From Pelomonas sp. Root1237 (GTDB lineage Bacteria; Pseudomonadota; Gammaproteobacteria; Burkholderiales; Burkholderiaceae_C): a DNA stretch of 64,000 bases. Below are positions 1 to 64,000 of this stretch, piece by piece (positions within the stretch are counted from its first letter, which is position 1; every line of letters starts with the position of its first letter). Under the pieces are notes generated by a model that did not search any database, was not told the DNA's origin, and worked only from the letters and a program-made list of their open reading frames with translations. The translations under genes and the position numbers were made by a program. The stretch is from NCBI RefSeq assembly GCF_001425055.1, contig NZ_LMDK01000017.1, positions 62,001 to 126,000 of the forward strand, given 5' to 3'.

Positions 1-2
1 CC

Positions 3-1763
3 GCTACCGGCGTCACGCTGGACACCCACAACCTGGTGGGCGCGGTCTCGGTGATCGTCTGGGCGCTGATGTTCGTCGTCACGCTCAAGTACGTGATCCT
101 GATCCTGCGCGCCGACAACCGCGGTGAAGGCGGTGCACTCGCGTTGACGGCCCTGGCCGCCCATGCCGTGCAGCAGCGGCCCAGGCTGCGTGGCGCGCTG
201 CTGTTGCTGGGCCTGTTCGGGGCGACGCTGTTCTATGGCGACAGCGTCATCACGCCCGCGATCTCGGTGATGGGCGCCATCGAAGGCCTGGAGGTCGTGA
301 CGCCGACCTTGAAGCCCTATGTGCTGCCGATCTCGGTGGCCATCCTGGTGGGGCTGTTTCTGGTGCAGCGCCATGGCACGGCGGCGGTGGGCAAGGTGTT
401 CGGGCCTGTGATCGTGCTGTGGTTCGCCGTGCTCGGCGCCATCGGCGTCATGCACATCACCCAGCATCCCGAGATCCTGGCTGCACTCAACCCGCTGGAG
501 GCCTGGGCCTTCCTCAGCACGCGGGGATGGCATCTGTTCGCTGCCGTCGGCGCCATCGTGCTGGCATTGACGGGCGCCGAGGCCCTCTACGCCGACATGG
601 GCCATTTCGGCGTGAGGCCGATCCGCCTGGCCTGGACGGGGCTGGTGTTTCCCGCGCTGGCGCTCAACTACCTGGGCCAGGGCGCGCTGCTGATCGGAGA
701 CGCCACGGCCATCGAGAACCCGTTCTTCCGCCTCTTCCCCAGCGCCTTGGTGCTGCCCATGGTCGGCCTCGCTGCGATGGCCGCCGTGATCGCCTCGCAG
801 GCCGTGATTTCCGGGGCCTACTCGATGACCAAGCAGGCCATCCTGCTCGGCTTCCTGCCGCGCCTCACCTTGCGCCATACCTCCGCCAGCGAGTCCGGGC
901 AGATCTACGTGCCGGCGGCCAATTGGGCACTGCTGGCCGGCGTCATCGGTGCGGTGCTGATGTTCGGCAGCTCATCGGCGCTGGCGGGGGCCTACGGCAT
1001 CGCGGTGACGCTGACGATGCTGATCACGACCGTGCTGACCTTCTTCGTCATTCGCGACGGCTGGAAGCTCCCCGCGCCGCTGGCGATCGGCGCCACGGTG
1101 TTCTTCCTGGCCGTGGACATGCTGCTGGTTGCCGGTTGCGCGATCAAGTTCTTCGACGGCGGGTGGTTTCCGCTGGCGCTGGGCCTGATGCTGTTTGTCT
1201 TGATGAGCACCTGGGCGCGCGGCCGTCAGCTGCTGATGGCCGGCCTGCGCAGCGAAGGCATCGAACTCCAGCCCTTCATTGAGAGCCTCGCCCTGGGCGA
1301 AGCCCATCGTGCACGGCGCACGGCGGTCTATGCAGTCGCCGACCCGAACCTCGTGCCGCAGGCCCTGTTGCACAACCTCAAGCACAACCAGGTCCTGCAC
1401 GAAACGAACGTCATCCTGAACGTCATGTTCCACGACCGTCCGATGGTCGACGCAGCCGACCGCCTCGAATTGACGTCATTGGCGCCAGGCTTCTGGCGCG
1501 TGCTCGTCCACTACGGGTTCATGGAGGAACCCGACGTTCCCCTGGCACTGGCGCTGTGCGAGGCCAAGGGCTTGCGCATCGAGCCCTTCGAGACCAGCTA
1601 CTTCCTCAGCCGCGAGACGGTGGTGCCGACTCCCGGTGGCGGCATGGCGAACTGGCGTGAGCGCCTGTTTGCAGCATTGAGCCGCAACTCCAGCGGGGTC
1701 GCCAGGTTCTTCCGGTTGCCGGACAACGCGGTGGTCGAACTGGGCACACGCGTGCAGATATAG
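3..1763 (+). CDS. kup: Kup-family potassium transporter (5' end cut by window)
   Basis: Low-affinity K+ uptake by proton symport in the inner membrane. The frame is open from base 3, so the N-terminus lies outside the window; 586 residues remain of a family that is usually about 620-630. The family signature [17 protein letters not shown] is present, followed by about ten hydrophobic segments and, after roughly residue 430, a soluble C-terminal domain ending in [12 protein letters not shown], typical of Kup. Nothing downstream is co-oriented and close enough to suggest an operon. The assignment is secure; the true start cannot be seen. Confidence 0.95.
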
Positions 1764-1858
1764 CCAGGCGCGTCGCGCCGTCTTGCGAACAGTTCGGCCC
1801 GCGGGGGCAGTCCGGCAGCGTCGAGGCGCTCAACCACGGCAGCAACGACGTGCTCGCA

Positions 1859-2116
1859 CTACAACCCCGGCGTTCCCTTGTCGAACGCCGGTATCCCCTC
1901 GATGGCGTGGTGAGCGGCCTCGGTGGCATAGGTCAATGCTTCCTGCTCCGTAGCCCACAGGTTGTCGGTTGCCGGGCGGTAGCTGTCATCCGTGCCAACC
2001 TGGCCAGCGGCGGCCACGTCAAGGATCGCGAAGCGTCCTTCGAAGCCGCCGCTGCGAGGCGCCGCCTCCACCGTGAACCGCACACCCCGGTGAACGTCGG
2101 CGATGGCCTCACTCAT
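1859..2116 (-). CDS. Small conserved-type hypothetical protein, 85 aa
   Basis: Unrecognised small soluble protein with no signal peptide or membrane segment. The middle (FAILDVAAAG...SYRPATDNLWATEQEA) is balanced in composition and looks genuinely coding. A good ribosome binding site (AAGGAG, 6 nt before the ATG) supports both the gene and its start. It reads in the same direction as the hemerythrin-like and PRC-barrel genes next to it, which suggests a small stress-related group. No function is proposed. Confidence 0.6.
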   Translation of the reverse strand: MSEAIADVHRGVRFTVEAAPRSGGFEGRFAILDVAAAGQVGTDDSYRPATDNLWATEQEALTYATEAAHHAIEGIPAFDKGTPGL

Positions 2117-2143
2117 GGCTTCTCCTTGGATTGAACGACGCCG

Positions 2144-2692
2144 TCAGTGCGGCTCAGCGTCCTGCCCCATCAACTCCGCCTTGCGCCCGGCGATGGCTTC
2201 ACCCAAGGTATCCAGGTCGAGGTCGGACTTGCGGATCTTGGGGAACATCTCGCCTTCCTCTTCCTTGACGTGATGGTCGATGTACTCGCCAAGCACCTTC
2301 ACCTTGGCGTCGTAGTGATCGTCATCGGGCGAGCCGGCTTCGATCTGCGCGATGAGTTCCTTGGCGCTGGCGTGCTCGATGTCGGCTTCGTCGATCAGGT
2401 CGGCGTCGTCGCCCAGCACGTCCCGCGCGGCCGGATAGAAGAGCTCTTCCTCAGCCGTGGCGTGCGCGGTCAGCATGACGCAGATCTGCAGCGCGATGGC
2501 TTGTTTCTCGCCGGCATCGCCATCGGCCTTGACAAGCTTGTCATAGGCCCGGAACAGGGACTTCACCTCCCGGTGATCGGCGGTCAGCAGATCGATCGCG
2601 TCCGGTGTCGAATCGCGTGTCGTCGGGCTGGCGGGTTTCCTGGCCGTGCTCTTGGTGGATTTGGCTGAGGTCTTCGTTGCGCTGGTGGGCAT
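2144..2692 (-). CDS. Hemerythrin HHE cation-binding domain protein
   Basis: Predicted cytoplasmic di-iron four-helix-bundle protein, possibly O2/NO sensing or iron-related. After a Lys/Ser/Thr/Ala-rich N-terminus (about 35 residues) come the expected His/Glu ligand motifs in order: TADHREVKSLF, AHATAEEELFYP, EHASAKEL and HHVKEEEGEMFP. The ATG at 2692 is chosen because AGGA lies just upstream; an in-frame ATG 45 bases earlier lacks one. The Lys/Ala-rich tail resembles that of DNA-binding stress proteins. Domain assignment is firm, the role is not. Confidence 0.88.
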   Translation of the reverse strand: MPTSATKTSAKSTKSTARKPASPTTRDSTPDAIDLLTADHREVKSLFRAYDKLVKADGDAGEKQAIALQICVMLTAHATAEEELFYPAARDVLGDDADLIDEADIEHASAKELIAQIEAGSPDDDHYDAKVKVLGEYIDHHVKEEEGEMFPKIRKSDLDLDTLGEAIAGRKAELMGQDAEPH

Positions 2693-2797
2693 GGGAGTTC
2701 CTGCTGGCTGATGGTTTGGAAAGACTCCGGCGGGCACCGGAGCCGGTGAATTCAGAGCTTGTCTTCGGCAAGGGCGGTACGAACCGCCCTGTCGAGA

Positions 2798-3154
2798 TCA
2801 AACCCAGGTCTCGCCGTAGTAGTCGTAGACCTTGCGACCGTAGTCGCGCGTGTATGCCGGCTCGCTGTAGCGGGCATAGCGCGGCGCGCCTTCCAGCTGC
2901 GACTTGTCGAGGTTCACCACATAGCCGTCCTTGGCGGTGTCGTACTTCAGCTTGGACCAGGGCATGGGATAGAGATCGGTGCCCATGCCCAGGAAGCCGC
3001 CGAACTCCAGGGCGGCGTAGCGCACCTGCCCGGAGGCCTTGTCGATGACCAGGTCGTCGATGGAGCCGAGCTTGTCGCCCTGCAGGTTGTAGACCTCGGT
3101 GCCTTCAACCTTCGAGGCAGCGATGGTGGGGCCGGTGGTGTTGTCAGTGTTCAT
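2798..3154 (-). CDS. PRC-barrel domain protein
   Basis: Short (118 aa) single-domain protein with the PRC-barrel pattern: GTEVYNLQGDKLGSIDDLVID near residue 20, then ALEFGGFLGMGTDLYPMPW. Such proteins are common in stress clusters of Burkholderiales; their biochemical role is unclear. The ATG at 3154 follows GGAGACCACC; the longer upstream frame (to 3277) is ignored because it has a low-complexity Arg-rich extension. It is co-oriented with the hemerythrin gene. Confidence 0.85.
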   Translation of the reverse strand: MNTDNTTGPTIAASKVEGTEVYNLQGDKLGSIDDLVIDKASGQVRYAALEFGGFLGMGTDLYPMPWSKLKYDTAKDGYVVNLDKSQLEGAPRYARYSEPAYTRDYGRKVYDYYGETWV

Positions 3155-3340
3155 GGTGGTCTCCGTAGCTGTGTAGCGGTCGATGGCGCCGCCCTGCTTC
3201 GACGGCAAATCACGTACCCACGCGCGGTGCCTCCTGCCTCGTTGAACCGCCTTGCAGGCTTGCCAACCATGCGGCATTCCGTCCTACACATGCCACCGCT
3301 GGCTTGGCGCATGCTGCGATGCAGCAGTTGAAGTTCAGCC

Positions 3341-3922
3341 ATGTCGAAATGCATCATGCTGATTCGCCACGCCGAGAAGCCACATGGCGAGGACGGCGGC
3401 GTGGATGAATCCGGCCGCGACGATCCCAACTCACTCAGTGTTCAAGGCTGGCGCCGCGCCGGTGCGCTGGTTCCGTACTTCTCGGCACTGGCTGAACGCC
3501 TGCATCCGCAGGTGCTGGAGCGCCCGCAGCACATCCTTGCGGCCCGGCCAACGGCAATGCATCCGTCGACCCGCCCCTATGACACCGTGGAAGGCCTGGC
3601 CGACCGCCTCGGGGTTGCCGTCGATGAACGCTGGTCGGATCACGATCCGGTGGACAAGCTCGCGTGGCACTTGCGGTCGCTGGACGCACCGGTGCTGGTT
3701 TGCTGGCGGCACGACGACCTCCCCAAACTTGCCAAGGCGATCACGACAGTCGATGAAGTGCCGGAGAACTGGCCGTCCGAGCGATTCGACCTGACGTGGT
3801 CGTTTCGCTGCCAGGCGGGTCGCTGGCTGTTCCAGCAAGTGCCGCAGCTCCTGCTGGCCGGTGACCGGCTCACACCCGTCGACTGGCCGCAGAACAGAGC
3901 AAGGGCACGGCAAGCGGCTTGA
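3341..3922 (+). CDS. Histidine phosphatase superfamily (phosphoglycerate-mutase-like) protein
   Basis: 193 aa. The N-terminus MSKCIMLIRHAEKPHGE carries the RHxE/K phosphatase motif, with the catalytic His at residue 10. A second conserved element, VCWRHDDLPKLAKAI near residue 120, supplies the second active-site His. The sequence between them (AARPTAMHPSTRPYDTVEGLADRLG) matches the usual 'hit/cleared account' region of this fold. The substrate is unknown. It starts shortly after a divergent promoter region shared with the PRC-barrel gene. Confidence 0.8.
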   Translation: MSKCIMLIRHAEKPHGEDGGVDESGRDDPNSLSVQGWRRAGALVPYFSALAERLHPQVLERPQHILAARPTAMHPSTRPYDTVEGLADRLGVAVDERWSDHDPVDKLAWHLRSLDAPVLVCWRHDDLPKLAKAITTVDEVPENWPSERFDLTWSFRCQAGRWLFQQVPQLLLAGDRLTPVDWPQNRARARQAA

Positions 3923-4403
3923 GCAGGTTGCCGACGGTCTGGCCGCCATGGTGGCCCGCCTGCGGCATCAGGTGCAGCCGCTCGGCCAGCATCGGCCCTC
4001 GCGGCCGGTGGGAGCGGCATTTGCCAATCGTTGGGCCTTCCGCACCCTGCGCAAAAGCCCCTTGAGCCCAGCACCAACCGTCAGCCGCTTCCTCACCGCC
4101 GACGCTGCGAAGGCGGCGTTGACGGCGCCTGCCATCGCCGTCCAGCTCGCCATGGTCGACTGGCGCGGCGGCAGCGCGCGGGCGCGGCCCTCGTCATCGC
4201 CCCCCAACGGAGCGGCCCGTTCACGCGAGCGCAGTTTGCGCAGCTGCGGCAAGTTCTGCTGCACAGACTGCAGGTGGAATTCGGCGTCTCCATCGACGGC
4301 GTCGAGGCCGGCCAATGCGCTGGCGCACGGGACCTCGTCTGCGCTAACGCGCAGCGCCTCGCCTGGAACATGACCGGGGGCTTCAACCGGCAGGAGATGC
4401 AAG
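3923..4403. other. 480 bp without a convincing gene
   Basis: Overlapping open frames exist on both strands, but none has a ribosome site, family motif or natural composition throughout. One plus-strand stretch (about 4170-4400) and one minus-strand stretch ending at 3886 look locally protein-like. This could be a decayed gene between the phosphatase and the heptose adenylyltransferase; it is left unassigned. Confidence 0.4.
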
Positions 4404-4874
4404 GTGCAGAGCAACTGGAACGGCGCCTTCAAATGCCTGGCACCCGAGCAGCTGATCGAGCGGCTGGCATGGCTGGAGCGGCCGCTGGTGTTCACCAACG
4501 GCGTGTTCGACCTGCTGCATGTCGGCCACGTCAGCTGCCTGGAGGCGGCACGCCGCCAGGGCAATGTGCTGGTGGTTGCGCTGAACAGCGACGCCTCCGC
4601 CCACGACCTGGGCAAGCCGGGTGAGCGTCCCTGCTGCACGCTGCACGAGCGCGCCCACGTCATCGCGGCCCTGTCCTGCGTGAACTGGGTGACGTGGTTC
4701 GAAGAGGCCACGCCGGCGGCGCTGCTGCAGGCGGTGCGGCCCGACGTGTACGTGAAGGGCAGCGACCACGCGGCGGAACAACTGCCTGAGACACCGTTGG
4801 TGCGCGGCTGGGGCGGCCGCGTCGTCACCGTGCCCTACTTGGCCGGCCACTCGGCGGCGGCCAGACGCAGCTGA
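4404..4874 (+). CDS. D-glycero-beta-D-manno-heptose 1-phosphate adenylyltransferase (HldE C-domain type, RfaE2)
   Basis: Transfers AMP from ATP to heptose-1-phosphate to make ADP-heptose for the LPS core. 156 aa, the normal length of a stand-alone RfaE2. The nucleotidyltransferase signature is clear: FTNGVFDLLHVGHVSCLEAA, with the HxGH motif at about residue 40, then ALNSDASA and VKGSDHA. The start is GTG with AGGAG 7 nt upstream. No kinase domain (HldE N-half) is adjacent. Confidence 0.88.
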   Translation: MQSNWNGAFKCLAPEQLIERLAWLERPLVFTNGVFDLLHVGHVSCLEAARRQGNVLVVALNSDASAHDLGKPGERPCCTLHERAHVIAALSCVNWVTWFEEATPAALLQAVRPDVYVKGSDHAAEQLPETPLVRGWGGRVVTVPYLAGHSAAARRS

Positions 4875-4977
4875 TCGAGCTTGGGGCGCATGCGCCTTCC
4901 CCTAAAGACCCTCTCAGGCGCCTAAGGCGGTAGGGGTCGGGCCGGGAAGCGAGCAGCGAGCTTGCCCGGGGCGGCGC

Positions 4978-5643
4978 TCATGACCTGGCCTCCTCCTCGG
5001 CCCAGCCCTGTGCGCCGATCAATGGCACGAAGGCCACGTCGGCGAGCGCTTGCTGGTCGAAGTGGCCGTTCGCCAGGCGCCTCACCTTGACGAGGGTCTG
5101 GCCTCGGGTTTTACCGACCGGGATGACCAGGCGGCCGCCGGGCGCGAGCTGGGCCTTGAGCCCGGGCGGCACGTCCGGGCCCGATGCGGCGACAAGGATG
5201 GCATCGAAGCTCCCCCCGCCGGGCCAGCCGCCGCTGCCGTCGCCGGTGATGATCTCCACGTTGTCGTAGCCGAGCGCCGCCAGGCGCTCATGCGCACGAC
5301 GGGCGAGCACTTCGCTGCGCTCGATTGCCGACACGTGCGCGGCGATGCGGCTCAGCACGGCAGCCGCATAGCCCGAGCCCGCGCCGATCTCCAGTACCGC
5401 GTCGCCCGCCTTCACTTCGGCGGCCTCGATCATCAGCGCGACGATGAAAGGCTGGGAGATGGTCTGGCCCTGGGCGATGGGCATTGCTGCGTCCTGGTAG
5501 GCGACGTCCTCAAAGCCCGCCTCGACGAAAGCCTCGCGCGGCACGGTGCGCATCGCCCGTAACACCGCGTCGGCGCGGATGCCGCGGGCGGCCAGCTGTG
5601 TGGCCACCATGCGCTCGCGCCGCTCGGCGTAATCCACGTTCAT
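4978..5643 (-). CDS. pcm: Protein-L-isoaspartate O-methyltransferase
   Basis: SAM-dependent cytoplasmic repair enzyme that methylates isoaspartyl residues in aged proteins. 221 aa, full length. Hallmarks: VPREAFV, the substrate-loop motif AMPIAQGQTISQPFIVALM, SAM motif I VLEIGAGSGYAAAVLSRIA, and the C-terminal GGRLVIPVGKTRGQ. It reads with the GGDEF gene immediately upstream (5 bp gap), so the two are probably co-transcribed. Confidence 0.95.
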   Translation of the reverse strand: MNVDYAERRERMVATQLAARGIRADAVLRAMRTVPREAFVEAGFEDVAYQDAAMPIAQGQTISQPFIVALMIEAAEVKAGDAVLEIGAGSGYAAAVLSRIAAHVSAIERSEVLARRAHERLAALGYDNVEIITGDGSGGWPGGGSFDAILVAASGPDVPPGLKAQLAPGGRLVIPVGKTRGQTLVKVRRLANGHFDQQALADVAFVPLIGAQGWAEEEARS

Positions 5644-5648
5644 GGCGC

Positions 5649-6704
5649 TCAGAAATCCATCAATTCGCTGGACGTGCAGTCCCGGCCGTGCTCCTTGGAA
5701 ACGTAGAGCGCCCGGTCGGCACGCTCCAGCACGGCATCCAGCGCCTCGTCCGGGCGGGCCTGCGCGACGCCAGCCGAGAAGGTGTAGGCAATGCCGGCAT
5801 GCGGCTCCAGCGTGTGGCGCACTCGCTCGAGCGCGGTGCAGGCCTCCGCCATCTCGGTGCCCGGGAGCAGCAGGAGGAATTCCTCGCCGCCGATGCGGCC
5901 CATGGCTTGGCCGGATCGCAGATGGGCCTGGGTGTGATCGCAGAAGTGGCGCAGCACGGCGTCCCCGACGGCGTGGCCACGCGTGTCGTTGACTCTCTTG
6001 AAGTGGTCCAGGTCCAGCAGCGCAAGGCTCACCGGCTGGGAATGCCTGCGGGGGTCGTTCAGGGCGCTCTGAGCGAGTTTCAGGATGTGCCGGCGGTTCG
6101 GCGTGCCGGTCAAATCGTCGGTAAAAGCTGCCTGAACCGCCAGCTCGTGCGCACGTTCCAGCTCCGAAGCCATCCGCTGGTTGGCTCTCAACAGGCGCTC
6201 GCAGTCGTCCTTCTGATCGCGCAGCAACTTGCGCTGCAGATAGAGGGCGACAAACGCACCGACCTTGCTTTCCAGCACCTGAGGGTGCACCGGCTTGACC
6301 AGGAAGTCGACGGCACCGGCCTCGTAGCCACGAAAAGTCCGCGCTGCGTCGCCGCCGTCGCCCGTCAGAAAAATGATGGGAACTTCGCGGGAACGCGCCT
6401 CATCGCGCATGGACTCGGCAAGCTGGAAGCCATTGACGTCGGGCATGTTGACGTCGACCAGCGCCAGCGCAAAGTCGTGCTGCGTCAACCGTTCCACCGC
6501 CACCGCAGCGGACTCGGCGGATACCACCTCTATGCCGGGACGATCCAGGATCAGCTTCGTCGAAGCAAGGTTGTCCAGGTTGTCATCGACATGGAGGATG
6601 AAGGCAGTCTCACGAACAGGCAGCTGAAGCTCCCGGGAGGACGTTGGTCGTGGGCGGCAATTGGCGCTCCCGGTGCCACCCCTGTCAGATACTGGCGCCG
6701 TCAA
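5649..6704 (-). CDS. Response regulator with GGDEF output (PleD-like diguanylate cyclase)
   Basis: Makes cyclic di-GMP under two-component control. The N-terminal receiver domain begins [12 protein letters not shown]; the phosphoacceptor Asp is in [13 protein letters not shown] and the conserved Lys in FLVKPVHP. A helical linker ([20 protein letters not shown]) leads to a GGDEF domain with [29 protein letters not shown] and an active GGEEF site. The usual RxxD inhibitory site before GGEEF is missing. The start is uncertain: no ATG lies near the domain boundary, so a TTG at 6704 is used; the longer open frame to 6941 would overlap the divergent TfoX gene. Confidence 0.85.
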
Positions 6705-6723
6705 GTCGACATCAGGAATCTCC

Positions 6724-7134
6724 GTGAACACGTCCCCGATCAGCGACGACCTGGTAGACCGCGTTCGCCACGCGCTGGCCGGTGTCGCCGACGTGCGTGA
6801 GAAGCGCATGTTCGGCAGCGCCGGCTTCATGGTGCGCGACCACCTGTGCGTGACGGCGAGGCCCGAGCGGCTGATGTGCCGCATCGACCCGGCGCTGCAC
6901 GAGATGGCGCTCCAGCGTGACGGTGTCGAGACGGTGGTCATGAAGGGGCGCCCCTACCCAGGCTATGTGTTCGTCGCCTCGACGACCGTGCAAACGAAGG
7001 CGGCACTGGACTACTGGATCGAGCTGTCCCTCAAGTACAACGCGACGCTGCCTGCGGCCAGGGAAAGGCAGAGCACATCGCGGGCCAGGGCCAAGGGGGC
7101 TGGCACCACCGACGGCACGCGCTCACGTTCTTGA
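6724..7134 (+). CDS. TfoX N-terminal domain protein
   Basis: 136 aa single-domain protein of the TfoX/Sxy N-terminal family (in enterics linked to competence, elsewhere mostly of unknown role). The diagnostic N-terminal block VREKRMFGSAGFMVRDHLCV is followed by RIDPALHEMAL and GRPYPGYVFV. The basic C-terminal tail (ARERQSTSRARAKG) is poorly conserved in type. The GTG start at 6724 has AGGA upstream and leaves a short divergent promoter region with the GGDEF gene. Confidence 0.82.
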   Translation: MNTSPISDDLVDRVRHALAGVADVREKRMFGSAGFMVRDHLCVTARPERLMCRIDPALHEMALQRDGVETVVMKGRPYPGYVFVASTTVQTKAALDYWIELSLKYNATLPAARERQSTSRARAKGAGTTDGTRSRS

Positions 7135-7269
7135 GTGAATGGCCGGGCGCTTGCGGCGCAGCGAAGGCCCTTCCTACACTCGGCCAGGAATTGCGAGCGG
7201 CACACGCAGTGGATGTCGTCATGATCGCGGTCCGAGCCCTTCGACCTCTCGTTTCACGCCATTCATGCC

Positions 7270-8958
7270 ATGAAGCTCCAGCCACTGCCCCGGCCCGTCG
7301 CCATCGTCATGGCCGGCTTGATCGCCGCTACCACGCAGGCTCAACCGACCGAACCCTTCCCCGTCCATATCGAGGTGGATGCCGGTCGCTCCATGGGCGA
7401 GCTCAAGCCCATCTGGCGCTTCTTCGGCGCGGACGAGCCCAACTACGCGACCATGAAGGACGGCCGCAAGTTGATGAAGCGGCTGGGCGACCTGCGGCCG
7501 GGGAGCGTGTACTTCCGCGCGCACAACCTGCTGAACACGGGTGACGGCACGCCGGCGTTCAAGTGGGGCAGCACGAATGCCTACACCGAGGACCGTGACG
7601 GCAAGCCGGTCTACGACTGGGCCGTCCCCGACCGCATCATCGACAGCTACCTCGAACGCGGCGTGCGGCCCTACCTGCAGATTGGCTTCATGCCGCAGGC
7701 CTTGTCGAGCGCCAAGCCGGGCACGCCGTACCAGCACAGCTGGCGCCCCGGCTTCGCCTACGACCTGATCGCCGGCGGCTGGAACGCCCCGCCGAAGGAT
7801 TACGCCAAGTGGGCCGAGCTGGTCTTCCAGTGGACCAGGCACTGCGTGGAGCGCTACGGCCGCGAGGAAGTGCTGCGCTGGTACTTCGAAGTCTGGAACG
7901 AGCCCAACGGCCCGGCCTACTGGACCGGCACGCAGGAAGAGTTCAACAAGCTGCATGACTACGCCATCGACGCCGTGCGCCGGGCACTGCCCGAGGCTCG
8001 CGTGGGTGGCCCCGACGTTGCGGGCTCCGGGGGGGCGTTCATGGACGCCTTCCTCAAGCATGTCGTCAGCGGCCGCAACCATGCGACGGGGCAGATCGGC
8101 ACGCCGACCGATTTCCTCGCCTTCCACGCCAAGGGCAGCCCGCGGTTCGTCGACGGGCATGTGCGCATGGGCATGGCGCCCCAGTTGAGCGGCATCGCCA
8201 ACGGCTTCCAGAAGATCGCCGCGGTGCCCGAGCTGAAGGACAAGCCCATCGTCATCGGCGAGAACGACCCGGAAGGCTGCGCCGCCTGCCCAGGCCCGCA
8301 GAACGCCTACCGCAACGGCACCATGTACTCCAGCTACACGGCGGCCAGCTACAAGCGCATCTGGCAGCTCGCCGACCGCCACCAGGTGAACCTGGAAGGC
8401 GCTCTGACCTGGGCCTTCACGTTCGAGGACCAGCCCTGGTTTGCGGGCTATCGCCAACTGGCGACGAACGGTGTCGACCTGCCGGTTCTCAACATCTTCC
8501 GCATGTTCGCCAAGCTGGGGCCAACGCAGCTGCGCGCCACCAGCGACGCCGAAGTGGCGCTGGAGGACATCGTGGCGAACGGGGTCCGCGGCCGCCCGGA
8601 TGTGGGCGTGCTGGCCACCCGCACGCCCGACGGCAAGATTGCGGTGATGACCTGGCACTATCACGACGACGATGCCAGCGGCCCGGATGCGGCGGTCAGC
8701 TTGAAGCTGGCGGGCCTGGGCGGGCAGGCGACGCGGTCGGTGACGCAGTGGCGCGTCGACAAGGCCCACGCGAACGCATTCACGGCTTGGCAGGCGATGG
8801 GCGCGCCCCAGGCGCCGGACGCGAAGCAGTACGCCCAGCTGGAAGCCGCCTCGGTGATGGCGCCGGCCGCGCTGCCGGCGCTGGCGGTGGCCAATGGCAG
8901 TGCGACGCTGAGCTTCACGCTGCCACGGCAGGGTGTGTCGCTGCTCGTCATCGAGTAG
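7270..8958 (+). CDS. Secreted glycoside hydrolase, GH39-like (beta-xylosidase type)
   Basis: 562 aa with a signal peptide (cut near TTQA-QP, about residue 25), so exported. The (beta/alpha)8 fold of clan GH-A is shown by the acid/base motif FEVWNEPNGPAYW (Glu near residue 210) and a second Glu in IVIGENDPEG (about residue 330) that fits the nucleophile. The N-terminal strand ELKPIWRFFGADEPNYAT is typical of GH39. Its gene ends 15 bp before a GH2 gene, so the two form an operon for degrading a plant-type oligosaccharide. The exact substrate is not evident. Confidence 0.85.
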   Translation: MKLQPLPRPVAIVMAGLIAATTQAQPTEPFPVHIEVDAGRSMGELKPIWRFFGADEPNYATMKDGRKLMKRLGDLRPGSVYFRAHNLLNTGDGTPAFKWGSTNAYTEDRDGKPVYDWAVPDRIIDSYLERGVRPYLQIGFMPQALSSAKPGTPYQHSWRPGFAYDLIAGGWNAPPKDYAKWAELVFQWTRHCVERYGREEVLRWYFEVWNEPNGPAYWTGTQEEFNKLHDYAIDAVRRALPEARVGGPDVAGSGGAFMDAFLKHVVSGRNHATGQIGTPTDFLAFHAKGSPRFVDGHVRMGMAPQLSGIANGFQKIAAVPELKDKPIVIGENDPEGCAACPGPQNAYRNGTMYSSYTAASYKRIWQLADRHQVNLEGALTWAFTFEDQPWFAGYRQLATNGVDLPVLNIFRMFAKLGPTQLRATSDAEVALEDIVANGVRGRPDVGVLATRTPDGKIAVMTWHYHDDDASGPDAAVSLKLAGLGGQATRSVTQWRVDKAHANAFTAWQAMGAPQAPDAKQYAQLEAASVMAPAALPALAVANGSATLSFTLPRQGVSLLVIE

Positions 8959-8973
8959 GCGCAAGTACACCCG

Positions 8974-11900
8974 GTGAACGTCAAGCTTGCAGCACTGAAG
9001 TGGCTGGCCGGCCTGCTCGTCTGCGGCCTGCTGGCGCCGCTGGCGCTGGCCGCGGACGCGCCGCGCACCGAGACGCTGATGCTGTCGGGCACCGGCCCGG
9101 ATGACGCGCTGGACTGGGACTTCGTCATCGACGGCGGGCAGCGCGCGGGCGAGCAGGCGCGCATCAAGGTGCCGTCCAACTGGCAACAGCAAGGCTTTGG
9201 CCACTACCAGTACGGCTACGACAAAGGCCCGCGGGCGGCGGACAAGGCGATCTACCGACGCCGCTTCAGCGTGCCGGCCGAGTGGCAGGGCCGCACGGTC
9301 CGCGTGGTCTTCGATGCGGTGATGACCGACACCCTCGTGAAGGTCAACGGCAATGTCACCGGGTCCATCCACCAGGGCGGCTTCAACCGCTTCAGCCACG
9401 ACATCACCCGCTGGCTCAAGCCGGGCGAGGACAACGAGATCGAGGTGCAAGTCAGCGAGGCCTCGGCCGCCACGGCCACCGACATCGCCGAGCGCCATGG
9501 CGACTACTGGGTGTTCGGTGGCATCTACCGGCCGGTGTGGCTGGAGGCGTCGCCGCTGCAGTCCATCGCGCACGTGGCCATCAACGCCCAGGCCAGCGGC
9601 GAGCTCACGGCCGACGTGACGCTGCGGGCGCCGCGCACGGTGACCCGGCTGGTGGCCCAGATCACCACCCGCGACGGCACGGCCGTGGGCCAACCCTTCT
9701 CCGCCGCGATTCCCACCGGCGGCGCCGGGCGCGTGCGCGTCCAGGGGCGGATCGACCAGCCGCTGCTCTGGTCCGCCGAAACGCCGCACCTGTACTTCCT
9801 GCAGCTCACGCTGTTCGAAGGCGACAAGGCCGTCCACCAGGTCAGCGAGCGCTTCGGCTTTCGGACCTTCGAGGTGCGCGAGGGCCAGGGCCTGTACCTC
9901 AACGGCCAGCGCATCATGCTCAAGGGCGTGAACCGCCACAGCTTCCGCCCGGAGACGGGCCGCGCCGTGTCGCGCGCCCAGGCCTATGAGGACGCGCGGC
10001 TCATCCGGTCCATGAACATGAACGCCATGCGCGTGGCCCACTACGCGCCCGAGAAAGCCTTCCTGGAGGCAGCCGACGAGCTGGGGCTGTACGTCATCAA
10101 CGAGCTGAGCGGCTGGCAGAAGGCCCATGACACGGAGGTGGGCCGCAAGCTCGTGCGCGAGCTGGTGGAGCGCGACGTCAACCACCCCAGCATCCTGTTC
10201 TGGTCCAACGGCAACGAAGGCGGCTGGAACCGCGAGCTGGACGGCGACTTCGCCCTCTACGACCCGCAGGCGCGGCCGCTGATTCACCCCTGGGAGGCTT
10301 TTGGCGGCATCGACACCAAGCACTACCCGCGCTACCCGGACCTGCAGCGCCGGCTGGCCGGCCCGCTGCTGGTGATGCCCACCGAGTTCCTGCACGGCCT
10401 GTTCGACGGCGGCCTGGGTGCCGGCCTGGACGACTACTGGCGGGCCATGAGCGCCTCGCCGCGCGGCGCGGGCGGCTTCCTTTGGAACCTGGCGGATGAA
10501 GGCCTCGTGCGCACCGACCAGGGCGGGCGCATCGACGTGTTCGGCACCTACGCGCCGGACGGCATCGTCGGCCCCCGGCACGAGAAGGAGCCCAGCTACT
10601 ACACGGTCAAGGAGATCTGGTCACCGGTGCAAATCGCGCCGCCAACGCTCGACGATCAATTCAACGGCGTGCTGAAACTGCGCAACGCGTTCGATTTCAC
10701 GACGCTGGCGGCGGTGCGCTTCCAGTGGGAATGGATTCGGTTCGCCCAACCGCAGGACCGCAGCCCGGACGCCCGCGTGCTGGCCCAGGGCGACCTCGCC
10801 GGGCCGGCCGTGGCCCCGCATGCCGCGGGTGAATTGAAGCTGCCGCTGCCCGCGGCCTGGCGCGAGGCGGATGCGCTGCGCCTGACGGCAATGCAAGGCG
10901 ACCAGCATCTGTGGACCTGGGTCTGGGCAGAGCCGGACCGGCCCTCCCACCTCGCGCGCCAGCATGCCGGCGCGCCCGCGGTGGTAAGAGACGGCGACAG
11001 CATCCGGCTGCAGGCCGGCGCCATGTCCGCGCGCTTTGATGCCCGTACCGGCCTGTTGCTCGAACTGGCAAGGGGCGGCAAGGCGCAACCCTTGTCCAAC
11101 GGGCCACGCCTGGCCGTCGCCCGGCCCAGGCAGGCCGCCGAGCCGGCATGGCTGGAGCCGGCCGCCACGGCCGACGGCGTCTACGAGTTCCCCACCCCGA
11201 CGATGGCCAATGTCGCCACCATCGACCTCGGCATCACCGAGACCGACGGCTGGGCGAGCTTCAAGCTGGATCTGTCTGCCGATGGCCAGCGTTGGAAGAC
11301 CGTCTTTGATGGCGCACGGGTGGCGCGCGACGGCCAGACCTACATCTTCCCGCCCCAGGCCGTGAAGGCACTGCGCGTGACCCGCCTGGCGGGCGTGCGG
11401 CGCACGCCCTCGGTGGTGTCTCTGCGGCTGGCCTTCGAAGCAGACCGCTTCGCCGTACCAGCGGCTCAGGTCGCCGTGACCGCAGGCACCGGGCCGCAAG
11501 GCGCCTGGCTGGAAGCGCCTGGCGCCGGCGGGCTGGACCGCGTGCGCTGGACGCTCGGCGAGGACGACGACGGCGGCGTGCTTGCGCTGGACTACGGCTA
11601 CCAGCTCCAAGGCCCCATGCTGTACCACGGCATCGGGTTTGACCGCCCGCTGGCGGACGTCAGCGGCTTCCGCGCGCTCGTGCGCGGGCCGAGCCCCGTC
11701 TGGCAGAACCGCCTGCGCGGGCCCGTGCTTGGTGTGTACGACATCGCGCCGCCTGCCGGCTATTTCGCGGACCCGCGCTGGCTGCGGCTGATCTCACCAG
11801 TTGGGGACCTCACCATCGTCAACGACGGGGCAAGCTATCTGCAACTGGGCGCGAGGCTGGCAGACTTCCCGACCACCAGCGTGGATTTCCCAGCCAGCGA

Positions 11901-12027
11901 CATCGGCTTCCTGCACGCCATCCCCGCCATGGGCGCCAAGGGCCAGGCCGCTGACCTGACCGGGCCGGCGGGTGAGCCGGCCCTGGCGACGGGACGCTAC
12001 GGCGGCCGGTTGCTGCTGCGGTTCTGA
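8974..12027 (+). CDS. Secreted glycoside hydrolase family 2 (beta-galactosidase-like)
   Basis: 1017 aa, signal peptide ending PLALA-AD. Domains in order: sugar-binding jelly roll (to about residue 190, with GDYWVFGGIYRPVWLE), immunoglobulin-like domain, and a catalytic barrel starting LYLNGQRIMLKGVNRHSF. Catalytic Glu residues are in SNGNEGGWN (about 414) and MPTEFLHGLF (about 470). A long C-terminal region with an F5/8-type look (residues 700-850, DGVYEFPTPTMANVATID) probably binds carbohydrate. The start is GTG. Specificity (galactosidase, glucuronidase or other) is open. Confidence 0.85.
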   Translation: MNVKLAALKWLAGLLVCGLLAPLALAADAPRTETLMLSGTGPDDALDWDFVIDGGQRAGEQARIKVPSNWQQQGFGHYQYGYDKGPRAADKAIYRRRFSVPAEWQGRTVRVVFDAVMTDTLVKVNGNVTGSIHQGGFNRFSHDITRWLKPGEDNEIEVQVSEASAATATDIAERHGDYWVFGGIYRPVWLEASPLQSIAHVAINAQASGELTADVTLRAPRTVTRLVAQITTRDGTAVGQPFSAAIPTGGAGRVRVQGRIDQPLLWSAETPHLYFLQLTLFEGDKAVHQVSERFGFRTFEVREGQGLYLNGQRIMLKGVNRHSFRPETGRAVSRAQAYEDARLIRSMNMNAMRVAHYAPEKAFLEAADELGLYVINELSGWQKAHDTEVGRKLVRELVERDVNHPSILFWSNGNEGGWNRELDGDFALYDPQARPLIHPWEAFGGIDTKHYPRYPDLQRRLAGPLLVMPTEFLHGLFDGGLGAGLDDYWRAMSASPRGAGGFLWNLADEGLVRTDQGGRIDVFGTYAPDGIVGPRHEKEPSYYTVKEIWSPVQIAPPTLDDQFNGVLKLRNAFDFTTLAAVRFQWEWIRFAQPQDRSPDARVLAQGDLAGPAVAPHAAGELKLPLPAAWREADALRLTAMQGDQHLWTWVWAEPDRPSHLARQHAGAPAVVRDGDSIRLQAGAMSARFDARTGLLLELARGGKAQPLSNGPRLAVARPRQAAEPAWLEPAATADGVYEFPTPTMANVATIDLGITETDGWASFKLDLSADGQRWKTVFDGARVARDGQTYIFPPQAVKALRVTRLAGVRRTPSVVSLRLAFEADRFAVPAAQVAVTAGTGPQGAWLEAPGAGGLDRVRWTLGEDDDGGVLALDYGYQLQGPMLYHGIGFDRPLADVSGFRALVRGPSPVWQNRLRGPVLGVYDIAPPAGYFADPRWLRLISPVGDLTIVNDGASYLQLGARLADFPTTSVDFPASDIGFLHAIPAMGAKGQAADLTGPAGEPALATGRYGGRLLLRF

Positions 12028-12073
12028 CGGCCGCATGACGCTGCCCGGTTGCACAACGATCACAGGAGACCCA

Positions 12074-13780
12074 TTGAACCCCCTTCACGTCATGCGGGCC
12101 GCGGCTTGCGGCCTGCTCGCCCTGGCGGCCACGGCATCATCTCAGGCGCAAGACATCGCCCTGGGCCAACGACTGTTCGACAGCAACTGCGCCATGTGCC
12201 ACACCGTGACACCGGACACGCGCGCGCTGATGGGCCCCGGCCTGCATGGCATCGTCGGGCGCAGGGTGGGTGAAGCGCAGGGCTTCGGCTACTCGGCGGC
12301 ACTGTCCGCGCTGGGTGCAAAGGGCAAGGTCTGGACGAAGGCGGAGCTGGACAGGTTCATCGCCGACCCCTCGGCCTATGCACCCGGCACCACCATGCCG
12401 ATCAGCATGGCGGACAAGGCGCAACGCCAGGCGCTGCTGGCCTATCTCGACAAGCTTTCGGCCTCTGCGGCCCAGCCGGCGGCGAGCACTGCGGCCAGCA
12501 AGCCGGCGGTCCCTGGTGCAGACGTGGGCAGCTGGAGTGCTGATCGACCGGGGCGGATCCATGAGTGGAAGGTGGCCGACCTGCCCACGCCCTTCGCCAC
12601 CGAAAGCGCAAGCAACGGGCCCCGCACGGTGCCACGCCCCGAGGGCGCGTTGCCGTTAGTTCCCGAGGGCTTCAAGGTCAGCTTGTGGGCCAGGGACCCT
12701 GATCGCGGCCGCGTCATGGTCAAGGCACCCAACGGGGACATCTTCATCTCGTCCACGACGAAACGGCTGGTCAAGGTGTTCCGGTCGTCCACGGGCGAGA
12801 CCGCCGATCTGGTGAGCACCTTTGCGTCGGGCATGGACCGCCCCTTCGGCCTGGCTTTCTGGCCGACAGGCTCCGACCCGCGGTACCTCTACGTGGCCTT
12901 CGTCAATTCCGTCGTCCGATATCCGTACCGCAACGGCGACCTTGTGGCCGGCGGTGAGCCCGAAGTGGTCGTTCCCAAGCTGTCCCAGGCCGTCGGCGCG
13001 CACTCGTCCCGGACGCTGGTGTTCTCTGCCGACGGACGCACGATGTTCCTGTCCATCGGCTCGGCGACCAACGTCGCCGAGGGCATCGGCAAGACGCCTC
13101 CCGAGCCGCTTGCCGGCTGGGAAGCCAGGCACGGCCTGGGTGCAGCCTGGGGTGAGGAGGAAGGCCGCGCCGTGGTGCTGGCGTTCGATGCCGATGGCAA
13201 GAACCGGCGCACCTATGCCGCGGGGCTGCGCAACTGCGTCGGCATGTACCTCTACCCACGCACCGGGAACCTGCTGTGCAGCGTCAACGAGCGCGATCTG
13301 CTGGGCGACAACCTGCCGCCGGACTACCTGACCCGGGTGAAGGAAGGCGCCTTCTATGGCTGGCCCTGGTTCTACATCGGCGCTCATGAAGACCCCCGTC
13401 TCGCCGGCCATCGACCCGACCTTCGCGACAAGGTGACAGCGCCCGATCTGCTGCTGACGGCACACGCAGCGCCACTGGGCATGGTCATGTACGAGGCGCC
13501 GCCGGCCGCCCCTGCGGCGTTCGCGAAGGCCTACGACGGCGACCTGTTCGTCGCCTTTCACGGCTCCTGGAACCGGCAGACGCGCACGGGTTCGAAAGTG
13601 GTCCGGGTGTTCATGAAGGAGGGCGTGCCGACGGGCCGCTATCAGGACTTCGTGACGGGTTTCGTCGCCAGCGACACCGAAGTCTGGGGCCGGCCCAGCT
13701 CGGTCGCCGTGCAGAAGGACGGCTCACTGCTCGTGGATGACGATGTGACCGGCGAGATCTGGCGCGTCGCTCCGAAATGA
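12074..13780 (+). CDS. Cytochrome c fused to PQQ-type sugar (sorbosone) dehydrogenase
   Basis: Periplasmic oxidoreductase, 568 aa. A signal peptide (cut near SSQA-QD) is followed by a cytochrome c domain with heme motif CAMCH at about residues 39-43 and distal Met in GTTMPISM. After an Ala/Pro-rich linker comes a beta-propeller of the L-sorbosone/glucose dehydrogenase type (PEGFKVSLWARDPDRGRVM, GLRNCVGMYLYPRTGNLLC, FHGSWNRQTRTGSKVVRV). A TTG start at 12074 is preferred because AGGAG lies 5 nt upstream; the ATG at 12092 lacks a site. Probably oxidises the sugar released by the two hydrolases upstream. Confidence 0.85.
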   Translation: MNPLHVMRAAACGLLALAATASSQAQDIALGQRLFDSNCAMCHTVTPDTRALMGPGLHGIVGRRVGEAQGFGYSAALSALGAKGKVWTKAELDRFIADPSAYAPGTTMPISMADKAQRQALLAYLDKLSASAAQPAASTAASKPAVPGADVGSWSADRPGRIHEWKVADLPTPFATESASNGPRTVPRPEGALPLVPEGFKVSLWARDPDRGRVMVKAPNGDIFISSTTKRLVKVFRSSTGETADLVSTFASGMDRPFGLAFWPTGSDPRYLYVAFVNSVVRYPYRNGDLVAGGEPEVVVPKLSQAVGAHSSRTLVFSADGRTMFLSIGSATNVAEGIGKTPPEPLAGWEARHGLGAAWGEEEGRAVVLAFDADGKNRRTYAAGLRNCVGMYLYPRTGNLLCSVNERDLLGDNLPPDYLTRVKEGAFYGWPWFYIGAHEDPRLAGHRPDLRDKVTAPDLLLTAHAAPLGMVMYEAPPAAPAAFAKAYDGDLFVAFHGSWNRQTRTGSKVVRVFMKEGVPTGRYQDFVTGFVASDTEVWGRPSSVAVQKDGSLLVDDDVTGEIWRVAPK

Positions 13781-13944
13781 ATGTTCCAGGCTGACCGACG
13801 ACGCGTTGCCCGTTGCCCGGCACGCCCCCTAGATTGGCAGCTGCCCGGGGCGTCCCACCGGACCGGAAACATGTTCTCCTTGCCGGCGGACCGTTCACCC
13901 GATTCCGTTGTCAGGTTTTTCGTCTCCGTCAGCCAAGGAACATC

Positions 13945-14751
13945 ATGACTCGCTCACGAACGTTGCTCAGCGCGCTTCTTTGCGCTTGCGCGGTTTTGCC
14001 GTTTGGCGCGGCGCATGCGCTCGGCGTCGTCACCTATGTGGGTCACGCGGCCGCTGACAATTTCAATCCGCTCAATCGCCTGAATGACATCGACCACGGG
14101 ACGACCTTTGCGCCTGCAAGCTACGGGGTGAACGTGGATGGCAACGTCGCCACCTCGATCACCGATTCAGCCCAGGGGGGCTCGGCTTATGCCTATTCCC
14201 TCTCCGTGGCTGCGTACTCGCCTGTCCTCGGATTCACCGTCGGCGGTGGTGCTGGAGCGACCACGACCATTCATTACCAGGTCATGCTGAGCGGCCCGGC
14301 CGCGGCAACGGTAGTGCCGGTGCACGTCCTCGCCCACGGCTTGGTCGACGGCGAAGGAAGTACGCAGGCATCGGCCTCCTTCTCCGTGAACTACGACAGC
14401 GGCGGCGCTGGCGCGATTTTGCTCGCCGGCATCAACCTCAACGGAGTGAGTGGCAACAGCTTCTCGTTCGATCAGGTCACCAACTTCAAGGTCAATGCCG
14501 TCTTTGATGTCTACCTCCGTGCCGATTCCGGCTCGGGCGGCCCCGGCGGGCCGGCAGGCTGGTCGAAGGCCTTCGTTGACCCTTCGTTCACGATCGACGA
14601 CCCGGCGCTGGCCGCGCTCTACCACTTCGAAGGCATTCCTAGCGCCGTGCCTGAGTCGGCGACCTGGGCGCTCACGATGTTGGGGCTGGGCGTGGTTCTC
14701 GGCGTGCGGCGCCGGCGGACTGCGCTCGTGCCAGTGCCCGAATCGCAATGA
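13945..14751 (+). CDS. PEP-CTERM sorting domain protein
   Basis: 268 aa exported protein. It has an N-terminal signal peptide (cut near AHA-LG), a beta-rich Gly/Ala/Ser body, and a C-terminal sorting signal: VPESATWALTML, a hydrophobic helix and RRRR. Such proteins are anchored or processed by exosortase and belong to exopolysaccharide-producing Gram-negatives; no exosortase is in this window. AAGGAAC lies before the ATG. Function of the body is unknown. Confidence 0.88.
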   Translation: MTRSRTLLSALLCACAVLPFGAAHALGVVTYVGHAAADNFNPLNRLNDIDHGTTFAPASYGVNVDGNVATSITDSAQGGSAYAYSLSVAAYSPVLGFTVGGGAGATTTIHYQVMLSGPAAATVVPVHVLAHGLVDGEGSTQASASFSVNYDSGGAGAILLAGINLNGVSGNSFSFDQVTNFKVNAVFDVYLRADSGSGGPGGPAGWSKAFVDPSFTIDDPALAALYHFEGIPSAVPESATWALTMLGLGVVLGVRRRRTALVPVPESQ

Positions 14752-14820
14752 TTGGTTAACTGGCCCCAGTAGGCGGCCGCGCCATGCGCCTCAAATGGTC
14801 GCTCCGCTAGACTGACGACC

Positions 14821-15183
14821 ATGCGCCACGGCCTGACGACCTTCCTGCTGATGCTGTGCATGTGCTGGCAAGCGCTGGCCCATGCAGGCATTGCCGTGGG
14901 GATGGCCGGCCAGGAAGAGCAGCAGCATGCGTTGATGCACCTCGAGGGCCAGGGGCACCATCACGATGATCACGGCGACGCCAGCGGCGTCCACGAGGAC
15001 CAGTCGCTCGCCTCGGCCCATCATCTCGCCAGCGACTGCGGCTTGCATTCACCGGTCCTGATGACCCGTGTTGACCTGCACTTGCCACAACTGCCGCCGG
15101 CGATGCCGGTGCAGACCGCGGCGACGCCGCCTCCACCGCCCTGCCTTGCCGGCCCCGAGCGGCCGCCCAAAACCCAGTCCTGA
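14821..15183 (+). CDS. Histidine-rich periplasmic protein, first gene of metal-efflux operon
   Basis: 120 aa with a signal peptide (cut near ALA-HA) and a His/Asp-rich middle (GHHHDDHGDASGVHED) suited to binding Zn, Co, Ni or Cu. The C-terminus is Pro-rich (ATPPPPPC). Small leader proteins of this kind (CzcI-like, often with Cys/His) head metal RND operons in Burkholderiales. It starts the run of genes to 23062. Sequence similarity to a named family was not recognised, so the role rests on context and composition. Confidence 0.75.
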   Translation: MRHGLTTFLLMLCMCWQALAHAGIAVGMAGQEEQQHALMHLEGQGHHHDDHGDASGVHEDQSLASAHHLASDCGLHSPVLMTRVDLHLPQLPPAMPVQTAATPPPPPCLAGPERPPKTQS

Positions 15184-15305
15184 TCTCGCCGCGACCCGCG
15201 CGTGTACACGCGCGGCCGTCTGTCGCTCTGGTGGTGACCTCTTGCGCATGACCAGCCCTGGGCTGGCCCCATGCCGGTCGCCGCCGCTTTCGCATCAGGA
15301 CCCTC

Positions 15306-16565
15306 GTGAAACTTCCTCCATGGTTGGCGCCATGGCTCGCCGGCAGCGCCCTTGCTGCCAGCGCGCTCGCCTGTGCCGCCCAACCCCTATCGAATTCCGC
15401 AGCGCTCGCGGCCAGCCGCCCCAGCCTGGCCCAGGCGATTGACGCCGCCTGGCAGCGCTCCGCCGAGGTGACGCAGTCGCAAGGCCAGCAGCGCCAGGCT
15501 CGCGCCGAGCAGGCCGTCGCCAGCAGCTGGCTCGCCGCGCCGCCAGCGCTGCAGCTGTCCCAGCGTGAAGGCCGCGGCAGTGGCGCCAGCGGCCAGCGCG
15601 AAACCGAGGTCGGCGTCGCCCTGCCGCTGTGGCGTATCGGCGCCCGCGCAACCGCCGGCCAGGCCGCCCAAGCCGGCCTCGACTGGAGTGCCGCCGCCGA
15701 GCGGGCCGCTCGCCTGCACGTGGCCGGCCAGGTGCGCGAAGCCCTTGGCCAGCTGAGCGGCCTGGAGGCGGAGCAGCGCCTGGCCGCGCTGCAAAGCCAG
15801 TTGCTCGGTCACCTGGCCGAAGACGTCGAGCGCCGCGTCAAGGCCGGCGACCTCGCGCCTGCCGACGCGATGGCGGCCCGGGCCGAGTGGCTGTCCAGCC
15901 AGGCTCTGGAAGCCGAGGCTGCACTGAAGCTGCACGCCCAGCAGACGCAATGGCAACTGCTGACGGGCCTCGCCGTTGCCGCGCGGTTCGAGCCCCCGCC
16001 CGCAGGGGCGACCTTCGACCTCGATGAGGCTCACCCCGAACTGCAGCTCGCCGCGCGCGCCGTCGACCGTGCCCAGCGCCAGCTCGCCCTGGCACAGGCC
16101 CAGCGCGGCGACGGCCCCGAGCTGGGCGTCAACCTGCGCCAGGAACGCCCCGGCCAGGGCAATCCGGCATTGAACAGCATAGGCGTCGCGCTGCGCCTGC
16201 CTTTTGCTGCATTTGGCACCGAGACGCACGCCCAGCCGCGCATCGCCACCGCGCTGTCCGAGGTCGACATGGCCCTGACCCAGCAGCAACGCACCCGCGA
16301 CCGCCTCGCGGCCGAGCTGGAGCTGGCACGCAGCCAGCTGCAAGGTGCTCAAGCCCAGACCCGCCTCGAAACGCAGCGCGCCACGCTGCTGCGCGAGCGG
16401 GCGGGCCACATCGACAAGGCTTTCAAGGCGGGCGAAGCGCCGCTGCCCGAACTGCTGCGCGCCCTCAGTGCCGCCGCCCAGGCCGAGGCCGCCAGCGAAC
16501 GCCAGCAAGCCCATCTGCGCCTGGCCCAGGCGCGACTCCAACAAGCCCAAGGATTGCTTCCATGA
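15306..16565 (+). CDS. TolC-type outer-membrane efflux protein (CzcC-like)
   Basis: 419 aa. Signal peptide at the GTG start (AGGA upstream), then two repeats of long coiled-coil helices rich in Ala, Gln, Glu and Arg, the outer-membrane-efflux fold (for example SLAQAIDAAWQRSAEVTQSQ and the matching HPELQLAARAVDRAQRQLAL). It forms the trans-periplasmic channel of the RND pump encoded downstream. Its stop overlaps the next start (ATGA at 16562), showing translational coupling. Confidence 0.88.
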   Translation: MKLPPWLAPWLAGSALAASALACAAQPLSNSAALAASRPSLAQAIDAAWQRSAEVTQSQGQQRQARAEQAVASSWLAAPPALQLSQREGRGSGASGQRETEVGVALPLWRIGARATAGQAAQAGLDWSAAAERAARLHVAGQVREALGQLSGLEAEQRLAALQSQLLGHLAEDVERRVKAGDLAPADAMAARAEWLSSQALEAEAALKLHAQQTQWQLLTGLAVAARFEPPPAGATFDLDEAHPELQLAARAVDRAQRQLALAQAQRGDGPELGVNLRQERPGQGNPALNSIGVALRLPFAAFGTETHAQPRIATALSEVDMALTQQQRTRDRLAAELELARSQLQGAQAQTRLETQRATLLRERAGHIDKAFKAGEAPLPELLRALSAAAQAEAASERQQAHLRLAQARLQQAQGLLP

Positions 16566-17176
16566 CCTCCCTTTCCCTGCTGCGCGCCCTCGGCGCCGCT
16601 GCGCTGGCCGTGAGCCTGGGCGCTGCGGCCGGCCCCGGCGCCCACGGACCCAATGGCGAACATCTCGACGGCCCGGCCGCCACAACCGCGCCCGCCGGCA
16701 GCCGCCCGCGCATCGAAGCCAGGAGCGAGCAGTTCGAGCTGGTCGCCACGCTCGCCGGCGGCGAGTTCTCGATGCTGATCGATCGCTTCGCGACCAACGA
16801 GCCGGTGCTCAAGGCGCAGGTCGAAATCGAGTCCGGCGGTCTCAAGGCCAAGGCTCCCTTCCATGACGACATCGGCGACTACGCAGTCGCCGACGGGGCG
16901 ATACTGAAGCTGCTCGGCAAGCCCGGTGACCACGCCATCGTCATCACCGTCATCCACGGCAACGAGTCGGACCTGCTGGACGCGACCCTCAAGGTCACCG
17001 CCGAGCAAGCCCAGGCGCCGCACGCGCACGAGCCCGGCGATGACCACGGGCACGACCACGCCAGCGGCTCGCGCAAGCTGTGGACGGGGATGGGCGTCAC
17101 CGCGGCGGTGCTGATCGCCGTGGCCGCATGGCGCCGCCGCTCCGGCGCCAAGACGGGGACCGGAGGCCAGGCATGA
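16562..17176 (+). CDS. Membrane-anchored periplasmic metal-operon protein, His-rich near C-terminus
   Basis: 204 aa. Signal peptide, then the motif [13 protein letters not shown] right after the cleavage region, a beta-rich domain (RSEQFELVATLAGGEFSMLI) and a His/Asp cluster (HAHEPGDDHGHDHASGS) followed by one membrane helix and a basic tail. The same N-terminal motif recurs in the adaptor encoded next. Probably holds or hands metal to the pump. The domain resembles an adaptor-like beta module, but no family is claimed. Confidence 0.7.
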   Translation: MTSLSLLRALGAAALAVSLGAAAGPGAHGPNGEHLDGPAATTAPAGSRPRIEARSEQFELVATLAGGEFSMLIDRFATNEPVLKAQVEIESGGLKAKAPFHDDIGDYAVADGAILKLLGKPGDHAIVITVIHGNESDLLDATLKVTAEQAQAPHAHEPGDDHGHDHASGSRKLWTGMGVTAAVLIAVAAWRRRSGAKTGTGGQA

Positions 17177-18291
17177 AGCGCCCGCTGCTGACCCTTGGAC
17201 TGCTGCTGGCCGCCACGGCTGGCCTGGCCGGCCCCGGCGCCCATGGGCCGAATGGCGAACACCTCGACCAGGACGGCCCGATCAGCGCCTCTGGCCTCGT
17301 GCGCCTGCCCGACGGCAGTGTCAACGTCCCCAAGCTGGCCCAGCGCCGCTTGGGGCTGCGCACGCTGATCGCACCCGAGACGGAGGCCGCCGCGACGCTG
17401 GAGTTGCCCGGCCGCGTGGTGCAGGACCCGAACGCCAGCGGCCGTGTGCAGGCCAGCCATGGCGGCCGTATCGAACCCGGCCCCAAGGGACTTCCTGTGC
17501 CCGGCCAGGCCGTGCAAAAGGGGGAAGTCCTCGCCTGGCTGCACCACCACGCCGAGCCTTTCGCTCAGGCCAACCAGGAGGCCCAGCGCGCCGAGTTGCG
17601 CGCCGGCCGGCAGCTCGCCGAGCTGCGCCTGAAGCGGCTGGAAGGGCTGGAGGGCACGGTGCCGCGCAAGGAGATCGAGGCCGCGCGCCTGGAGGCCGAG
17701 TCTCTGGCCGCGCGCGAGCGCAGCATCGCCGCGAGCCTGGATCAGCGCGAGCCGCTGCGCGCGCCGGTGTCGGGCGTCATCGCTCGCTCCGAGCTGATGG
17801 CCGGCCAGGTCATCGACGCACGTGACGTGCTGGTCGACATCGTCGACCCGGCACGGCTGATGGTCGAGGCACAGACGCCCGACGTGACGCTGGGCCAGCG
17901 CATTGCCGGCGCCGAGCTGGCGGATATCACCGGCGTGAAGCTGCAGCTCGCTGGCGTGCCCCGTGCACTGCGCGACGGCAGCTTGCCGCTGAGCTTCCGC
18001 GCCCAGGCGGACAAGGCCGGGCAAGCGACATCGCTCGCCGTCGGCCAGACGGTCGGGGTGATCGTCGCGATGAAGGACAAGGTCAAGGGTGTCGTGCTGC
18101 CGGCCGAGGCCGTCGTGCGCAGCCCGGTCAACGAGGCCGTTGTCTGGATCAAGACCGGCGCCGAGCGCTACATGCCTCAGCCAGTGCAGGTGAAGCCGCT
18201 GGACGCCAAAACCGTGCTCGTCACGCGCGGCCTCGCGGCGGACAACCGCGTCGTCGTCGTTGGCGCGGCGCTCATCGCGCAGATCCGCTGA
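17173..18291 (+). CDS. RND efflux periplasmic adaptor (CzcB-like)
   Basis: 372 aa membrane-fusion protein linking the inner-membrane pump to the outer-membrane channel. Signal peptide, the [13 protein letters not shown] motif, barrel-sandwich halves ([20 protein letters not shown] and [20 protein letters not shown]), a coiled coil between them, a beta-barrel and a membrane-proximal domain. Start overlaps the previous stop by 4 bp. Part of the 15306-23062 operon. Confidence 0.9.
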
Positions 18292-18301
18292 AGGACCGGC
18301 C

Positions 18302-21300
18302 ATGTTCAACTGGATCGTCCACACCAGCCTGCGCAACCGGCTCTTCGTTCTGGCCATTGCCGCACTGCTGATGGCCTACGGCGGCTTCACCGCCTGGCGC
18401 ACGCCGGTCGATGTTTTTCCCGACCTGAACAAGCCCCTGGTGACTGTGCTGACCGAGGCGGGCGGCATGGCGCCTGAGGAGGTGGAGCAGCTCGTCAGCT
18501 TCCCCATCGAGACGGCGCTGAACGGCATGCCGGGCATCACGCGGGTGCGTTCGACGTCGGGGGTGGGCCTGTCCCTCGTCTACGCCGAGTTCGACTGGGG
18601 CACCGACGTCTACCGCAACCGCCAGCAGGTGTCCGAGCGGCTCGCGCAGCTGCGCGGCCAACTGCCGGGCGACATCACCCCGACGATGGGGCCGGTCTCG
18701 TCCATCATGGGCGAGGTCATGCTGATCGCGCTGCCGCTCAGCGCCGGCCAGGCCACGCCGATGCAGGCGCGCGAGTACGCAGACTTCGTGCTGCGGCCGC
18801 GGCTGCTCGCCATCCACGGCGTGTCCCAGGTCATCCCCATCGGCGGTGAGGTGCGCACGCTGCGCGTCGAGCCCGACACGGTGCGCATGGCCCAGCTCGG
18901 CGTGTCGCTGACGCAGGTGGAGCAGGCGCTGCGCGGCTTTGCGAGCAACGCGGGTGGCGGCTTCGTCGACCTGAACAGCCGCGAGTACCTGATTCGTCAC
19001 CTCGGCCGCACCCATCGCATCGAGGACCTGCAGGGCATCGCCGTCGCCTGGAAGGACGGCCGCGCCATCCTGCTGGAGCAGGTAGCCAACGCGCGCTTCG
19101 CCGCCGGCTTCAAGCGCGGCGACGCCGGCTACAAGGGCGCACCGGCCGTCATCGTCAGCGTGCAGAAGCAGCCGGACGCCGACACGGTGCAGCTGACGCG
19201 ACAGATCGAGACGGCCCTGGGCGAGCTCAAGCCCGGCCTGCCCAAGGGCCTGAGCGCGCCCCAGGTGCTGTTCCGCCAGGCCGACTTCATCGAGGCCTCG
19301 ATCAGCAACGTCACCGGCGCGCTGCGCGACGGCGCCATCATGGTGGCCATCGTGCTGTTCGCCTTCCTGCTGTCGGTGCGCACGACGCTGATCTCGCTGA
19401 TCGCGATCCCGCTGTCGCTGGCAGTGACGGCACTCGTGTTCCGCCTGCTCGACCAATCCATCAACGTGATGACGCTCGGCGGCCTGGCGATCGCCATCGG
19501 CGAGCTGGTGGATGACGCGGTGGTCGATGTCGAGAACATCCAGCGCCGCCTGCGCGAGAACCGGGCGCTGGCCCACCCGAAGCCGGTGCTGGAGGTCGTG
19601 CGGGCCGCCAGCGTCGAAGTGCGCACCGGCATCGTCTACGCGACGCTGATCGTCGTGCTCGTCTTCGTGCCGCTGTTCGCGCTGCCGGGCATCGAGGGGC
19701 GGTTGTTCACGCCGCTGGGCATTGCCTACATCGTGTCCATCCTCGCTTCGATGCTCGTGTCCATGACGGTCACGCCGGTGCTGAGCGCCTTCCTGCTGCC
19801 CCGCATGAAACGGCTGGCGCACGGCGACAGCCCGCTGGTCGCGCGGCTCAAGCGCTGGGACGAGCGCGTGCTGACGTGGTCCTTCCCGCGCGCGCAGCTG
19901 CTGATCGTCTCGGCGGCAATCGCCGTGGCTGCCGCCGCGGCCAGCGTGCCGTTCTTTCCGCGCGCCTTCCTGCCGGCCTTCAACGAGGGCTCCCTGGTGT
20001 TGTCGTTGATGTTCAACCCCGGCACGTCGCTGGCCGAGGCCAACCGCATGGGCGCGCTGGCCGAGAGGCTGATCGGCCAGGTGCCCGAGGTGACCCAGGT
20101 CGGCCGCCGCACCGGACGCGCCGAACTGGACGAGCATGCCGAGGGCGTGCACTCGTCCGAGATCGACGTGGATCTGCGGCGCGGCGGCAAGCCCGTCGAC
20201 CGCGAGGCGGTGATGGCCAGCATGCGCGCCCAGCTCGCGTCGCTGCCCGCCCAGGTCGCCATCGGCCAACCCATCTCGCACCGGCTGGACCATCTGCTGT
20301 CGGGCGTACGGGCGCAGGTCGCCGTGAAGATCTATGGCGACGACACCGACACGCTGCGCGGCCTGGCCGAGCAGATGCGGGCGGGGCTGAGCAGCGTGCC
20401 GGGTCTGGTGGACCTCACCGTCGAGAAGCAGGTGCTGATCCCGCAGATTGCCGTGCGGCTGGATCAGCGCAAGGTCGCCCAGGCCGGGCTGTCGCCGGGC
20501 GAAGCCGTGCGCGTACTGCAAGCCCTGACGGACGGTGCCCACGGAGCGCAGATCGTCGACGGCCAGCGCCGCTATGACCTGGTGCTGCGCCTGCCCGACG
20601 ACCAGCGCGGCCCGCAGGACCTGGCGCGCACGCTGATCGACACACCGGCCGGGCGGTTGCCGCTGTCCAGCATCGCCACCGTGGAAGAGTCCGACGGACC
20701 CAACCAGATCGGCCGCGAGAACGGCCGCCGGCGCATCGTCGTCTACGCCAACACGGACGGCCGCGACATGGGCCGCGTCATCGGCGACATCCGCCAGGTC
20801 ATCGCCAAGACGGCGCTGCCCACCGGCGCCTTTGTCAGCCTGGAGGGCCAGTTCCAGGCCCAGGAGCAGGCCACGCGGCTCATCGTCGGCCTGTCGTTGA
20901 TCTCGCTGGCGATGATGTTCCTGGTGCTCTACACGCGCTACCGCTCGGCGGTGCTGGCCGGCGTCATCATGGCCAACATCCCGCTGGCGCTGATCGGCGC
21001 CGTCATCGCGATGTGGCTGGCGGGCGTGACGTTGTCGGTGGCAACCATGGTGGGCTTCATCACGCTGGCCGGCATTGCCACGCGCAACGGCATCCTCAAG
21101 GTCAGCCACTACATCAACCTGTGCCGCTTCGAGGGAGAGCGCTTCGGCCAGCCCATGATCGTGCGCGGCTCGCTGGAGCGGCTGACGCCGGTGCTGATGA
21201 CGGCCCTCGTCGCGGCCTTCGCGCTGACCCCGCTGCTGCTGGCCGGCGACGAGCCGGGCAAGGAGATCCTGCACCCGGTGGCCGTCGTCATCTTCGGTGG

Positions 21301-21427
21301 CCTGGTCAGCTCGACGCTGCTGGACACGGTGCTGACGCCGGTCGTCTTCTGGCTGGTGGGTGAGCGCCCCTTGATGCGGCTGTTGCGGGATGAAGAGCCC
21401 TCGGCGGGCGCGCAGGAGGCTTTCTAG
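18302..21427 (+). CDS. Heavy-metal RND transporter (CzcA/CusA family)
   Basis: 1041 aa proton-driven inner-membrane pump. The RND pattern is complete: N-terminal helix, first periplasmic loop ([20 protein letters not shown]), helices 2-6 with the signature [20 protein letters not shown] in helix 4, second periplasmic loop, and helices 7-12 ending with [17 protein letters not shown]. The helix-4 acidic set DD..D.EN fits the HME class of metal exporters, but unlike CzcA (zinc/cobalt) or CusA (copper/silver) exactly, so the substrate metal is left open. Confidence 0.93.
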
Positions 21428-21494
21428 ACGTTGATCGAGGCCATGCGGCGCCGCACACCCCAAAGCGCCGCACGCCATCAAGTAACGTGCCGTC

Positions 21495-21995
21495 ATGACG
21501 AAACGACTGATTGCTCTGGGCGTCCTGCTCGCCACTGGCATGCCACTCTGGGCGGCCGATGCGGCCCGCGACAACGGGACGCTGGCGACCAAGGCCGAAG
21601 CCGTGTTCGGCAAGCAGGCCGGCCAGAGCTTCGATGCCCAGGCGGTCAAGCCGAGTGCCGCGGCGCCGCGCACGGAGACCGTGACGGTGACGCTGGCCCC
21701 GGGCAAGGGTGCCGAGGTCCAGGCCGAACTCGACGCCGGCCAGGGCATGGTCTTCCACTGGTCCGCCAGTGGCGACGTGGCCGTGGACCTGCATGGCGAG
21801 CGGGCCGGCTCGAAGGACGAGTACACCAGCTACGACATCGAAGCCGGCCAGCGCCAGGGCGCCGGCACCTTCGTGGCGCCGTTCGCAGGCACCCATGGCT
21901 GGTTCTGGAAGAACCGCAGCCAGCAGCCGGTCACGGTGACCCTCACGATCACGGGCTTTCACAAGCGCCTGGTCCGGCACGGCGGCCAGCCCTGA
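21495..21995 (+). CDS. Exported metal-operon accessory ('transmembrane anchor'-type) protein
   Basis: 166 aa with a signal peptide (cut near LWA-AD). The body is beta-rich: TETVTVTLAPGKGAEVQAEL, then VFHWSASGDVAVDLHGE and GWFWKNRSQQPVTVTLTI. Genes of this type sit next to RND metal pumps in many Burkholderiales and are often labelled transmembrane anchor protein; I know of no assigned biochemical function. It follows the pump by 67 bp and precedes the EamA transporter by 14 bp. Confidence 0.7.
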   Translation: MTKRLIALGVLLATGMPLWAADAARDNGTLATKAEAVFGKQAGQSFDAQAVKPSAAAPRTETVTVTLAPGKGAEVQAELDAGQGMVFHWSASGDVAVDLHGERAGSKDEYTSYDIEAGQRQGAGTFVAPFAGTHGWFWKNRSQQPVTVTLTITGFHKRLVRHGGQP

Positions 21996-22009
21996 GAGCG
22001 ACGCCGGAC

Positions 22010-23062
22010 ATGCCCCTTCACCTGAACTTCCCTGCGCTGCGCGGCGGCCTGCTGGCCCTGCTGGCAGCCGCGCTGTTCGGCGTCAGCACGCCCCTCGTGC
22101 AGAAGCTCGGCCAAGGACTGGGGCCGTTCACGACCGCGGCGTTGCTGTATGCCGGCGCTGGTCTCGTCGGCGCACTGCTGCGCCAGAAGGCGGAGAAGGA
22201 GGCGCGCGTGCTCCGCTCGGACGTGCCGCGCCTGCTGGCCGTCGCCCTCTTCGGCGCGGTGATCGGCCCGGTGGCGCTGGCGTGGGGATTGCAGCGCACC
22301 AGCGGCACCGGCGCGTCACTGATGCTGACACTGGAGGCCCTCTTCACGGCCGTGCTGGCCTGGAGGCTCTATGGCGAGACCATGGACCGGCGCGTCTGGG
22401 CGGCGATGCTGTTGCTGCTCGCGGGCGGCGTGCTGCTCATCCTGGACCAGGGCCTGGCGTCAAGTGGCCAATGGGTCGGGCTGCTTGCCGTGCTCGCGGC
22501 GACGGCCGCTTGGGGCACGGACAACACCTTGTCGCGCGCGCTGGCTGAACGTGATCCCGGCCAGGTCGTGCTCGCCAAGGCTGCGCTGGGCGCCGCGGCA
22601 ACGACGGTGCTGGCCTTCGTCGCGGGCGAGGCGATGCCCAGCCTTGGCGCAGCAGCAGGGTTGATGGGCATTGGCGCGACCGGTTATGGCCTGAGCCTGC
22701 GCTTTTACCTGCTGGCCCAGCGCGAGTTCGGTGCGGCGCGCACGGGCTCGGTGTTCGCTTTCGCGCCCTTCATCGGCGCCGCGCTGGCCTTCGGGTTGGG
22801 AGACCGCTCAGCCGGCTGGGGCATGGCCGCCGGGGGCCTGCTGATGCTGCTGGGTGTGGCGCTGCACCTGGCCGAGTCGCACGACCATGAGCATGAGCAC
22901 GAGGAGCTGCAGCACGAGCACGCGCATCGGCATGACGACGGGCACCACGACCATCACCACGATCCGATGCCCGCGGGCGCACACAGCCATCGGCACCGGC
23001 ACGATCCCAAGCGCCACAGCCATGCGCATGTGCCGGACGCCCATCACGGGCATGACCACTGA
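22010..23062 (+). CDS. EamA/DMT-family transporter with His-rich C-terminal tail
   Basis: 350 aa, ten predicted helices in two EamA repeats (ALFGVSTPLVQKLGQGLGPF and AATAAWGTDNTLSRALAERD), then a tail of about 60 residues with more than 25 His residues (HEHEHEELQHEHAHRHDDGH). The tail points to divalent metal handling, fitting its place as last gene of the efflux operon. The start at 22010 is the first Met before the first helix; the longer frame upstream overlaps the previous gene. Direction of transport is unknown. Confidence 0.82.
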   Translation: MPLHLNFPALRGGLLALLAAALFGVSTPLVQKLGQGLGPFTTAALLYAGAGLVGALLRQKAEKEARVLRSDVPRLLAVALFGAVIGPVALAWGLQRTSGTGASLMLTLEALFTAVLAWRLYGETMDRRVWAAMLLLLAGGVLLILDQGLASSGQWVGLLAVLAATAAWGTDNTLSRALAERDPGQVVLAKAALGAAATTVLAFVAGEAMPSLGAAAGLMGIGATGYGLSLRFYLLAQREFGAARTGSVFAFAPFIGAALAFGLGDRSAGWGMAAGGLLMLLGVALHLAESHDHEHEHEELQHEHAHRHDDGHHDHHHDPMPAGAHSHRHRHDPKRHSHAHVPDAHHGHDH

Positions 23063-23064
23063 AG

Positions 23065-24084
23065 TCAACGCCCCAGGCGCGCCTTGACTGCCGCCACGAG
23101 CGGCGCGACGGCCGACGGTGGAAACGGCGACACGCTGCTGACGTTGATCTCGCAGAGCACGTAGCTGCCCGGTTGCTCACCGAACAGGAAATCGCAATCC
23201 CACAACATGGGCAGCTGGTCCCGGCTCAGGCCGACGCGCTCGCGCAGCAGGTCTATCCATCCTGACTCCAGGTGCTGCCGCAGCGCCTGGAACTGCGGCA
23301 GGTCCGCCGGGTGATAAAGCCGCGGGCTGGTGGCAGGTGGCGGCCCACCGTCCTTCGCGGGATGGAGCGCATTGACCGCCTGGTGCCCGAAACCGGCAAC
23401 GCGGTCCTCGACGAGGTAGGCCCTCACCATGCCGTCGACGAGACGCGGCTGCCAGGCTTGGTCGATCATGTGGCCGCCGTTCTCCGGCTCGAAATAAGGC
23501 GCCAGCCGCTGCTGCAGCTCGTGCAGGCTGAGCAATTCCTCCTCGCTGCCCCGTTGCGCGTGGCGCACCTTCAAAAGCGCGGAGCCGGCGGCCTCGACAC
23601 GCCAGACGCCATTGCCACTTTGCCCGCGGTGCTGCTTGAGCACACGCGCCCCGATGGTCAGCCGCTGCGGCAACTCGTCGACCAGTTGCGCCAGGCTGTC
23701 GACGCGGACCGCATCGCTGCCGAAGGGCAGGTCGCGGACGTCGACAAGAACGTCCTTGGTGCCGAGCTTGAGCAGGGTGTCGGGATGCGTGCTGACGAAG
23801 ACGCCGCCCGCGGCCAGCTCGCGCAGCATTGCATCGAGCCGGTCACGGCGGCGGCCCGCCTCGATGGGGTTGCACCAGACCAGCAGGCCATCCACTCGCT
23901 TCAGCTGGGTAGCGACTTCATCGGCGAAGTCGTCGTGATAGACGGCCGGCTCGGCCGCAATGCCGGCGGCGGCAAAGGCCTCGAACAGCGCGGCAAAGCG
24001 ACTCTCGTCCGGGTCATTGCGGTCGCGGGCCGCACGGTCTCCTGGATAGAGCAACGCCAGCGTGGGTGGGTGGTCAGCAGCCAT
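23065..24084 (-). CDS. Cj0069-family (ATP-grasp-like) protein
   Basis: 339 aa cytoplasmic protein of the Cj0069 type, which resembles ATP-grasp ligases: N-terminal Rossmann-like part (ALLYPGDRAARDRND, DGLLVWCNPIEAGRRRDRLD), central nucleotide-binding part (VLKQHRGQSGNGVWRVE) and a C-terminal LWDCDFLFGE...LCEINVSSVSPFP that supplies the metal ligands. Function is not established. Reads with chrB upstream (57 bp gap) and runs convergent with the efflux operon, ending 2 bp from it. Confidence 0.78.
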   Translation of the reverse strand: MAADHPPTLALLYPGDRAARDRNDPDESRFAALFEAFAAAGIAAEPAVYHDDFADEVATQLKRVDGLLVWCNPIEAGRRRDRLDAMLRELAAGGVFVSTHPDTLLKLGTKDVLVDVRDLPFGSDAVRVDSLAQLVDELPQRLTIGARVLKQHRGQSGNGVWRVEAAGSALLKVRHAQRGSEEELLSLHELQQRLAPYFEPENGGHMIDQAWQPRLVDGMVRAYLVEDRVAGFGHQAVNALHPAKDGGPPPATSPRLYHPADLPQFQALRQHLESGWIDLLRERVGLSRDQLPMLWDCDFLFGEQPGSYVLCEINVSSVSPFPPSAVAPLVAAVKARLGR

Positions 24085-24141
24085 GCGCGGACGGGCCGTT
24101 CAGGCTGGCTGGGTCAAGAGGAAGGTCCTGGGGGATGGCGT

Positions 24142-25077
24142 TCATGGCTTGTCCTCGGCGTTCTGAAAGGCAGTCAGCAGGCCCTCGAAGACCCCGGCGC
24201 TGACTTGCATCAACTGGTCGTCATCGGTGATGGCCTCGCGCATGCCGGCCAGCACGCGCTCGACGCCCGCGGCCTCCGGCGGCTGCACGCCGCCGATGTC
24301 CAGGCTGTGCACCAGCAGGCCCAGGCGCAGCAACGCAGGCGTCTCCAGGCCGAAGCTGGCGAGCAGCGTCTCGAAGGTCACGCGCGCGCCGACGTGGGTG
24401 AAGGTCGCGCCGTCGAAGTCGAAGCCGAGCGCCCTCTTCGGGCAGTCGGCCGGCGACTTGAGCCACAGGATGCGGGCTTCGGGATCGATGAAGCGGCGGA
24501 TCAGCCAGGCGCAGGCCATCCGGTCCACCCACGGCCGGGCGCGCGTGGCCCAGATCCGCCCCTGGTAGTCGGCCCGATCCAGTGGCGTGATGGTTCGCAC
24601 GGCGGGTTGAGGCTCATCCGGCGACAGCAGCCGGCTGGCCTGGTCCTCGAATTCTTCCAGTGCTTCGCGGGCCTGGCGTTGGGCCTCACCGGGAAAGAAG
24701 TCGATGGCGACGAACTGGTCGAAGGCCTTGCGCAGCTTGCGAGCCAGCTTGACCGACTCCATCGCCTGCTCGGCGCTGAGCCGCTTGCGACCGTCGGCGA
24801 TATCGCCCAGCAGGGCCGCGAACTCGGCGCTGCGGTTGAACAGCGCAGGGAAATTTGCGTCGCCAGACTCCGTGCCCAGCAGATGAGCCGTACCGTCGTT
24901 CTGGCGCAGGTCGTCGGCAATGCTGCCCAGCGCCGCCTCATGCGCCTCGGAGTGCGGCAGCAGGTAGACGCCGTCGCGCAGCACCGCCGCGCCGCAGCCC
25001 TTGAGCGCCCGCCAGACGCGCATGCGGGCGGCGGTGTTCTCAGTCGGCAGCGAGAGGATGAGGAGCAGCCACTTCAT
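24142..25077 (-). CDS. chrB: Chromate-resistance protein ChrB
   Basis: 311 aa. The N-terminal half (LLLILSLPTENTAARMRVWRALK) is the ChrB N-terminal domain and the C-terminal half (RPWVDRMACAWLIRRFIDPEARI, FDFDGATFTHVGARVTFETL) the ChrB C-terminal domain; ChrB acts as a chromate-responsive regulator or helper of the exporter ChrA. No chrA lies in this window, which is unusual; here the partner is a Cj0069-family gene. A promoter-like sequence lies immediately upstream. Confidence 0.9.
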   Translation of the reverse strand: MKWLLLILSLPTENTAARMRVWRALKGCGAAVLRDGVYLLPHSEAHEAALGSIADDLRQNDGTAHLLGTESGDANFPALFNRSAEFAALLGDIADGRKRLSAEQAMESVKLARKLRKAFDQFVAIDFFPGEAQRQAREALEEFEDQASRLLSPDEPQPAVRTITPLDRADYQGRIWATRARPWVDRMACAWLIRRFIDPEARILWLKSPADCPKRALGFDFDGATFTHVGARVTFETLLASFGLETPALLRLGLLVHSLDIGGVQPPEAAGVERVLAGMREAITDDDQLMQVSAGVFEGLLTAFQNAEDKP

Positions 25078-25084
25078 TTGGTTT

Positions 25085-25112
25085 AATATATAACATCATG
25101 TCTCAACTGCAA
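25085..25112 (-). promoter_or_regulatory. Candidate chrB promoter
   Basis: On the minus strand TTGCAG (25112-25107) and TATATT (25090-25085) are 16 bp apart in an unusually AT-rich stretch. The predicted start falls within a few bases of the chrB ATG, so the message would be leaderless or nearly so. Inferred from spacing and composition only. Confidence 0.4.
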
Positions 25113-25124
25113 CATTGCCCGCTC

Positions 25125-25141
25125 TTGCTGAGTTCTGAATT
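25125..25141 (+). repeat. Single copy of the 17-bp transposon-end-like motif
   Basis: TTGCTGAGTTCTGAATT differs at two positions from the site at 27205 (TCGCTCAGTTCTGAATT). It marks the left side of the lipoprotein block, whose right side carries three such sites. Confidence 0.45.
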
Positions 25142-25270
25142 CCCCGCACTCAGGTCCGTAGGGCTGGTCTGGCTAATGGTTCACGCAGAACTGGGAACGC
25201 GACGAGGTCGGCAACGGCGACATGGGGACGGTCCGTGAGCCAATAGCGTCTTTCCAGGAAAGCTCGTCGG

Positions 25271-25420
25271 TCAGCTTATCGAGTCCGTTGCCTTGCGCAG
25301 GATGTCGTCGGTACGCATGCTGTTGTAGTCCGCCGCCCGCGCATCGCGCACGGTTCCGTCGGGCACGATCTGCAGTTTCCCAGTGGTCGCCGGATCACCA
25401 ATCCTTGGCGCAGCAGGACG
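25271..25420 (-). pseudogene. C-terminal fragment of an unidentified gene
   Basis: About 48 codons with natural composition (GKLQIVPDGTVRDARAADYN, then SMRTDDILRKATDS) read to a stop at 25271, but the frame is closed upstream by a stop near 25421 and has no start. Most likely the remnant left after an insertion or deletion in this repeat-rich zone. The rest of 25142-25524 shows no gene. Confidence 0.35.
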
Positions 25421-25524
25421 TCACCTGATTGGCGGTGAATCGCGCCCAGCCCAAGCCGACAGTGGCTAAGAGCATCGCGCCAAGAGCCGGGGCCGAAAAC
25501 CTCGGCCGTTCGGCCGATGACCAC

Positions 25525-26946
25525 TCAATTGGGGAACGGCGCCGGGCTCGCCAGGTAGTCCTTGAACAGGCGCGCGAACTGCCCGTCATCGGTCGTGATG
25601 GTCGCCGACGTACTTCCGCCCGGACTGAAGACGATCGCAAACACACCGATCGCCGTGTATTGCGCCGCATGCGTGAGCATGTAGTGCACATGGTTGTCGC
25701 GGTAGTGGCCTGGTGTGCCGCCAGGGGCGGCCGAGGGTACGCCCATCGGCGTCTGCCAAAACAGAATGGGCAAATTGCCGAGGATGCTGCGCGTGGCGCT
25801 CCACTTGGCCAGCTCCTGGCTGTAGTTGGGTGTGGTGATGTTGTTCTCGTCCAGGTAGAACGGTCCATTGCCGCGTCCCGCACATTCAGCCACCGGCGAT
25901 GCGACTTCAAAGCAACCAGCATCCCGATCGCTCGTCTGCGCCACGATGAAGTCAGCCTTGTCTGCACCGACTTTCAGCATGAAGTTGCCGACGCTTGTGG
26001 CATCGCCTCCCCAAAAGGATGGCGGGAAGCCGAACTTTGCATTTGGCGCGTAGGTGCGACCGAGGGCCAACAGGCACCCGGCGACGCCTACTGTGGTGTC
26101 CGGCTGGCCGGCGCATTCGGCGACAAAGCTAACGCGCGCCGGCACCTTCGTCGGATCGCCGCCTGACTTGGCCTGCACGAAGCCCCAGAAGTCAGGCTCG
26201 AGGTTGACCAGGGCGGGCTGGCCAGTGGCGGCGATCTTCTGGTACATCAGTTTTACTTGTGACCAGTATTTCGTCATGAACGCCGCGTCATTGACCGGGA
26301 TCATGTCGGCTTCACCATCGGCGGCCATTTGGAACAGCGTGAACAACGGCACGGCCCCGATCGCCCTGTCGGCGGCTGAGACGTAAGTCACATAGGCACC
26401 GTCCGGACTGTTCCAGTAGGGCCATGAGCCCGGGCCGGTCCCTACGAGGTAGGTGTCGATGATGTCTGGCTGAATGTGCTGACTCGTCATGTCCGAGATC
26501 GAATTGCCACCGAGCCCCACGAGAAGCCGACTCGGCATGCCAAGCGCCGCATTGATCGAAGGAGGCGGGGCAGGGGCAGGGGCCGGTGCCGGTGCCGGTG
26601 CCGGTGCCGGTGCCGGTGCCGGTGCCGGTGCCGGTGCCGGTGCCGGTGCCGGTGCCGGTGCCGGTGCCGGTGCCGGTGCAGGTGCAGGTGCAGGTGCAGG
26701 TGCAGGTGCAGGTGCAGGTGCAGGTGCAGGTGCAGGTGCAGGTGCAGGTGCAGGTGCAGGTGCAGGTGCGGGTGCGGGTGCGCCGGTGCCAGACGCATCC
26801 CCGGATGAGCCTCCGCCGCCGCAAGCGGCGAGCCAGGAGCTCAACAGGCCGATCGCGATGAGCCGCATGCGATTCGGGCTGCGAGGGGTCAGCGATGCCT
26901 TTGTCGGCGATCGGACAACGCAGGGCCCGGCGATTCTTTTGGTCAT
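25525..26946 (-). CDS. Lipoprotein with long Ala-Pro linker and TIM-barrel-like domain
   Basis: 473 aa. After a basic N-region and hydrophobic stretch comes a lipobox, SSWLAACGGGG, so the mature protein starts at Cys. A linker of more than 30 Ala-Pro repeats separates it from a globular domain (LLVGLGGNSISDMTSQHIQ, ALVNLEPDFWGFVQAK, KADFIVAQTSDRDAGCFE, LPILFWQTPMGVPSAAPGG) whose motifs suggest a glycoside-hydrolase-like barrel; I do not recognise the family. Start is the ATG at 26946 (GAGGA upstream); an ATG at 26868 nearer the signal is possible. Confidence 0.75.
   Translation of the reverse strand: MTKRIAGPCVVRSPTKASLTPRSPNRMRLIAIGLLSSWLAACGGGGSSGDASGTGAPAPAPAPAPAPAPAPAPAPAPAPAPAPAPAPAPAPAPAPAPAPAPAPAPAPAPAPAPAPAPAPAPAPAPAPPPSINAALGMPSRLLVGLGGNSISDMTSQHIQPDIIDTYLVGTGPGSWPYWNSPDGAYVTYVSAADRAIGAVPLFTLFQMAADGEADMIPVNDAAFMTKYWSQVKLMYQKIAATGQPALVNLEPDFWGFVQAKSGGDPTKVPARVSFVAECAGQPDTTVGVAGCLLALGRTYAPNAKFGFPPSFWGGDATSVGNFMLKVGADKADFIVAQTSDRDAGCFEVASPVAECAGRGNGPFYLDENNITTPNYSQELAKWSATRSILGNLPILFWQTPMGVPSAAPGGTPGHYRDNHVHYMLTHAAQYTAIGVFAIVFSPGGSTSATITTDDGQFARLFKDYLASPAPFPN
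26585..26776. repeat. Hexanucleotide microsatellite encoding the Ala-Pro linker
   Basis: Read on the plus strand: 15 perfect units of GGTGCC, then 15 of GGTGCA, then two of GGTGCG. All encode Ala-Pro on the minus strand, differing only at the third base of the Pro codon. The block structure means the units expanded as two homogeneous runs; because the unit is 6 bp, length changes stay in frame. Confidence 0.95.
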
Positions 26947-27086
26947 CGGTGACATTCCTCGGCTTTGTAGGCTGCTCGCTGTGGGCAAGCAGGTGTCCAC
27001 GAAACGCGCAAATTGGTCTGACAGGAATTCAATCACACCGAATGCGGTCCGACCAGATAACTATTTAACGGTGAACCGACAAGGGG

Positions 27087-27296
27087 TGTTGGGTCCCGTT
27101 TAGCGCCGTAGGCCCCGGTCTTGGATGGGAGGCAGTTGGCGCGCTCCAGCTCATGCAGGTCTGACGCGGCGTTTCATTCAGTTCTGTATTCGACCAAAAG
27201 CTCGTCGCTCAGTTCTGAATTTCTAGCTAGCCTGGCGGGCCATGACGGCGTTTGCTCCGTTGGCTTGGGAGTCAAGACGGCCGCATGCAGCGCCAC
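27087..27296 (+). repeat. 210-bp dispersed direct repeat, left copy
   Basis: Matches 51456-51666 in the same orientation with roughly 85% identity by eye, best in the first 108 bp. It begins TGTTGGGTCCCGTTTAGCGC, contains three 17-bp sites (27151, 27174, 27205), and ends near CGCATGCAGCGCCAC. The two copies bracket 24 kb that includes the RNA-repair operon and the tRNA array. The ends-with-repeated-sites look fits a transposon end, but no transposase gene adjoins it. Confidence 0.85.
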
Positions 27297-27753
27297 CGCC
27301 CCTCGCCCCGCTGGCGCGTGGCGGCGGCCACCGACTCGGGTCGCACGCCTGGCACATGCAATGCGATGACGCGGGCAAAAGGCGTTTTCTGCGGCCATTC
27401 GACGAGCACCACAACTGGTCTGCCATCGTGGCAGTGGAACTCCCATTCGGTTTCCACGTCGCCGGCAAAGTGGTTGATCAGCCGGCGGTAGAAGACGTCG
27501 GTGACTCCTGCCAGCGCACCTCTTCGACGGAGCCCTTGTAGGCCGAATAACGAAAGCCTACCGTGTCGAAGCTCAGCGACTCGTAGTTGACCGGCTTGCG
27601 CAGATCGAAGAACAGGAAAGGCAGTAGTACGCCAACCCCGGCGGTCCAGATGGCGCCCAAGTACTTCGGCGCCGCAAGCGAGGCCACAAGGCACACGGCG
27701 GACACAGCCCAGGGCAGCCAGTCAGACGTGTCTTTCAATTTCGGACGCGCCAC
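27272..27753 (-). pseudogene. Small membrane-protein gene broken by a frameshift
   Basis: Two overlapping minus frames join into one plausible protein. The first (start 27753) gives two membrane helices, LPWAVSAVCLVASLAAPKYL and AIWTAGVGVLLPFLFFDLR, and SFDTVGFRYSAYKGSVEEVRW. At about 27500 the natural reading moves to the other frame: VTDVFYRRLINHFAGDVE, EWEFHCHDGRPVVVLVEW. One inserted or lost base would explain it, either true decay or a sequencing error. Function unknown. Confidence 0.6.
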
Positions 27754-27769
27754 GACGACGCCACGCGCC

Positions 27770-28528
27770 TCACTGCGCCGCGCAAAGCTTGCGCGCCACT
27801 ACCTCAAGCTCTGGCGGCAGCGTGTCGGCCAGCGCGCTTTCGGAGGTAATGACCGCAATGACCACCGCCGCGCCCTGGCCTTCTCGCGCCGCGCGGCCGG
27901 CGCCGGTGGATGCGAGGGCCACTTGTCGGCTGCAAGACAGGGTGGTCTCCACCTCGGTGGACTGGGCCGCGTGGCTGGCGGGCGGGTGGGCGTCGGCAGG
28001 CGGGGATTGCATTAGCCAGCGCAGCGAGAGGAGATCGCCATCGCGACGGGTGTGGGTCGGGTCGTGGCGCAACGTCTGCGAGCCGGTCACGAGGGGCTGA
28101 CGGGGCCAGTCACGGGTGGGAGCGTCCAGCAGCGGCTGGTCGGCACAGGCCAGCGCGAGCATGCCTTCGGCGCGCGTGCCGGCCGGAACAGCCTTCCACG
28201 GGTCGGGCGCGGGCATGCGTGTGACGCGCGACGCGCCTTGGGCGAAGGCCGCGTCATGCGTCTGGCGCGACAGCAGGTGCAGGCGGCGGCCTGAGCAGTC
28301 GAACTCCTGCACGGAGGAGCTTGAGCGGTACTTCGCCCCACCCTGTTCAGCGCGCGGCTGGTCGAAGTTGGCCATCACCCGTACCCGCCCGAGATCGCCC
28401 TGCCGCTCGCGCGAGGCCAAGTCCACGAACATCTCGCCAGCCGCGGTGGGCCCCACGTAGCTCCAGTCAGCGTGGGCAGGCATGACCAGGCACAAGAGCA
28501 GGCCTGAAGAGACGGTGCCGCGGCGCAT
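27770..28528 (-). CDS. Exported protein resembling surface-adhesin E domain proteins
   Basis: 252 aa with a signal peptide (cut near AHA-DW). The first half has the pattern of this small exported family: WSYVGPTAAGEMFVDLASRE, RVRVMANFDQPR, SSSSVQEFDCSGRRLHLLS. The second half is less typical. Such domains occur, often as several paralogues, in Burkholderiales; the enzymatic or adhesive role is unproven. It is co-oriented with the neighbouring frameshifted genes. Confidence 0.65.
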   Translation of the reverse strand: MRRGTVSSGLLLCLVMPAHADWSYVGPTAAGEMFVDLASRERQGDLGRVRVMANFDQPRAEQGGAKYRSSSSVQEFDCSGRRLHLLSRQTHDAAFAQGASRVTRMPAPDPWKAVPAGTRAEGMLALACADQPLLDAPTRDWPRQPLVTGSQTLRHDPTHTRRDGDLLSLRWLMQSPPADAHPPASHAAQSTEVETTLSCSRQVALASTGAGRAAREGQGAAVVIAVITSESALADTLPPELEVVARKLCAAQ

Positions 28529-28614
28529 TCGATCCCTCCCGAAATTGACGTTTTGCGGAAATTCTGGCAGCGCCCATAGAAACGATGGCTTCAGGCCAGA
28601 AGCACCTTAGCCGG

Positions 28615-29600
28615 CTAGCTTTGCGTTGCCCAGCGGCTGCAGATCTCATAGTTGCGTTCGGCGTCGCCGTCACTCCCCCACGCATCCAATTCCGGCTTGT
28701 CGATAGTCTTCAACGCCGCGGCGGCCACCTCACGATCCTTGACCATGCAGGCCAATACTGCGCTCCGGTTGCGCCAATAGTTGCCCGGGTACACCGCAAC
28801 CAGCCGCTCCAGGCCTTGGCGCATCAATGACCAACGCACCTGCGTTTTATCGAACAGCGATTGTCCGTAGTAGTAGACAGCCGCGTCGTTGTAGAGCCTT
28901 GCGTAGCGCATGATGGACTCGGCCTCGGGCAACGGCCGCATTGCCTCGCGCACCCAGGCTTCCAGCTGCTGCGGGGTGCCACCCCATCTCGGCATCAACC
29001 CGTCGATAGCGGCGCGGTAGATGCATTCGTCATTGGGCTCGCCTGAAAGGATGCGCCGCGCTGCTGTCAGCCGCTGGTCCACGCTGGCCTTGCGGAACAT
29101 CAGTACCTCCAGCATCACCTGAGCGACATGGCTGTCCCCGGAGAGCATGGGCGCAAACTCGTTTGCGTGGGCCTGCAGTCGCCCGGCTTGGTGTTGGCAA
29201 ATGCGCTGCCAGACTGGAACCAGGCCAGGTCTATCAGCGCGCGCAGGTGAGCGGCATGCGCCAGCGCTAGTTCCGGTCTGCTCTTCGCCCAGGCAAGCGT
29301 GCCAGCCACGCGGGCTTCGTGATACGCCAGCGACTGCTCGACGTCGCCGCCGCCTAGTCCATGGCGAAAACTGCACAAGGCTAGCGCGCCGTCGCGGGAC
29401 CACTGCGGGGCAGCGCGCACCGCGACGTCAAGCCGCGTCAGCTCGTCCCAGTCGGCCCAGTCGGCCCAGTACATCGCACTGGCCGCTTGGTAGTGGATCA
29501 TGTCACCCAGGCCGCCAGCCACTTGTGCATGGCTCAACGCCTGCGCGAAGAGCAGTGCGATAGCCAGCAGCGCTTGCCCGAGTCCCATCACAAGTCCCAC
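28615..29600 (-). pseudogene. Exported alpha-helical protein gene broken by a frameshift (DUF4034-like)
   Basis: The upstream part (start 29600) has a signal peptide cut near SHA-QV and reads YWADWADWDELTRLDVAVRA ... ALIDLAWFQSGSAFANTKPG. Near 29170-29200 the sense switches to another frame: RLQAHANEFAPMLSGDSHVA, then AAIDGLMPRWGGTPQQLEAW to a stop at 28615. Joined, it makes a helical protein of about 320 aa like DUF4034-type proteins. The frame change lies in a GC-rich stretch, so either pseudogenisation or an assembly error is possible. Confidence 0.55.
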
Positions 29601-30724
29601 TCAAATTCGCGTTCGAACAAACGCATACCCTGTTTCGGCGCCCATTCCATCCAGTCCATCTCTTGCGCCTTGGTCAGCGTTGCCAGGTCAAGGACTCCTT
29701 CAAACGCCAACGCACGTACCTCCCGCAAGCCCGGCACTGAAATCTCGCGCTGGACCACCGTCGGATTCACAAGCTTGCCGTCAGAGTTCAACGCGGCCCG
29801 GATGGTGATAACGCCACGGACGGTGAAAAGGCTACCCAGCTTGGGGTAGGCGTTGTCGGCGCTGGTGGGGCCAGCCGCAACCAGGCGGTTGATCCCCAGC
29901 ACGTCGGCGGCCTGCATGGCCATGGCGGCGCGGAATTGCGCCGGAGTGACGCCCCCCCACTGGTGCAGGGCACAGCGCACTGCTGGTTCGGCCACCCGTG
30001 GATCCAACCGGCTGTCTCCCGAATCGCCGAGGTAGAGCTGTGCCAGCACGGGGGGAAGTGGCTTCCAGGGAGGCTGACTATCGACGCGCAGTGCCAACAG
30101 CATGTCCTCCGCGTCCAGCGGCTCGGTTTCGTCGACTTGTCTTGCCTTGCCCCAGCGCGCCAACAGGTCGCGCTCGGCTTGCACTGCGGCGCGTCGAACT
30201 TCGGGCGGCAGCCCGCGCAAACGTGCGAGGCGCATGACCAATTCGCTCGACCACCCACCCACCGGGCGGCACATGCCCGGCATCCGCAATGCTTGGCTCA
30301 GTGCGGCATCCTGCTCAGGCCCAGTACTGTCGCGCCCCCACAGCGCGAACTCGTTGGCCAACCGCGCCGTCATGCGGCGAAACCAATCCTTTTCTTCGGG
30401 CTGCTGAATTTCCTCCAGTGCCCATTGCGTCATCAGCGCCTGAACCCGCGGCAGATGCTCAGCCTGCATCGCCTGTGCAGCGGCGCGTGCTTCATCGTCG
30501 AGCGCGTCGTCGGCCCGCACAGTGAAGCGCGGCACCACGAGGTTCTTGAAGATCTGCTCGATATAGTCACGCTGCGCCTCGCTGAGGGCCGGTGCGGGGG
30601 CAGATGCAGCCGCAACTGCAGGAGTCGCCTTGGCAACGGGCGTTGGCTTCTTCTGGCCCGCCGCGAGTACCGGCGCGGCGCAAAGCAACGCCACTACGAG
30701 GCCGAGACCGGCTTCACGATTCAT
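29588..30724 (-). CDS. Exported protein with TonB-C-like C-terminal domain
   Basis: 378 aa. Signal peptide (cut near VLA-AG), a Lys/Pro/Ala-rich spacer, a helical middle domain and a C-terminal module with a TonB-C-like beta pattern: GSLFTVRGVITIRAALNSDG, LVNPTVVQREISVPGLREVR. There is no N-terminal ExbB/D-type anchor, so it is not a classical TonB. It overlaps the start of the frameshifted gene by 13 bp, which suggests an operon before the damage. Role unknown. Confidence 0.6.
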   Translation of the reverse strand: MNREAGLGLVVALLCAAPVLAAGQKKPTPVAKATPAVAAASAPAPALSEAQRDYIEQIFKNLVVPRFTVRADDALDDEARAAAQAMQAEHLPRVQALMTQWALEEIQQPEEKDWFRRMTARLANEFALWGRDSTGPEQDAALSQALRMPGMCRPVGGWSSELVMRLARLRGLPPEVRRAAVQAERDLLARWGKARQVDETEPLDAEDMLLALRVDSQPPWKPLPPVLAQLYLGDSGDSRLDPRVAEPAVRCALHQWGGVTPAQFRAAMAMQAADVLGINRLVAAGPTSADNAYPKLGSLFTVRGVITIRAALNSDGKLVNPTVVQREISVPGLREVRALAFEGVLDLATLTKAQEMDWMEWAPKQGMRLFEREFEWDL

Positions 30725-30840
30725 CTTCTAGTCTCCCTGGATGGGGCGCATTGTGACGGCCTGTCGGAAGCCGTCGCTGCACCACGGCTCGCGCGGAGTC
30801 TGAGTCCGGCGCACCAAAACTGGCTGCGAAACGTGCCACT

Positions 30841-30980
30841 GTCGGTTTGCACTCAACCCAAAACTGAAAACCGGCTCAGATCAACCACTTGGCTCCGGAC
30901 GGCTCAGCTGGCTTTGAATCTGTGTCTCACTCAAGTCTGAACTATCGGTTTTTCGTCTCGCTCAACTTTGAACTTTGATC
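30841..30980 (+). repeat. Cluster of transposon-end-like repeats
   Basis: Three or four copies of a related motif lie in tandem: CACTCAACCCAAAACTGAA, TCACTCAAGTCTGAACT (30927) and TCGCTCAACTTTGAACT (30958). The last two are exactly 31 bp apart, the same spacing as the second and third sites inside each 210-bp repeat. No gene is present in 30725-30978. Best read as the remnant of a mobile-element end with several transposase sites. Confidence 0.5.
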
Positions 30981-31716
30981 AGCCTCTAGGGCTGAAGGTC
31001 CTCGGAAAGAGGATGGGGGCACTGCGGTCGGCGAGCCGATAGCCCATGGCCGGCCGGTTTGAAGTGCCCTCCACATGGCCTGCCTCGACAAGAAACTGCG
31101 CCGCCAGCATGCGCGTTCTGAAGCCGCTCTTGTCCACGTCGCGATTCAGCACGATCTCGTAGATGCGCTGCAACTGCGGCAACGTGAACGGCTCAGTCAG
31201 CAGGAAGGCCGGCAGCGAGGTGTACTCCACCCGGCCGCGGAGGCGCTCGACGGCAGCTTGCAGGATGGCCGCATGGTCAAACGCTAGTCTCGGGTTGGCC
31301 AACACCTCTTCGACCTTGAACCAGGCAACGTCCGCCGCGTTGGCCCCTTTGGCAAGTTCGATGTCGCGGCTTGGGATCAGTGCGAAGTACACGTGGGTGG
31401 CTGACCATCCGCGTGGATCCCTGCTCGCTCCGCCCCAGCTCCCCAGCTGTTCGAGATAGGGGCTGCGAACGCCTGTCTTCTCGCCGAGCTTGCGTTCCGC
31501 GCAAGCCAGCAGGTCAACGTCGACGTCGACGTTGACGAATCCCCCTGGCAACGCCCAGGCGCCTGGAAACGGCTCGGCCTCTTTGTCCCCAGGGCGCTGC
31601 ACGAGCAGCACCTTCAGTGCGTCGTCCGCGACGGTGAAGATGACCACGTCCACCGTCGTGAATGGCAACGGGAAACTCAGAGCGGGGGCTTTCGTTCGAG
31701 GGGGCTTGGCTGGCAT
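30979..31716 (-). CDS. NrtR-type NUDIX transcriptional regulator
   Basis: 245 aa. N-terminal NUDIX-like domain (TTVDVVIFTVADDALKVLLV, FPGAWALPGGFVNVDVDVDL, ACAERKLGEKTGV) with a degenerate catalytic box, as in regulators that sense ADP-ribose rather than hydrolyse it; then a winged helix (FTLPQLQRIYEIVLNRDVDK, GFRTRMLAAQFLVEAG). NrtR proteins control NAD-salvage genes. The ATG at 31716 is the first Met before the domain. Divergent from, and sharing an operator with, the ADP-ribose-related operon. Confidence 0.85.
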   Translation of the reverse strand: MPAKPPRTKAPALSFPLPFTTVDVVIFTVADDALKVLLVQRPGDKEAEPFPGAWALPGGFVNVDVDVDLLACAERKLGEKTGVRSPYLEQLGSWGGASRDPRGWSATHVYFALIPSRDIELAKGANAADVAWFKVEEVLANPRLAFDHAAILQAAVERLRGRVEYTSLPAFLLTEPFTLPQLQRIYEIVLNRDVDKSGFRTRMLAAQFLVEAGHVEGTSNRPAMGYRLADRSAPILFPRTFSPRG

Positions 31717-31747
31717 ACGGGCTCTTTGCTTGACGGAGCTGCTTTTG

Positions 31748-31787
31748 AGTTGTATTGTGCAACTTGTTTGGGTTGCACAGAACAACT
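31748..31787. promoter_or_regulatory. Inverted-repeat operator between nrtR-type gene and ADP-ribose operon
   Basis: AGTTGTATTGTGCAAC (31748-31763) and GTTGCACAGAACAACT (31772-31787) are inverted copies matching at 14 of 16 positions, 8 bp apart. It lies 32 bp from the regulator start and 20 bp from the first gene of the divergent operon, so binding would block both promoters. Likely the NrtR operator; the match to published NrtR motifs was not checked. Confidence 0.65.
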
Positions 31788-31807
31788 TATAAAGCTCAGG
31801 GACCCCC

Positions 31808-32164
31808 ATGAACAACACCGTCACCCTCTACCGCCCCACCTGCCCCAGCGAACTGGCGCTGGTGGAAGCCAGCGGCAATCGCCGATGGCCGCCGCGGCTG
31901 CCGGACCAGCCCATCTTCTATCCGGTGACCAATGAAGCGTACGCAGTGGAGATCGCGCGTGACTGGAACGTGGCCGCAAGCGGCTCCGGCTTCGTGACTC
32001 GCTTTGAGGTGCGTGAGGCGTTCATGCAGCGCTATACCGTCCATCAAGTGGGCGCCGCCCATCACACTGAGTGGTGGGTGCCGGCTGAGGAACTGGAAAA
32101 CCTGAACGACAACATCGTCGGCGCCATCGAGGTGATCCGGCGCTTCCCCGAGAACAACAACTAG
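31808..32164 (+). CDS. Small 'ADP-ribosylation/crystallin J1'-type protein
   Basis: 118 aa soluble protein beginning VTLYRPTCPSELALVEASG and PDQPIFYPVTNEAYAVEIAR, the look of a family usually labelled ADP-ribosylation/crystallin J1. Despite the label it is too short to be an ADP-ribosylglycohydrolase itself. It is the first gene of an operon whose later members handle ADP-ribose, so a helper or substrate-related role is likely. Nine bases separate it from the next gene. Confidence 0.7.
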   Translation: MNNTVTLYRPTCPSELALVEASGNRRWPPRLPDQPIFYPVTNEAYAVEIARDWNVAASGSGFVTRFEVREAFMQRYTVHQVGAAHHTEWWVPAEELENLNDNIVGAIEVIRRFPENNN

Positions 32165-32172
32165 AACGGAAC

Positions 32173-32784
32173 ATGAAAATCGCAACCGCTCCCCACCTGC
32201 AACAAGCTACCGAATGGCCCGAACAAGGCGAGCACATCCTTGCCCACCATGACAACACCAGCGTTGTCGTCTATCAGGCCTATCGCCCGTCCATTGGTCG
32301 CTACGCCATCGAGCATGGGCACTTCGGTGGTCCGGACTACAGCTTCAACCGCATGAGCTGGGTGAAGCCCAACTTTCTGTGGATGATGTACCGCTGCGGC
32401 TGGGGCATGAAGGAGGGGCAAGAAGTCATCCTGGGCCTGCGCATCCGTCGGGCCTTCTTCGACAAGTTGCTCGACGCTGCGGTGTCGTCGTCCTTCGATC
32501 CGACGCGCTACGCCACCCAGCAGGATTGGCAGGACGCCGTCGCCACCTCCGAAGTGCGCCGGCAGTGGGATCCTGACCATGCGCCCAGCGGCGCCAAGCT
32601 GCCGCGTCGTGCCATCCAGCTCGGACTGCGCGGCAACCTTTTGCGTGCGTTCGCGACGACCGAACTGATGGAGGTCATCGACATGACCGACTTTGTCGCC
32701 GAACAGCGCCAGTACGCCCAGGACGACAACCCGCAACTGATAACCCCGCTTGAGCACGTGTATCAACGGCAGCACCATGACTGA
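32173..32784 (+). CDS. DUF4291 family protein
   Basis: 203 aa. The conserved block VVVYQAYRPSIGRYAIEHGH, FNRMSWVKPNFLWMMYRCGW and VILGLRIRRAFFD identifies the DUF4291 family, whose activity is not known to me; it has been grouped by others with ADP-ribose-related folds, which fits this operon. It overlaps the NADAR gene by 8 bp, so translation is coupled. Confidence 0.85.
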   Translation: MKIATAPHLQQATEWPEQGEHILAHHDNTSVVVYQAYRPSIGRYAIEHGHFGGPDYSFNRMSWVKPNFLWMMYRCGWGMKEGQEVILGLRIRRAFFDKLLDAAVSSSFDPTRYATQQDWQDAVATSEVRRQWDPDHAPSGAKLPRRAIQLGLRGNLLRAFATTELMEVIDMTDFVAEQRQYAQDDNPQLITPLEHVYQRQHHD

Positions 32785-33343
32785 CATCTTGAATCTCCGC
32801 ACCGTCGAAGACCTGCTGCGTGCGCTTGAAGCCGGCGCAAAGCCGAAGTACGTGCTCTTCTGGGGACACCAGCCCAACGCCGACGGTTCCATCGGCAAGG
32901 GCTGCTTCAGTCAGTGGTTCGAGGCGAGCTTCGATGCCGACGGCCAGACCTACCTGACGGCCGAACACTTCATGATGGCCGAGAAGGCCCGCCTATTCGG
33001 CGACGTGGAGACCCGCGCCAGCATCCTGGCAGCCAGAACGCCCGCAGAGGCGAAGAAGCTGGGGCGCGGCGTGAAGGGGTTCGACGATGCGCTTTGGGAG
33101 CAGGCGCGTTTTGACATCGTTGTCCGCGCCAATGAGGCCAAGTTCTCGCAGAACCAGGCATTGCGGGACTACCTGCTCACCACTGGTGACCGCGTGCTCG
33201 TCGAGGCTAGTCCCGTGGACCGCATCTGGGGGATTGGCCTGGCAGCGAACGATGAACGCGCCTTGGAGCCGCGCTCGTGGTGTGGCCTGAACCTGCTGGG
33301 CTTCGCGCTGATGGAAGTGCGCGCCCGGTTGGCATCCGACTGA
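32777..33343 (+). CDS. NADAR-family (YbiA-like) ADP-ribose-processing protein
   Basis: 188 aa. NADAR hallmarks: CFSQWFEASFDADGQTYLTA, EHFMMAEKARLFGD, and RIWGIGLAANDERALEPRSW near the C-terminus. Family members hydrolyse N-glycosidic bonds in riboflavin intermediates (YbiA) or remove ADP-ribose from guanine as antitoxins. The preceding gene and the glycohydrolase downstream suggest the ADP-ribose role. Start at 32777 overlaps DUF4291. Confidence 0.85.
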   Translation: MTDILNLRTVEDLLRALEAGAKPKYVLFWGHQPNADGSIGKGCFSQWFEASFDADGQTYLTAEHFMMAEKARLFGDVETRASILAARTPAEAKKLGRGVKGFDDALWEQARFDIVVRANEAKFSQNQALRDYLLTTGDRVLVEASPVDRIWGIGLAANDERALEPRSWCGLNLLGFALMEVRARLASD

Positions 33344-33357
33344 ATCGGACGACAACG

Positions 33358-34254
33358 ATGGACGCCATTGATCGATACCGGGGCGCGTTGCTGGGACTGG
33401 CCTGCGGCGACGCGGTCGGCACCACCGTGGAATTCATGCCGAGGGGCAGCTTTGCACCGGTGACCGACATGCTGGGTGGCGGCCCCTTCTCGCTGGCGCC
33501 GGGCAAGTGGACCGACGACACCTCAATGGCGCTCTGCCTGGCAGAGAGTCTGATCCAGACCGGCCGCTGCGATCCGGCAGATCAGATGGCCCGCTACGCC
33601 AACTGGTACGAATGGGGCTATTGGAGTTCAACAGGCGTCTGCTTCGACATCGGGATCACGACCAAGGGCGCCATCCACCAGTTCCTGCTGACCGGCGAGG
33701 CTCTCGCGGGGTCTTCGGACCCAGAAGCTGCGGGCAACGGCTCCCTCATGCGACTGGCTCCCATTGCGCTGCGCTTCGGTCACGACGAGCAAGTGGTCCA
33801 GGACATGGCGGCGCTCAGTTCGCAGACGACCCACGCCGCCGCGGAATGTCTGGACGCCTGCCGGGTGTTTGCTGTGGCCCTGAGTCGAGCGTTGCGCGGT
33901 CTGCCGAAGACGGAAGTGCTGGATCTTGTCGGCCTGCCTATCGAAAGCACCAAGATTCGAGCGCTCGCAGCAGCCGATCACGGGTCCAAGCCGGTTGAAC
34001 AAATCAGGGGCAGCGGCTATGTCGTGGACAGCCTGGAAGCCGCACTCTGGTGTTATGCCAGGCACGACAACTTCCGCGACGCCGTGCTCGAAGCCGTGAA
34101 CCTTGGCGATGACGCCGACACAACCGGCGCCATCGTGGGCCAGCTCGCCGGCGCCACCTATGGTGCAGCTGGCATTCCGACGGCTTGGCTTGATCGCCTG
34201 CATCTTGCGCGAGAGATCGCGGGCTTCGCGGACTCACTGTGGCGACAGCTCTGA
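33358..34254 (+). CDS. ADP-ribosylglycohydrolase (ARH/DraG family)
   Basis: 298 aa, complete. The fold begins DRYRGALLGLACGDAVGTTV; metal-binding Asp residues are in KWTDDTSMALCLAESL and NLGDDADTTGAIVGQLAGA, the two signature clusters of the family. Removes ADP-ribose from modified proteins or nucleic acids. Last strongly recognisable gene of the NrtR-controlled operon; 14 bp after NADAR. Confidence 0.92.
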   Translation: MDAIDRYRGALLGLACGDAVGTTVEFMPRGSFAPVTDMLGGGPFSLAPGKWTDDTSMALCLAESLIQTGRCDPADQMARYANWYEWGYWSSTGVCFDIGITTKGAIHQFLLTGEALAGSSDPEAAGNGSLMRLAPIALRFGHDEQVVQDMAALSSQTTHAAAECLDACRVFAVALSRALRGLPKTEVLDLVGLPIESTKIRALAAADHGSKPVEQIRGSGYVVDSLEAALWCYARHDNFRDAVLEAVNLGDDADTTGAIVGQLAGATYGAAGIPTAWLDRLHLAREIAGFADSLWRQL

Positions 34255-34263
34255 AGGAACCAT

Positions 34264-34755
34264 ATGCAGGGATGTTTTGTCGAGTTCAGTTCGCCGGATG
34301 AATCATCCCTGCTGCGCACTATTGCGTGCGTCAACCATGTGGCGGCGCTCAAGCGGGATGACGCGCTCGATGAGAAGCAAATGGCCCAGGAGCTCAGCGC
34401 ATCGGAGCGCGCGTTCTTCTGGGAGCCGAATCCCGAAGAACTGCAGGAGTGGAACGCCTTCTGGTTTTCCACACCGCTGCCACAACGCCACTCTCCGAAC
34501 ATGCCAACTCCAGGCTGGAGTTTCGGGTCAATGGTGGAGTCGATCGCAAGCGCCGAATTTGACATCACGGGCGTTGCGACCGAGGGCAGCAAGTGCTATC
34601 TGACATTCGAACCTGAGAGCTATCCATTCGGCGGCGTAGGTTGCCTGGTTGCGCTGCTTGAATGCCTGGGGAACCAAGTCTCGGCCGTCAACGACGGGAC
34701 AGGAGTCCTACCTCACGCCCAGAGTGTCAGATGGACGCCCAGACGGGGCAAATAG
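34264..34755 (+). CDS. Hypothetical protein, 163 aa
   Basis: Unrecognised soluble protein with no signal peptide or membrane helix. It starts 9 bp after the ADP-ribosylglycohydrolase and is preceded by GAAGGAAC, so it belongs to the same operon. Composition is acidic and natural (AFFWEPNPEELQEWNAFWFS, YLTFEPESYPFGGVGCLVAL). No function is proposed. Confidence 0.65.
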   Translation: MQGCFVEFSSPDESSLLRTIACVNHVAALKRDDALDEKQMAQELSASERAFFWEPNPEELQEWNAFWFSTPLPQRHSPNMPTPGWSFGSMVESIASAEFDITGVATEGSKCYLTFEPESYPFGGVGCLVALLECLGNQVSAVNDGTGVLPHAQSVRWTPRRGK

Positions 34756-34779
34756 GAACCGGCGATCTCGGGTCGTGAG

Positions 34780-35163
34780 ATGGACAAACAACGAAGCGTT
34801 GAAGAGTTGACCGATGAGCTGGATGCGCTCCAAGAAGGCGACGCTCGCGCACCCTTCCTCATTGAGCTACTTGGTCGGGCCGGACACGAGCGCCACGAGG
34901 ACATTGTTTTCGAGCTGGGGCTTATCGGTTCACCAAGCGCTGTGTCAGCGATTGCGAGGGCGGCAACTAGCCCGTACCGCTACATCGAGGAATGGGGGAA
35001 CCTTCACGAGTTCCAACGGAAGTGCGCATACGCGCTCGCCCGCATTGCGACCCACGAGTCCCGCGTGGCGCTCGAGCAGATGGCCGAGAGCCCCGACCCC
35101 CATCTGCACGAATACGGCCTCGAAGGGTTGGAGCACTGGCCGCTCCCGTTCAAGAGACGTTGA
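34780..35163 (+). CDS. HEAT-repeat-like protein
   Basis: 127 aa, almost all helical, with two or three repeats of the HEAT type (FLIELLGRAGHERHEDIVFE, VSAIARAATSPYRYIEEWGN, CAYALARIATHESRVALEQM). Likely a protein-binding scaffold. Twenty-four bp after the previous gene and same strand. It ends head-to-head with the 3' end of rtcR. Confidence 0.65.
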   Translation: MDKQRSVEELTDELDALQEGDARAPFLIELLGRAGHERHEDIVFELGLIGSPSAVSAIARAATSPYRYIEEWGNLHEFQRKCAYALARIATHESRVALEQMAESPDPHLHEYGLEGLEHWPLPFKRR

Positions 35164-35210
35164 CGCGACGGCAGCCTCCTGCCGATAAGCAGAAGCTTGC
35201 GGCTGTCGCT

Positions 35211-36812
35211 TCAGCCCTGTCGCCGCACCATCTCCCACGTCAGCCCAAACTTCATTAGGTACTTGCGCAGCCTGTCGGCATCGTTGATGACGGCGCGTTG
35301 CTTTCGCGACCGATCAAACAACCGGCGGCCAGCATCGGACAGGGTTTGCGCCTGCTGGCACACACGCACAACAGCTTCCAGCTGAAGGCGATCAAACAGA
35401 TCCAGCTCCTCTGCCGCGCCTTCAGGCAGCATTTCGTCGAGCGGGACATCCGACTTGGACTCGTCCGCTGGCTGCCACAGCCACTGAAGGCGCTGGATTT
35501 CGGCCTCGACCAGCCCGGTTGATATCCGCCCGCCATCTGCCAACGTGGCCATCCGTGTCACGCTGGCCAGCAGGTCGCGAAAGTTGCCGCTCCAAAGTGC
35601 GCTGGCGGATTTGGCGAAGCGCAGATAGTCGGCCTTGGCCTCGGCGTTGAACCGGACCGCCCGGCCCGACTCGGCCACGTAGCGAGCAAGCAGGTGGTCG
35701 ACATTGGGCTCAATGTCCTCGGGCCGCTGTGCGAGGCCCGGCAGCGTGTAGGCCCAGAGGTTGATGCGGGCGAACAGGTCTTCCCGAAACCGACCCTGCG
35801 CGACATCGATGCGCAGGTCGCGGTTGGTGCCAGCGATCAGCTGGAAGTCGCTGCTGACCTCGCGGTCGCTACCCATCGGGAAGAAGCGCTTCTCTTCCAC
35901 CGCCTTGAGCAGCATGGCCTGCTCGTCGAGGCCCAGTTCACCAATCTCGTCGAGGAAGAGCACGCCCTGGTGCGCCGTGCGCAGCAAGCCTGCCCTGTCG
36001 GCCGCGGCGCCAGTGAATGCACCCTTCTTGTGGCCGAACAGCGTTGACGCCGCGCCGTCGCCACGCAGCGTGGCGCAGTTCACCTCGACGAAGTCGCCCT
36101 GAACTTGGTGGCGCGACTTCTTGAGTTCGAACATGCGCCGCGCCAGGTGCGATTTGCCTGCACCCGTCGGGCCGGTCAGCAGGACAGGCGCTTGTGAACG
36201 CACGGCCACCCGCTCGATCTCCTCGATGAGGGCATTGAAGCGCTTGTTGCGGGTGGGGATGCCGCTCTTCAGGAACTCCAGCGCCTCCGCGTGGGCCTGG
36301 CTGAAGCGCTGGGCCAGCACGTCATACCGCGAGAGGTCCAGATCGATCAGCGTGTAGCTGCCTGGGTTGTCTCTCTGCTGCTTCTTCGGCGGCGCCGTCT
36401 GCAACAGCACGCCGGGGATGAAGCGCGACTCCACCATCAGGAACATGCAGATCTGGGCGACGTGCGTGCCGGTGGTGATGTGTGCCCAGTACTGCTCGTG
36501 CGCTGGATCGAAGCGGTAGCTGCGCGCCCAGTCGTAGAGGGCCGCGTACATTTCGCCGAAGTCCCAGGGGTCCATCACCTCCATGGGCACCAGATTGACG
36601 GCCGTGTCGGGCGACACGTTGGCGATATCGCGCACCAGGACCTGGGCCAGTGCCTCGTGCCTTCTCGAATAGAGCAGCTCCAGCCGGTCGATGAGCGTGT
36701 CTTCGTGCTGCACCAACGAGATCGTCGGCCGCCACTTCTCCCAGCGGCCCGCCCCCTGCCCCGAATCCAGCTGGGTGCCCATAAATCCGATGACGACGTT
36801 CTTCTTGGTCAT
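35211..36812 (-). CDS. rtcR: RtcR, sigma-54-dependent activator of the RNA-repair operon
   Basis: 533 aa. N-terminal RtcR/CARF-like sensing domain (about 1-180, with VIGFMGTQLDSGQGAGRWEK and WAHITTGTHVAQICMFLM), AAA+ domain with Walker A GPTGAGKS (about 215), the sigma-54 contact loop GAFTGA (about 264) and Walker B GVLFLDEIGEL, then a helical DNA-binding C-terminus. RtcR of enterics is switched on by ends of broken tRNA. The ATG at 36812 is chosen over a TTG two codons earlier. Divergent from rsr with a sigma-54 promoter between them. Confidence 0.95.
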   Translation of the reverse strand: MTKKNVVIGFMGTQLDSGQGAGRWEKWRPTISLVQHEDTLIDRLELLYSRRHEALAQVLVRDIANVSPDTAVNLVPMEVMDPWDFGEMYAALYDWARSYRFDPAHEQYWAHITTGTHVAQICMFLMVESRFIPGVLLQTAPPKKQQRDNPGSYTLIDLDLSRYDVLAQRFSQAHAEALEFLKSGIPTRNKRFNALIEEIERVAVRSQAPVLLTGPTGAGKSHLARRMFELKKSRHQVQGDFVEVNCATLRGDGAASTLFGHKKGAFTGAAADRAGLLRTAHQGVLFLDEIGELGLDEQAMLLKAVEEKRFFPMGSDREVSSDFQLIAGTNRDLRIDVAQGRFREDLFARINLWAYTLPGLAQRPEDIEPNVDHLLARYVAESGRAVRFNAEAKADYLRFAKSASALWSGNFRDLLASVTRMATLADGGRISTGLVEAEIQRLQWLWQPADESKSDVPLDEMLPEGAAEELDLFDRLQLEAVVRVCQQAQTLSDAGRRLFDRSRKQRAVINDADRLRKYLMKFGLTWEMVRRQG

Positions 36813-36828
36813 ATCCAAATTGATACCT

Positions 36829-36843
36829 GACTAGCCAATAGTC
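36829..36843. promoter_or_regulatory. Possible RtcR upstream activating site
   Basis: Perfect inverted repeat GACTA-GCCAA-TAGTC, 113 bp upstream of the sigma-54 -12 element and just in front of rtcR. Position suits an enhancer site for a divergently encoded activator. No second copy was found nearby, so this is tentative. Confidence 0.4.
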
Positions 36844-36955
36844 TAGTTTCACAGGAATTTGCCAAGGTCTTACGGCAGTCACAAGGCACGGCATCAAAGA
36901 TTTTTCCGTTTCAAATCAATTGCTTGCGAATATTCCAAGGACCGAACCGCAGACC

Positions 36956-36970
36956 TGGCACACCCGTTGC
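36956..36970 (+). promoter_or_regulatory. Sigma-54 promoter of rsr / RNA-repair operon
   Basis: TGGCAC-N5-TTGC (TGGCACACCCGTTGCA) matches the -24/-12 consensus at all key bases. It lies 47 bp upstream of the rsr ATG, facing away from rtcR, as expected for an RtcR-activated promoter. Confidence 0.88.
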
Positions 36971-37017
36971 AATGAAGAGAGCACGAACAACAAGTTGAAT
37001 GCAACGAGGAGAACCTC

Positions 37018-38592
37018 ATGGTCAACACGCAGCTCTTCCACACGATCAAAGGCGCCCTGCTGCCCGCAGCCACGGCGCGCAACGCTCACCAAGCTCCGGC
37101 CTACGCCTTCAGCGCCAAGCATCAACTGGCGCAACTGGCGGCCACGGGCTGCCTGAGCCGGTCCTTCTACGCCAACGCCGAGGACCAACTCGACCAAGTT
37201 CTGACGCTGACCCAGAAGCTGGAACCCGCCTTCATTGCCAAGACCGCGATCTATGGTCGCCAATCGGGCCACATGAAGGACATGCCGGCTCTGCTGGCGG
37301 CCACCCTGGCCGTTCGCGACGTCGCGCTGCTGAGCCAAGTGTTCTCTCGCGTCGTCGACAACGGCAAGATGCTGCGCAACTTCGTGCAGATCCTGCGTAG
37401 CGGCTCTGTGGGTCGCAAGTCGCTGGGTTCCCGCCCGAAGAAGCTGGTGCAACACTGGCTGCTGACGGCCACCGAGAAGCAACTACTGAACGCGGCGGTA
37501 GGCAACACGCCTTCGCTGGCCGACGTGGTCAAGATGGTTCACCCCAAGCCTGCAGAGGCCTGGCGTGCGGCGTGGTTCGCATGGTTGATCGGCAAGCCGG
37601 TTGACGAAGCGGCCCTGCCACCCATCACCCAGGCGTTCGAACGCTTCAAGCGCGAAAGCGCCCAGGGCGTGGCCACCGAGGTGCCCGACGTTCCGTTCCA
37701 GATGCTGACCGCGCTGGCGCTGAACTCGGCTCAATGGGCCCAGATCGCTCGCTCGGGCTCGTGGCAGATGGTGCGTCAGAACTTGAACACCTTTGCCCGG
37801 CACGGCGTGTTCGACCTCCCCGGCATGGCCGAGGTGGTCGCCGCCAAGCTGAACGACGCACAAGCGGTGGCCAAGGCTCGAGTGATGCCGTACCAGCTGA
37901 TGTCCGCCTTCATGGCGGCCGGCGAGTCGGTGCCTGCCCAGGTTCGCGATGCGCTGCAGGATGCGATGGAGCTGTCGCTGGCCAACGTGCCGGCCCTGGC
38001 AGGTCGTGTCGTGGTGTGCCCTGACGTGTCGGGTTCGATGAGCTCGTCCGTGACCGGCTACCGCGGCTCGGCAACCTCCAGCGTGCGCTGCATCGACGTG
38101 GCTGCCCTGGTGGCCGCTGCGGTGCTGCGCAAGAACCCGCAGGCCCGCGTGCTGCCGTTCGAGCAGGATGTGGTGAAGCTGTCGCTGAACGCTCGCGACT
38201 CCGTGATGACCAACGCCCAGGCGTTGGCCAAGATCGGTGGCGGCGGTACCAACTGCAGCGCGCCGCTGGCTCTGCTGAACCGGCAGGGTGCAGAGGTGGA
38301 TCTGGTGATCCTGGTCTCGGACAACGAGTCCTGGGTCGACGCCAATCGGCGCGGTGCGACGCAGACCCTGCGCGAGTGGGAAGTGCTGAAGCAGCGCAAC
38401 CCGAAGGCGCGCCTGGTCTGCATCGACATCCAGCCGACGGCGACCACGCAGGCCGCGGAACGGCACGACATCATGAATGTCGGCGGCTTCTCGGACGCGG
38501 TGTTCACCATGGTGGCGAACTTCGCCACCAGCAAGATGGACGCCGAGCACTGGGTCGGTGAAATCGAAAACGTGTCGTTGGCCGCGCAGTAA
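37018..38592 (+). CDS. rsr: Ro60 orthologue Rsr (TROVE plus vWA domain)
   Basis: 524 aa ring-shaped RNA-binding protein that holds misfolded RNAs and Y RNAs. N-terminal TROVE HEAT-repeat domain (about 20-320: AKTAIYGRQSGHMKDMPALL, NFVQILRSGSVGRKSLGSRP, NTFARHGVFDLPGMAEVV) and C-terminal von Willebrand A domain with a complete MIDAS: DVSGSMSSS (about 336), then GGTNCSAPL and LVSDNESW. AACGAGGAGAACCTC gives a strong ribosome site. The five structured RNAs downstream are its likely ligands. Confidence 0.95.
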   Translation: MVNTQLFHTIKGALLPAATARNAHQAPAYAFSAKHQLAQLAATGCLSRSFYANAEDQLDQVLTLTQKLEPAFIAKTAIYGRQSGHMKDMPALLAATLAVRDVALLSQVFSRVVDNGKMLRNFVQILRSGSVGRKSLGSRPKKLVQHWLLTATEKQLLNAAVGNTPSLADVVKMVHPKPAEAWRAAWFAWLIGKPVDEAALPPITQAFERFKRESAQGVATEVPDVPFQMLTALALNSAQWAQIARSGSWQMVRQNLNTFARHGVFDLPGMAEVVAAKLNDAQAVAKARVMPYQLMSAFMAAGESVPAQVRDALQDAMELSLANVPALAGRVVVCPDVSGSMSSSVTGYRGSATSSVRCIDVAALVAAAVLRKNPQARVLPFEQDVVKLSLNARDSVMTNAQALAKIGGGGTNCSAPLALLNRQGAEVDLVILVSDNESWVDANRRGATQTLREWEVLKQRNPKARLVCIDIQPTATTQAAERHDIMNVGGFSDAVFTMVANFATSKMDAEHWVGEIENVSLAAQ

Positions 38593-38615
38593 GGCCGCGA
38601 CACATCAAGTTGGAC

Positions 38616-38727
38616 GGTGTCCCAGGCGAATGCCTGCAGGAGTACAGCACCTTTGGCCGCGTGGGCCCGCAAGCCTGCAACGGAGAACCCGTAGGCCGCT
38701 CTTGCAACTCTCGTCGCCTGGGGCACC
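38616..38727 (+). ncRNA. Y-RNA-like unit A of the rsr-linked RNA family
   Basis: Closing stem of 14 bp: 38616-38629 pairs with 38714-38727 (core CCCAGGCGA with TCGCCTGGG). Then the 5' internal loop ATGCC, second stem TGCAGGAG (38635-38642) with CTCTTGCA (38699-38706) containing the family G.U pair, then TACAG. The insert forms a nested hairpin (GCAAG...CTTGC around ACGG-AGAAC-CCGT) with no recognisable T-arm. It has the longest closing stem and the least tRNA likeness of the five. Confidence 0.75.
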
Positions 38728-38751
38728 AACCTCACAACAGAACACGCGTCG

Positions 38752-38815
38752 TCGCGTGGCGAATGCAGGTGGGACTACATAGAGCGTGTCTCACCGACTG
38801 TTTGTCGCCACGCGG
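38752..38815 (+). ncRNA. Y-RNA-like unit B (minimal hairpin form)
   Basis: Closing stem CGCGTGGCGA (38753-38762) with TCGCCACGCG (38805-38814), perfect over 10 bp; internal loop ATGCA opposite GACTGTTTG; second stem GGTGGGAC with GTCTCACC including the shared G.U; a 12-nt terminal loop starting TACAT. At 64 nt it is the shortest unit and defines the common core, with no inserted domain. Confidence 0.8.
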
Positions 38816-38830
38816 GGGCCATCAGTTTTT

Positions 38831-38924
38831 GCGCGAATGCTGGCAGGACTACATCTGGAACGCCGGGGGTTCGAATCCCCAACCGGGAAACCGGCATGGC
38901 AGTGTCTTGCCCCTCTTGTCGCGC
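38831..38924 (+). ncRNA. Y-RNA-like unit C with T-arm-like insert
   Basis: Closing stem GCGCGA (38831-38836) with TCGCGC (38919-38924), followed by TTTTTT, so it may end in a terminator-like structure. Second stem GGCAGGAC (38842-38849) with GTCTTGCC (38904-38911): relative to unit B, two base pairs have changed on both sides. The insert has a T-arm (GGGG-TTCGAAT-CCCC) and a short stem CCGG-GAAA-CCGG in the acceptor position, in permuted order. Confidence 0.8.
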
Positions 38925-38940
38925 TTTTTTGAGATGCCTT

Positions 38941-39068
38941 GCTGCGAATGCAGGTGGAACTACAGACTCTTAATCTCGTGGTCGCGGGTTCGAGTCCCGC
39001 CGGTCCCAAATCAGGGGGACCGTAGCTCAGTTGGTAGAGCACGACGTTTCACCAATCCTTGTCGCAGC
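38941..39068 (+). ncRNA. Y-RNA-like unit D containing a permuted tRNA-Lys(CUU) mimic
   Basis: Closing stem GCTGCGA (38941-38947) with TCGCAGC (39062-39068); second stem GGTGGAAC with GTTTCACC. The insert reads as a tRNA in circularly permuted order: GACTCTTAATC (anticodon-loop-like), variable TGGTC, T-arm GCGGG-TTCGAGT-CCCGC (38984-39000), acceptor 3' strand CGGTCCC, an 8-nt loop, acceptor 5' strand GGGACCG (39016-39022), then a full D-arm GCTC-AGTTGGTA-GAGC. The acceptor strands pair perfectly over 7 bp. Similar permuted tRNA-like modules are described for YrlA RNAs. Confidence 0.85.
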
Positions 39069-39088
39069 GGGGCATCACCCGCTTTTGC

Positions 39089-39224
39089 GGTGAATGCAGA
39101 TGGAACTACAGGTAGACGCACGCGGCGAAAGCTGCGTGCTCTGTGAGTGATCACAGAGCGCCCGGGTTCAAGTCCCGGTCCAGCAATGGATGGCGGAGCA
39201 AATGTTTCATCAAACCTAGTCACC
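39089..39224 (+). ncRNA. Y-RNA-like unit E with T-arm and GNRA-capped stems
   Basis: Closing stem GGTGA (39089-39093) with TCACC (39220-39224); second stem GATGGAAC (39099-39106) with GTTTCATC (39204-39211), again with the G.U. The insert holds three hairpins: GCACGCGGC-GAAA-GCTGCGTGC, TCTGTG...CACAGA, and a T-arm CCGGG-TTCAAGT-CCCGG (39162-39178), then TCCA-GCAA-TGGA in the acceptor position. Ends 25 nt before the next start codon. Confidence 0.78.
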
Positions 39225-39249
39225 CCTCTTCTTTGATCGACCAATCATC

Positions 39250-40020
39250 ATGAGCCTCGCAGCAATTGACCCGCAATCCGTGGATGCCGTCATCGCCGAC
39301 GCCTACAAGGTGTTCGGTCGATACCGGGCGCCCACCGTGCAGCTCGACGCATGTCCCTGCTGTATGCGCCCCACGCTGGAGGAGCAAATGCGCAAGCTGC
39401 CTTTGCGCAGGCTCACCCGAGAGCATTTCTATGAGTACAACACCGCCGCCAAAGGCGAGGTGCAGCCCGTATGGGAGGTCCTGTACTTTCTGCCGCGCCT
39501 GCTCGAGCTGATCGCTCATGGGGAAGACGTGCACCACTCCACCGAGCTCTACCTGGACCGCGTCGGCCGCTGCCCGCCTCAAACCTTCAATGAAGCTGAA
39601 CGCGAAGTGCTCAATCGGTTCGCGATCAACTACTTCGCCGGCCATCTGGCATCCCGTGACCAGCGTCCGCTCGAAGACGCCTTGACCGTGCTGCTGATGT
39701 TCCATATCGGTGGGTTTGACCCGCCACCGCTACTGGACTATTGGCTGCATTGCCAGGACCCGTGGTCGACGGTGCACTATGTCGAAGCCGGTTACTGGCA
39801 CTTCTGGGAGGACCGAGAGGTCACCAACGCCTTTGCGCAAGATCGCATCGAGTTTCGGCAGAGCATCCGCCAATGGATGCTGGCCCCGGCTCACCGCAAC
39901 ATCTTCGCTGACAAGCTGATGCGCCCCGACTTTCTGAACCTGGTTGAGAACCAGCCCGACAGTGGACGCATGCCGTTCAAGCTCCTTGTCGATGCTGTCT
40001 TCGACAACCTGATCGAGTAA
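39250..40020 (+). CDS. Uncharacterised protein between the structured RNAs and rtcB
   Basis: 256 aa, soluble, no signal peptide. I do not recognise a family. A CPCCMRPTLEEQ motif near residue 37 may bind metal; the rest is helical and aromatic-rich (WEVLYFLPRLLELIAHGEDV, LLMFHIGGFDPPPLLDYWLH, WSTVHYVEAGYWHFWEDREV). No good ribosome site precedes the ATG. Only 13 bp separate it from rtcB, so it belongs to the repair operon and may act on RNA or on Rsr. Confidence 0.8.
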   Translation: MSLAAIDPQSVDAVIADAYKVFGRYRAPTVQLDACPCCMRPTLEEQMRKLPLRRLTREHFYEYNTAAKGEVQPVWEVLYFLPRLLELIAHGEDVHHSTELYLDRVGRCPPQTFNEAEREVLNRFAINYFAGHLASRDQRPLEDALTVLLMFHIGGFDPPPLLDYWLHCQDPWSTVHYVEAGYWHFWEDREVTNAFAQDRIEFRQSIRQWMLAPAHRNIFADKLMRPDFLNLVENQPDSGRMPFKLLVDAVFDNLIE

Positions 40021-40033
40021 AGAGAACCAAACC

Positions 40034-41251
40034 ATGAACTACAACATCGAACAACCCGAAGGCGGCGTGCCCATCAAGATGTGGACGCAAGGCGTCCCCG
40101 TGGAGCCCGAGGCCAAGCAGCAACTCGCCAACGCCGCCAAGCTGCCCATCGTGTTCAAGCACATCGCGGCTATGCCCGACGTGCACTTGGGCATCGGCGC
40201 AACCGTCGGCTCGGTGATTCCGACGCTGAAGGCCATCATCCCGGCCGCCGTGGGGGTGGACATCGGCTGCGGCATGATGGCCGCGAAGACCACGCTGCGC
40301 GCCGAAGACCTACCGGACAACCTCGGCCCGCTGCGCTCGGCCATCGAGAAGGCTGTGCCGCACGGCTCGGCGCCCAAGCACCGCGGTCGTGACCCCGGCA
40401 GCTGGGAGAACCCGCCCGAGACGGTGGACCAGGTCTGGGCCACGCTGGTGGACGAGTTCGATGCGCTGTGCGAGCTGCACCCGCGCCTGAAGAACACCAA
40501 CAACCGCAAGCACCTGGGAACGCTGGGCACCGGCAACCACTTCATCGAGGTCTGCCTCGACGAGGTCGGCTTCGTCTGGTTCATGCTGCACTCGGGCTCG
40601 CGCGGCGTGGGCAATGCCATCGGCACGCACTTCATCGAGCTGGCCAAGAAGGACGCGGAGCGAAACATGCGCAACCTGCCGGACAAGGACCTGGCCTACT
40701 TCGAGGAAGGCGCCCAGTACTTCGGCGACTACGTGCGCGGCGTGTCCTGGGCCCAGAAGTTCGCGATGAAGAACCGCGAGGTGATGATGGCCAACCTGAT
40801 CGCCACCGTGCGCTCGGTCATCACGAAGCCCTTCGAGGCCCATGTCGAGGCGGTGAACTGCCACCACAACTACGTGCAGCAGGAGCGCCACTTCGGCCAG
40901 GATGTGTTCGTGACGCGCAAGGGCGCCGTGAGCGCCAAGCGCGGCGAGATGGGCATCATCCCGGGCAGCATGGGCGCGCGCAGCTACATCGTTCGCGGCC
41001 TGGGCAACCCGGAAAGCTTCGAGAGCTGCAGCCACGGCGCGGGTCGCGTCATGAGCCGCACCAAGGCCAAGAAGATGTTCACCATCGAGGACCAGGTCAA
41101 GGCAACCGAGGGCGTCGAGTGCCGCAAGGACGCCGACGTCATCGACGAGATCCCGATGGCCTACAAGGACATCGACGCGGTGATGGCTGCGCAGAGCGAC
41201 CTGGTGGAAGTGGTGCACACCCTGAAGCAGGTCGTGTGCGTGAAGGGATAG
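40034..41251 (+). CDS. rtcB: RtcB, tRNA-splicing/RNA-repair ligase
   Basis: 405 aa, full length. Joins 2',3'-cyclic-phosphate (3'-phosphate) ends to 5'-OH ends using GTP and Mn. Metal and nucleotide motifs are all present: VGVDIGCGMMAAKTTL, GTLGTGNHFIEV, MLHSGSRGVGN, NCHHNYVQ, GAVSAKRGEMGIIPGSMGAR and the guanylylated His in SCSHGAGRVMSR (about residue 333). Repairs exactly the breaks that anticodon nucleases leave in tRNA. Confidence 0.97.
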   Translation: MNYNIEQPEGGVPIKMWTQGVPVEPEAKQQLANAAKLPIVFKHIAAMPDVHLGIGATVGSVIPTLKAIIPAAVGVDIGCGMMAAKTTLRAEDLPDNLGPLRSAIEKAVPHGSAPKHRGRDPGSWENPPETVDQVWATLVDEFDALCELHPRLKNTNNRKHLGTLGTGNHFIEVCLDEVGFVWFMLHSGSRGVGNAIGTHFIELAKKDAERNMRNLPDKDLAYFEEGAQYFGDYVRGVSWAQKFAMKNREVMMANLIATVRSVITKPFEAHVEAVNCHHNYVQQERHFGQDVFVTRKGAVSAKRGEMGIIPGSMGARSYIVRGLGNPESFESCSHGAGRVMSRTKAKKMFTIEDQVKATEGVECRKDADVIDEIPMAYKDIDAVMAAQSDLVEVVHTLKQVVCVKG

Positions 41252-41302
41252 ATGGGTGAGGGCCTCGCGCCCTCACCCATCTCAGAACAAGAAGAGAAAA
41301 AC

Positions 41303-42367
41303 ATGATCGAGATTGATGGCTCCGTCGGTGAGGGCGGAGGACAAATCCTGCGGACTTCACTGGCCCTGTCCATGTGCACGGGCCAGCCCTTCGCGCTGAA
41401 CAAGATCCGCGCTGGCCGCGCCAAGCCCGGCCTGATGCGCCAGCACCTGACTTGCGTGAACGCCGCGGCTGAGATCTGCGGCGCCGAGGTCCAGGGCGCT
41501 GAGCTGAATTCGCAATCGCTGAGCTTCACACCAGGCCAGGTGCGCGCGGGCGACTACACCTTCAATGTCGGCACGGCGGGCAGCTGCACGCTCGTGCTGC
41601 AGACCGTCTGGCCGGCATTGATGCTGGCCGATGAACCCAGCCAGTTGAAGCTCGGGGGCGGAACGCACAACCCCATGGCGCCGCCCTTCCACTTCCTGGA
41701 GCGCAGCTATGCGCCGCTGCTGCGCAAGCTCGGCGCGGAGGTCGAACTCGAACTGCGTCGCCTGGGCTTCTACCCGGCCGGCGGAGGCGAGATCGAAGTC
41801 AAGATCTGGCCCGCCGGCGACCGGCTGCAGGCTTTCGATTTGAATGAACGTGGCGCCAAGCTTGAGAGCTACGCCGAATGCTTCGCGCCGGCGCTGCCGC
41901 GCTCGGTGGCTCGGCGTGAGCTGCAGCAACTGGGCGCTGACCTTGGCTGGGGTGACGACCAGCTGCGCGAGGCAGCCAGCCGCCAGAACGAAGGACCTGG
42001 CAATGCGCTTCTGGCGACGCTGGTGTATGAAAACGTCTGCGAAGTCTTCACCGCGTTTGGCGAGAAGGGTGTCAGCGCCGAACAGGTCGCGCGCGATGTC
42101 GTGCGCGAGGTGCGGGCATACCAAGTCAGTGAAGCCGTGCTCGGGCCTCATCTGGCCGACCAGTGGGCACTGCCACTAGCGCTTGCCGTGTGGCGGCGTG
42201 GGGGCGAGGCGTCGTACACCTGTACGGAGCTGACGCCTCATGCAACAACGAACTTCGACGTGATCGAGCGGTTTTTGCCGGTGAAGTTCTCAACCGCGGC
42301 AATCGCTGGCGGCTTCTCAGTCAAGGTGCAGGTTGCTGACCCATCAGTCGGGCAATCCCTGTTGTAG
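41303..42367 (+). CDS. rtcA: RtcA, RNA 3'-terminal phosphate cyclase
   Basis: 354 aa. Converts RNA 3'-phosphate to 2',3'-cyclic phosphate with ATP. Motifs: N-terminal EIDGSVGEGGGQILRTSLAL, GTAGSCTLVLQTVWPALMLA, HNPMAPPFHFLERSYAPLL and the adenylylated His in ELTPHATTNFDVIERF (about 312). The start at 41303 follows AGAAGAGA; the longer frame reads through the inverted GGTGAGG-type sequence after rtcB and is not used. Confidence 0.96.
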   Translation: MIEIDGSVGEGGGQILRTSLALSMCTGQPFALNKIRAGRAKPGLMRQHLTCVNAAAEICGAEVQGAELNSQSLSFTPGQVRAGDYTFNVGTAGSCTLVLQTVWPALMLADEPSQLKLGGGTHNPMAPPFHFLERSYAPLLRKLGAEVELELRRLGFYPAGGGEIEVKIWPAGDRLQAFDLNERGAKLESYAECFAPALPRSVARRELQQLGADLGWGDDQLREAASRQNEGPGNALLATLVYENVCEVFTAFGEKGVSAEQVARDVVREVRAYQVSEAVLGPHLADQWALPLALAVWRRGGEASYTCTELTPHATTNFDVIERFLPVKFSTAAIAGGFSVKVQVADPSVGQSLL

Positions 42368-42456
42368 GAGCTATTGCGACTGAGATATTGTTTTCGAGCG
42401 GCTATGGGGGTCCTTCCTTCTAAAACATCTGAACCTAGGGTCCCCGCTTTCCGCTC

Positions 42457-42479
42457 ATCGCCTGCCTCTGGCAGGCGAT
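42457..42479 (+). terminator. Hairpin between rtcA and the TerD-like gene
   Basis: Perfect 10-bp stem ATCGCCTGCC-TCT-GGCAGGCGAT followed by CTTGTTT. It could terminate or weaken transcription after rtcA; because the next ribosome site (AGGGAGGAG) begins only 9 bp later, partial read-through into the TerD-like gene is likely. Confidence 0.5.
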
Positions 42480-42500
42480 CTTGTTTCCAGGGAGGAGACG

Positions 42501-44579
42501 ATGAACGAGATCTACCTGCGCCGTCGATCGCGGCTGCATGTGCACCCGGGAACGGGCGGCGTCACGCCACAGCAGATGGCGACGATGCTCAAGGAGCTTG
42601 AGCCGCTGGGCTTCGTGCTGGCCGATGAAGTGGTTTCGCGCCTGTCCACACTGACACCCGAGGAAGTAGCGCGACTTCTACGCGATGCAACGCAGGAGAT
42701 GCGCAAGCTCGTGGGCGCGCACCGCCAGCATGTGCCATTGCACCCCGGCTTCCCAACACAGGTGATGGCGCTGACAGAGGCGCAGCTGTACCTCGACGCG
42801 GTGAGCCACTACGTGAGCCTGCGCCGGTTGCCGGCCACGGACGAGCAGCGCCCGCCGCTGCTGCACAACCGCGCCCCGCGCGTTGTGGAACTCGGATCGG
42901 TGGAGGACTTCGAGGTCATCTGCACGCGGCTCGCGGGATCGGCGGCATCACTGTCCGCGCAGGATCAAGCCGACCTGACTTGGTTCGTGTGCCAGTACCG
43001 TGCCGACGTTTTCCGTCTGCTACCAGCCAAGTTTTCGTTCAAGGAGAACCTGGCTTTGCTGGGCGCCCAGTTGGTGTTGCATGTGGAGGAGGACGAGCGC
43101 ACGCAGCACTTCGTCGAAACACATTTCCGCACTGCGACCGACGTGCTGCGCCTGGCCGTGGGTTTGTCCGGCGGTGATGTGTCGCTGGCTGCACCTTCGC
43201 GCTTCGCCCGTTTTCCGCGCCGTCAACGGCGGCTGCTGCTCGCCCTGCTGGAGGGCTGTGGCGGCCTGACGGAAGACATGCGTCGCCGCGTGGAGCAATT
43301 CAAGCGCCTGGGCGAGCGACTGCATCCGGGAGAGCACGCCGAGCGCTACCCGAAGACGGTTGCAGCATTTACGGTGATCCGCGACGGCTTGCCCTTCACG
43401 AGCTTCAACAGCCGCGTGGAGCAAGCCTTGATCACAGGCGACGTTGCCGGCGCGGCTCAAGCGCTGGAGGCGCGCCCGGGTGAATACGCTCGCCGGCTGG
43501 ACGTACTGCTACGCAAGAGCGGCGAGCCCGAGGCGTTGCTGAAACGCTTTGCCGAGTTGGCGCCGCGCGTGTCGACTGCCGTGCTGCTGCAGGTGCTCGC
43601 GCATTTCAAGGCGCGCGCTGAGAAGGGGCGCCTGCGCGTGTTCTTTCCCAAGGGCGAGGTCGCCAAGGTGTTCGCGCTGCGGGATCGCCGTGCAGCCATC
43701 GACGAACGCATCGGGCAACGGGTGGTGCGGGGTTGCGAGGAGGCGCTGTTGGCGCGCTTCGCGCAGTTGCCGCCTTTGGGACGCTGCTACGTGGATCCGG
43801 CGTTGGCGAGCTACGTCGTGCCGTTGGCACAACGCGCAGCGTCCAAGACGCTGCGTACCTTTGCGCGTGGCAGTCGCATTTCCGTGCCCGACGGCGGCTT
43901 CATCCGGCTCTTCCTTTGGTGGATGAACGGCCGGTCGCGGGTGGACATCGACCTCTCCGTGGTGCTGTACGGCGATGACTACCGCTACATGGACACGGTC
44001 GCGTTCTACAACCTGCGCAGCTGGGGTGCACACCACAGTGGCGACATCGTCGATGCCCCGAAGGGCGCGGCCGAGTTCATTGATCTGGACCTGCAGATGC
44101 TGCGCGCCCGCGGCGTGCGGTTCGTGATGATGTGCGTCAACAGCTACTCGGGCCAGGCCTACTGTGATCTCCCGGAGTGTTTCGCGGGTTGGATGTTGCG
44201 CACGAACCTGAACTCGGGCGAGCCTTTCGAGGCTCGCACCGTGGTGGATCGCGTGGACCTGGCTTCTGACGCGCACATCAGCCTACCGCTGGTGCTGGAC
44301 CTGCAACGGCGCGAGGTGTTGTGGGCGGACATTGCATTGCAAGAGCATCCGCGCTTCGCCAACAGCGTGGCGAGCAATCTGGCCGGCGTGTCGTTGATGC
44401 TGCGCGCGCTCCATGAAATGGTGAAGCCCGACATGCATACGCTGCTATCGCTACACGCGAGGGCACGCGGCACGATCGTAGACAGCCCCGAGGGCGCCGA
44501 TGCCTGCTTCGGAACGACGCGTGGATGCACTGTCACGCCGCTGGATGGTGACTTGATCAGGTCAGACTATGTTCAGTAA
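42501..44579 (+). CDS. Large protein with TerD-like C-terminal domain
   Basis: 692 aa, cytoplasmic. The first about 470 residues are helical and unrecognised (LHNRAPRVVELGSVEDFEVI, FKARAEKGRLRVFFPKGEV). The C-terminus carries a TerD-type calcium-binding pattern: RSRVDIDLSVVLYGDDYRYM, HHSGDIVDAPKGAAEFIDLD, and FVMMCVNSYSGQAYCDLPEC. TerD proteins occur in stress and phage-related clusters. AGGGAGGAGACG gives a strong start. Role in RNA repair is inferred only from position. Confidence 0.75.
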   Translation: MNEIYLRRRSRLHVHPGTGGVTPQQMATMLKELEPLGFVLADEVVSRLSTLTPEEVARLLRDATQEMRKLVGAHRQHVPLHPGFPTQVMALTEAQLYLDAVSHYVSLRRLPATDEQRPPLLHNRAPRVVELGSVEDFEVICTRLAGSAASLSAQDQADLTWFVCQYRADVFRLLPAKFSFKENLALLGAQLVLHVEEDERTQHFVETHFRTATDVLRLAVGLSGGDVSLAAPSRFARFPRRQRRLLLALLEGCGGLTEDMRRRVEQFKRLGERLHPGEHAERYPKTVAAFTVIRDGLPFTSFNSRVEQALITGDVAGAAQALEARPGEYARRLDVLLRKSGEPEALLKRFAELAPRVSTAVLLQVLAHFKARAEKGRLRVFFPKGEVAKVFALRDRRAAIDERIGQRVVRGCEEALLARFAQLPPLGRCYVDPALASYVVPLAQRAASKTLRTFARGSRISVPDGGFIRLFLWWMNGRSRVDIDLSVVLYGDDYRYMDTVAFYNLRSWGAHHSGDIVDAPKGAAEFIDLDLQMLRARGVRFVMMCVNSYSGQAYCDLPECFAGWMLRTNLNSGEPFEARTVVDRVDLASDAHISLPLVLDLQRREVLWADIALQEHPRFANSVASNLAGVSLMLRALHEMVKPDMHTLLSLHARARGTIVDSPEGADACFGTTRGCTVTPLDGDLIRSDYVQ

Positions 44580-45222
44580 GCGTCTGAACGGTTGGTCCGT
44601 TGTATTCGTAATTTGCGCCACGCTTTGGTTTGAATTGGCACTTCCGCAAAGCGCTTCTGCCAGCACGCGCCTCGAACTTCCAAACACGGCGACGAGCGAA
44701 CAGAAACAGGAGATCGCCCGACTTAAAGCGGAACAAGAGCGCCTTCTCAAACAGCTGAAGCGCGAATTGGCGTCTTTATCGACGGGCTCTACTTCAACGC
44801 AGAGTGCTCGCGATCGAGATCGCCGCGCGCAACTGGAGCTCCTGCTGTCTGAAGTCGAAGAACGAATGCGGGCCGAAGGCCGTACTCGTTACGTTACGGC
44901 CATGACTGATGACCCTGCTCTCCGCGCGTACTTCGAGCGTGTTCAACGCCGTGTTGAGCGGCAAGGCGATGCCGATTTTCCGAAGGCCAACGGCAAGTCG
45001 CTGCATGGGAGAGTCGTAGTGAGCTTTGCGCTTACACCGGTAGGCAAGATAGAGCGCATAGACATTGCCCAATCCACCTCGAGTGCACTCTCTCAGCATT
45101 CCATCCGGCTTCTTAAGCAACTGGAACCGTTTGAGAGCTTTCCACCTGAAATAGCGAATCGCTTCGATCGAATGGTCATCACAGTGCCGTTTGACTACAA
45201 ACCGAGAACGAGCCCTGATTGA
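44569..45222 (+). CDS. TonB C-terminal-like protein
   Basis: 217 aa. One N-terminal membrane or signal segment (VVFVICATLWFELALPQSAS), a charged coiled coil (TSEQKQEIARLKAEQERLLK), then a TonB/TolA-C-like domain (GKSLHGRVVVSFALTPVGKI, ERIDIAQSTSSALSQHSI). Its ATG lies inside the end of the TerD-like gene (11-bp overlap), so translation is coupled. GC content and codon use drop here relative to its neighbours. Why an envelope-type protein sits in an RNA-repair operon is unclear. Confidence 0.7.
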   Translation: MFSKRLNGWSVVFVICATLWFELALPQSASASTRLELPNTATSEQKQEIARLKAEQERLLKQLKRELASLSTGSTSTQSARDRDRRAQLELLLSEVEERMRAEGRTRYVTAMTDDPALRAYFERVQRRVERQGDADFPKANGKSLHGRVVVSFALTPVGKIERIDIAQSTSSALSQHSIRLLKQLEPFESFPPEIANRFDRMVITVPFDYKPRTSPD

Positions 45223-45269
45223 CGATCCATGCGTCTGGCCAGCACGGCTGAACTGAGGGCTCGCACGAC

Positions 45270-45305
45270 AAAATGAAAAAGCCCCTCACCGCGAACGGGA
45301 GGGGC
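45270..45305 (-). terminator. Terminator of the tRNA array / HNH gene
   Basis: On the minus strand GCCCCTC (45305-45299) pairs with GAGGGGC (45287-45281) and is followed by TTTTTCATTTTG. It lies 29 bp after the HNH stop, so it ends the leftward transcript coming from the tRNA array. Confidence 0.85.
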
Positions 45306-45333
45306 AAAGGCTGGAAATGTGTTGCTGCTGCGG

Positions 45334-45897
45334 TTAGGCGAGCCGCGAGCCTCGCGGGAGCTTGGCTGCCAGCCACTCGTGGACGTCCACGCGGATCTTG
45401 CGTCCCTTGAGCAGGAAGTCTTCGTGTCTGCTTGGCACATACGGCATGAAGCACAGCGGCATGCGGGCTTCCTCAGGTGTCCGGTTGGCCTTCAAGGAAT
45501 TGCACGAGCGGCAGGCCGCGATCGTGTTCATCCAGGTGAGGCGTCCACCCCGGGACTCAGGGACGATATGGTCGACCGTCAACTCACGTTCATCGAACAG
45601 CTCCGTGCAGTAGGCGCAGGTGTGGCGGTCGCGCCGAAGCAGCTTGACCTTGGAAAAGACGGGCACCAAATCAAACAGGTTGATCCGTGAGGCACCTCTC
45701 AGCGCGATGATGGGCGGCACTTCAACGATCGACTGCAGGCCAGTCAGCGAGTTGGTGCCGCCTCTGAGCACCGCCAGAGGCGCCTCACCCACAGTCCAAA
45801 CCACGGAATCGGTAGCCAGATGGCCGACAGCTTCCTCGACCGAGATCCATGCCTGCGGGAGGCCGGTGATGTCGAGTTGGAGAACTTCGTGCTGCAT
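45334..45897 (-). CDS. HNH endonuclease, last gene of the tRNA operon
   Basis: 187 aa. The HNH fold is complete: CAYC zinc pair, VDHIVPESRGG, NTIAACRSCN and the tail LKANRTPEEARMPLCFMPYV. The family is widespread in Burkholderiales, usually as a lone gene of unknown target. Start at 45897 follows AAGGAGGAGCC. It lies 76 bp downstream of tRNA-Leu(GAG) in the same orientation and upstream of a strong terminator, so it is probably transcribed with the tRNAs. Confidence 0.9.
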   Translation of the reverse strand: MQHEVLQLDITGLPQAWISVEEAVGHLATDSVVWTVGEAPLAVLRGGTNSLTGLQSIVEVPPIIALRGASRINLFDLVPVFSKVKLLRRDRHTCAYCTELFDERELTVDHIVPESRGGRLTWMNTIAACRSCNSLKANRTPEEARMPLCFMPYVPSRHEDFLLKGRKIRVDVHEWLAAKLPRGSRLA

Positions 45898-45972
45898 CGG
45901 GGGCTCCTCCTTTCTGATGGTCAGCGTTGGTGGCGCGATTGCGCGCGGGATTTGGTTCTGTCGAACCGGCTT

Positions 45973-46058
45973 TGGTCCCCGCCGCAGGGATCGAACCTGC
46001 ACGCCTTACGGCACGAGCACCTCAAGCTCGCGCGTCTGCCTGATTCCGCCAGGCGGGG
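45973..46058 (-). tRNA. tRNA-Leu(GAG)
   Basis: Type II tRNA with anticodon loop TTGAGGT, a long variable arm (TGCCGTAAGGCG) and T-loop TTCGATC. Acceptor CCCCGCC pairs perfectly with GGCGGGG; CCA is encoded. Last tRNA of the array. Confidence 0.95.
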
Positions 46059-46073
46059 TGGGGAGATGTGACT

Positions 46074-46150
46074 TGGGGTGTGCGATCGGTTTCGAACCGA
46101 TGCCTCCGGGAATCACAATCCCGGGCTCTTCCAACTGAGCTACGCACACC
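46074..46150 (-). tRNA. tRNA-His(GTG)
   Basis: Anticodon loop TTGTGAT with a strong GC stem. The extra G at position -1 pairs with C73, the identity mark of tRNA-His, and CCA is encoded. Confidence 0.95.
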
Positions 46151-46317
46151 GCTGGTAAGACCATCAAGTGCTGCCGGCCGCGATTCATGGCCAGTTCATC
46201 TCGAACGATCCGTTGGCCCGTCATCCAGACCTTGGTTGGTTGAATGGGGATCTGGCCCAAGAACTGCGCGAGGTGGCTGAGGTGTTGCCACAACTTTGAC
46301 AACCCGTGCCGGGGTTT

Positions 46318-46375
46318 GGATGGCGACTCGCAACTCATGAACGAGTCGCTCTAACCGACTGAGTGAACGGATTAA
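46318..46375 (-). pseudogene. Partial tRNA-Met(CAT)-like sequence
   Basis: The D-arm (CTCAGTCGGTTAGAGC) and anticodon arm (GACTCGTTCATGAGTTG) of a CAT tRNA are intact on the minus strand, but no T-loop consensus or matching acceptor strand follows. A decayed gene or half-tRNA. The rest of the 46151-46387 gap shows no gene I can support. Confidence 0.5.
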
Positions 46376-46387
46376 GGAGTCAATGAG

Positions 46388-46464
46388 TGGTCCCTCGAGC
46401 GCGATTTGAACGCGCAGCCTTCCGGTTAAAAGCCGGTTGCTCTCGCCAGTTGAGCTATCGAGGG
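46388..46464 (-). tRNA. tRNA-Lys(TTT)
   Basis: Anticodon loop CTTTTAA, D-arm GCTCAACTGGCGAGAGC, T-loop TTCAAAT, acceptor CCCTCGA with TCGAGGG, discriminator A and encoded CCA. Note that the mimic in unit D of the structured RNAs carries CTT instead. Confidence 0.95.
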
Positions 46465-46471
46465 TATGGAC

Positions 46472-46548
46472 TGGCTCCACCTGCTGGCCTCGAACCCGCG
46501 CGCTCCCGGTTAACAGCCGGGCGCTCTACCAAACTGAGCTAAGGTGGA
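46472..46548 (-). tRNA. tRNA-Asn(GTT)
   Basis: Anticodon loop CTGTTAA on a CCCGG stem, D-arm GCTCAGTTTGGTAGAGC, T-loop TTCGAGG, acceptor TCCACCT with AGGTGGA, discriminator G, CCA encoded. Confidence 0.93.
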
Positions 46549-46554
46549 AATGAC

Positions 46555-46631
46555 TGGTACGACGGACACGATTCGAACGTGCGCGCTCCAGGTTCGTAGC
46601 CTGGTGCTCTTCCAGCTGAGCTACCGTCGTA
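46555..46631 (-). tRNA. tRNA-Arg(ACG)
   Basis: Anticodon loop CTACGAA; A34 would need TadA editing to inosine. Acceptor TACGACG with CGTCGTA; CCA encoded. The only Arg tRNA in the array. Confidence 0.95.
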
Positions 46632-46640
46632 GGGTGAAAC

Positions 46641-46718
46641 TGGCAAGGGGTCTGGGATTCGAACCCAGGATCTCCGCAGTCAGAGTGCGGCGCCTTAGAC
46701 CGGACTTGGCCAACCCCC
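46641..46718 (-). tRNA. tRNA-Gln(CTG)
   Basis: Anticodon loop CTCTGAC on CCGCA/TGCGG, Gln-like D-arm (GGCCAAG...TAAGGC), T-loop TTCGAAT, CCA encoded. The acceptor is weak: two G.U pairs and one mismatch, so function may be reduced. Confidence 0.82.
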
Positions 46719-46748
46719 AATTGAGCTCTTCAAAGCACTGTCACAAGG

Positions 46749-46824
46749 TGGAAAGGGTGGAAGGACTCGAACCTTCAACCGCCCGGATCAAAACCGGGTG
46801 CTCTGCCAATTGAGCTACACCCCA
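46749..46824 (-). tRNA. tRNA-Gln(TTG)
   Basis: Anticodon loop TTTTGAT on CCCGG/CCGGG, normal D- and T-arms, CCA encoded. Position 1 is T opposite T and the discriminator is T rather than the usual Gln G, so identity elements are weakened. Confidence 0.85.
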
Positions 46825-46848
46825 CCTGGGACATCCAAACCGTTGGAC

Positions 46849-46923
46849 TGGTGCCCGCAGATGGGATCGAACCATCGGCCGCCGCCTTATCAAGACGGTG
46901 CTCTACCGCTGAGCTATGCGAGC
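46849..46923 (-). tRNA. tRNA-Ile(GAT)
   Basis: Anticodon loop TTGATAA, acceptor GCTCGCA with TGCGGGC (one G.U), discriminator A, CCA encoded. Unlike the usual Ile(GAT), it is not in an rRNA spacer. Confidence 0.94.
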
Positions 46924-46927
46924 AATC

Positions 46928-47020
46928 TGGTGGAAGCGGCGGGAGTTGAACTCGCGTGCCGACTCTTCGTCGGCCATCCGCTTTCGAGGCGGCACCGTTA
47001 GACCACTCCGGCACGCTTCC
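46928..47020 (-). tRNA. tRNA-Ser(CGA)
   Basis: Type II tRNA with anticodon loop CTCGAAA and a long variable arm (GGCCGACGAAGAGTCGG). Acceptor GGAAGCG pairs with CGCTTCC; CCA encoded. Confidence 0.94.
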
Positions 47021-47028
47021 ATGAGTTG

Positions 47029-47120
47029 TGGCGGGTGCAGCTGGATTTGAACCAGCGCGCCGGCTCGACGCCGACGACCGCTTAGCAGGCGGTTGCCTTA
47101 GACCTCTCGGCCATGCACCC
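47029..47120 (-). tRNA. tRNA-Ser(GCT)
   Basis: Type II tRNA with anticodon loop CTGCTAA on ACCGC/GCGGT, long variable arm (GTCGGCGTCGAGCCGGC), acceptor GGGTGCA with TGCACCC, discriminator G, CCA encoded. Confidence 0.95.
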
Positions 47121-47125
47121 TAGAC

Positions 47126-47209
47126 TGGTTCCCGAGCTCGGATTCGAACCGAGAGAGGCCCTGCTTCTGAGGCAGGAAGGTGTACCAAATTTCCATTAGC
47201 CACCCGGGA
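47126..47209 (-). tRNA. tRNA with Leu anticodon CAG, atypical body
   Basis: Anticodon loop CTCAGAA on a perfect CCTGC/GCAGG stem, T-arm CTCGG-TTCGAAT-CCGAG, acceptor TCCCGGG with CTCGGGA, CCA encoded. The variable region is only 6 nt, whereas bacterial tRNA-Leu has a long arm, and the D-loop is enlarged. Either a decayed tRNA-Leu or one with altered identity. Confidence 0.75.
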
Positions 47210-47218
47210 CTTGTTGAC

Positions 47219-47311
47219 TGGCGGAGACGACGAGATTCGAACTCGTGAGTCGGCTCGACGCCGACCATCTGTTTTCCAAACAGCGACCTTGGACCACTCG
47301 GTCACGTCTCC
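47219..47311 (-). tRNA. tRNA-Ser(GGA)
   Basis: Type II tRNA with anticodon loop TTGGAAA, long variable arm (GGTCGGCGTCGAGCCGAC), acceptor GGAGACG with CGTCTCC, discriminator G, CCA encoded. Confidence 0.95.
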
Positions 47312-47405
47312 TTGGCTGTTCTTGCCGGTTGACCAGGCGTTGCATCCCAGGACGCGATGCATGACGCGAAACTACCCTGTGCATTAGCAGGTCAGGGCGT
47401 CGATC

Positions 47406-47494
47406 TGGTGCCGGCGGTCGGGATCGAACCGACATTCCCGAATTCGGGAGACAGGGTTTGGGCCTGCTGCGTGAACCAGTTTCGCCACGCCGGC
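47406..47494 (-). tRNA. tRNA-Leu(CAA)
   Basis: Type II tRNA: long variable arm (TCTCCCGAATTCGGGA), acceptor GCCGGCG with CGCCGGC, CCA encoded. The anticodon loop is CCCAAAC, with C instead of the near-universal U at position 33. Confidence 0.9.
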
Positions 47495-47516
47495 TCAAGT
47501 TGGATGAGAAAGTCGA

Positions 47517-47607
47517 TGGGGGAGCGCGTCCGATTCGAACGGACGACCCGGGCGAGCCGGATTCCGGGGTTCAAGCCTGGCGCGTTCGACCGCTCCGCCA
47601 GCGCTCC
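47517..47607 (-). tRNA. tRNA-Ser(TGA)
   Basis: Type II tRNA with anticodon loop CTTGAAC, long variable arm, acceptor GGAGCGC with GCGCTCC, CCA encoded. The discriminator is C instead of the usual Ser G. Confidence 0.92.
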
Positions 47608-47619
47608 ATGGTCTCGGTC

Positions 47620-47696
47620 TGGTGCCTCAAGCAGGGCTCGAACCTGCGACGCCCGGCTCTTCAGGCCGGCGCTCTACCCACTGAGCTATCGAGGCA
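47620..47696 (-). tRNA. tRNA-Phe(GAA)
   Basis: Anticodon loop CTGAAGA on CCGGC/GCCGG, acceptor TGCCTCG with TGAGGCA (one non-Watson-Crick pair), discriminator A, CCA encoded. Confidence 0.94.
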
Positions 47697-47701
47697 ATGT
47701 G

Positions 47702-47777
47702 TGGCGCCCTCGAGGAGGATCGAACTCCCGACTTCCCGCTAGACAGGCGGGCACTCTGGCCGCTGAGTTACGAGGGC
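47702..47777 (-). tRNA. tRNA-Asp(GTC)
   Basis: Anticodon loop CTGTCTA on CCCGC/GCGGG, acceptor GCCCTCG with CGAGGGC, discriminator G as expected for Asp, CCA encoded. Confidence 0.95.
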
Positions 47778-47999
47778 AAAAATGGTTGCCGCGCTTTGAC
47801 GGCAGTCACCGGGTTGCGTCCGGCCGCTCCACCTCTTCACGGGCTTCGCGTCGCGTGCCGAGTCGGGCATCTCGGGTAGCGCCAGCTATCGTGCTGACTG
47901 CATCCAAGGCCACGGCCTGGGCTTCTCCGAATTTCGGGTCACCACCTCGGAGCACAGTGGTGAGGTCGCCCGCGCAGCTTTTGCCTGCGCTGTCGATAG
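47778..47999. other. Spacer inside the tRNA array
   Basis: 222 bp between tRNA-Asp and tRNA-Pro without a tRNA, ribosome site or convincing ORF. Confidence 0.5.
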
Positions 48000-48075
48000 T
48001 GGTCTCCGTGGACGGGTTCGAACCGCCGACATCCTGCTCCCAAAGCAGGCGCGCTACCAACTGCGCTACACGGAG
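48000..48075 (-). tRNA. tRNA-Pro(TGG)
   Basis: Anticodon loop TTTGGGA on CCTGC/GCAGG, D-arm GCGCAGTTGGTAGCGC typical of Pro, acceptor CTCCGTG with CACGGAG, discriminator A, CCA encoded. Confidence 0.95.
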
Positions 48076-48081
48076 TAGTTT

Positions 48082-48157
48082 TGGTGGAACCAGTCGGGAT
48101 CGAACCGACAACCTCCTGCTTGCAAGGCAGGCGCTCTCCCAGTTGAGCTATGGCCCC
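48082..48157 (-). tRNA. tRNA-Ala(TGC)
   Basis: Anticodon loop CTTGCAA. Acceptor GGGGCCA with TGGTTCC keeps pairing through two G.U pairs; the Ala identity pair G3.U70 appears to be present. CCA encoded. Confidence 0.94.
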
Positions 48158-48168
48158 ATGAAGGGTGA

Positions 48169-48243
48169 TGGTGGGTGCTGACGGGATCGAACCGCCGGCC
48201 CGCTGCTTGTAAGGCAGCCGCTCTACCGCTGAGCTAAGCACCC
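48169..48243 (-). tRNA. tRNA-Val(TAC)
   Basis: Anticodon loop CTTACAA on GCTGC/GCAGC, acceptor GGGTGCT with AGCACCC, discriminator A, CCA encoded. Confidence 0.95.
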
Positions 48244-48348
48244 ATTTACGCGCATGGTTGTCGGTGACGAGTTCCGACGTCCGCACAATATTTGCGGCCG
48301 GTTTCTGGCATCCCGAAGCGCGATCTCGACGGGAGCCTCCTGTTGATG

Positions 48349-48424
48349 TGGTCGCGCAGGGCGGACTCGAACCGCCGATCTCGGGCTTATGAGGCCCGCG
48401 GGTTGCCAGCTTCCCTACCGCGCA
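48349..48424 (-). tRNA. tRNA-Met(CAT)-type
   Basis: Anticodon loop CTCATAA on CGGGC/GCCCG, acceptor TGCGCGG with CTGCGCG (first pair U.G), CCA encoded. Could be elongator Met, an initiator-like form (weak first pair), or Ile2 if modified by TilS; the anticodon stem lacks the three consecutive G-C pairs of a standard initiator. Confidence 0.88.
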
Positions 48425-48431
48425 ATTGCAC

Positions 48432-48506
48432 TGGAGCGGGCCAGGGGAATTGAACCCCTCTACTCAGCTTGGAAGGCTGGTGCCTAAGCCGATCGGCCAG
48501 GCCCGC
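48432..48506 (-). tRNA. tRNA-Gly(TCC)
   Basis: Anticodon loop CTTCCAA, acceptor GCGGGCC with GGCCCGC, T-loop TTCAATT, discriminator T, CCA encoded. Confidence 0.94.
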
Positions 48507-48523
48507 ATGAACGAAACAATGGT

Positions 48524-48599
48524 TGGCTGGCCATGAAGGAGTCGAACCCTCAACCTTCGGATTTGGAATCCGCTGCGCTGCCAGTTGCGCCAATGACCA
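48524..48599 (-). tRNA. tRNA-Trp(CCA)
   Basis: Anticodon loop TTCCAAA on CGGA/TCCG, acceptor TGGTCAT with ATGGCCA (one G.U-type pair), discri­minator G as expected for Trp, CCA encoded. Confidence 0.93.
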
Positions 48600-48995
48600 A
48601 CTGAAGAAAATGCACGTCGACCGACTTGCACTTTCTGCAGCTGACCGAAGTCAGTACAGAACTCGCCCTGAGACTACGGGAGAGTTCACCAGCACCTGCG
48701 TCGGATCATCTGAGCGCTTGCGGCGCTCTTTCCCGACTCGTCCACCAGGGCCCCTTGCGGGCACCCCAGTCTGCTGGCACGGCGGCCTTTTTTAGAAGGA
48801 GGCATTTCCTTCGTCGTGTCGCACAACTCGATCTTCTTCCTACTGCCGACCTTGCGGGGCCGTGAGGGTTGCTACACCCGACATGCGGAATCTCATCGAG
48901 AGCTGTTGGCCTTGCGAGCCGCGAGCTCCCTCAGTTCACCCGAAGGTGCTGAGGCTTACGCCGCTTTCATGCGACACCGGAAGCGTCTTTGCGTT
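48600..48995. other. 396-bp spacer inside the tRNA array
   Basis: No tRNA and no supportable gene. Contains TTCCCGACTCGTCCACC near 48728, a motif that recurs in the next large spacer, suggesting the spacers share ancestry. A short plus-strand ORF (48816-48998) looks incidental. Confidence 0.5.
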
Positions 48996-49068
48996 TGACA
49001 GGTGTGGGAATTGAACCCACGACCTTCAGATTACAAGTCTGATGCTCTACCAACTGAGCTAACTGCTA
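48996..49068 (-). tRNA. tRNA-Thr(TGT), acceptor stem degenerate
   Basis: D-arm GCTCAGTTGGTAGAGC, anticodon loop CTTGTAA on TCAGA/TCTGA and T-arm GTGGG-TTCAATT-CCCAC are perfect, but the acceptor strands (TAGCAGT and ACCTGTC) hardly pair and no CCA follows. Probably a pseudogene; a second Thr(TGT) lies at 49935. Confidence 0.65.
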
Positions 49069-49620
49069 CCTGCTGCGGCGTGCGCTTCCAGTGGTTTCGA
49101 TCCCTTTTGGAGGCCGAAATGCCACACGCCGCTGTGTCGTTCGTCCCGCGGACTACTTGACCGATCTTCCCGACTCGCGTCCACCTTGCGGTGGCCACGC
49201 TCCAGTCGATCTGTACGCCGCCCTTGCTTGCGAGGCTCGGACTGTGCGCACTACCCTTTCCGCTATTCGATGGAGAGCTGGTTTGTCTGGCCGGTCGGCA
49301 CCACCCGTTACCTGTTCGAAGACCTCGGTTCCCCGCATTGCTGCGGGCCGTTGAACCCTCGTCCTTTGCCAGACGCTCTCGTCCCGACTCTGCCCCGCCC
49401 AGCTGGTAGGCGAGGCGCCCCTTGCGAGGGCGCGGTGAGCTTGCATGCTTGACCAGACGGATAGCCCGAGGGCTGTCAATCTGGCGTCGGGGGAGGCAGG
49501 TCTCCCGACTTTGTGCCGTGTCACCACGGTCTATCTCATCGACCACATGCGGCCGGGAACCGAAGTTCTGAAAGCCTTCACGCGCTTTCAGAACTGCGCT
49601 TCTTCTGGGCTGAGTTGCCC
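49069..49620. other. 552-bp spacer inside the tRNA array
   Basis: No tRNA or gene with a ribosome site. CCCGACT motifs recur at about 49165, 49382 and 49505 in similar surroundings, so this spacer and the one at 48600 seem built from related segments. Confidence 0.45.
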
Positions 49621-49695
49621 TGGTACCCCGTACGGGAGTCGAACCCGTCTGTGCTGGTTGAAAGCCAGCTGACCTCACCCGAAGTCGAACGGGGC
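49621..49695 (-). tRNA. tRNA-Glu(TTC)
   Basis: Anticodon loop CTTTCAA on GCTGG/CCAGC, short D-stem GAC/GTC, acceptor GCCCCGT with ACGGGGT (first pair G.U), discriminator A, CCA encoded. Confidence 0.92.
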
Positions 49696-49716
49696 AGGGT
49701 GAGCGTTGATGAAACT

Positions 49717-49802
49717 TGGACTCGACGCTCGGATTCGAACCGAGGTGTGCTTGCGCAGACGGTTTTGCAGACCATCGCCTTCGACCGCTTGGCTACATCG
49801 AG
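49717..49802 (-). tRNA. tRNA-Cys(GCA) with long variable arm
   Basis: Anticodon loop CTGCAAA, acceptor CTCGATG with CGTCGAG, T-loop TTCGAAT, CCA encoded. The variable region is 14 nt and can form TGC-GCAA-GCA, and the D-arm (GCCAAGCGGTCGAAGGC) looks like Ser/Leu/Tyr tRNAs. Normal bacterial tRNA-Cys is type I. Discriminator is T rather than the usual U73-type context being intact, so charging identity needs testing. Confidence 0.85.
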
Positions 49803-49842
49803 TCAGAACCCTTCCCGAGGCGCAACTGCGCCTACGGCATCC

Positions 49843-49929
49843 TGGTGGAGAGACCTGGATTCGAACCAGGACGGAACGAGCCGACCTCCGGGTTACAGCC
49901 GGGTGCCCTACCGAGTAGGCGTCCTCTCC
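49843..49929 (-). tRNA. tRNA-Tyr(GTA)
   Basis: Type II tRNA with anticodon loop CTGTAAC, variable arm (GGTCGGCTCGTTCCGTC), acceptor GGAGAGG with TCTCTCC, discriminator A, CCA encoded. Confidence 0.93.
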
Positions 49930-49934
49930 AAAAC

Positions 49935-50011
49935 TGGAGCCCCCTGTCCGATTCGAACGGACGATCGCCTGCTTACAAGGCAGGTGCCTTAGACCTCTGG
50001 GCTAAGGGGGC
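49935..50011 (-). tRNA. tRNA-Thr(TGT)
   Basis: Anticodon loop CTTGTAA on CCTGC/GCAGG, acceptor GCCCCCT with AGGGGGC, T-loop TTCGAAT, discriminator T, CCA encoded. The intact Thr tRNA of the array. Confidence 0.94.
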
Positions 50012-50192
50012 AAACATCATCTCGGCTGTGTCCACACGCGATCCACCGCGCTTCCGCAGAAGCGCATTGGTCGCTGCACACCGGCGGCTGCGGCCCTGGT
50101 GCACATGCTCACCCTTCGAGATCCTTGGATCCGAACGATGCTTGTGCGCGGGCACACCCGAGATGACCCCGTGGGCGGCGAAGCCCAAGGGA

Positions 50193-50268
50193 TGGAGCAG
50201 ACGGTGGGGTTCGAACCCACGACCTCAAGGTTGGCAACTTTGCGCGCTACCTACTGCGCTACGCCTGC
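50193..50268 (-). tRNA. tRNA-Gly(GCC), first tRNA of the array
   Basis: Anticodon loop TTGCCAA (one mismatch in the stem), acceptor GCAGGCG with CGTCTGC, discriminator T, CCA encoded. Nearest to the boxA-like leader, so it is transcribed first. Confidence 0.92.
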
Positions 50269-50315
50269 ATGGTGCGATTGACGGACTTCCACCCAGTAGT
50301 GGGTCCGAATCGCGG

Positions 50316-50332
50316 CAAATTTTTAAAGAGCA
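50316..50332 (-). promoter_or_regulatory. boxA-like antitermination element of the tRNA array
   Basis: TGCTCTTTAAAAATTTG on the minus strand closely matches the boxA of rRNA leaders (TGCTCTTTAAC type). It lies 48 bp upstream of the first tRNA, in the right direction. It would load Nus factors and let RNA polymerase cross about 5 kb of untranslated RNA. Confidence 0.65.
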
Positions 50333-50425
50333 TGCCCCGTATCGGGGCTGGCGACTGGTGTCACCGGTGGCAGCTGCCAGGCTGCGGTCTGAGCCGAAGC
50401 TCTTGTTGATTTCGAGGGCCAAAGC

Positions 50426-50462
50426 ACTGAGGCCCGGTTCCTTGCGGATACCGGGCCTCAGT
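50426..50462. other. Strong 13-bp inverted repeat
   Basis: ACTGAGGCCCGGT (50426-50438) and ACCGGGCCTCAGT (50450-50462) are perfect inverse copies around an 11-nt loop. No T-run on either side, so not a standard terminator; it could separate the tRNA-array leader from the small gene at 50495. Confidence 0.6.
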
Positions 50463-50494
50463 TGAGGGGCTCTTGTGAGCCTGAGTAGGTGCGC

Positions 50495-50704
50495 CTAAGC
50501 GCCCTGCTCTCCCGGTGGGGGCTGGTACTCGAATCCTGCGAACCACGACATCGTTTGGGTGATGTGTGTCCTGCAGACCGAGTCCATGCCCCGATCAAGA
50601 ATCTCGTGTGCGACGACGCAACCCAAGCCATTGGCTCGGGCCAGTTCGCGGGCGCACCGACCCTGGGCGGGTCGCTGGCTTGAACTGAATAGGTTGCGTT
50701 TCAC
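50495..50704 (-). CDS. Small hypothetical protein, 69 aa
   Basis: Reads KRNLFSSSQRPAQGRCAREL, then ARANGLGCVVAHEILDRGMD and SVCRTHITQTMSWFAGFEYQ, of natural composition. The GTG at 50704 has AGGA upstream; a longer frame begins at 50806. No family recognised. It faces away from the HTH regulator gene, sharing its operator region. Confidence 0.4.
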   Translation of the reverse strand: MKRNLFSSSQRPAQGRCARELARANGLGCVVAHEILDRGMDSVCRTHITQTMSWFAGFEYQPPPGEQGA

Positions 50705-50807
50705 GTTGAGTCCTGATGTCGAAAAGGTTGAAGTGGTCGATAGAGCCGTCTTGGCAGCTGCACTGATGTTGATCAATGCGGCGCTTCGGTTAGCGAATAA
50801 CTGCATT

Positions 50808-50884
50808 GTGAAGAGTGTTCACTTGCGAAGTCAAGCGTTTTGCGAAAAATCTTCACAAGTAGAATGCGTGAAGACTTTTCGCAA
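50808..50884. promoter_or_regulatory. Palindromic operator cluster before the HTH regulator
   Basis: Two inverted repeats: GTGAA-GAGTG-TTCAC (50808-50822), and TTGCGAAAAATCTTCAC (50840-50856) facing GTGAAGACTTTTCGCAA (50868-50884), 16 of 17 bases matching. All share the half-site GTGAA. Typical of an autoregulated phage-like repressor region; the regulator encoded at 50935 is the obvious binder. Confidence 0.65.
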
Positions 50885-50934
50885 CACTTCGAGATCCCCG
50901 CACGACCCCGTGCTGGCAGCGCCACGAGACCCGG

Positions 50935-51312
50935 ATGTCCAGCCCGCCCAACATCACTACGATCCGACGCATCAACGCTCACAGCCTGTTTCAGCAGTAC
51001 GCCGAGGAGCGCATCAGCGCTGGCGAGCCGCCGAAGGGGTTGGAAGCGGCCTGGGCTTCGCACATCGGCGTGAGCGGGGCCACCTGGTCGATGGCCAAGA
51101 GCGGCGCCCGTCCGATCGGTCACAAGCTGGCCAAACAAATCGAATCGCACTGCGGCGTCGAGCAGGGGTGGCTGGACATTGAGCGCGCGCCTCAAGGACT
51201 CAGCGGACCGGAACAGCAATTCTTGGCCTTGGCCCTAAAGGTCTATCGCGCGACGAACAGCGGTGGCCGCAAGGATCTGCGGCGCATGCTGACGGAATTT
51301 CGCAAAGACTAA
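50935..51312 (+). CDS. HTH (Cro/CI-like) transcriptional regulator
   Basis: 125 aa. The N-terminal half forms a helix-turn-helix of the lambda-repressor type (SHIGVSGATWSMAKSGARPI, GHKLAKQIESHCGVEQGWLD). The C-terminus (SGPEQQFLALALKVYRATNS) is a short helical extension without peptidase residues, so it is not a LexA-like self-cleaving repressor. Its gene lies just after the palindrome cluster, so it probably controls itself and the divergent small gene. Confidence 0.8.
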   Translation: MSSPPNITTIRRINAHSLFQQYAEERISAGEPPKGLEAAWASHIGVSGATWSMAKSGARPIGHKLAKQIESHCGVEQGWLDIERAPQGLSGPEQQFLALALKVYRATNSGGRKDLRRMLTEFRKD

Positions 51313-51455
51313 GCCGCGAGATTCCGTCCAGGTCCAGGCGCAGCCTTTGCGGGCTAGAGCTCGCCCCGTCTTCGCCGGGCGCAAGCGCTAGACGGGCCGA
51401 CGGCATTCGCCTCGGATGGCCGTCGCACTGGTCAGCCTTGAGTGAGAACCGACAT

Positions 51456-51666
51456 TGTTGGGTCTCGTTTAGCGCCGTAGGCCCCGGCCTTGGATGGCAG
51501 GCAGTTGGCGCGCTTCAGCTCACGCAGGTCTGACGCGGCGTCTCATTCAGTTCTGTATTCGACCGAGCGCTCGTCACTTAGCTCTGAATTTCGAACCGGC
51601 CTTATCGAGCCATACCGGAGTTTGCTCCGTTGGTCTGGGAGTCAAGGCGATCGCATGCAACGCCAC
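51456..51666 (+). repeat. 210-bp dispersed direct repeat, right copy
   Basis: Same orientation as 27087-27296. Three internal 17-bp sites at 51520, 51543 and 51574 keep the 23- and 31-bp spacings of the left copy. Together with 51313-51455 and 51667-51737 it fills a stretch without genes. Confidence 0.85.
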
Positions 51667-51737
51667 ATGAAGTGACGAACGTGCGCGAAGCCTACTGGCT
51701 GCCGCGCACGCGGTTTGAGCCGACGTAGCCGCGCCCG

Positions 51738-53357
51738 CTACTCCCCTGTTAGCTCAACGAACAACGGCGCCCTACCCCCGCCCGGACCGGTGGGGAATCC
51801 TGCGTAGGCCTTTGAAACTCGTTGACAGTAGGCGCGGTTCTTCTCGACGAAAACCTCAATTCCGCATTCAACGTCAATGTGCCTGGGGCCGGGGTGACTC
51901 GTAATCAGCTCACCGGTGTTCTTGACCTTGTCCAGCTCGATGACCCAAGGGTTGAAACCGTGAGCTCGGTAAGCTGATTCATAGCGGCGCGCGTCTTTGG
52001 AACTGAGCACGGCCATGCGTGACTTGTCGATGGAGCCATACGTCGATTTCAACTGTGCGATTTCATCGGTTGGGCAAGTTTTGCCGTCCCAAGCCCAGCC
52101 CCCTAGCAACTTTCGAATGCTCTTTCCATTAGCGTCCGAGACGTCGATCGAAAACTGTGAAAGTTGCGCAGCGCTGTGATCAAGATGCTGGTGAATCCGG
52201 AACTGAAAGTGGCGCACGTCTTGCCCAAAGAACGTCACATCGGGCGTGCCGTCAAGTTGACCTAGAAAGCGTTCAACCTCGGATCTCCAGAAGCTCTCGA
52301 ATCCGACAAAGGCGGCGAACGCGCGAATCGTGTAGTCCCACGAAGGACCCACTTTCGGACTGGACTTGGCGTTAAAGAAATACCTATTCGTGCGCGGCGC
52401 ACTAGGCCCTAGGTCTTGTGCGACAACACACCGCTGCATCTCTGCCAGGTCGTGCACCAAGTCGTTCTTCGGCCAAGCACCGATTGAGAACAATTCTTTG
52501 AGCGGCCGGGTCTCCAGGATTGCCGAGATTTTCTCCGGCGTACCCATCCGCATCGTTGCGAACGCAAACTCGACCTCTTTGCACTGACTCGTCAGCCAAT
52601 CGAGCACAGACGCCTCTTCTTTCCAGCCCTCGTACCGATGGCTCGGAGGTTCGACATCGTCGCCTTCATCAAGATCAGCGGTCCGCAAGGCCTGGCTCAC
52701 ACCATCGATGGCTTCGTCACCAATTCTCCACATGCACAAAATCGCCAAGTCCTCTTCGCCGATGACTGGCTCGAACTGAAGAAGTGCAGCGCGAACTGCC
52801 GGGATCAATTTCGATGCTTTCCTCAGGTCATTGACTACCGACAACATCGCTCCTTCCTTCGCTTGAAGAAGGCGCGTGTCCGGGCAAAGCTTGGGCAGAC
52901 TATCCACTGGCAACAAGACTCGCTCATCAACTTTGACGCTCCCCTGCTCCGCACTCACCTCAAATCCTTTGACGTTGACCGTTGCGGCCGCTCGAAAGAA
53001 CGCAAGCGGCGTGTCCAACTCGTGCCAGTGCGTAGAGACGACAAAGCACCTCAGCTTCTGCTCGTCGACGTGCTGCGTAGTCAGGAACGCGGAGATGTAC
53101 TTGCTGAGCTCATGCAGCGCTTGGCGAGCAGCTTGATCGCTTCTCTTGACCTCGATGATGACGAAACATCCATAGCGGTCCTTCGCCAGGATGTCCAAGG
53201 CGCCGTTTGCACCCTGCATGCTCTTGATCGAATAGTTGGTAGCAACCAGCGCCAGTCCAGGCTCGATCAGTCCAAGATTCGCGGCTAGGTAGTCACGAAG
53301 TTTGTCTTCGTTTCGGAATAGTCCCAGAACAGGCGTCTGATTCACTTTCACTCCCAT
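51738..53357 (-). CDS. Predicted nuclease, DUF91/NucS-like N-terminal domain
   Basis: 539 aa. The N-terminal 130 residues have a PD-(D/E)xK core: LDILAKDRYGCFVIIEVKRS, with catalytic Asp and the ExK pair, preceded by EDKLRDYLAANLGLIEPGL as in NucS/DUF91 proteins. The rest (about 400 aa, including IGEEDLAILCMWRIGDEAID) is unrecognised. Lower GC than neighbours and placement in the island suggest horizontal transfer and a defence-type role, which is inference. Confidence 0.7.
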   Translation of the reverse strand: MGVKVNQTPVLGLFRNEDKLRDYLAANLGLIEPGLALVATNYSIKSMQGANGALDILAKDRYGCFVIIEVKRSDQAARQALHELSKYISAFLTTQHVDEQKLRCFVVSTHWHELDTPLAFFRAAATVNVKGFEVSAEQGSVKVDERVLLPVDSLPKLCPDTRLLQAKEGAMLSVVNDLRKASKLIPAVRAALLQFEPVIGEEDLAILCMWRIGDEAIDGVSQALRTADLDEGDDVEPPSHRYEGWKEEASVLDWLTSQCKEVEFAFATMRMGTPEKISAILETRPLKELFSIGAWPKNDLVHDLAEMQRCVVAQDLGPSAPRTNRYFFNAKSSPKVGPSWDYTIRAFAAFVGFESFWRSEVERFLGQLDGTPDVTFFGQDVRHFQFRIHQHLDHSAAQLSQFSIDVSDANGKSIRKLLGGWAWDGKTCPTDEIAQLKSTYGSIDKSRMAVLSSKDARRYESAYRAHGFNPWVIELDKVKNTGELITSHPGPRHIDVECGIEVFVEKNRAYCQRVSKAYAGFPTGPGGGRAPLFVELTGE

Positions 53358-53445
53358 GATGCAAGCTCAATCTTCGGAACTTCACCGATCCTATGACCTC
53401 GGCACTAGGTCGACCGCATCAACCTGGGGCTTCCGTTAAGGCCCG

Positions 53446-53496
53446 CAGCAAAGAAAGAGCCCCCGCTGCCTGCCAAGCAAGCAACAGGGGCGGGGA
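53446..53496 (-). terminator. Terminator after the EF-Tu paralogue
   Basis: Minus strand: CCCCGC (53495-53490) pairs with GCGGGG near 53461-53466, extended by CTG/CAG pairs, followed by CTCTTTCTTTG. Lies just beyond the EF-Tu stop. Confidence 0.65.
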
Positions 53497-53508
53497 AGGC
53501 TCAGCCTT

Positions 53509-54702
53509 TCAGCCGAGCACTTCAGTCACGATGCCGGCGCCAACGGTCTTGCCGCCTTCACGCATGGCGAACCGCATGCCGTTCTCGATCGCGACGGGCT
53601 TGCTCAGCTCGAAGCTGATCAGAGCCTGCGCGCCGGGCTCGACAACGCCGGCCTCGGCGTCGACGCTGATGACGCCGGTCACGTCAGTCGGGCCGAAGAA
53701 GAACTGCGGCTGGTAGCCGGAGCCGAACGGCGTGTGGCGGCCGCCTTCGTCCTTGCTGAGAACGAAGATCTGGGCACGCCCCGTGCGGTAAGGCTTCAGC
53801 GCGCCAGGCTTCACCACGACCTGGCCGCGCACGACGTCGTCACGCTTGACGCCGCGCAGCAGCAGGCCCACGTTCATGCCGGCACGGCCCTCAGCCACGT
53901 CCTTGTGGAAGGACTGCACGCCGGTGACCACGACAGGCTCATCGCCGGCCGAGCTGAGCCCGACGATCTCCAGGACGTCGCCCACACGGATCACGCCGCG
54001 CTCAACACGACCACTGACGACAGTGCCGCGGCCCGCGATGGTGTGCACGGCCTCGACGGGCATCATGAACGGGCTGGCGTAGTCGCGCACCGGGTCAGGG
54101 ATGCGCGAGTCCAGTGCGTTCACCAGCTCGACGATGCATTGCACGTCCGGGCCATCCAGCTCGCCACGTTCAGCGGCGGCCAGCGCCTTCATGGCGCTGC
54201 CGAAAACGAAGGCGGGCTCCGTGTAGCCATGGGTGGCCAGCAGAGCGCCGATCTCCATCTCGATCAGCTCGGCGATGTCGGCGCGGTCGCTCTCGGGCAC
54301 GAGGTCCATCTTGTTCACGAACACCACCATGTGGCCCACGTTCACCTGGCGAGCCAGGAGCACGTGCTCGATGGTCTGACGGGCGGCGCCTTCGGTGCCG
54401 TCCACCAGCAGGATGGCGCCGTCCATCTGCGAGGCGCCGGTGATCATGTTCTTGATGTAGTCGGCGTGGCCCGGGCAGTCGATGTGCGCATAGTGGCGCT
54501 TGTCCGACTCATACTCCACGTGCGAGGTGTTGATCGTGATGCCGCGCTCGCGCTCTTCCTTGGCGTTGTCGATCTGCCCATAGGACAGGGCACGGCCGCC
54601 AAAGCGTGCGGCCTGCACGGAGGTGAGAGCGGCCGTCAGCGTCGTCTTGCCGTGATCGACGTGACCGATCGTGCCGACGTTGACGTGGACCTTGGTGGTC
54701 AT
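53509..54702 (-). CDS. Divergent elongation factor Tu paralogue
   Basis: 397 aa, three EF-Tu domains. GTP-binding motifs are intact: GHVDHGKT (13-20), DCPGHAD, NKMD, and GSA; the effector region reads [15 protein letters not shown]. Outside these it departs strongly from housekeeping Tuf: short N-terminus [28 protein letters not shown] in place of the usual helix, a rebuilt '[20 protein letters not shown]' segment and a shortened 185-210 region, though domains 2 and 3 are well kept. GGAG precedes the ATG. Probably a functional alternative EF-Tu, perhaps resistant to toxins that attack the normal one. Confidence 0.92.
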
Positions 54703-54822
54703 GATGTTTCTCCAGTTCATTGGTGAGTGAAAAGCCGGTTCGGCCCACTGGCCAGGTGGACCTATCGGCGGGGTGTCGGCGCGCGCGCCAGACCTGGTGT
54801 GCCCGCTTGCGCGGACGAATAC

Positions 54823-54863
54823 AAAAAAAGCCTGCGGGGTGTGGGCCACCCGGCAGGCTTTTT
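54823..54863 (-). terminator. Terminator-like hairpin T2 in the EF-Tu leader
   Basis: Minus strand: AAAAAGCCTGC pairs with GCAGGCTTTTT and is followed by more T (TTTTTTTGTA). It lies 120 bp upstream of the EF-Tu start, in the same direction, so transcripts must pass it to reach the gene. Confidence 0.8.
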
Positions 54864-54912
54864 CAATTCGCCTGAAGGATGGACCTCCAGGCACACGCAG
54901 GCCCGGAGGGAT

Positions 54913-55005
54913 CTACACGGACCACTCCACGAAGGGGACGCACAGCACGGCGCTGGTTGCAGCGCGTGCGGCGAGGAATGAGGACGAATCTCGATCGAGG
55001 CTCAT
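54913..55005 (-). CDS. Candidate leader peptide 2 of EF-Tu, 30 aa
   Basis: ATG at 55005 with GGAG 9 nt upstream, reading MSLDRDSSSFLAARAATSAV then LCVPFVEWSV and TAG. The stop is about 50 nt before hairpin T2. No run of one amino acid stands out, so if it is an attenuator it would sense general translation speed rather than one tRNA. Confidence 0.4.
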   Translation of the reverse strand: MSLDRDSSSFLAARAATSAVLCVPFVEWSV

Positions 55006-55030
55006 GGCCTGGGTCTCCAACGGACGACGG

Positions 55031-55069
55031 AAAAAACAAAACCCGGTGGCTTGCGGCCTACCGGGTTTC
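55031..55069 (-). terminator. Terminator-like hairpin T1
   Basis: Minus strand: AAACCCGGT pairs with ACCGGGTTT around an inner GGCC-GCAA-GCC type loop, followed by TGTTTTTT. It lies between the two candidate leader ORFs. Confidence 0.78.
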
Positions 55070-55107
55070 ATTGAACTCAGGAGGCCGAGCCTCCGGATGG
55101 AAAAGCT

Positions 55108-55212
55108 CTAGGGAAGCAGTGCTGCGTCATACGCCGCGCGCAGCGAATCCACCGCTGCATAGCGGGTCGTCGATGCGGTTTGAGCGCGTTGTGAGGTCAG
55201 GAGCTGCTTCAT
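55108..55212 (-). CDS. Candidate leader peptide 1, 34 aa
   Basis: ATG at 55212, reading MKQLLTSQRAQTASTTRYAA then VDSLRAAYDAALLP and TAG, ending 38 nt before hairpin T1. No clear ribosome site. It repeats the layout small ORF then hairpin seen again before EF-Tu. Could be chance; the rest of 54703-55322 has no other gene. Confidence 0.3.
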   Translation of the reverse strand: MKQLLTSQRAQTASTTRYAAVDSLRAAYDAALLP

Positions 55213-55322
55213 GGCGTCCGAAGGCTAACACCCTGATGGGCGGGAAGCAACGGAGGCGTTGTGCGCGCGCAGCAGCTCGGATACCCGAGCCGCAAACCTA
55301 TCCTCTGGCAAGGACGCCTAAG

Positions 55323-56057
55323 TTACGGCTTCGACCGGCTGTCCACGATGCGGAGCAGGAGGCTCGCCAACATGACCTGTTCTTGGGCTTCTCGGATGTC
55401 GTCGATGGTGACTTCCCGATGCGAAACCGGGTTCTTGAAACATCCGATCGCGCCCGCGAACAGGTGAGCTCTGGACTCGCGCTCGCCCGCCGGCTTTGTC
55501 ATGTCGCTCAGCGGCCCGTTGTTCACATTGAAGGCTTGGCGCATCAAGTCCATCCCGACTTCTTTGTCCAGATATTTGCCTGCAGCTCGCACCGCAATCT
55601 CTACCGCGCGGAAGGCCTTGAACACCGCCGTGCCCGGATCGCCGCGCACGATGTCAAGCCAGACCTCTTCACGGATCGCCGGATGCAGCAGCGCCTTCGG
55701 AAACTCAAGGCTGCCGACGTAAGTCCTGAAGGCGGTTTCGTCCAAGAGCGTCTCGGCTCGTCGACTCAGCCGCACCCAGCCAGACACCGTTGACTCGATC
55801 TTGGGGACCAGCAGGCCCTGGACGCAAAGCCAATTCCAAGCCTCGGCAAACGCGGCCTCGGCGTCGGCCCGCTTGTGGGCCGGGTATGGGCACTGCATGT
55901 CGACCCGATCCTGAAAATCGGAGGTGAACGCCGTGGGGTGAACTGAACCGTTTTGCAGTCGCTGGGCAGCCAGCCGCAATACCGTCGAGGCCAGTTCTTC
56001 GGGTGCAAGCCGAAGCAGAACCTCAACGCCGGGAATCATGGATCCGAGGGTGCTCAT
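55323..56057 (-). CDS. TIGR02391 family protein
   Basis: 244 aa. The C-terminal half matches the TIGR02391 pattern: FPKALLHPAIREEVWLDIVR, GTAVFKAFRAVEIAVRAAGK, GMDLMRQAFNVNNGPLSD, HLFAGAIGCFKNPVSHREV, with the conserved KNPxSH near the end. The family is frequent in mobile islands and contains a HEPN-like helical fold; activity is unproven. Reads in the same direction as the EF-Tu paralogue. Confidence 0.82.
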   Translation of the reverse strand: MSTLGSMIPGVEVLLRLAPEELASTVLRLAAQRLQNGSVHPTAFTSDFQDRVDMQCPYPAHKRADAEAAFAEAWNWLCVQGLLVPKIESTVSGWVRLSRRAETLLDETAFRTYVGSLEFPKALLHPAIREEVWLDIVRGDPGTAVFKAFRAVEIAVRAAGKYLDKEVGMDLMRQAFNVNNGPLSDMTKPAGERESRAHLFAGAIGCFKNPVSHREVTIDDIREAQEQVMLASLLLRIVDSRSKP

Positions 56058-56098
56058 GAACGCAGTCTATGCCGCGCATAACCAGGCGCACTCAGGCT

Positions 56099-56833
56099 CT
56101 ATACGAAGAAGTGCTCGTCGGCCATGGCCTCAAACTGCCCAACTATTTCATCAAGAAAGTCTCCAGTTGCTCGCGCGTAAGCCGCGAAGTCTTGCGCGGA
56201 AATAAATAGGTCTTGCCCGGCAAGCGGAAGGCGCACATGAGACGCCGTGTAGAGCTCAGGGGCGTCCGGCATTAGCTCCCGCAACGACGGATCTTCGAAG
56301 AGATCCGGGCGCAACGCGCGCAGTTGCGTTGCCGAAGATCCAGCGCCGTGCTTGGCGGTGTTGGCGACGAGGCGTAGCTCGTCGACTCGCTGCCAGGATG
56401 GGAGCGCACGCAGATCTACGCGGAAGTGCCTTCGGTACCAGTCAGCGACGACGTCGAGCTTCGTGTCAGAAGGTGGGTTGACGTCAAAGCTGGCGTCGCG
56501 ACACAAGTCGCAAAGCAGTTGCTCCAGCAGGTGGAAAAGTCCAACGGCATACAGCGTCAGCGAGGTCCGGCGCAGACTGTCCATGGTGTTGTAGAACGCC
56601 TCGCCAGCCTCTTGCGCTCCGTCGGCGAAGTCACCAAAGTCCCCGTCAAATTCGTGTGAGGCGGGTTCGGCGCCAAGGCGGGCAAACTCCGCCTCTGCGA
56701 TCCGGCTTGCACGTTCGTTCAGGCCCGAGAACACGGGCAGGATTTCCGTCTGGACGGTCTCGGTGTAGCCCGCCACGTAGGGCACAACCCCATGTCGGAT
56801 GCGCCGAGAAAGATAGTGTCCAGTTACAGGCAT
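56099..56833 (-). CDS. Uncharacterised helical protein (possible HEPN-like)
   Basis: 244 aa, helical, no signal peptide. LYAVGLFHLLEQLLCDLCRD followed by ELRLVANTAKHGAGSSATQL resembles the N-x-x-KHG helix of HEPN-like proteins, but the RNase motif RxxxxH is not properly spaced. Sits 41 bp upstream of the TIGR02391 gene on the same strand, so the two probably form a unit. Confidence 0.6.
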   Translation of the reverse strand: MPVTGHYLSRRIRHGVVPYVAGYTETVQTEILPVFSGLNERASRIAEAEFARLGAEPASHEFDGDFGDFADGAQEAGEAFYNTMDSLRRTSLTLYAVGLFHLLEQLLCDLCRDASFDVNPPSDTKLDVVADWYRRHFRVDLRALPSWQRVDELRLVANTAKHGAGSSATQLRALRPDLFEDPSLRELMPDAPELYTASHVRLPLAGQDLFISAQDFAAYARATGDFLDEIVGQFEAMADEHFFV

Positions 56834-57055
56834 TGGTCTCGTCGCCGGTTGTAGTCAGGCTGAATGATGCTAGTCGGTCTGACCGCCTCTCCACCTGGGC
56901 TTTCTTGCGGTTTACGGCGCAGGCTTCGAACTCGCCAGCGGCCCGGATACGGCCCCGGCGTCGCTTCACTGAGCGTCAGCGGCCGCCGTTGGCACCGCGT
57001 GACGTGGCATCGTCTTCGGCATATCCTGCGCAGCAAGCTCATTCGCCTGCAATCA

Positions 57056-57223
57056 TGCGTCCGCTCAATCACAAGCAGATCTTTCTGGATACCTTGCGGC
57101 TGTATTTCGCGCCGCTGGTCGGCGCGGTCCGTGGAGCCTGCAGGGAGGTGACGTTGGTCCACAGAAGCATCGAGCGCCGACGGCGTCTTGAAATCGGGGC
57201 CTCCGACGGGCCGAATCGCTGAG
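57056..57223 (+). CDS. Possible small protein, 55 aa
   Basis: Starts MRPLNHKQIFLDTLRLYFAP then LVGAVRGACREVTLVHRSIE. The first 30 residues look like an amphipathic membrane-associated helix found in small Burkholderiales proteins, but there is no ribosome site and the basic C-terminus looks random. Low confidence. Confidence 0.3.
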
Positions 57224-57403
57224 CGCCGGCACACGACGGCTTCCGCCGGACCCCTGAACACAGTCAGCTCACTGTGCTCGCAGTGCAGCGAGTGCCGCGG
57301 TCGAGCGACGGGCGCGCCATAGGGCCCTTGCCATATACTTTGCGCACTTGCTGCAGGAAACGCTGGCTTTGCCTCCACCCGCAGACAGACGCTAGTTCGA
57401 GAA

Positions 57404-57434
57404 GCCCACCTTCAACCGGTGGGCTTTTTCTTTT
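57404..57434 (+). terminator. Intrinsic terminator, possibly of a small RNA
   Basis: GCCCACC-TTCAACC-GGTGGGC followed by TTTTTCTTTT on the plus strand. About 65 nt upstream is TATACT (57333-57338), so a short transcript of about 90 nt is possible; no coding gene precedes it. Confidence 0.75.
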
Positions 57435-57493
57435 CTGGTCGTAGGCGACGCGAGGCGCTCGGGACTGTGCTGCGGCGGCCCCGCACCCCACAG

Positions 57494-58585
57494 CTAAGAC
57501 GGCATCGCTTCGTCGCCTGGATCCGCCATCTCATCTCGATCCCACTGTGTGGGCACGCGGAATTGAAGGCTTTGGTCCCGACCTTCGAACTGAACGCCAT
57601 CTGGGCCGAACACCACCTGAATGACACCAGGCCGATGGAAGACATCCCAGCTCAGCGGGTTGGTCGCATAGTGGTTGTGGAACACCATCAGACCGTCGCT
57701 GATCCCTTCGCTTGGGACGCCGATGGGCTTCTCGCGCTTGTCGGGCTTACCGAACTCGCCCTGCCCCCATACTGAATGGATGACCCCATCCCTAGCGACG
57801 GAGGACATCGCAACAGCTTTCCCCCACGTGGCCGTGCAAGAAAAAATCACCGCGCTGACCTCCCGCCAACGGTCGTCCAGAAAGAGCCCCAGATCGATCA
57901 CTGCGCCGTTGTCCTTCTTGATGTCGCCAAGCTTCACGCCGGGCGGTCCGTTGGGGTACCGCGATGGGTTCGCCTTGTAGGCCTGTTCGTCAACGTAGTA
58001 GTCGTAAAGCAGCGCTTGGATAGGGCGGTCGTACTGGTGGTTGAAGAACGGCTGTTCAAAGGGTGCAACCGCGATGACAAAAGGCTTGCGGGGCACGTGG
58101 GGTAGCGCTCGATAAGTCCTCTCGTACTTGCGGACCTTGCTGAGCAGGGCGTTGGCAAGCCGGATGATGGCGACTCGGTTCAGTGGCCAGAAATCACCCT
58201 TCTCGATCAGCTCGATAGGCTTGCGCCCCCATTCAGGTTCAGCTCCATCGGCCTCATTCGCGGTGACGGCCTCGACGATGACTTCGCCGAGAGGCGTCTT
58301 GAGCCAAAAGTCAGGGCTCGGATGGGCCCAGTCCATCTCAAAGCCGTAGTCCTTGAAAAGGCCGTGCAGGTACACCTCCCAGAAGCAGGAATTGAAGGTG
58401 CGCTGGAACTGGTCTACGAACTTGCCATCGCGATCTGGAAAGCCGTCGGCCCAATCTTTCACGACCGCTACCTCACCCGCCCGCTGCATGATCTGCACGG
58501 CCTTGAAATTTGGGTGCAGATGCTCGGCGTCCACGATCGGGGTGAAAAGATCCACGCAGCGCGCCACGGGTTGGTAGACGCGCAA
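57494..58585 (-). CDS. Predicted nuclease-fold protein ('glycosaminoglycan attachment site' type)
   Basis: 363 aa. After DLFTPIVDAEHLHPNF comes FNSCFWEVYLHGLFKDYGFE, then SPDFWLKTPLGEVIVEAVTA: the E...DF...ExA arrangement of a PD-(D/E)xK-like fold, as in proteins often mis-labelled glycosaminoglycan attachment site. The start is uncertain (TTG at 58585 or GTG at 58555). It ends the leftward run from the transposition genes (2 bp gap), so it may be cargo transcribed with them. Confidence 0.7.
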   Translation of the reverse strand: MRVYQPVARCVDLFTPIVDAEHLHPNFKAVQIMQRAGEVAVVKDWADGFPDRDGKFVDQFQRTFNSCFWEVYLHGLFKDYGFEMDWAHPSPDFWLKTPLGEVIVEAVTANEADGAEPEWGRKPIELIEKGDFWPLNRVAIIRLANALLSKVRKYERTYRALPHVPRKPFVIAVAPFEQPFFNHQYDRPIQALLYDYYVDEQAYKANPSRYPNGPPGVKLGDIKKDNGAVIDLGLFLDDRWREVSAVIFSCTATWGKAVAMSSVARDGVIHSVWGQGEFGKPDKREKPIGVPSEGISDGLMVFHNHYATNPLSWDVFHRPGVIQVVFGPDGVQFEGRDQSLQFRVPTQWDRDEMADPGDEAMPS

Positions 58586-58587
58586 TG

Positions 58588-59502
58588 CTACTCAGCCGCG
58601 AATACACGGACACCCAGGGGACGATCACGCGCCCCAGATGCAGCCGATGTACATGGCGCCCGGCAATGGAAGTCAAAAACCCTGCCGGCCCAGCTACTGC
58701 GTAGGCGCGAATAGGTGAGCGGCGCCGCCAACGCGTCACCTCCGTTGATACCACCCTGTGATCTCAGGCGAAGCTCGAGTTGCTTCCACTGGCCTGTCGA
58801 TGGAAGCGAGTTCAATTCAAACGAGCGTTGGACCTCTGCTGGTATGTCGCTGTCCGATAGGGGGCGGCATAGCGCTTTGACGAGTCCACAGCCTGCTCGT
58901 AGCCAGTGCGCTTCGATAGGTGAAAGCACGCTCGACCGATCCGGATCTACCGAGCACGGCTTGGCTTCACTCAGATCAGCCATGCAGCTCAGGCATCGCC
59001 GTTGGGATGCGTACCCATTGCGGCCAGCCCTGGTCTCGGCCATGTCGAGGGGGTACCACAGGAGACGCCCGCAGCGCCAGCAGTTCTCCTCCATCAAGCA
59101 GCAATGGCTCGGGCAATAGCGCCAATCGAGGAAACGCCAGTGGATCGGAAATGTCGGCGGCTGCCGCTCCCCGAAGCAAAGCGGGCAATAACGGAAGGCC
59201 GGCGTTGGTGCCGCAGGCCTGAAGATCACGTCTGGCCCCAGTTGGGCGCGCGCCAACCTAGTCATGGCCCTGTCCGCAGCGAGGAACGCGGACGCTGGCA
59301 GACCACATTTCCAACGCAGCTCGGTGAGCGTCAGGCCAAAGAAGGAGAGATCGGCGTAGGGCTCAATCCTGAGACCGAGGAAGTTCAACAGCTCTGGCAA
59401 CGAGCAGCCCTGCGCCAACGCCAAGCGGCTGAGCCAGCTTGCCGGCGACTCATCGTCGGCAGGCTGCGGCACCCCATGCTGAAGAATGCGCCCGATGCTC
59501 AT
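58588..59502 (-). CDS. TniQ family target-site protein (second copy)
   Basis: 304 aa. N-terminal TniQ pattern DDESPASWLSRLALAQGCSL and two zinc clusters: RYCPLCFGERQ...WRYCPSHCCLMEENCWRCG and RRCLSCMADLSEAKPC. TniQ/TnsD proteins choose the insertion site and recruit TnsC. Start overlaps the preceding TniQ stop by 4 bp. Having two TniQ proteins suggests one for a chromosomal site and one for mobile targets. Confidence 0.88.
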   Translation of the reverse strand: MSIGRILQHGVPQPADDESPASWLSRLALAQGCSLPELLNFLGLRIEPYADLSFFGLTLTELRWKCGLPASAFLAADRAMTRLARAQLGPDVIFRPAAPTPAFRYCPLCFGERQPPTFPIHWRFLDWRYCPSHCCLMEENCWRCGRLLWYPLDMAETRAGRNGYASQRRCLSCMADLSEAKPCSVDPDRSSVLSPIEAHWLRAGCGLVKALCRPLSDSDIPAEVQRSFELNSLPSTGQWKQLELRLRSQGGINGGDALAAPLTYSRLRSSWAGRVFDFHCRAPCTSAASGARDRPLGVRVFAAE

Positions 59503-60473
59503 GCGAGGAACAACGGCAGTTGGCCCTTGGGGCGGAGTCCGGCCCGGGTTGTGCCGGGATCAATGCCGCTGCGAAGCGCATGCAGCAGCCACCACGCAAG
59601 AGTATGGTCAACCGGAGCGGCATAGTCCCTTGCGACTTGGATCAGGGCCTCTTGATTGACAACGGACGCTAGGCTCGGAACTTCGGTCAGGTTGGCCTCA
59701 ATGAACCTCAATCGATCCAGGCCGCGCGCGATCGCGGCGCCGAGCACCCGTGGCACCGCGCACTTGGCCAAAGCGGAGCGTACAGAGTCATTCGGCCCAG
59801 CACGTAGCCCCAGCGCTTCTACGATCCTGAAAGACCCGTCGACGCTGAGGTGCTCGATGGCGCCAGGCATCGAACGAAATGCGGCGGGCACTGGTCTCTG
59901 CGGCGCTGCCGGGCTAACGGCAGCCTCCAGCCAGCAGAGCCAGGCCATGACATCACTCTCGAGCTCTGGCGCTTCACCGTTGGCTTTGAAGGGGTGCCCA
60001 CAGCGGCAAATGTCGACGTCTGGCCGATCCCAACCAATGCCCTCTCCGCAGCGGTGGCACGAGCAGATCAGGCTGTAGCCATGCCATGGGCAGCCGACGG
60101 TGGCGCGCAGGAGCCAGCTCAGTCGGACGATGCCCCGCTCGCGGACGCATTGCGGGCATAGCTTGGCGTACAGGCGATTGGATGCGATATGGCGCCGGAA
60201 GCGCTGCCCTGCCAGACGCACCCAGCCCTTGCCGCCGTGATCACGTACGACCACGCGCCCACCCCAGTGGTCCGCATCGACGTTCAGCGCCCAGGCAATC
60301 TGTCGAATGTCCTGCCACGCCAGCGGCCTATGGCGCTCCAGCCGCAGCCACTGCACGCCACGGTCAAACGCCACGCCGTTGGCGCGCAGCGCCCTGAGGG
60401 CGAACCCCAGACCAGATTCCGCCGGCGCCAACTCAAGCCGGATGGGGAGCTGACGTTGATCAGGCGCTTCCAT
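59499..60473 (-). CDS. TniQ family target-site protein (first copy)
   Basis: 324 aa. Zinc-finger region KLCPQCVRERGIVRLSWLLR, CPWHGYSLICSCHRCGEGI and DICRCGHPFKANG; N-terminus LPIRLELAPAESGLGFALRA. More divergent from TniQ than its neighbour. The ATG at 60473 lies inside the TnsC-like gene; one seven codons earlier is possible. Part of a tightly overlapped tnsA-B-C-tniQ-tniQ operon. Confidence 0.85.
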   Translation of the reverse strand: MEAPDQRQLPIRLELAPAESGLGFALRALRANGVAFDRGVQWLRLERHRPLAWQDIRQIAWALNVDADHWGGRVVVRDHGGKGWVRLAGQRFRRHIASNRLYAKLCPQCVRERGIVRLSWLLRATVGCPWHGYSLICSCHRCGEGIGWDRPDVDICRCGHPFKANGEAPELESDVMAWLCWLEAAVSPAAPQRPVPAAFRSMPGAIEHLSVDGSFRIVEALGLRAGPNDSVRSALAKCAVPRVLGAAIARGLDRLRFIEANLTEVPSLASVVNQEALIQVARDYAAPVDHTLAWWLLHALRSGIDPGTTRAGLRPKGQLPLFLA

Positions 60474-61410
60474 AGGGGTTGGGCAGCACGTCACTAGGTC
60501 CGTTGGTACGGCGGAAGGCGAGTTGCAGGTGCTCCAACCTCACTCGGTTTGACCCCGCGTCAACGGCGATGAGGACAGCTTCCGTAACCAGCCTCTTCAC
60601 CGCCCGTCTGCATCCGAGCGTCGCCGCGTGCGTCGCCGCGCGTACCGCAGGTTCGGCAAGCAAAGTCATGTCGATCGCCTTGATGCGCGCAAGCTCCGCC
60701 ACAAACGCGGCCCAGATCGCGTCGTTGTCAAAGTGGGACAGCGTGATGCGCGCTGTAACTCGATCTGCGAGAGCAGCATCCACATGGTCGAGGCTCTGAA
60801 GCCGAAGGTCGGCCAAGATGCCAATGGCGACTTTGCCGCGGTCCATCAGCTCGCGCAGCAAGTTCCCGGCGGACGAGTCTCGGTCATCGCTGACGCGGCC
60901 ACGACCACGAAGAGCCAGGCACTGCGCCTCGTCGATGAAGACCATGCGCGTCCCCTTATGTTCCATGGCCTCGAACGCGATGTCTCGCATGGTCGCCACC
61001 CGCTCCGCTCTGACATTGGTGAAGGGGTGACGCAGCGCGCTCAGCAGCTGCGAAACGATGAAGCCGGCCGAAGCCCCGGGCCGCAAGCGCAAGTACAGCG
61101 CGCCGAACCCGTCGACAACATCCGGCATCGGCGGCAATGACTTGATGAAATAGTCGACAACACTCGTTTTTGACGAGCCAGGCGGTCCGTTCAGGAGCAA
61201 GCCCTGCGGGATGCCCAGTTCCCGCGAGAGTTGGTAGGCGCGGTCGAAGGCGGCAAGCACGGTCTTCAGGTCCGGGAACAGGATGTACTTGCGCGCAACC
61301 TCCCGCCCCACCGCCAGCGCCTTGACCGAGTACATGGCCATTTGACGAGCACGTATCTGGCGCTCTTCCTCGTTCCAATCGTCACCTGGATCAATCACAT
61401 CAATCGACAT
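60460..61410 (-). CDS. TnsC/TniB-type transposition ATPase
   Basis: 316 aa AAA+ regulator that links target selection to the transposase. Walker A GPPGSSKTS (about 73), Walker B MVFIDEAQC (about 153), sensor and arginine-finger region DAALADRVTARITLSHF, and an N-terminal MSIDVIDPGDDWNEEERQIR segment. Starts 12 bp after the TnsB stop with AAGGAGAG before the ATG. Confidence 0.92.
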   Translation of the reverse strand: MSIDVIDPGDDWNEEERQIRARQMAMYSVKALAVGREVARKYILFPDLKTVLAAFDRAYQLSRELGIPQGLLLNGPPGSSKTSVVDYFIKSLPPMPDVVDGFGALYLRLRPGASAGFIVSQLLSALRHPFTNVRAERVATMRDIAFEAMEHKGTRMVFIDEAQCLALRGRGRVSDDRDSSAGNLLRELMDRGKVAIGILADLRLQSLDHVDAALADRVTARITLSHFDNDAIWAAFVAELARIKAIDMTLLAEPAVRAATHAATLGCRRAVKRLVTEAVLIAVDAGSNRVRLEHLQLAFRRTNGPSDVLPNPYGSA

Positions 61411-61422
61411 GTCAGCTCTCCT

Positions 61423-63360
61423 TTAAAGATCAATGGTTTCGAATTCCTCTTGGCAGAGGGGTGCGACCGCCGGGGCGACGACGCAGGGCGGCGCCTGTAC
61501 GCCAGCCGTCTCCTGGGGCTCGCTGCCAGTCAGCACACGTGCGGACGTGTAGCCCGCCGTGATCGCGGCGCGCTTGCGGTCGACACGGGTCTTCCAGGCC
61601 ACCGACTCCATCCAGTGGCTGTGCAGGCGCAGCCGCGCCTGCTCGAGGTACTCAATGGCGCCTGAGGCCTTCAGCTCCTCTCGGGCAAAGCGTCTGATCA
61701 GAAGATGTTGGTTCCAGCTCAGTCCGTGGGCGTAGTGGTGCCAACGGCAGGGGCTGACGACGAACTCTTTGGTCTCCGGATCTTGGATCCAGGCATGACT
61801 CAGATCGTCGGGATCCCACTTCACCAGCGTCTTGAAGCTCTTGCCGTAACGACGGCGCATGTCGAGCAGTTCCGGGCCGCCGAACGGCAAGCCGTGCAGT
61901 TCGACGCCGCCGGGTCCGACCGTCAAGACCCTGCGCATCGCCGAGATCCGACGAAGCGCGTCGATGTCAGGCGGGAAATGGACCGGCGGACGGCGCTCGA
62001 TGCCCTCCGTGAAAAGGTCGAACGGCCGGGCCAGCTTGCGCTGGTTGATCTGGAAGGGATACACCTCGACCACAAACTGCGCGATGCCTCGAACGAAGTC
62101 CCCGAACATGACTGCGGCGCCGACATTGGGGTCGGTCTCGACGACGTTGGCCATGCGCTTGTGAATGCGGCCCTTGGCCAGTGTGAGCGTGTCCAGCGTC
62201 GAGAAGAACCGCTCCACGTGAGGCTTCAGCCACGGTGTGCGCACACGGCAGTACGTGAGGCTCATACCCAGATCCCATCCGATCAGCTGGAATACAGGGC
62301 TGTGGAACTCCAGCCCGTTGTCGATCCAGAGCGCGTCGGGGATGCCTTCGGCTGGCCACGCCTTGGCCAGGGACAGTGCCGACGTCGTATCCCCCTTCGG
62401 ACGGATGGCGCTCTGCAGCGCACCACAGACGCTGGTCAGGCCGGCGCCGTAGAAGCTGATGTAGAAGCCCAGGACGTAACCGGAGTAGGCATCGATGAGC
62501 ACCGTGAGCGTCGGCCGGCCGAGAGGCAGGCCTGTCCGCTCGCAGATCAGCACCCAGTTCAGCGGCGTGTGATCCACTTCAACGCGCTGCAACGGGTACT
62601 CGGCGGCCGCACCGTCCATGCTGGTGCGGCAAACCATGCGCGCGCGGGCCGGCCCGAAGCGCGCTTGGAGGACGCGGTGCCGATCAAGTGCCGCCACTCG
62701 GCGACAGAGGGTCGCGTGGCTGACCGTGGCGTCCCTCGCAGGCATGCGTCCTGCCTCGACCTCCTTGGAGGCCTCAGACCGTATCACTGCGAGCGTGAAG
62801 GTCAATGAATTGCGGTCGCGATTGAGATAGACGCGCGCCAGCACCGCCGTCACGAGCCGCTCCATTTCGGCCGATAGCCGGCGCGATCGTTTACGGATGG
62901 CGTTGCCATCCACCAAGACGCCGACGTGGCCGTCGGCGGTGTCTAGGTCTCGGGCCCACCCACTGACCGTGGTTGCGCCTGGTGGCTCCTTGTCGCCGAT
63001 GCGCTCAGCAACGGCGCAGATCACACTCTTGATGGCACTGACGCGGCCTCGGGACACATGCGCGGCCGTCATACCCCTGAGGTAGGCCAGCTTGCGCTCG
63101 ACCTTCCTGCGGTCGCCGGGACGCAACGATTCCAAGGTCGTTAGCACGGGAGCCGCGATGCGCCCCCGTGCGCCTATGGGTTCCTGAAACGTCAGCTGCC
63201 CTGTCCAGACCAGCTTGAGCAGCTTGGCCTTGTCATAAACAACCTGTCTGCGAGTGACGCAGTCCTCAAGCGCCAGCGTCCCGTCCGGAAGTTCTCGCAC
63301 CAGTTCCAGCGTCCGGGCGCCACGGCGAAACATCAAGCCAACTTGCAAGCTGAAGGTCAT
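61423..63360 (-). CDS. TnsB/TniA-type DDE transposase
   Basis: 645 aa Mu/retroviral-type integrase. Catalytic triad in VEVDHTPLNWVL (D near 260), ALWIDNGLEFH (D near 343) and LKPHVERFF (E near 378), the last two 35 residues apart. N-terminal DNA-binding helices precede, and a C-terminal MuA-like domain follows. The ATG at 63360 with GGAGAAAGAAG upstream is used; it overlaps tnsA by 95 bp. Confidence 0.93.
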   Translation of the reverse strand: MTFSLQVGLMFRRGARTLELVRELPDGTLALEDCVTRRQVVYDKAKLLKLVWTGQLTFQEPIGARGRIAAPVLTTLESLRPGDRRKVERKLAYLRGMTAAHVSRGRVSAIKSVICAVAERIGDKEPPGATTVSGWARDLDTADGHVGVLVDGNAIRKRSRRLSAEMERLVTAVLARVYLNRDRNSLTFTLAVIRSEASKEVEAGRMPARDATVSHATLCRRVAALDRHRVLQARFGPARARMVCRTSMDGAAAEYPLQRVEVDHTPLNWVLICERTGLPLGRPTLTVLIDAYSGYVLGFYISFYGAGLTSVCGALQSAIRPKGDTTSALSLAKAWPAEGIPDALWIDNGLEFHSPVFQLIGWDLGMSLTYCRVRTPWLKPHVERFFSTLDTLTLAKGRIHKRMANVVETDPNVGAAVMFGDFVRGIAQFVVEVYPFQINQRKLARPFDLFTEGIERRPPVHFPPDIDALRRISAMRRVLTVGPGGVELHGLPFGGPELLDMRRRYGKSFKTLVKWDPDDLSHAWIQDPETKEFVVSPCRWHHYAHGLSWNQHLLIRRFAREELKASGAIEYLEQARLRLHSHWMESVAWKTRVDRKRAAITAGYTSARVLTGSEPQETAGVQAPPCVVAPAVAPLCQEEFETIDL

Positions 63361-63973
63361 CTTCTTTCTCCAGGTGTTCGGGGAGGACCAGCACGTCGCT
63401 GGCACTGATACGGTTCTTGAACGTGAGTCGCCGCCGGGCGATCAGGTGATAGATCAGCTCGTGCGGCACAAGGGCTCGGACGGCCAACTGGTCAATGGGG
63501 TACCCGTCCGAGTACTCGCGCACTTCGGCAAGCACCCTGTTCAGGACGGCCTCAGGTGGCGTGCCTTTGCCGTAGCGGTGCAGGAGTTCAGCGAACTGGT
63601 GCTGATCACGCCGCCGCAGGGAGACGTTGGAGATCGCGTAGAAGCGGGCCCCCTGCGCATGCAGGTGGCTGGCGGCCTTGTTGAACAACGAGCGGTATTT
63701 GTCGAAGCGCTGTTCGAGCTTGACCTCCCAGTAAGAGACGACACCGTCGCCGCAGTCGATGCGGTAGTCCGGCGTGAATGCTTGACCGTCAAGGTCCAGG
63801 GTGCACGGCTGGGAGACGATGTTCCGCACCTTCGGGCACAGTGCGGCCAGGCGCACGAAGTCGGCCTCGGTCGATGCCTCGGCTTGAACCGGCGCTGCCA
63901 GTGCGCCGAGGTTGAGCAAATGCACCGTGCGCGGCGTCGTGGGTTTGATGAGCTGACGGACGGGCGCGTTCAT
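63266..63973 (-). CDS. TnsA-type endonuclease
   Basis: 235 aa. N-terminal PD-(D/E)xK nuclease core: CTLDLDGQAFTPDYRIDCGD (D near 63) and VVSYWEVKLEQRF (ExK near 81), then a winged-helix C-terminus (IDQLAVRALVPHELIYHLIA). TnsA cuts the 5' strands so the element moves by cut-and-paste. ATG at 63973 follows GAGG. Upstream DNA, where the transposon end should lie, is outside the window. Confidence 0.9.
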   Translation of the reverse strand: MNAPVRQLIKPTTPRTVHLLNLGALAAPVQAEASTEADFVRLAALCPKVRNIVSQPCTLDLDGQAFTPDYRIDCGDGVVSYWEVKLEQRFDKYRSLFNKAASHLHAQGARFYAISNVSLRRRDQHQFAELLHRYGKGTPPEAVLNRVLAEVREYSDGYPIDQLAVRALVPHELIYHLIARRRLTFKNRISASDVLVLPEHLEKEDDLQLASWLDVSPWRPDAGTGARTSGRDAGA

Positions 63974-64000
63974 GACGCACCTCGGCAGTGGCAAAGGAGG

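What the first reader, a model, noticed from the sequence alone, without database searches (positions are those of the whole stretch)
38616..39224. Five tandem structured RNAs between rsr and rtcB, a covarying Y-RNA-like family
Seen directly: five units share the order closing stem, AUGC(A/C) internal loop, 8-bp second stem, UACA(G/U), variable insert, second-stem partner, 7-9 nt loop, closing-stem partner. The closing stems differ in every unit yet always pair: CCCAGGCGA/TCGCCTGGG, CGCGTGGCGA/TCGCCACGCG, GCGCGA/TCGCGC, GCTGCGA/TCGCAGC, GGTGA/TCACC. The second stems covary too (GGTGGGAC/GTCTCACC, GGCAGGAC/GTCTTGCC, GGTGGAAC/GTTTCACC, GATGGAAC/GTTTCATC, TGCAGGAG/CTCTTGCA), and all five keep a G.U pair at position 5. 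That wobble would be A.C on the other strand, so the RNA is read with the operon. Established: Ro60 operons often encode Y/Yrl RNAs. Inference: these are Rsr ligands. A five-copy array with one insert-free 64-nt core is not something I know to be described.
Basis: partly seen in the sequence, partly recalled or inferred. Interest (0 to 1): 0.95.

Follow-up and report, generated by a model that had tools for sequence, protein, structure and literature searches.

The report
Five tRNA-mimicking Y RNAs in tandem
Between two genes of a bacterial RNA-repair operon lie five small structured RNAs that share one stem, thought to bind a protein, but carry different inserts, three of them imitations of transfer RNA and one of these with an anticodon loop, which suggests that they act as tethered stand-ins for tRNA when tRNA is being damaged.

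Summary
In detail: five units at the stated place, far above chance. They are Y RNA-like (Yrl) RNAs. Unit 4 passes Rfam YrlA and the other four do not, but a model trained only on other species has all five as its best hits in the window. A perfect sigma-54 site lies before rsr.

Multi-copy is ordinary: 75 of the 80 closest bacterial rsr loci have two or more units, 15 have five or more.

The inserts are unusual. Unit 4 is a whole tRNA mimic: the core is spliced into the 5' strand of an anticodon stem, leaving a 7-nt anticodon loop. This design is labelled in 54 of 80 loci; the triplet varies most (27 kinds among 55 bacterial and viral loops). Unit 5 is a long-variable-arm tRNA mimic opened in the D loop, a second permutation labelled in 26 of 80 loci; Rfam YrlA found none in 15 such loci. 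Unit 3 is a T-arm/acceptor minihelix, unit 2 the bare core, unit 1 a three-way junction.

I found neither design in the papers I could search; the key Y RNA papers were not held. Rsr binding and function were not tested. Best reading: Rsr-tethered tRNA stand-ins made during tRNA damage.

The parts
35211..36818 (-). RtcR, activator of the RNA-repair operon
   Evidence: Pfam RtcR 8.7e-84; NCBIfam RNA_repair_RtcR 830.9 bits over a cut-off of 650
36956..36970 (+). sigma-54 -24/-12 site TGGCAC-N5-TTGC upstream of rsr; the only exact match in 64 kb on either strand (consensus recalled)
37018..38592 (+). Rsr (Ro60 orthologue, TROVE and vWA_Ro60)
   Evidence: Pfam; NCBIfam Rsr only 73.6 bits of a 900-bit cut-off
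38616..38727 (+). Unit 1: core plus three-way junction insert without a T loop ('alpha')
   Evidence: (R1 28.2 bits, E 1.2e-5 in 64 kb); not among the matches returned genome-wide
38752..38815 (+). Unit 2: bare core, 12-nt insert
   Evidence: (43.3 bits, E 6.6e-10); Rfam YrlB only 21.8 bits, under its cut-off
38831..38924 (+). Unit 3: core plus T arm and capped acceptor (minihelix, 'gamma')
   Evidence: (39.5 bits)
38933..39076 (+). Unit 4: core plus permuted whole-tRNA mimic (T arm, capped acceptor, D arm, anticodon arm)
   Evidence: Rfam YrlA 75.1 bits, gathering 69; R1 56.9 bits; rotated insert matches host tRNA-Lys; A6
38965..38975 (+). Lower anticodon stem-loop of unit 4: GA-CTCTTAA-TC, triplet CUU at 38969-38971; same 11 nt as in host tRNA-Lys(ctt)
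39089..39224 (+). Unit 5: core plus long-variable-arm tRNA mimic opened in the D loop
   Evidence: R1 69.5 bits, E 2.8e-17; MFE fold; A3
39117..39195 (+). D stem of unit 5: CGC 39117-39119 pairs GCG 39193-39195, enclosing anticodon arm 39122-39135 (GAAA cap), variable arm 39136-39161, T arm 39162-39178 and capped acceptor 39179-39190
39250..40020 (+). 256-aa ORF of unknown family between array and rtcB
   Evidence: no Pfam or NCBIfam match; similar ORF in 2 of 80 loci (tblastn)
40034..41251 (+). RtcB RNA ligase
   Evidence: Pfam 6.6e-127
41300..42367 (+). RtcA RNA 3'-phosphate cyclase
   Evidence: Pfam 6.2e-80

Best explanation
The interval encodes five Yrl RNAs, most simply made with Rsr, RtcB and RtcA from an RtcR/sigma-54 promoter. 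All carry the same stem, presumed to bind Rsr; each displays a different module, three of them tRNA-like (a complete tRNA mimic with anticodon arm in unit 4, a long-variable-arm tRNA mimic opened in the D loop in unit 5, a T-arm/acceptor minihelix in unit 3), plus a bare core (unit 2) and a three-way junction (unit 1). Most likely they work as Rsr-tethered tRNA look-alikes: during tRNA damage they bring Rsr to, or draw away from tRNA, factors that recognise the tRNA elbow and acceptor helix, and the anticodon-bearing member offers a bait to factors that act on the anticodon loop. Shown here: the units, their structures, their spread, synteny and strand. Inferred: Rsr binding, co-transcription and processing, and the whole tethering or bait step.
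For: Rfam YrlA match of unit 4. A covariance model built from 18 units of other species has the five units as its five best hits in 64 kb. Synteny: 75 of 80 loci have RtcB and 74 RtcR in view; 246 of 248 units in loci with RtcB lie between rsr and rtcB. Unit 4 type: of 51 units with an anticodon-like loop (chosen for U33 and R37) 48 have an anticodon stem totalling 5 bp with the core spliced in after 3, 2 or 1 pairs, and 51 have 9-10 nt from loop to T stem, as in tRNA. In A6, chosen without regard to the loop letters, U33 is in 41 of 41 and pair 31-39 is kept in 40 of 40 distinct rows as AU 20, CG 19, GC 1; RNAalifold finds the lower hairpin unprompted. Unit 5 type: 96.1% of cells paired against 78.2% shuffled, 30 of 37 pairs with both-side changes. 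Rotated to tRNA order, units 4 and 5 match host tRNA-Lys and tRNA-Leu above 200 shuffles. [quoted passage not shown]
Against: No expression or binding data. Fragments of Salmonella YrlA were not detected, so it was not a substrate of the RecA-dependent nuclease (PMC7790460). Units 1, 2, 3 and 5 have no anticodon loop, so bait for anticodon nucleases cannot explain the whole array. The loops are not close copies of real ones: 24 of 55 equal a reference loop against 19.4 with permuted triplets (73 of 2000 reach it) and 13.1 with random ones; A34 is common (19 of 68) but in 1 of 62 reference loops. Loop variability may be neutral. Energy folding of unit 4 alone does not show the 2-bp lower stem. 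RNAalifold on A6 pairs the A of UACA with U41 and leaves the upper part of the anticodon stem open; two of its three pairs never vary in A6 and the third fails in 3 of 40 rows, so the upper part rests on comparison between classes. Unit 5's margin as a tRNA is small, and tRNA-Ser(gga) scores nearly the same as tRNA-Leu. Genome-wide, two tandem tRNA places score above unit 1.
Confidence: 0.5

Rival explanations
1. PNPase tethers only: all five are RYPER-type adaptors that link Rsr to PNPase, and tRNA likeness only gives a stable surface for PNPase; differences between inserts are of little weight.
For: In Deinococcus a Y RNA tethers Rsr to PNPase, and Salmonella Rsr and YrlA bind PNPase (PMC8394870, PMC9879122, passages).
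Against: Does not explain why distinct classes recur: by label, anticodon-arm type in 54, D-loop type in 26 and T-arm minihelix type in 48 of 80 loci, with 19 loci holding both of the first two, nor the 5-bp stem and 7-nt loop.
Confidence: 0.25
2. Signal amplifiers: the anticodon-bearing Yrl is cut by anticodon nucleases and its 5' piece with a 2',3'-cyclic phosphate feeds back on RtcR.
For: RtcR binds such 5' tRNA fragments (PMC7790460); the loop is of standard size and frame.
Against: Salmonella YrlA fragments were not seen (same paper); RtcR recognition of a Yrl fragment is untested.
Confidence: 0.1
3. Neutral patchwork: Yrl inserts are captured tRNA pieces kept for stability; copy number and loop sequence drift freely.
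For: Anticodon triplets vary almost freely, with only a weak excess of exact real loops; inserts vary in presence from locus to locus.
Against: Loop length is favoured and U33 (58 of 68) and a purine at 37 (62 of 68) are kept, as is stem length; in 12 Variovorax/Acidovorax RNAs 92 of 118 gap-free columns do not vary while the triplet is the most variable run; the D stem keeps pairing through changes between units.
Confidence: 0.15

Closest known systems
YrlA (Rfam RF02553), bacterial tRNA-mimicking Y RNA; Salmonella structure PDB 6CU1 (named in PMC8394870 and PMC11472068)
   Same: Core stem with CGAAUGC and UUGUCG, neighbourhood of rsr, T/acceptor/D arms permuted at the anticodon stem (unit 4).
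   Different: The Rfam consensus has no anticodon loop: it appears as a 13-nt insertion in unit 4. Units 1, 2, 3 and 5 are under its cut-off. In 15 loci with D-loop-type units Rfam at its cut-off finds 7 YrlA among 59 descriptor units, all 7 labelled anticodon-permuted; its tRNA family touches one D-loop-type unit (31.7 bits).
YrlB (Rfam RF02565)
   Same: Short Yrl beside rsr; like unit 2 it has little or no insert.
   Different: Unit 2 scores 21.8 bits against a cut-off of 97.
Salmonella rsr-yrlBA-rtcBA RNA-repair operon (PMC7790460, PMC9879122, passages)
   Same: RtcR/sigma-54 control, gene order, Yrl RNAs between rsr and rtcB.
   Different: Two Yrl genes there, five here with five kinds of insert; one extra ORF before rtcB here.
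Deinococcus RYPER (Rsr/Y RNA/PNPase) (PMC4726728, PMC8394870, passages)
   Same: Rsr bound to a Y RNA that carries an effector-binding end.
   Different: PNPase binding not tested here.
tmRNA and tRNA
   Same: T loop, acceptor helix, D arm; unit 4 rotated resembles tRNA-Lys.
   Different: No CCA end, acceptor closed by a loop; ARAGORN calls none of the five.

Membership tests
YrlA RF02553 | Rfam score at or above gathering (69 bits), unit 4 | tested here: met
   75.1 bits.
YrlA RF02553 | Rfam score at or above gathering (69 bits), units 1, 2, 3 and 5 | tested here: not met
   Unit 5 31.1 and unit 3 27.0, unit 2 30, unit 1 no hit.
YrlA RF02553 | tRNA-like module permuted at the anticodon stem, unit 4 | tested here: met
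YrlA RF02553 | tRNA-like module permuted at the anticodon stem, unit 5 | tested here: not met
   Unit 5 is opened in the D loop, so it is filed as a Yrl RNA but not as a YrlA.
Yrl RNA in general | Shared core stem and location beside rsr, same strand | tested here: met
   All five units; the 246 model matches in 80 loci are on the rsr strand.
Yrl RNA in general | Binding to Rsr | not testable with these tools
   No binding data.
YrlB RF02565 | Rfam score at or above gathering (97 bits) | tested here: not met
   Unit 2: 21.8 bits.
tRNA | Called as a tRNA gene; open acceptor with CCA end | tested here: not met
   ARAGORN: no call in 38616-39224; acceptors of units 4 and 5 are capped by loops, that of unit 3 likewise in the descriptor and alignment.
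RtcR-controlled RNA-repair operon | rtcR divergent, sigma-54 site, rsr, rtcB, rtcA | tested here: met

The most novel reading that the evidence does not exclude
rtc operons make an Rsr-bound panel of tRNA baits. The anticodon-bearing Yrl shows an exchangeable anticodon loop that absorbs or reports attack by anticodon nucleases, and its triplet turns over fast because the attackers change; the D-loop-opened and minihelix members cover factors that read other tRNA faces.
Probability: 0.25. Interest if true: 0.92.

Novelty: new variant of a known kind. Interest (0 to 1): 0.78.

Why it matters
What bacterial Y RNAs do beside a tRNA-repair operon is open. If many of them carry a full anticodon arm with a changing triplet, decoy and sensor models become directly testable by changing one loop. 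It would also show one shared stem grafted at two different points of the tRNA fold. Annotation by Rfam at its cut-off misses four of the five units here, and 52 of 59 descriptor units in the 15 related loci tried.

Tried and rejected
Other YrlA hits in the host genome (C18:36870, C16:584455) were read and are ordinary tandem tRNA genes that mimic a permuted model; rejected. They also score 29.9 and 35.5 bits with R1, above unit 1's 28.2, and unit 1 was not among the genome-wide matches returned. Rsr as a single-protein query found no relative in viral contigs; the alignment query did.

Unit 1's three-way junction: whole-RNA covariation exceeds shuffles, but nearly all both-side changes are in the core; the four junction helices have 0, 1, 1 and 0 such pairs, and 'further pair types' does not exceed shuffles (182 of 500), so I claim it only weakly. 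Unit 3's closing GCC/GGC stem: 75% of cells paired and no both-side change, weak. Anticodon identity: exact matches to real loops barely exceed permutation, so I do not claim imitation of particular tRNAs. D-loop label by descriptor alone: 5.2% of shuffled flanks earn it, against 25 of 117 real tRNA-like inserts of 66-130 nt, so I rest on the covariance model and covariation instead. The independent set of 62 segments was weaker than the first: 28 seven-nt loops against 17.6 shuffled, 17 with U33 and R37; these segments were not sorted by class beforehand. A link of rsr with tRNA arrays is not general: as far as the 80 loci reach (about 4 kb each side), arrays of 8 or more tRNAs in 2 of 80.

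Rows chosen: A2 was 18 D-loop-type units picked by hand; four more (L085, L088, L122, L132) align to R1 as this type. A3 was 16, A4 14, A5 28 of 47 candidates (46 listed plus the window), A6 41 picked by a pattern that favours the 2-bp form. Class labels are automatic; 'AP+ASL' requires U33 and R37 by definition. A few unit calls look false (inserts of 180-200 nt in L090, L110, L124).

Literature: all ten searches used, nine on this question and one on GOLLD. Chen 2014, Sim & Wolin 2018, Sim 2020, Wang 2018 and Burroughs & Aravind 2016 were not held, so 'not described' is limited to the held library; those papers may describe either design. Of the papers cited I saw search passages only.

Full report
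Check of the observation. The interval was read and scanned with a descriptor for closing stem, AUGC, second stem, insert, second-stem partner, short loop and closing partner. It returns five units at 38616-38727, 38752-38815, 38831-38924, 38933-39076 and 39089-39224. Five of six ATGC words in the 657-nt region give a unit; in 300 dinucleotide shuffles the mean was 0.03. Folding energies beat all 200 shuffles for units 1, 2, 4 and 5; unit 3 has z -1.9 with 8 of 200 shuffles as good.

Context. The genes are RtcR (-), Rsr, the array, a 256-aa ORF of unknown family, RtcB and RtcA. An exact sigma-54 -24/-12 site (consensus recalled) lies at 36956-36970, the only one in the window. A consensus scan found no sigma-70 promoter and no + strand terminator in 38560-39280. 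Read-through from rsr is therefore the simplest expression route; processing is inferred.

Identity. Rfam puts unit 4 in YrlA (75.1 bits, gathering 69); units 5, 3 and 2 score below the cut-offs, unit 1 not at all. Searches with Rsr gave 13 of 300 genomes of the order, 27 of 299 of the family and 5 of 369 of the class (each count includes the host genome), 80 named bacterial loci, the best of 571, and 80 viral contigs, the best of 90. A stricter descriptor found 268 units in the 80 bacterial loci at score >=20, against 0 on the reverse strand and 1 in reversed sequence; at >=19 it found 275, against 0 and 3. At score >=19 all 80 loci have units; 75 have two or more, 15 have five or more, the maximum is seven. 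Of 80 viral contigs 36 have units (32 distinct sets), up to eight. So the array as such is ordinary. In loci with RtcB in view 246 of 248 units lie between rsr and rtcB.

A second permutation (unit 5). The thermodynamic fold of unit 5 is a junction in which CGC and GCG close as a D stem around an anticodon arm capped by GAAA, an 11-bp variable arm, a T arm and a capped acceptor. Read in circular order this is a long-variable-arm tRNA whose D loop has been opened to take the shared core. The same order, with ordinary variable loops, recurs elsewhere. From 18 such RNAs of other species (A2) 96.1% of cells pair against 78.2% after shuffling, and 30 of 37 pairs have changes on both sides; RNAalifold finds the same fold unprompted. 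The covariance model R1 built from them has the five window units as its five best hits: unit 5 at 69.5 bits (E 2.8e-17), then units 4, 2, 3 and 1 (28.2 bits, E 1.2e-5); the next hits, at 26 bits and below, are mostly tRNA genes on the other strand. Genome-wide, units 5, 4, 2 and 3 lead, two tandem-tRNA places follow, and unit 1 is not returned. Sixteen long-variable-arm relatives (A3) give 95.5% against 88.9%, with both-side changes in 7 of 8 variable-arm pairs and 4 of 4 acceptor pairs, but none in the three D-stem pairs. Between units the D stem does change and still pair: GAGC/GCTC, GCGC/GCGC and CGC/GCG. By label 26 of 80 loci have this type; eight more (L089, L090, L114, L127 picked by hand; L085, L088, L122, L132 aligned by R1) would make 34. 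Genomes of other classes of the phylum have it too: 16 of 398 genomes matched R1 at E<=1e-6, the host included. Of the arrays read, the label gives one such unit in G978, one in G1196 and two in G1128, and R1's alignment adds one each in G1196, G1128 and G988. Rfam YrlA at its cut-off finds none of this type in 15 such loci.

An anticodon arm (unit 4). Rfam's alignment treats 13 nt after CUAC as an insertion. In unit 4 these nucleotides include GA-CUCUUAA-UC, the same 11 nt as in the anticodon arm of the host tRNA-Lys(ctt). Over 91 distinct segments from bacterial and viral loci, 68 form a hairpin with a 7-nt loop there (shuffled 25); loops of 3-6 and 8 nt are below chance, 10 nt is slightly above (26 against 20.8), and 9 nt is enriched (47 against 22), as expected when an inner pair is left out. 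Of the 68, 58 have U33 and 62 a purine at 37; 55 have both (shuffled 3.6), with 27 triplets for 16 amino acids plus UCA. Of 51 such units with a recognised D arm, 48 have the two parts of the anticodon stem adding up to exactly 5 bp, the core being spliced into the 5' strand after 3, 2 or 1 pairs, and the loop lies 9 or 10 nt from the T stem in 51 of 51. Pairing upper strands with those of other units still gives full pairing in 68%, since they are conserved, so the length rule is the stronger point. In 41 aligned units (A6) U33 is invariant, pair 31-39 is kept in all 40 distinct rows as AU 20, CG 19, GC 1, and 99.3% of all cells pair against 91.3%. RNAalifold shows the lower hairpin with its 7-nt loop but not the upper pairs, joining the A of UACA to U41 instead. 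The triplet is the most variable run of three among 101 in the whole set and within 12 Variovorax/Acidovorax RNAs. By label the design is in 54 of 80 bacterial and 11 of 80 viral loci; 19 bacterial loci hold it with the D-loop type. Results against close imitation of real tRNAs: exact loops 24 of 55 against 19.4 permuted, A34 in 19 of 68 but in 1 of 62 reference loops. A replicate set is weaker but agrees: 17 of 62 segments with U33 and R37.

Other inserts. Unit 3 has a T arm and capped acceptor only; the acceptor covaries in 4 of 4 pairs and the T stem in 2 of 4 (A5). Unit 2 is bare. Unit 1 is a conserved three-way junction with little covariation of its own (A4).

tRNA likeness test. Rotated to tRNA order and compared with 65 distinct host tRNAs, unit 4 scores 38.2 against tRNA-Lys(ttt) (200 shuffles: maximum 15.2; unrotated 13.3) and unit 5 scores 20.3 against tRNA-Leu(taa) (maximum 16.8; unrotated 13.3); in both the best rotation opens at or within a few nt of the acceptor cap. 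The unit 5 margin is small and tRNA-Ser(gga) is next at 20.0, so 'Leu-like' rests mainly on the D-loop letters (recalled).

Mechanism. Shown: architecture, conservation, strand, operon. From papers (passages only): RtcR is activated by 5' tRNA fragments with 2',3'-cyclic phosphate, and a competitive-inhibitor role of YrlA's tRNA-like domain was proposed, while Salmonella YrlA was not cleaved (PMC7790460); Rsr and YrlA bind PNPase (PMC9879122; PMC8394870); 6CU1 is a circular permutant of tRNA (PMC11472068). Inferred: the array supplies Rsr with several tRNA stand-ins. What units 3, 4 and 5 share is the T arm with a capped acceptor helix, so an elbow or acceptor reader is the common partner I would look for; the anticodon arm of unit 4 adds a bait for loop-directed factors. 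Units 1 and 2 may simply occupy or gate Rsr.

Novelty. Two Yrl RNAs in an rsr operon and anticodon-permuted tRNA mimicry are in print. The anticodon arm with a variable triplet and the D-loop opening were not found in nine searches of the held library and are not in the Rfam YrlA alignment seen here, but the main Y RNA papers were not available to me. Hence: new variant of a known kind.

Noticed in passing
window 45973-50268 (-): Array of 28 ARAGORN tRNA genes with a GOLLD RNA (48665-49134, Rfam 167.4 bits) that contains a tRNA-Thr(tgt), and an HNH endonuclease gene at 45334-46002; resembles the transferred 32-tRNA/GOLLD/HNH cluster of mycobacteria (PMC6582537, passages)..
   Followed up: partly
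L065 293-1501; L073 4-1560: tRNA arrays of 8 and 14 genes upstream of rsr in two of 80 related loci.
   Followed up: no
window 47126-47209 (-): ARAGORN reports a tRNA with a four-base anticodon (gcct) in the array.
   Followed up: no
L135, L142, L166, L172, L175, L200: Viral contigs with rsr carry up to eight Yrl units, some with anticodon loops; 1 of 80 has rtcB in view. ARAGORN calls a tRNA inside 3 units of the whole set (L125, L166, L172); that of L172 looks unpermuted, perhaps a third way of grafting.
   Followed up: partly
window 42501-44579 (+): 692-aa ORF after rtcA resembling the MXAN_6230/SCO0854 RING family, under its cut-off (473.8 of 600 bits).
   Followed up: no
window 39250-40020 (+): 256-aa ORF between array and rtcB without any Pfam or NCBIfam match, similar ORF found in 2 of 80 loci (Acidovorax L088, L089).
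   Followed up: no
L117 and L125 (Cardiobacterium hominis): Two rsr loci in one genome, each with five descriptor units lying upstream of rsr; R1 gives six in L125.
   Followed up: no
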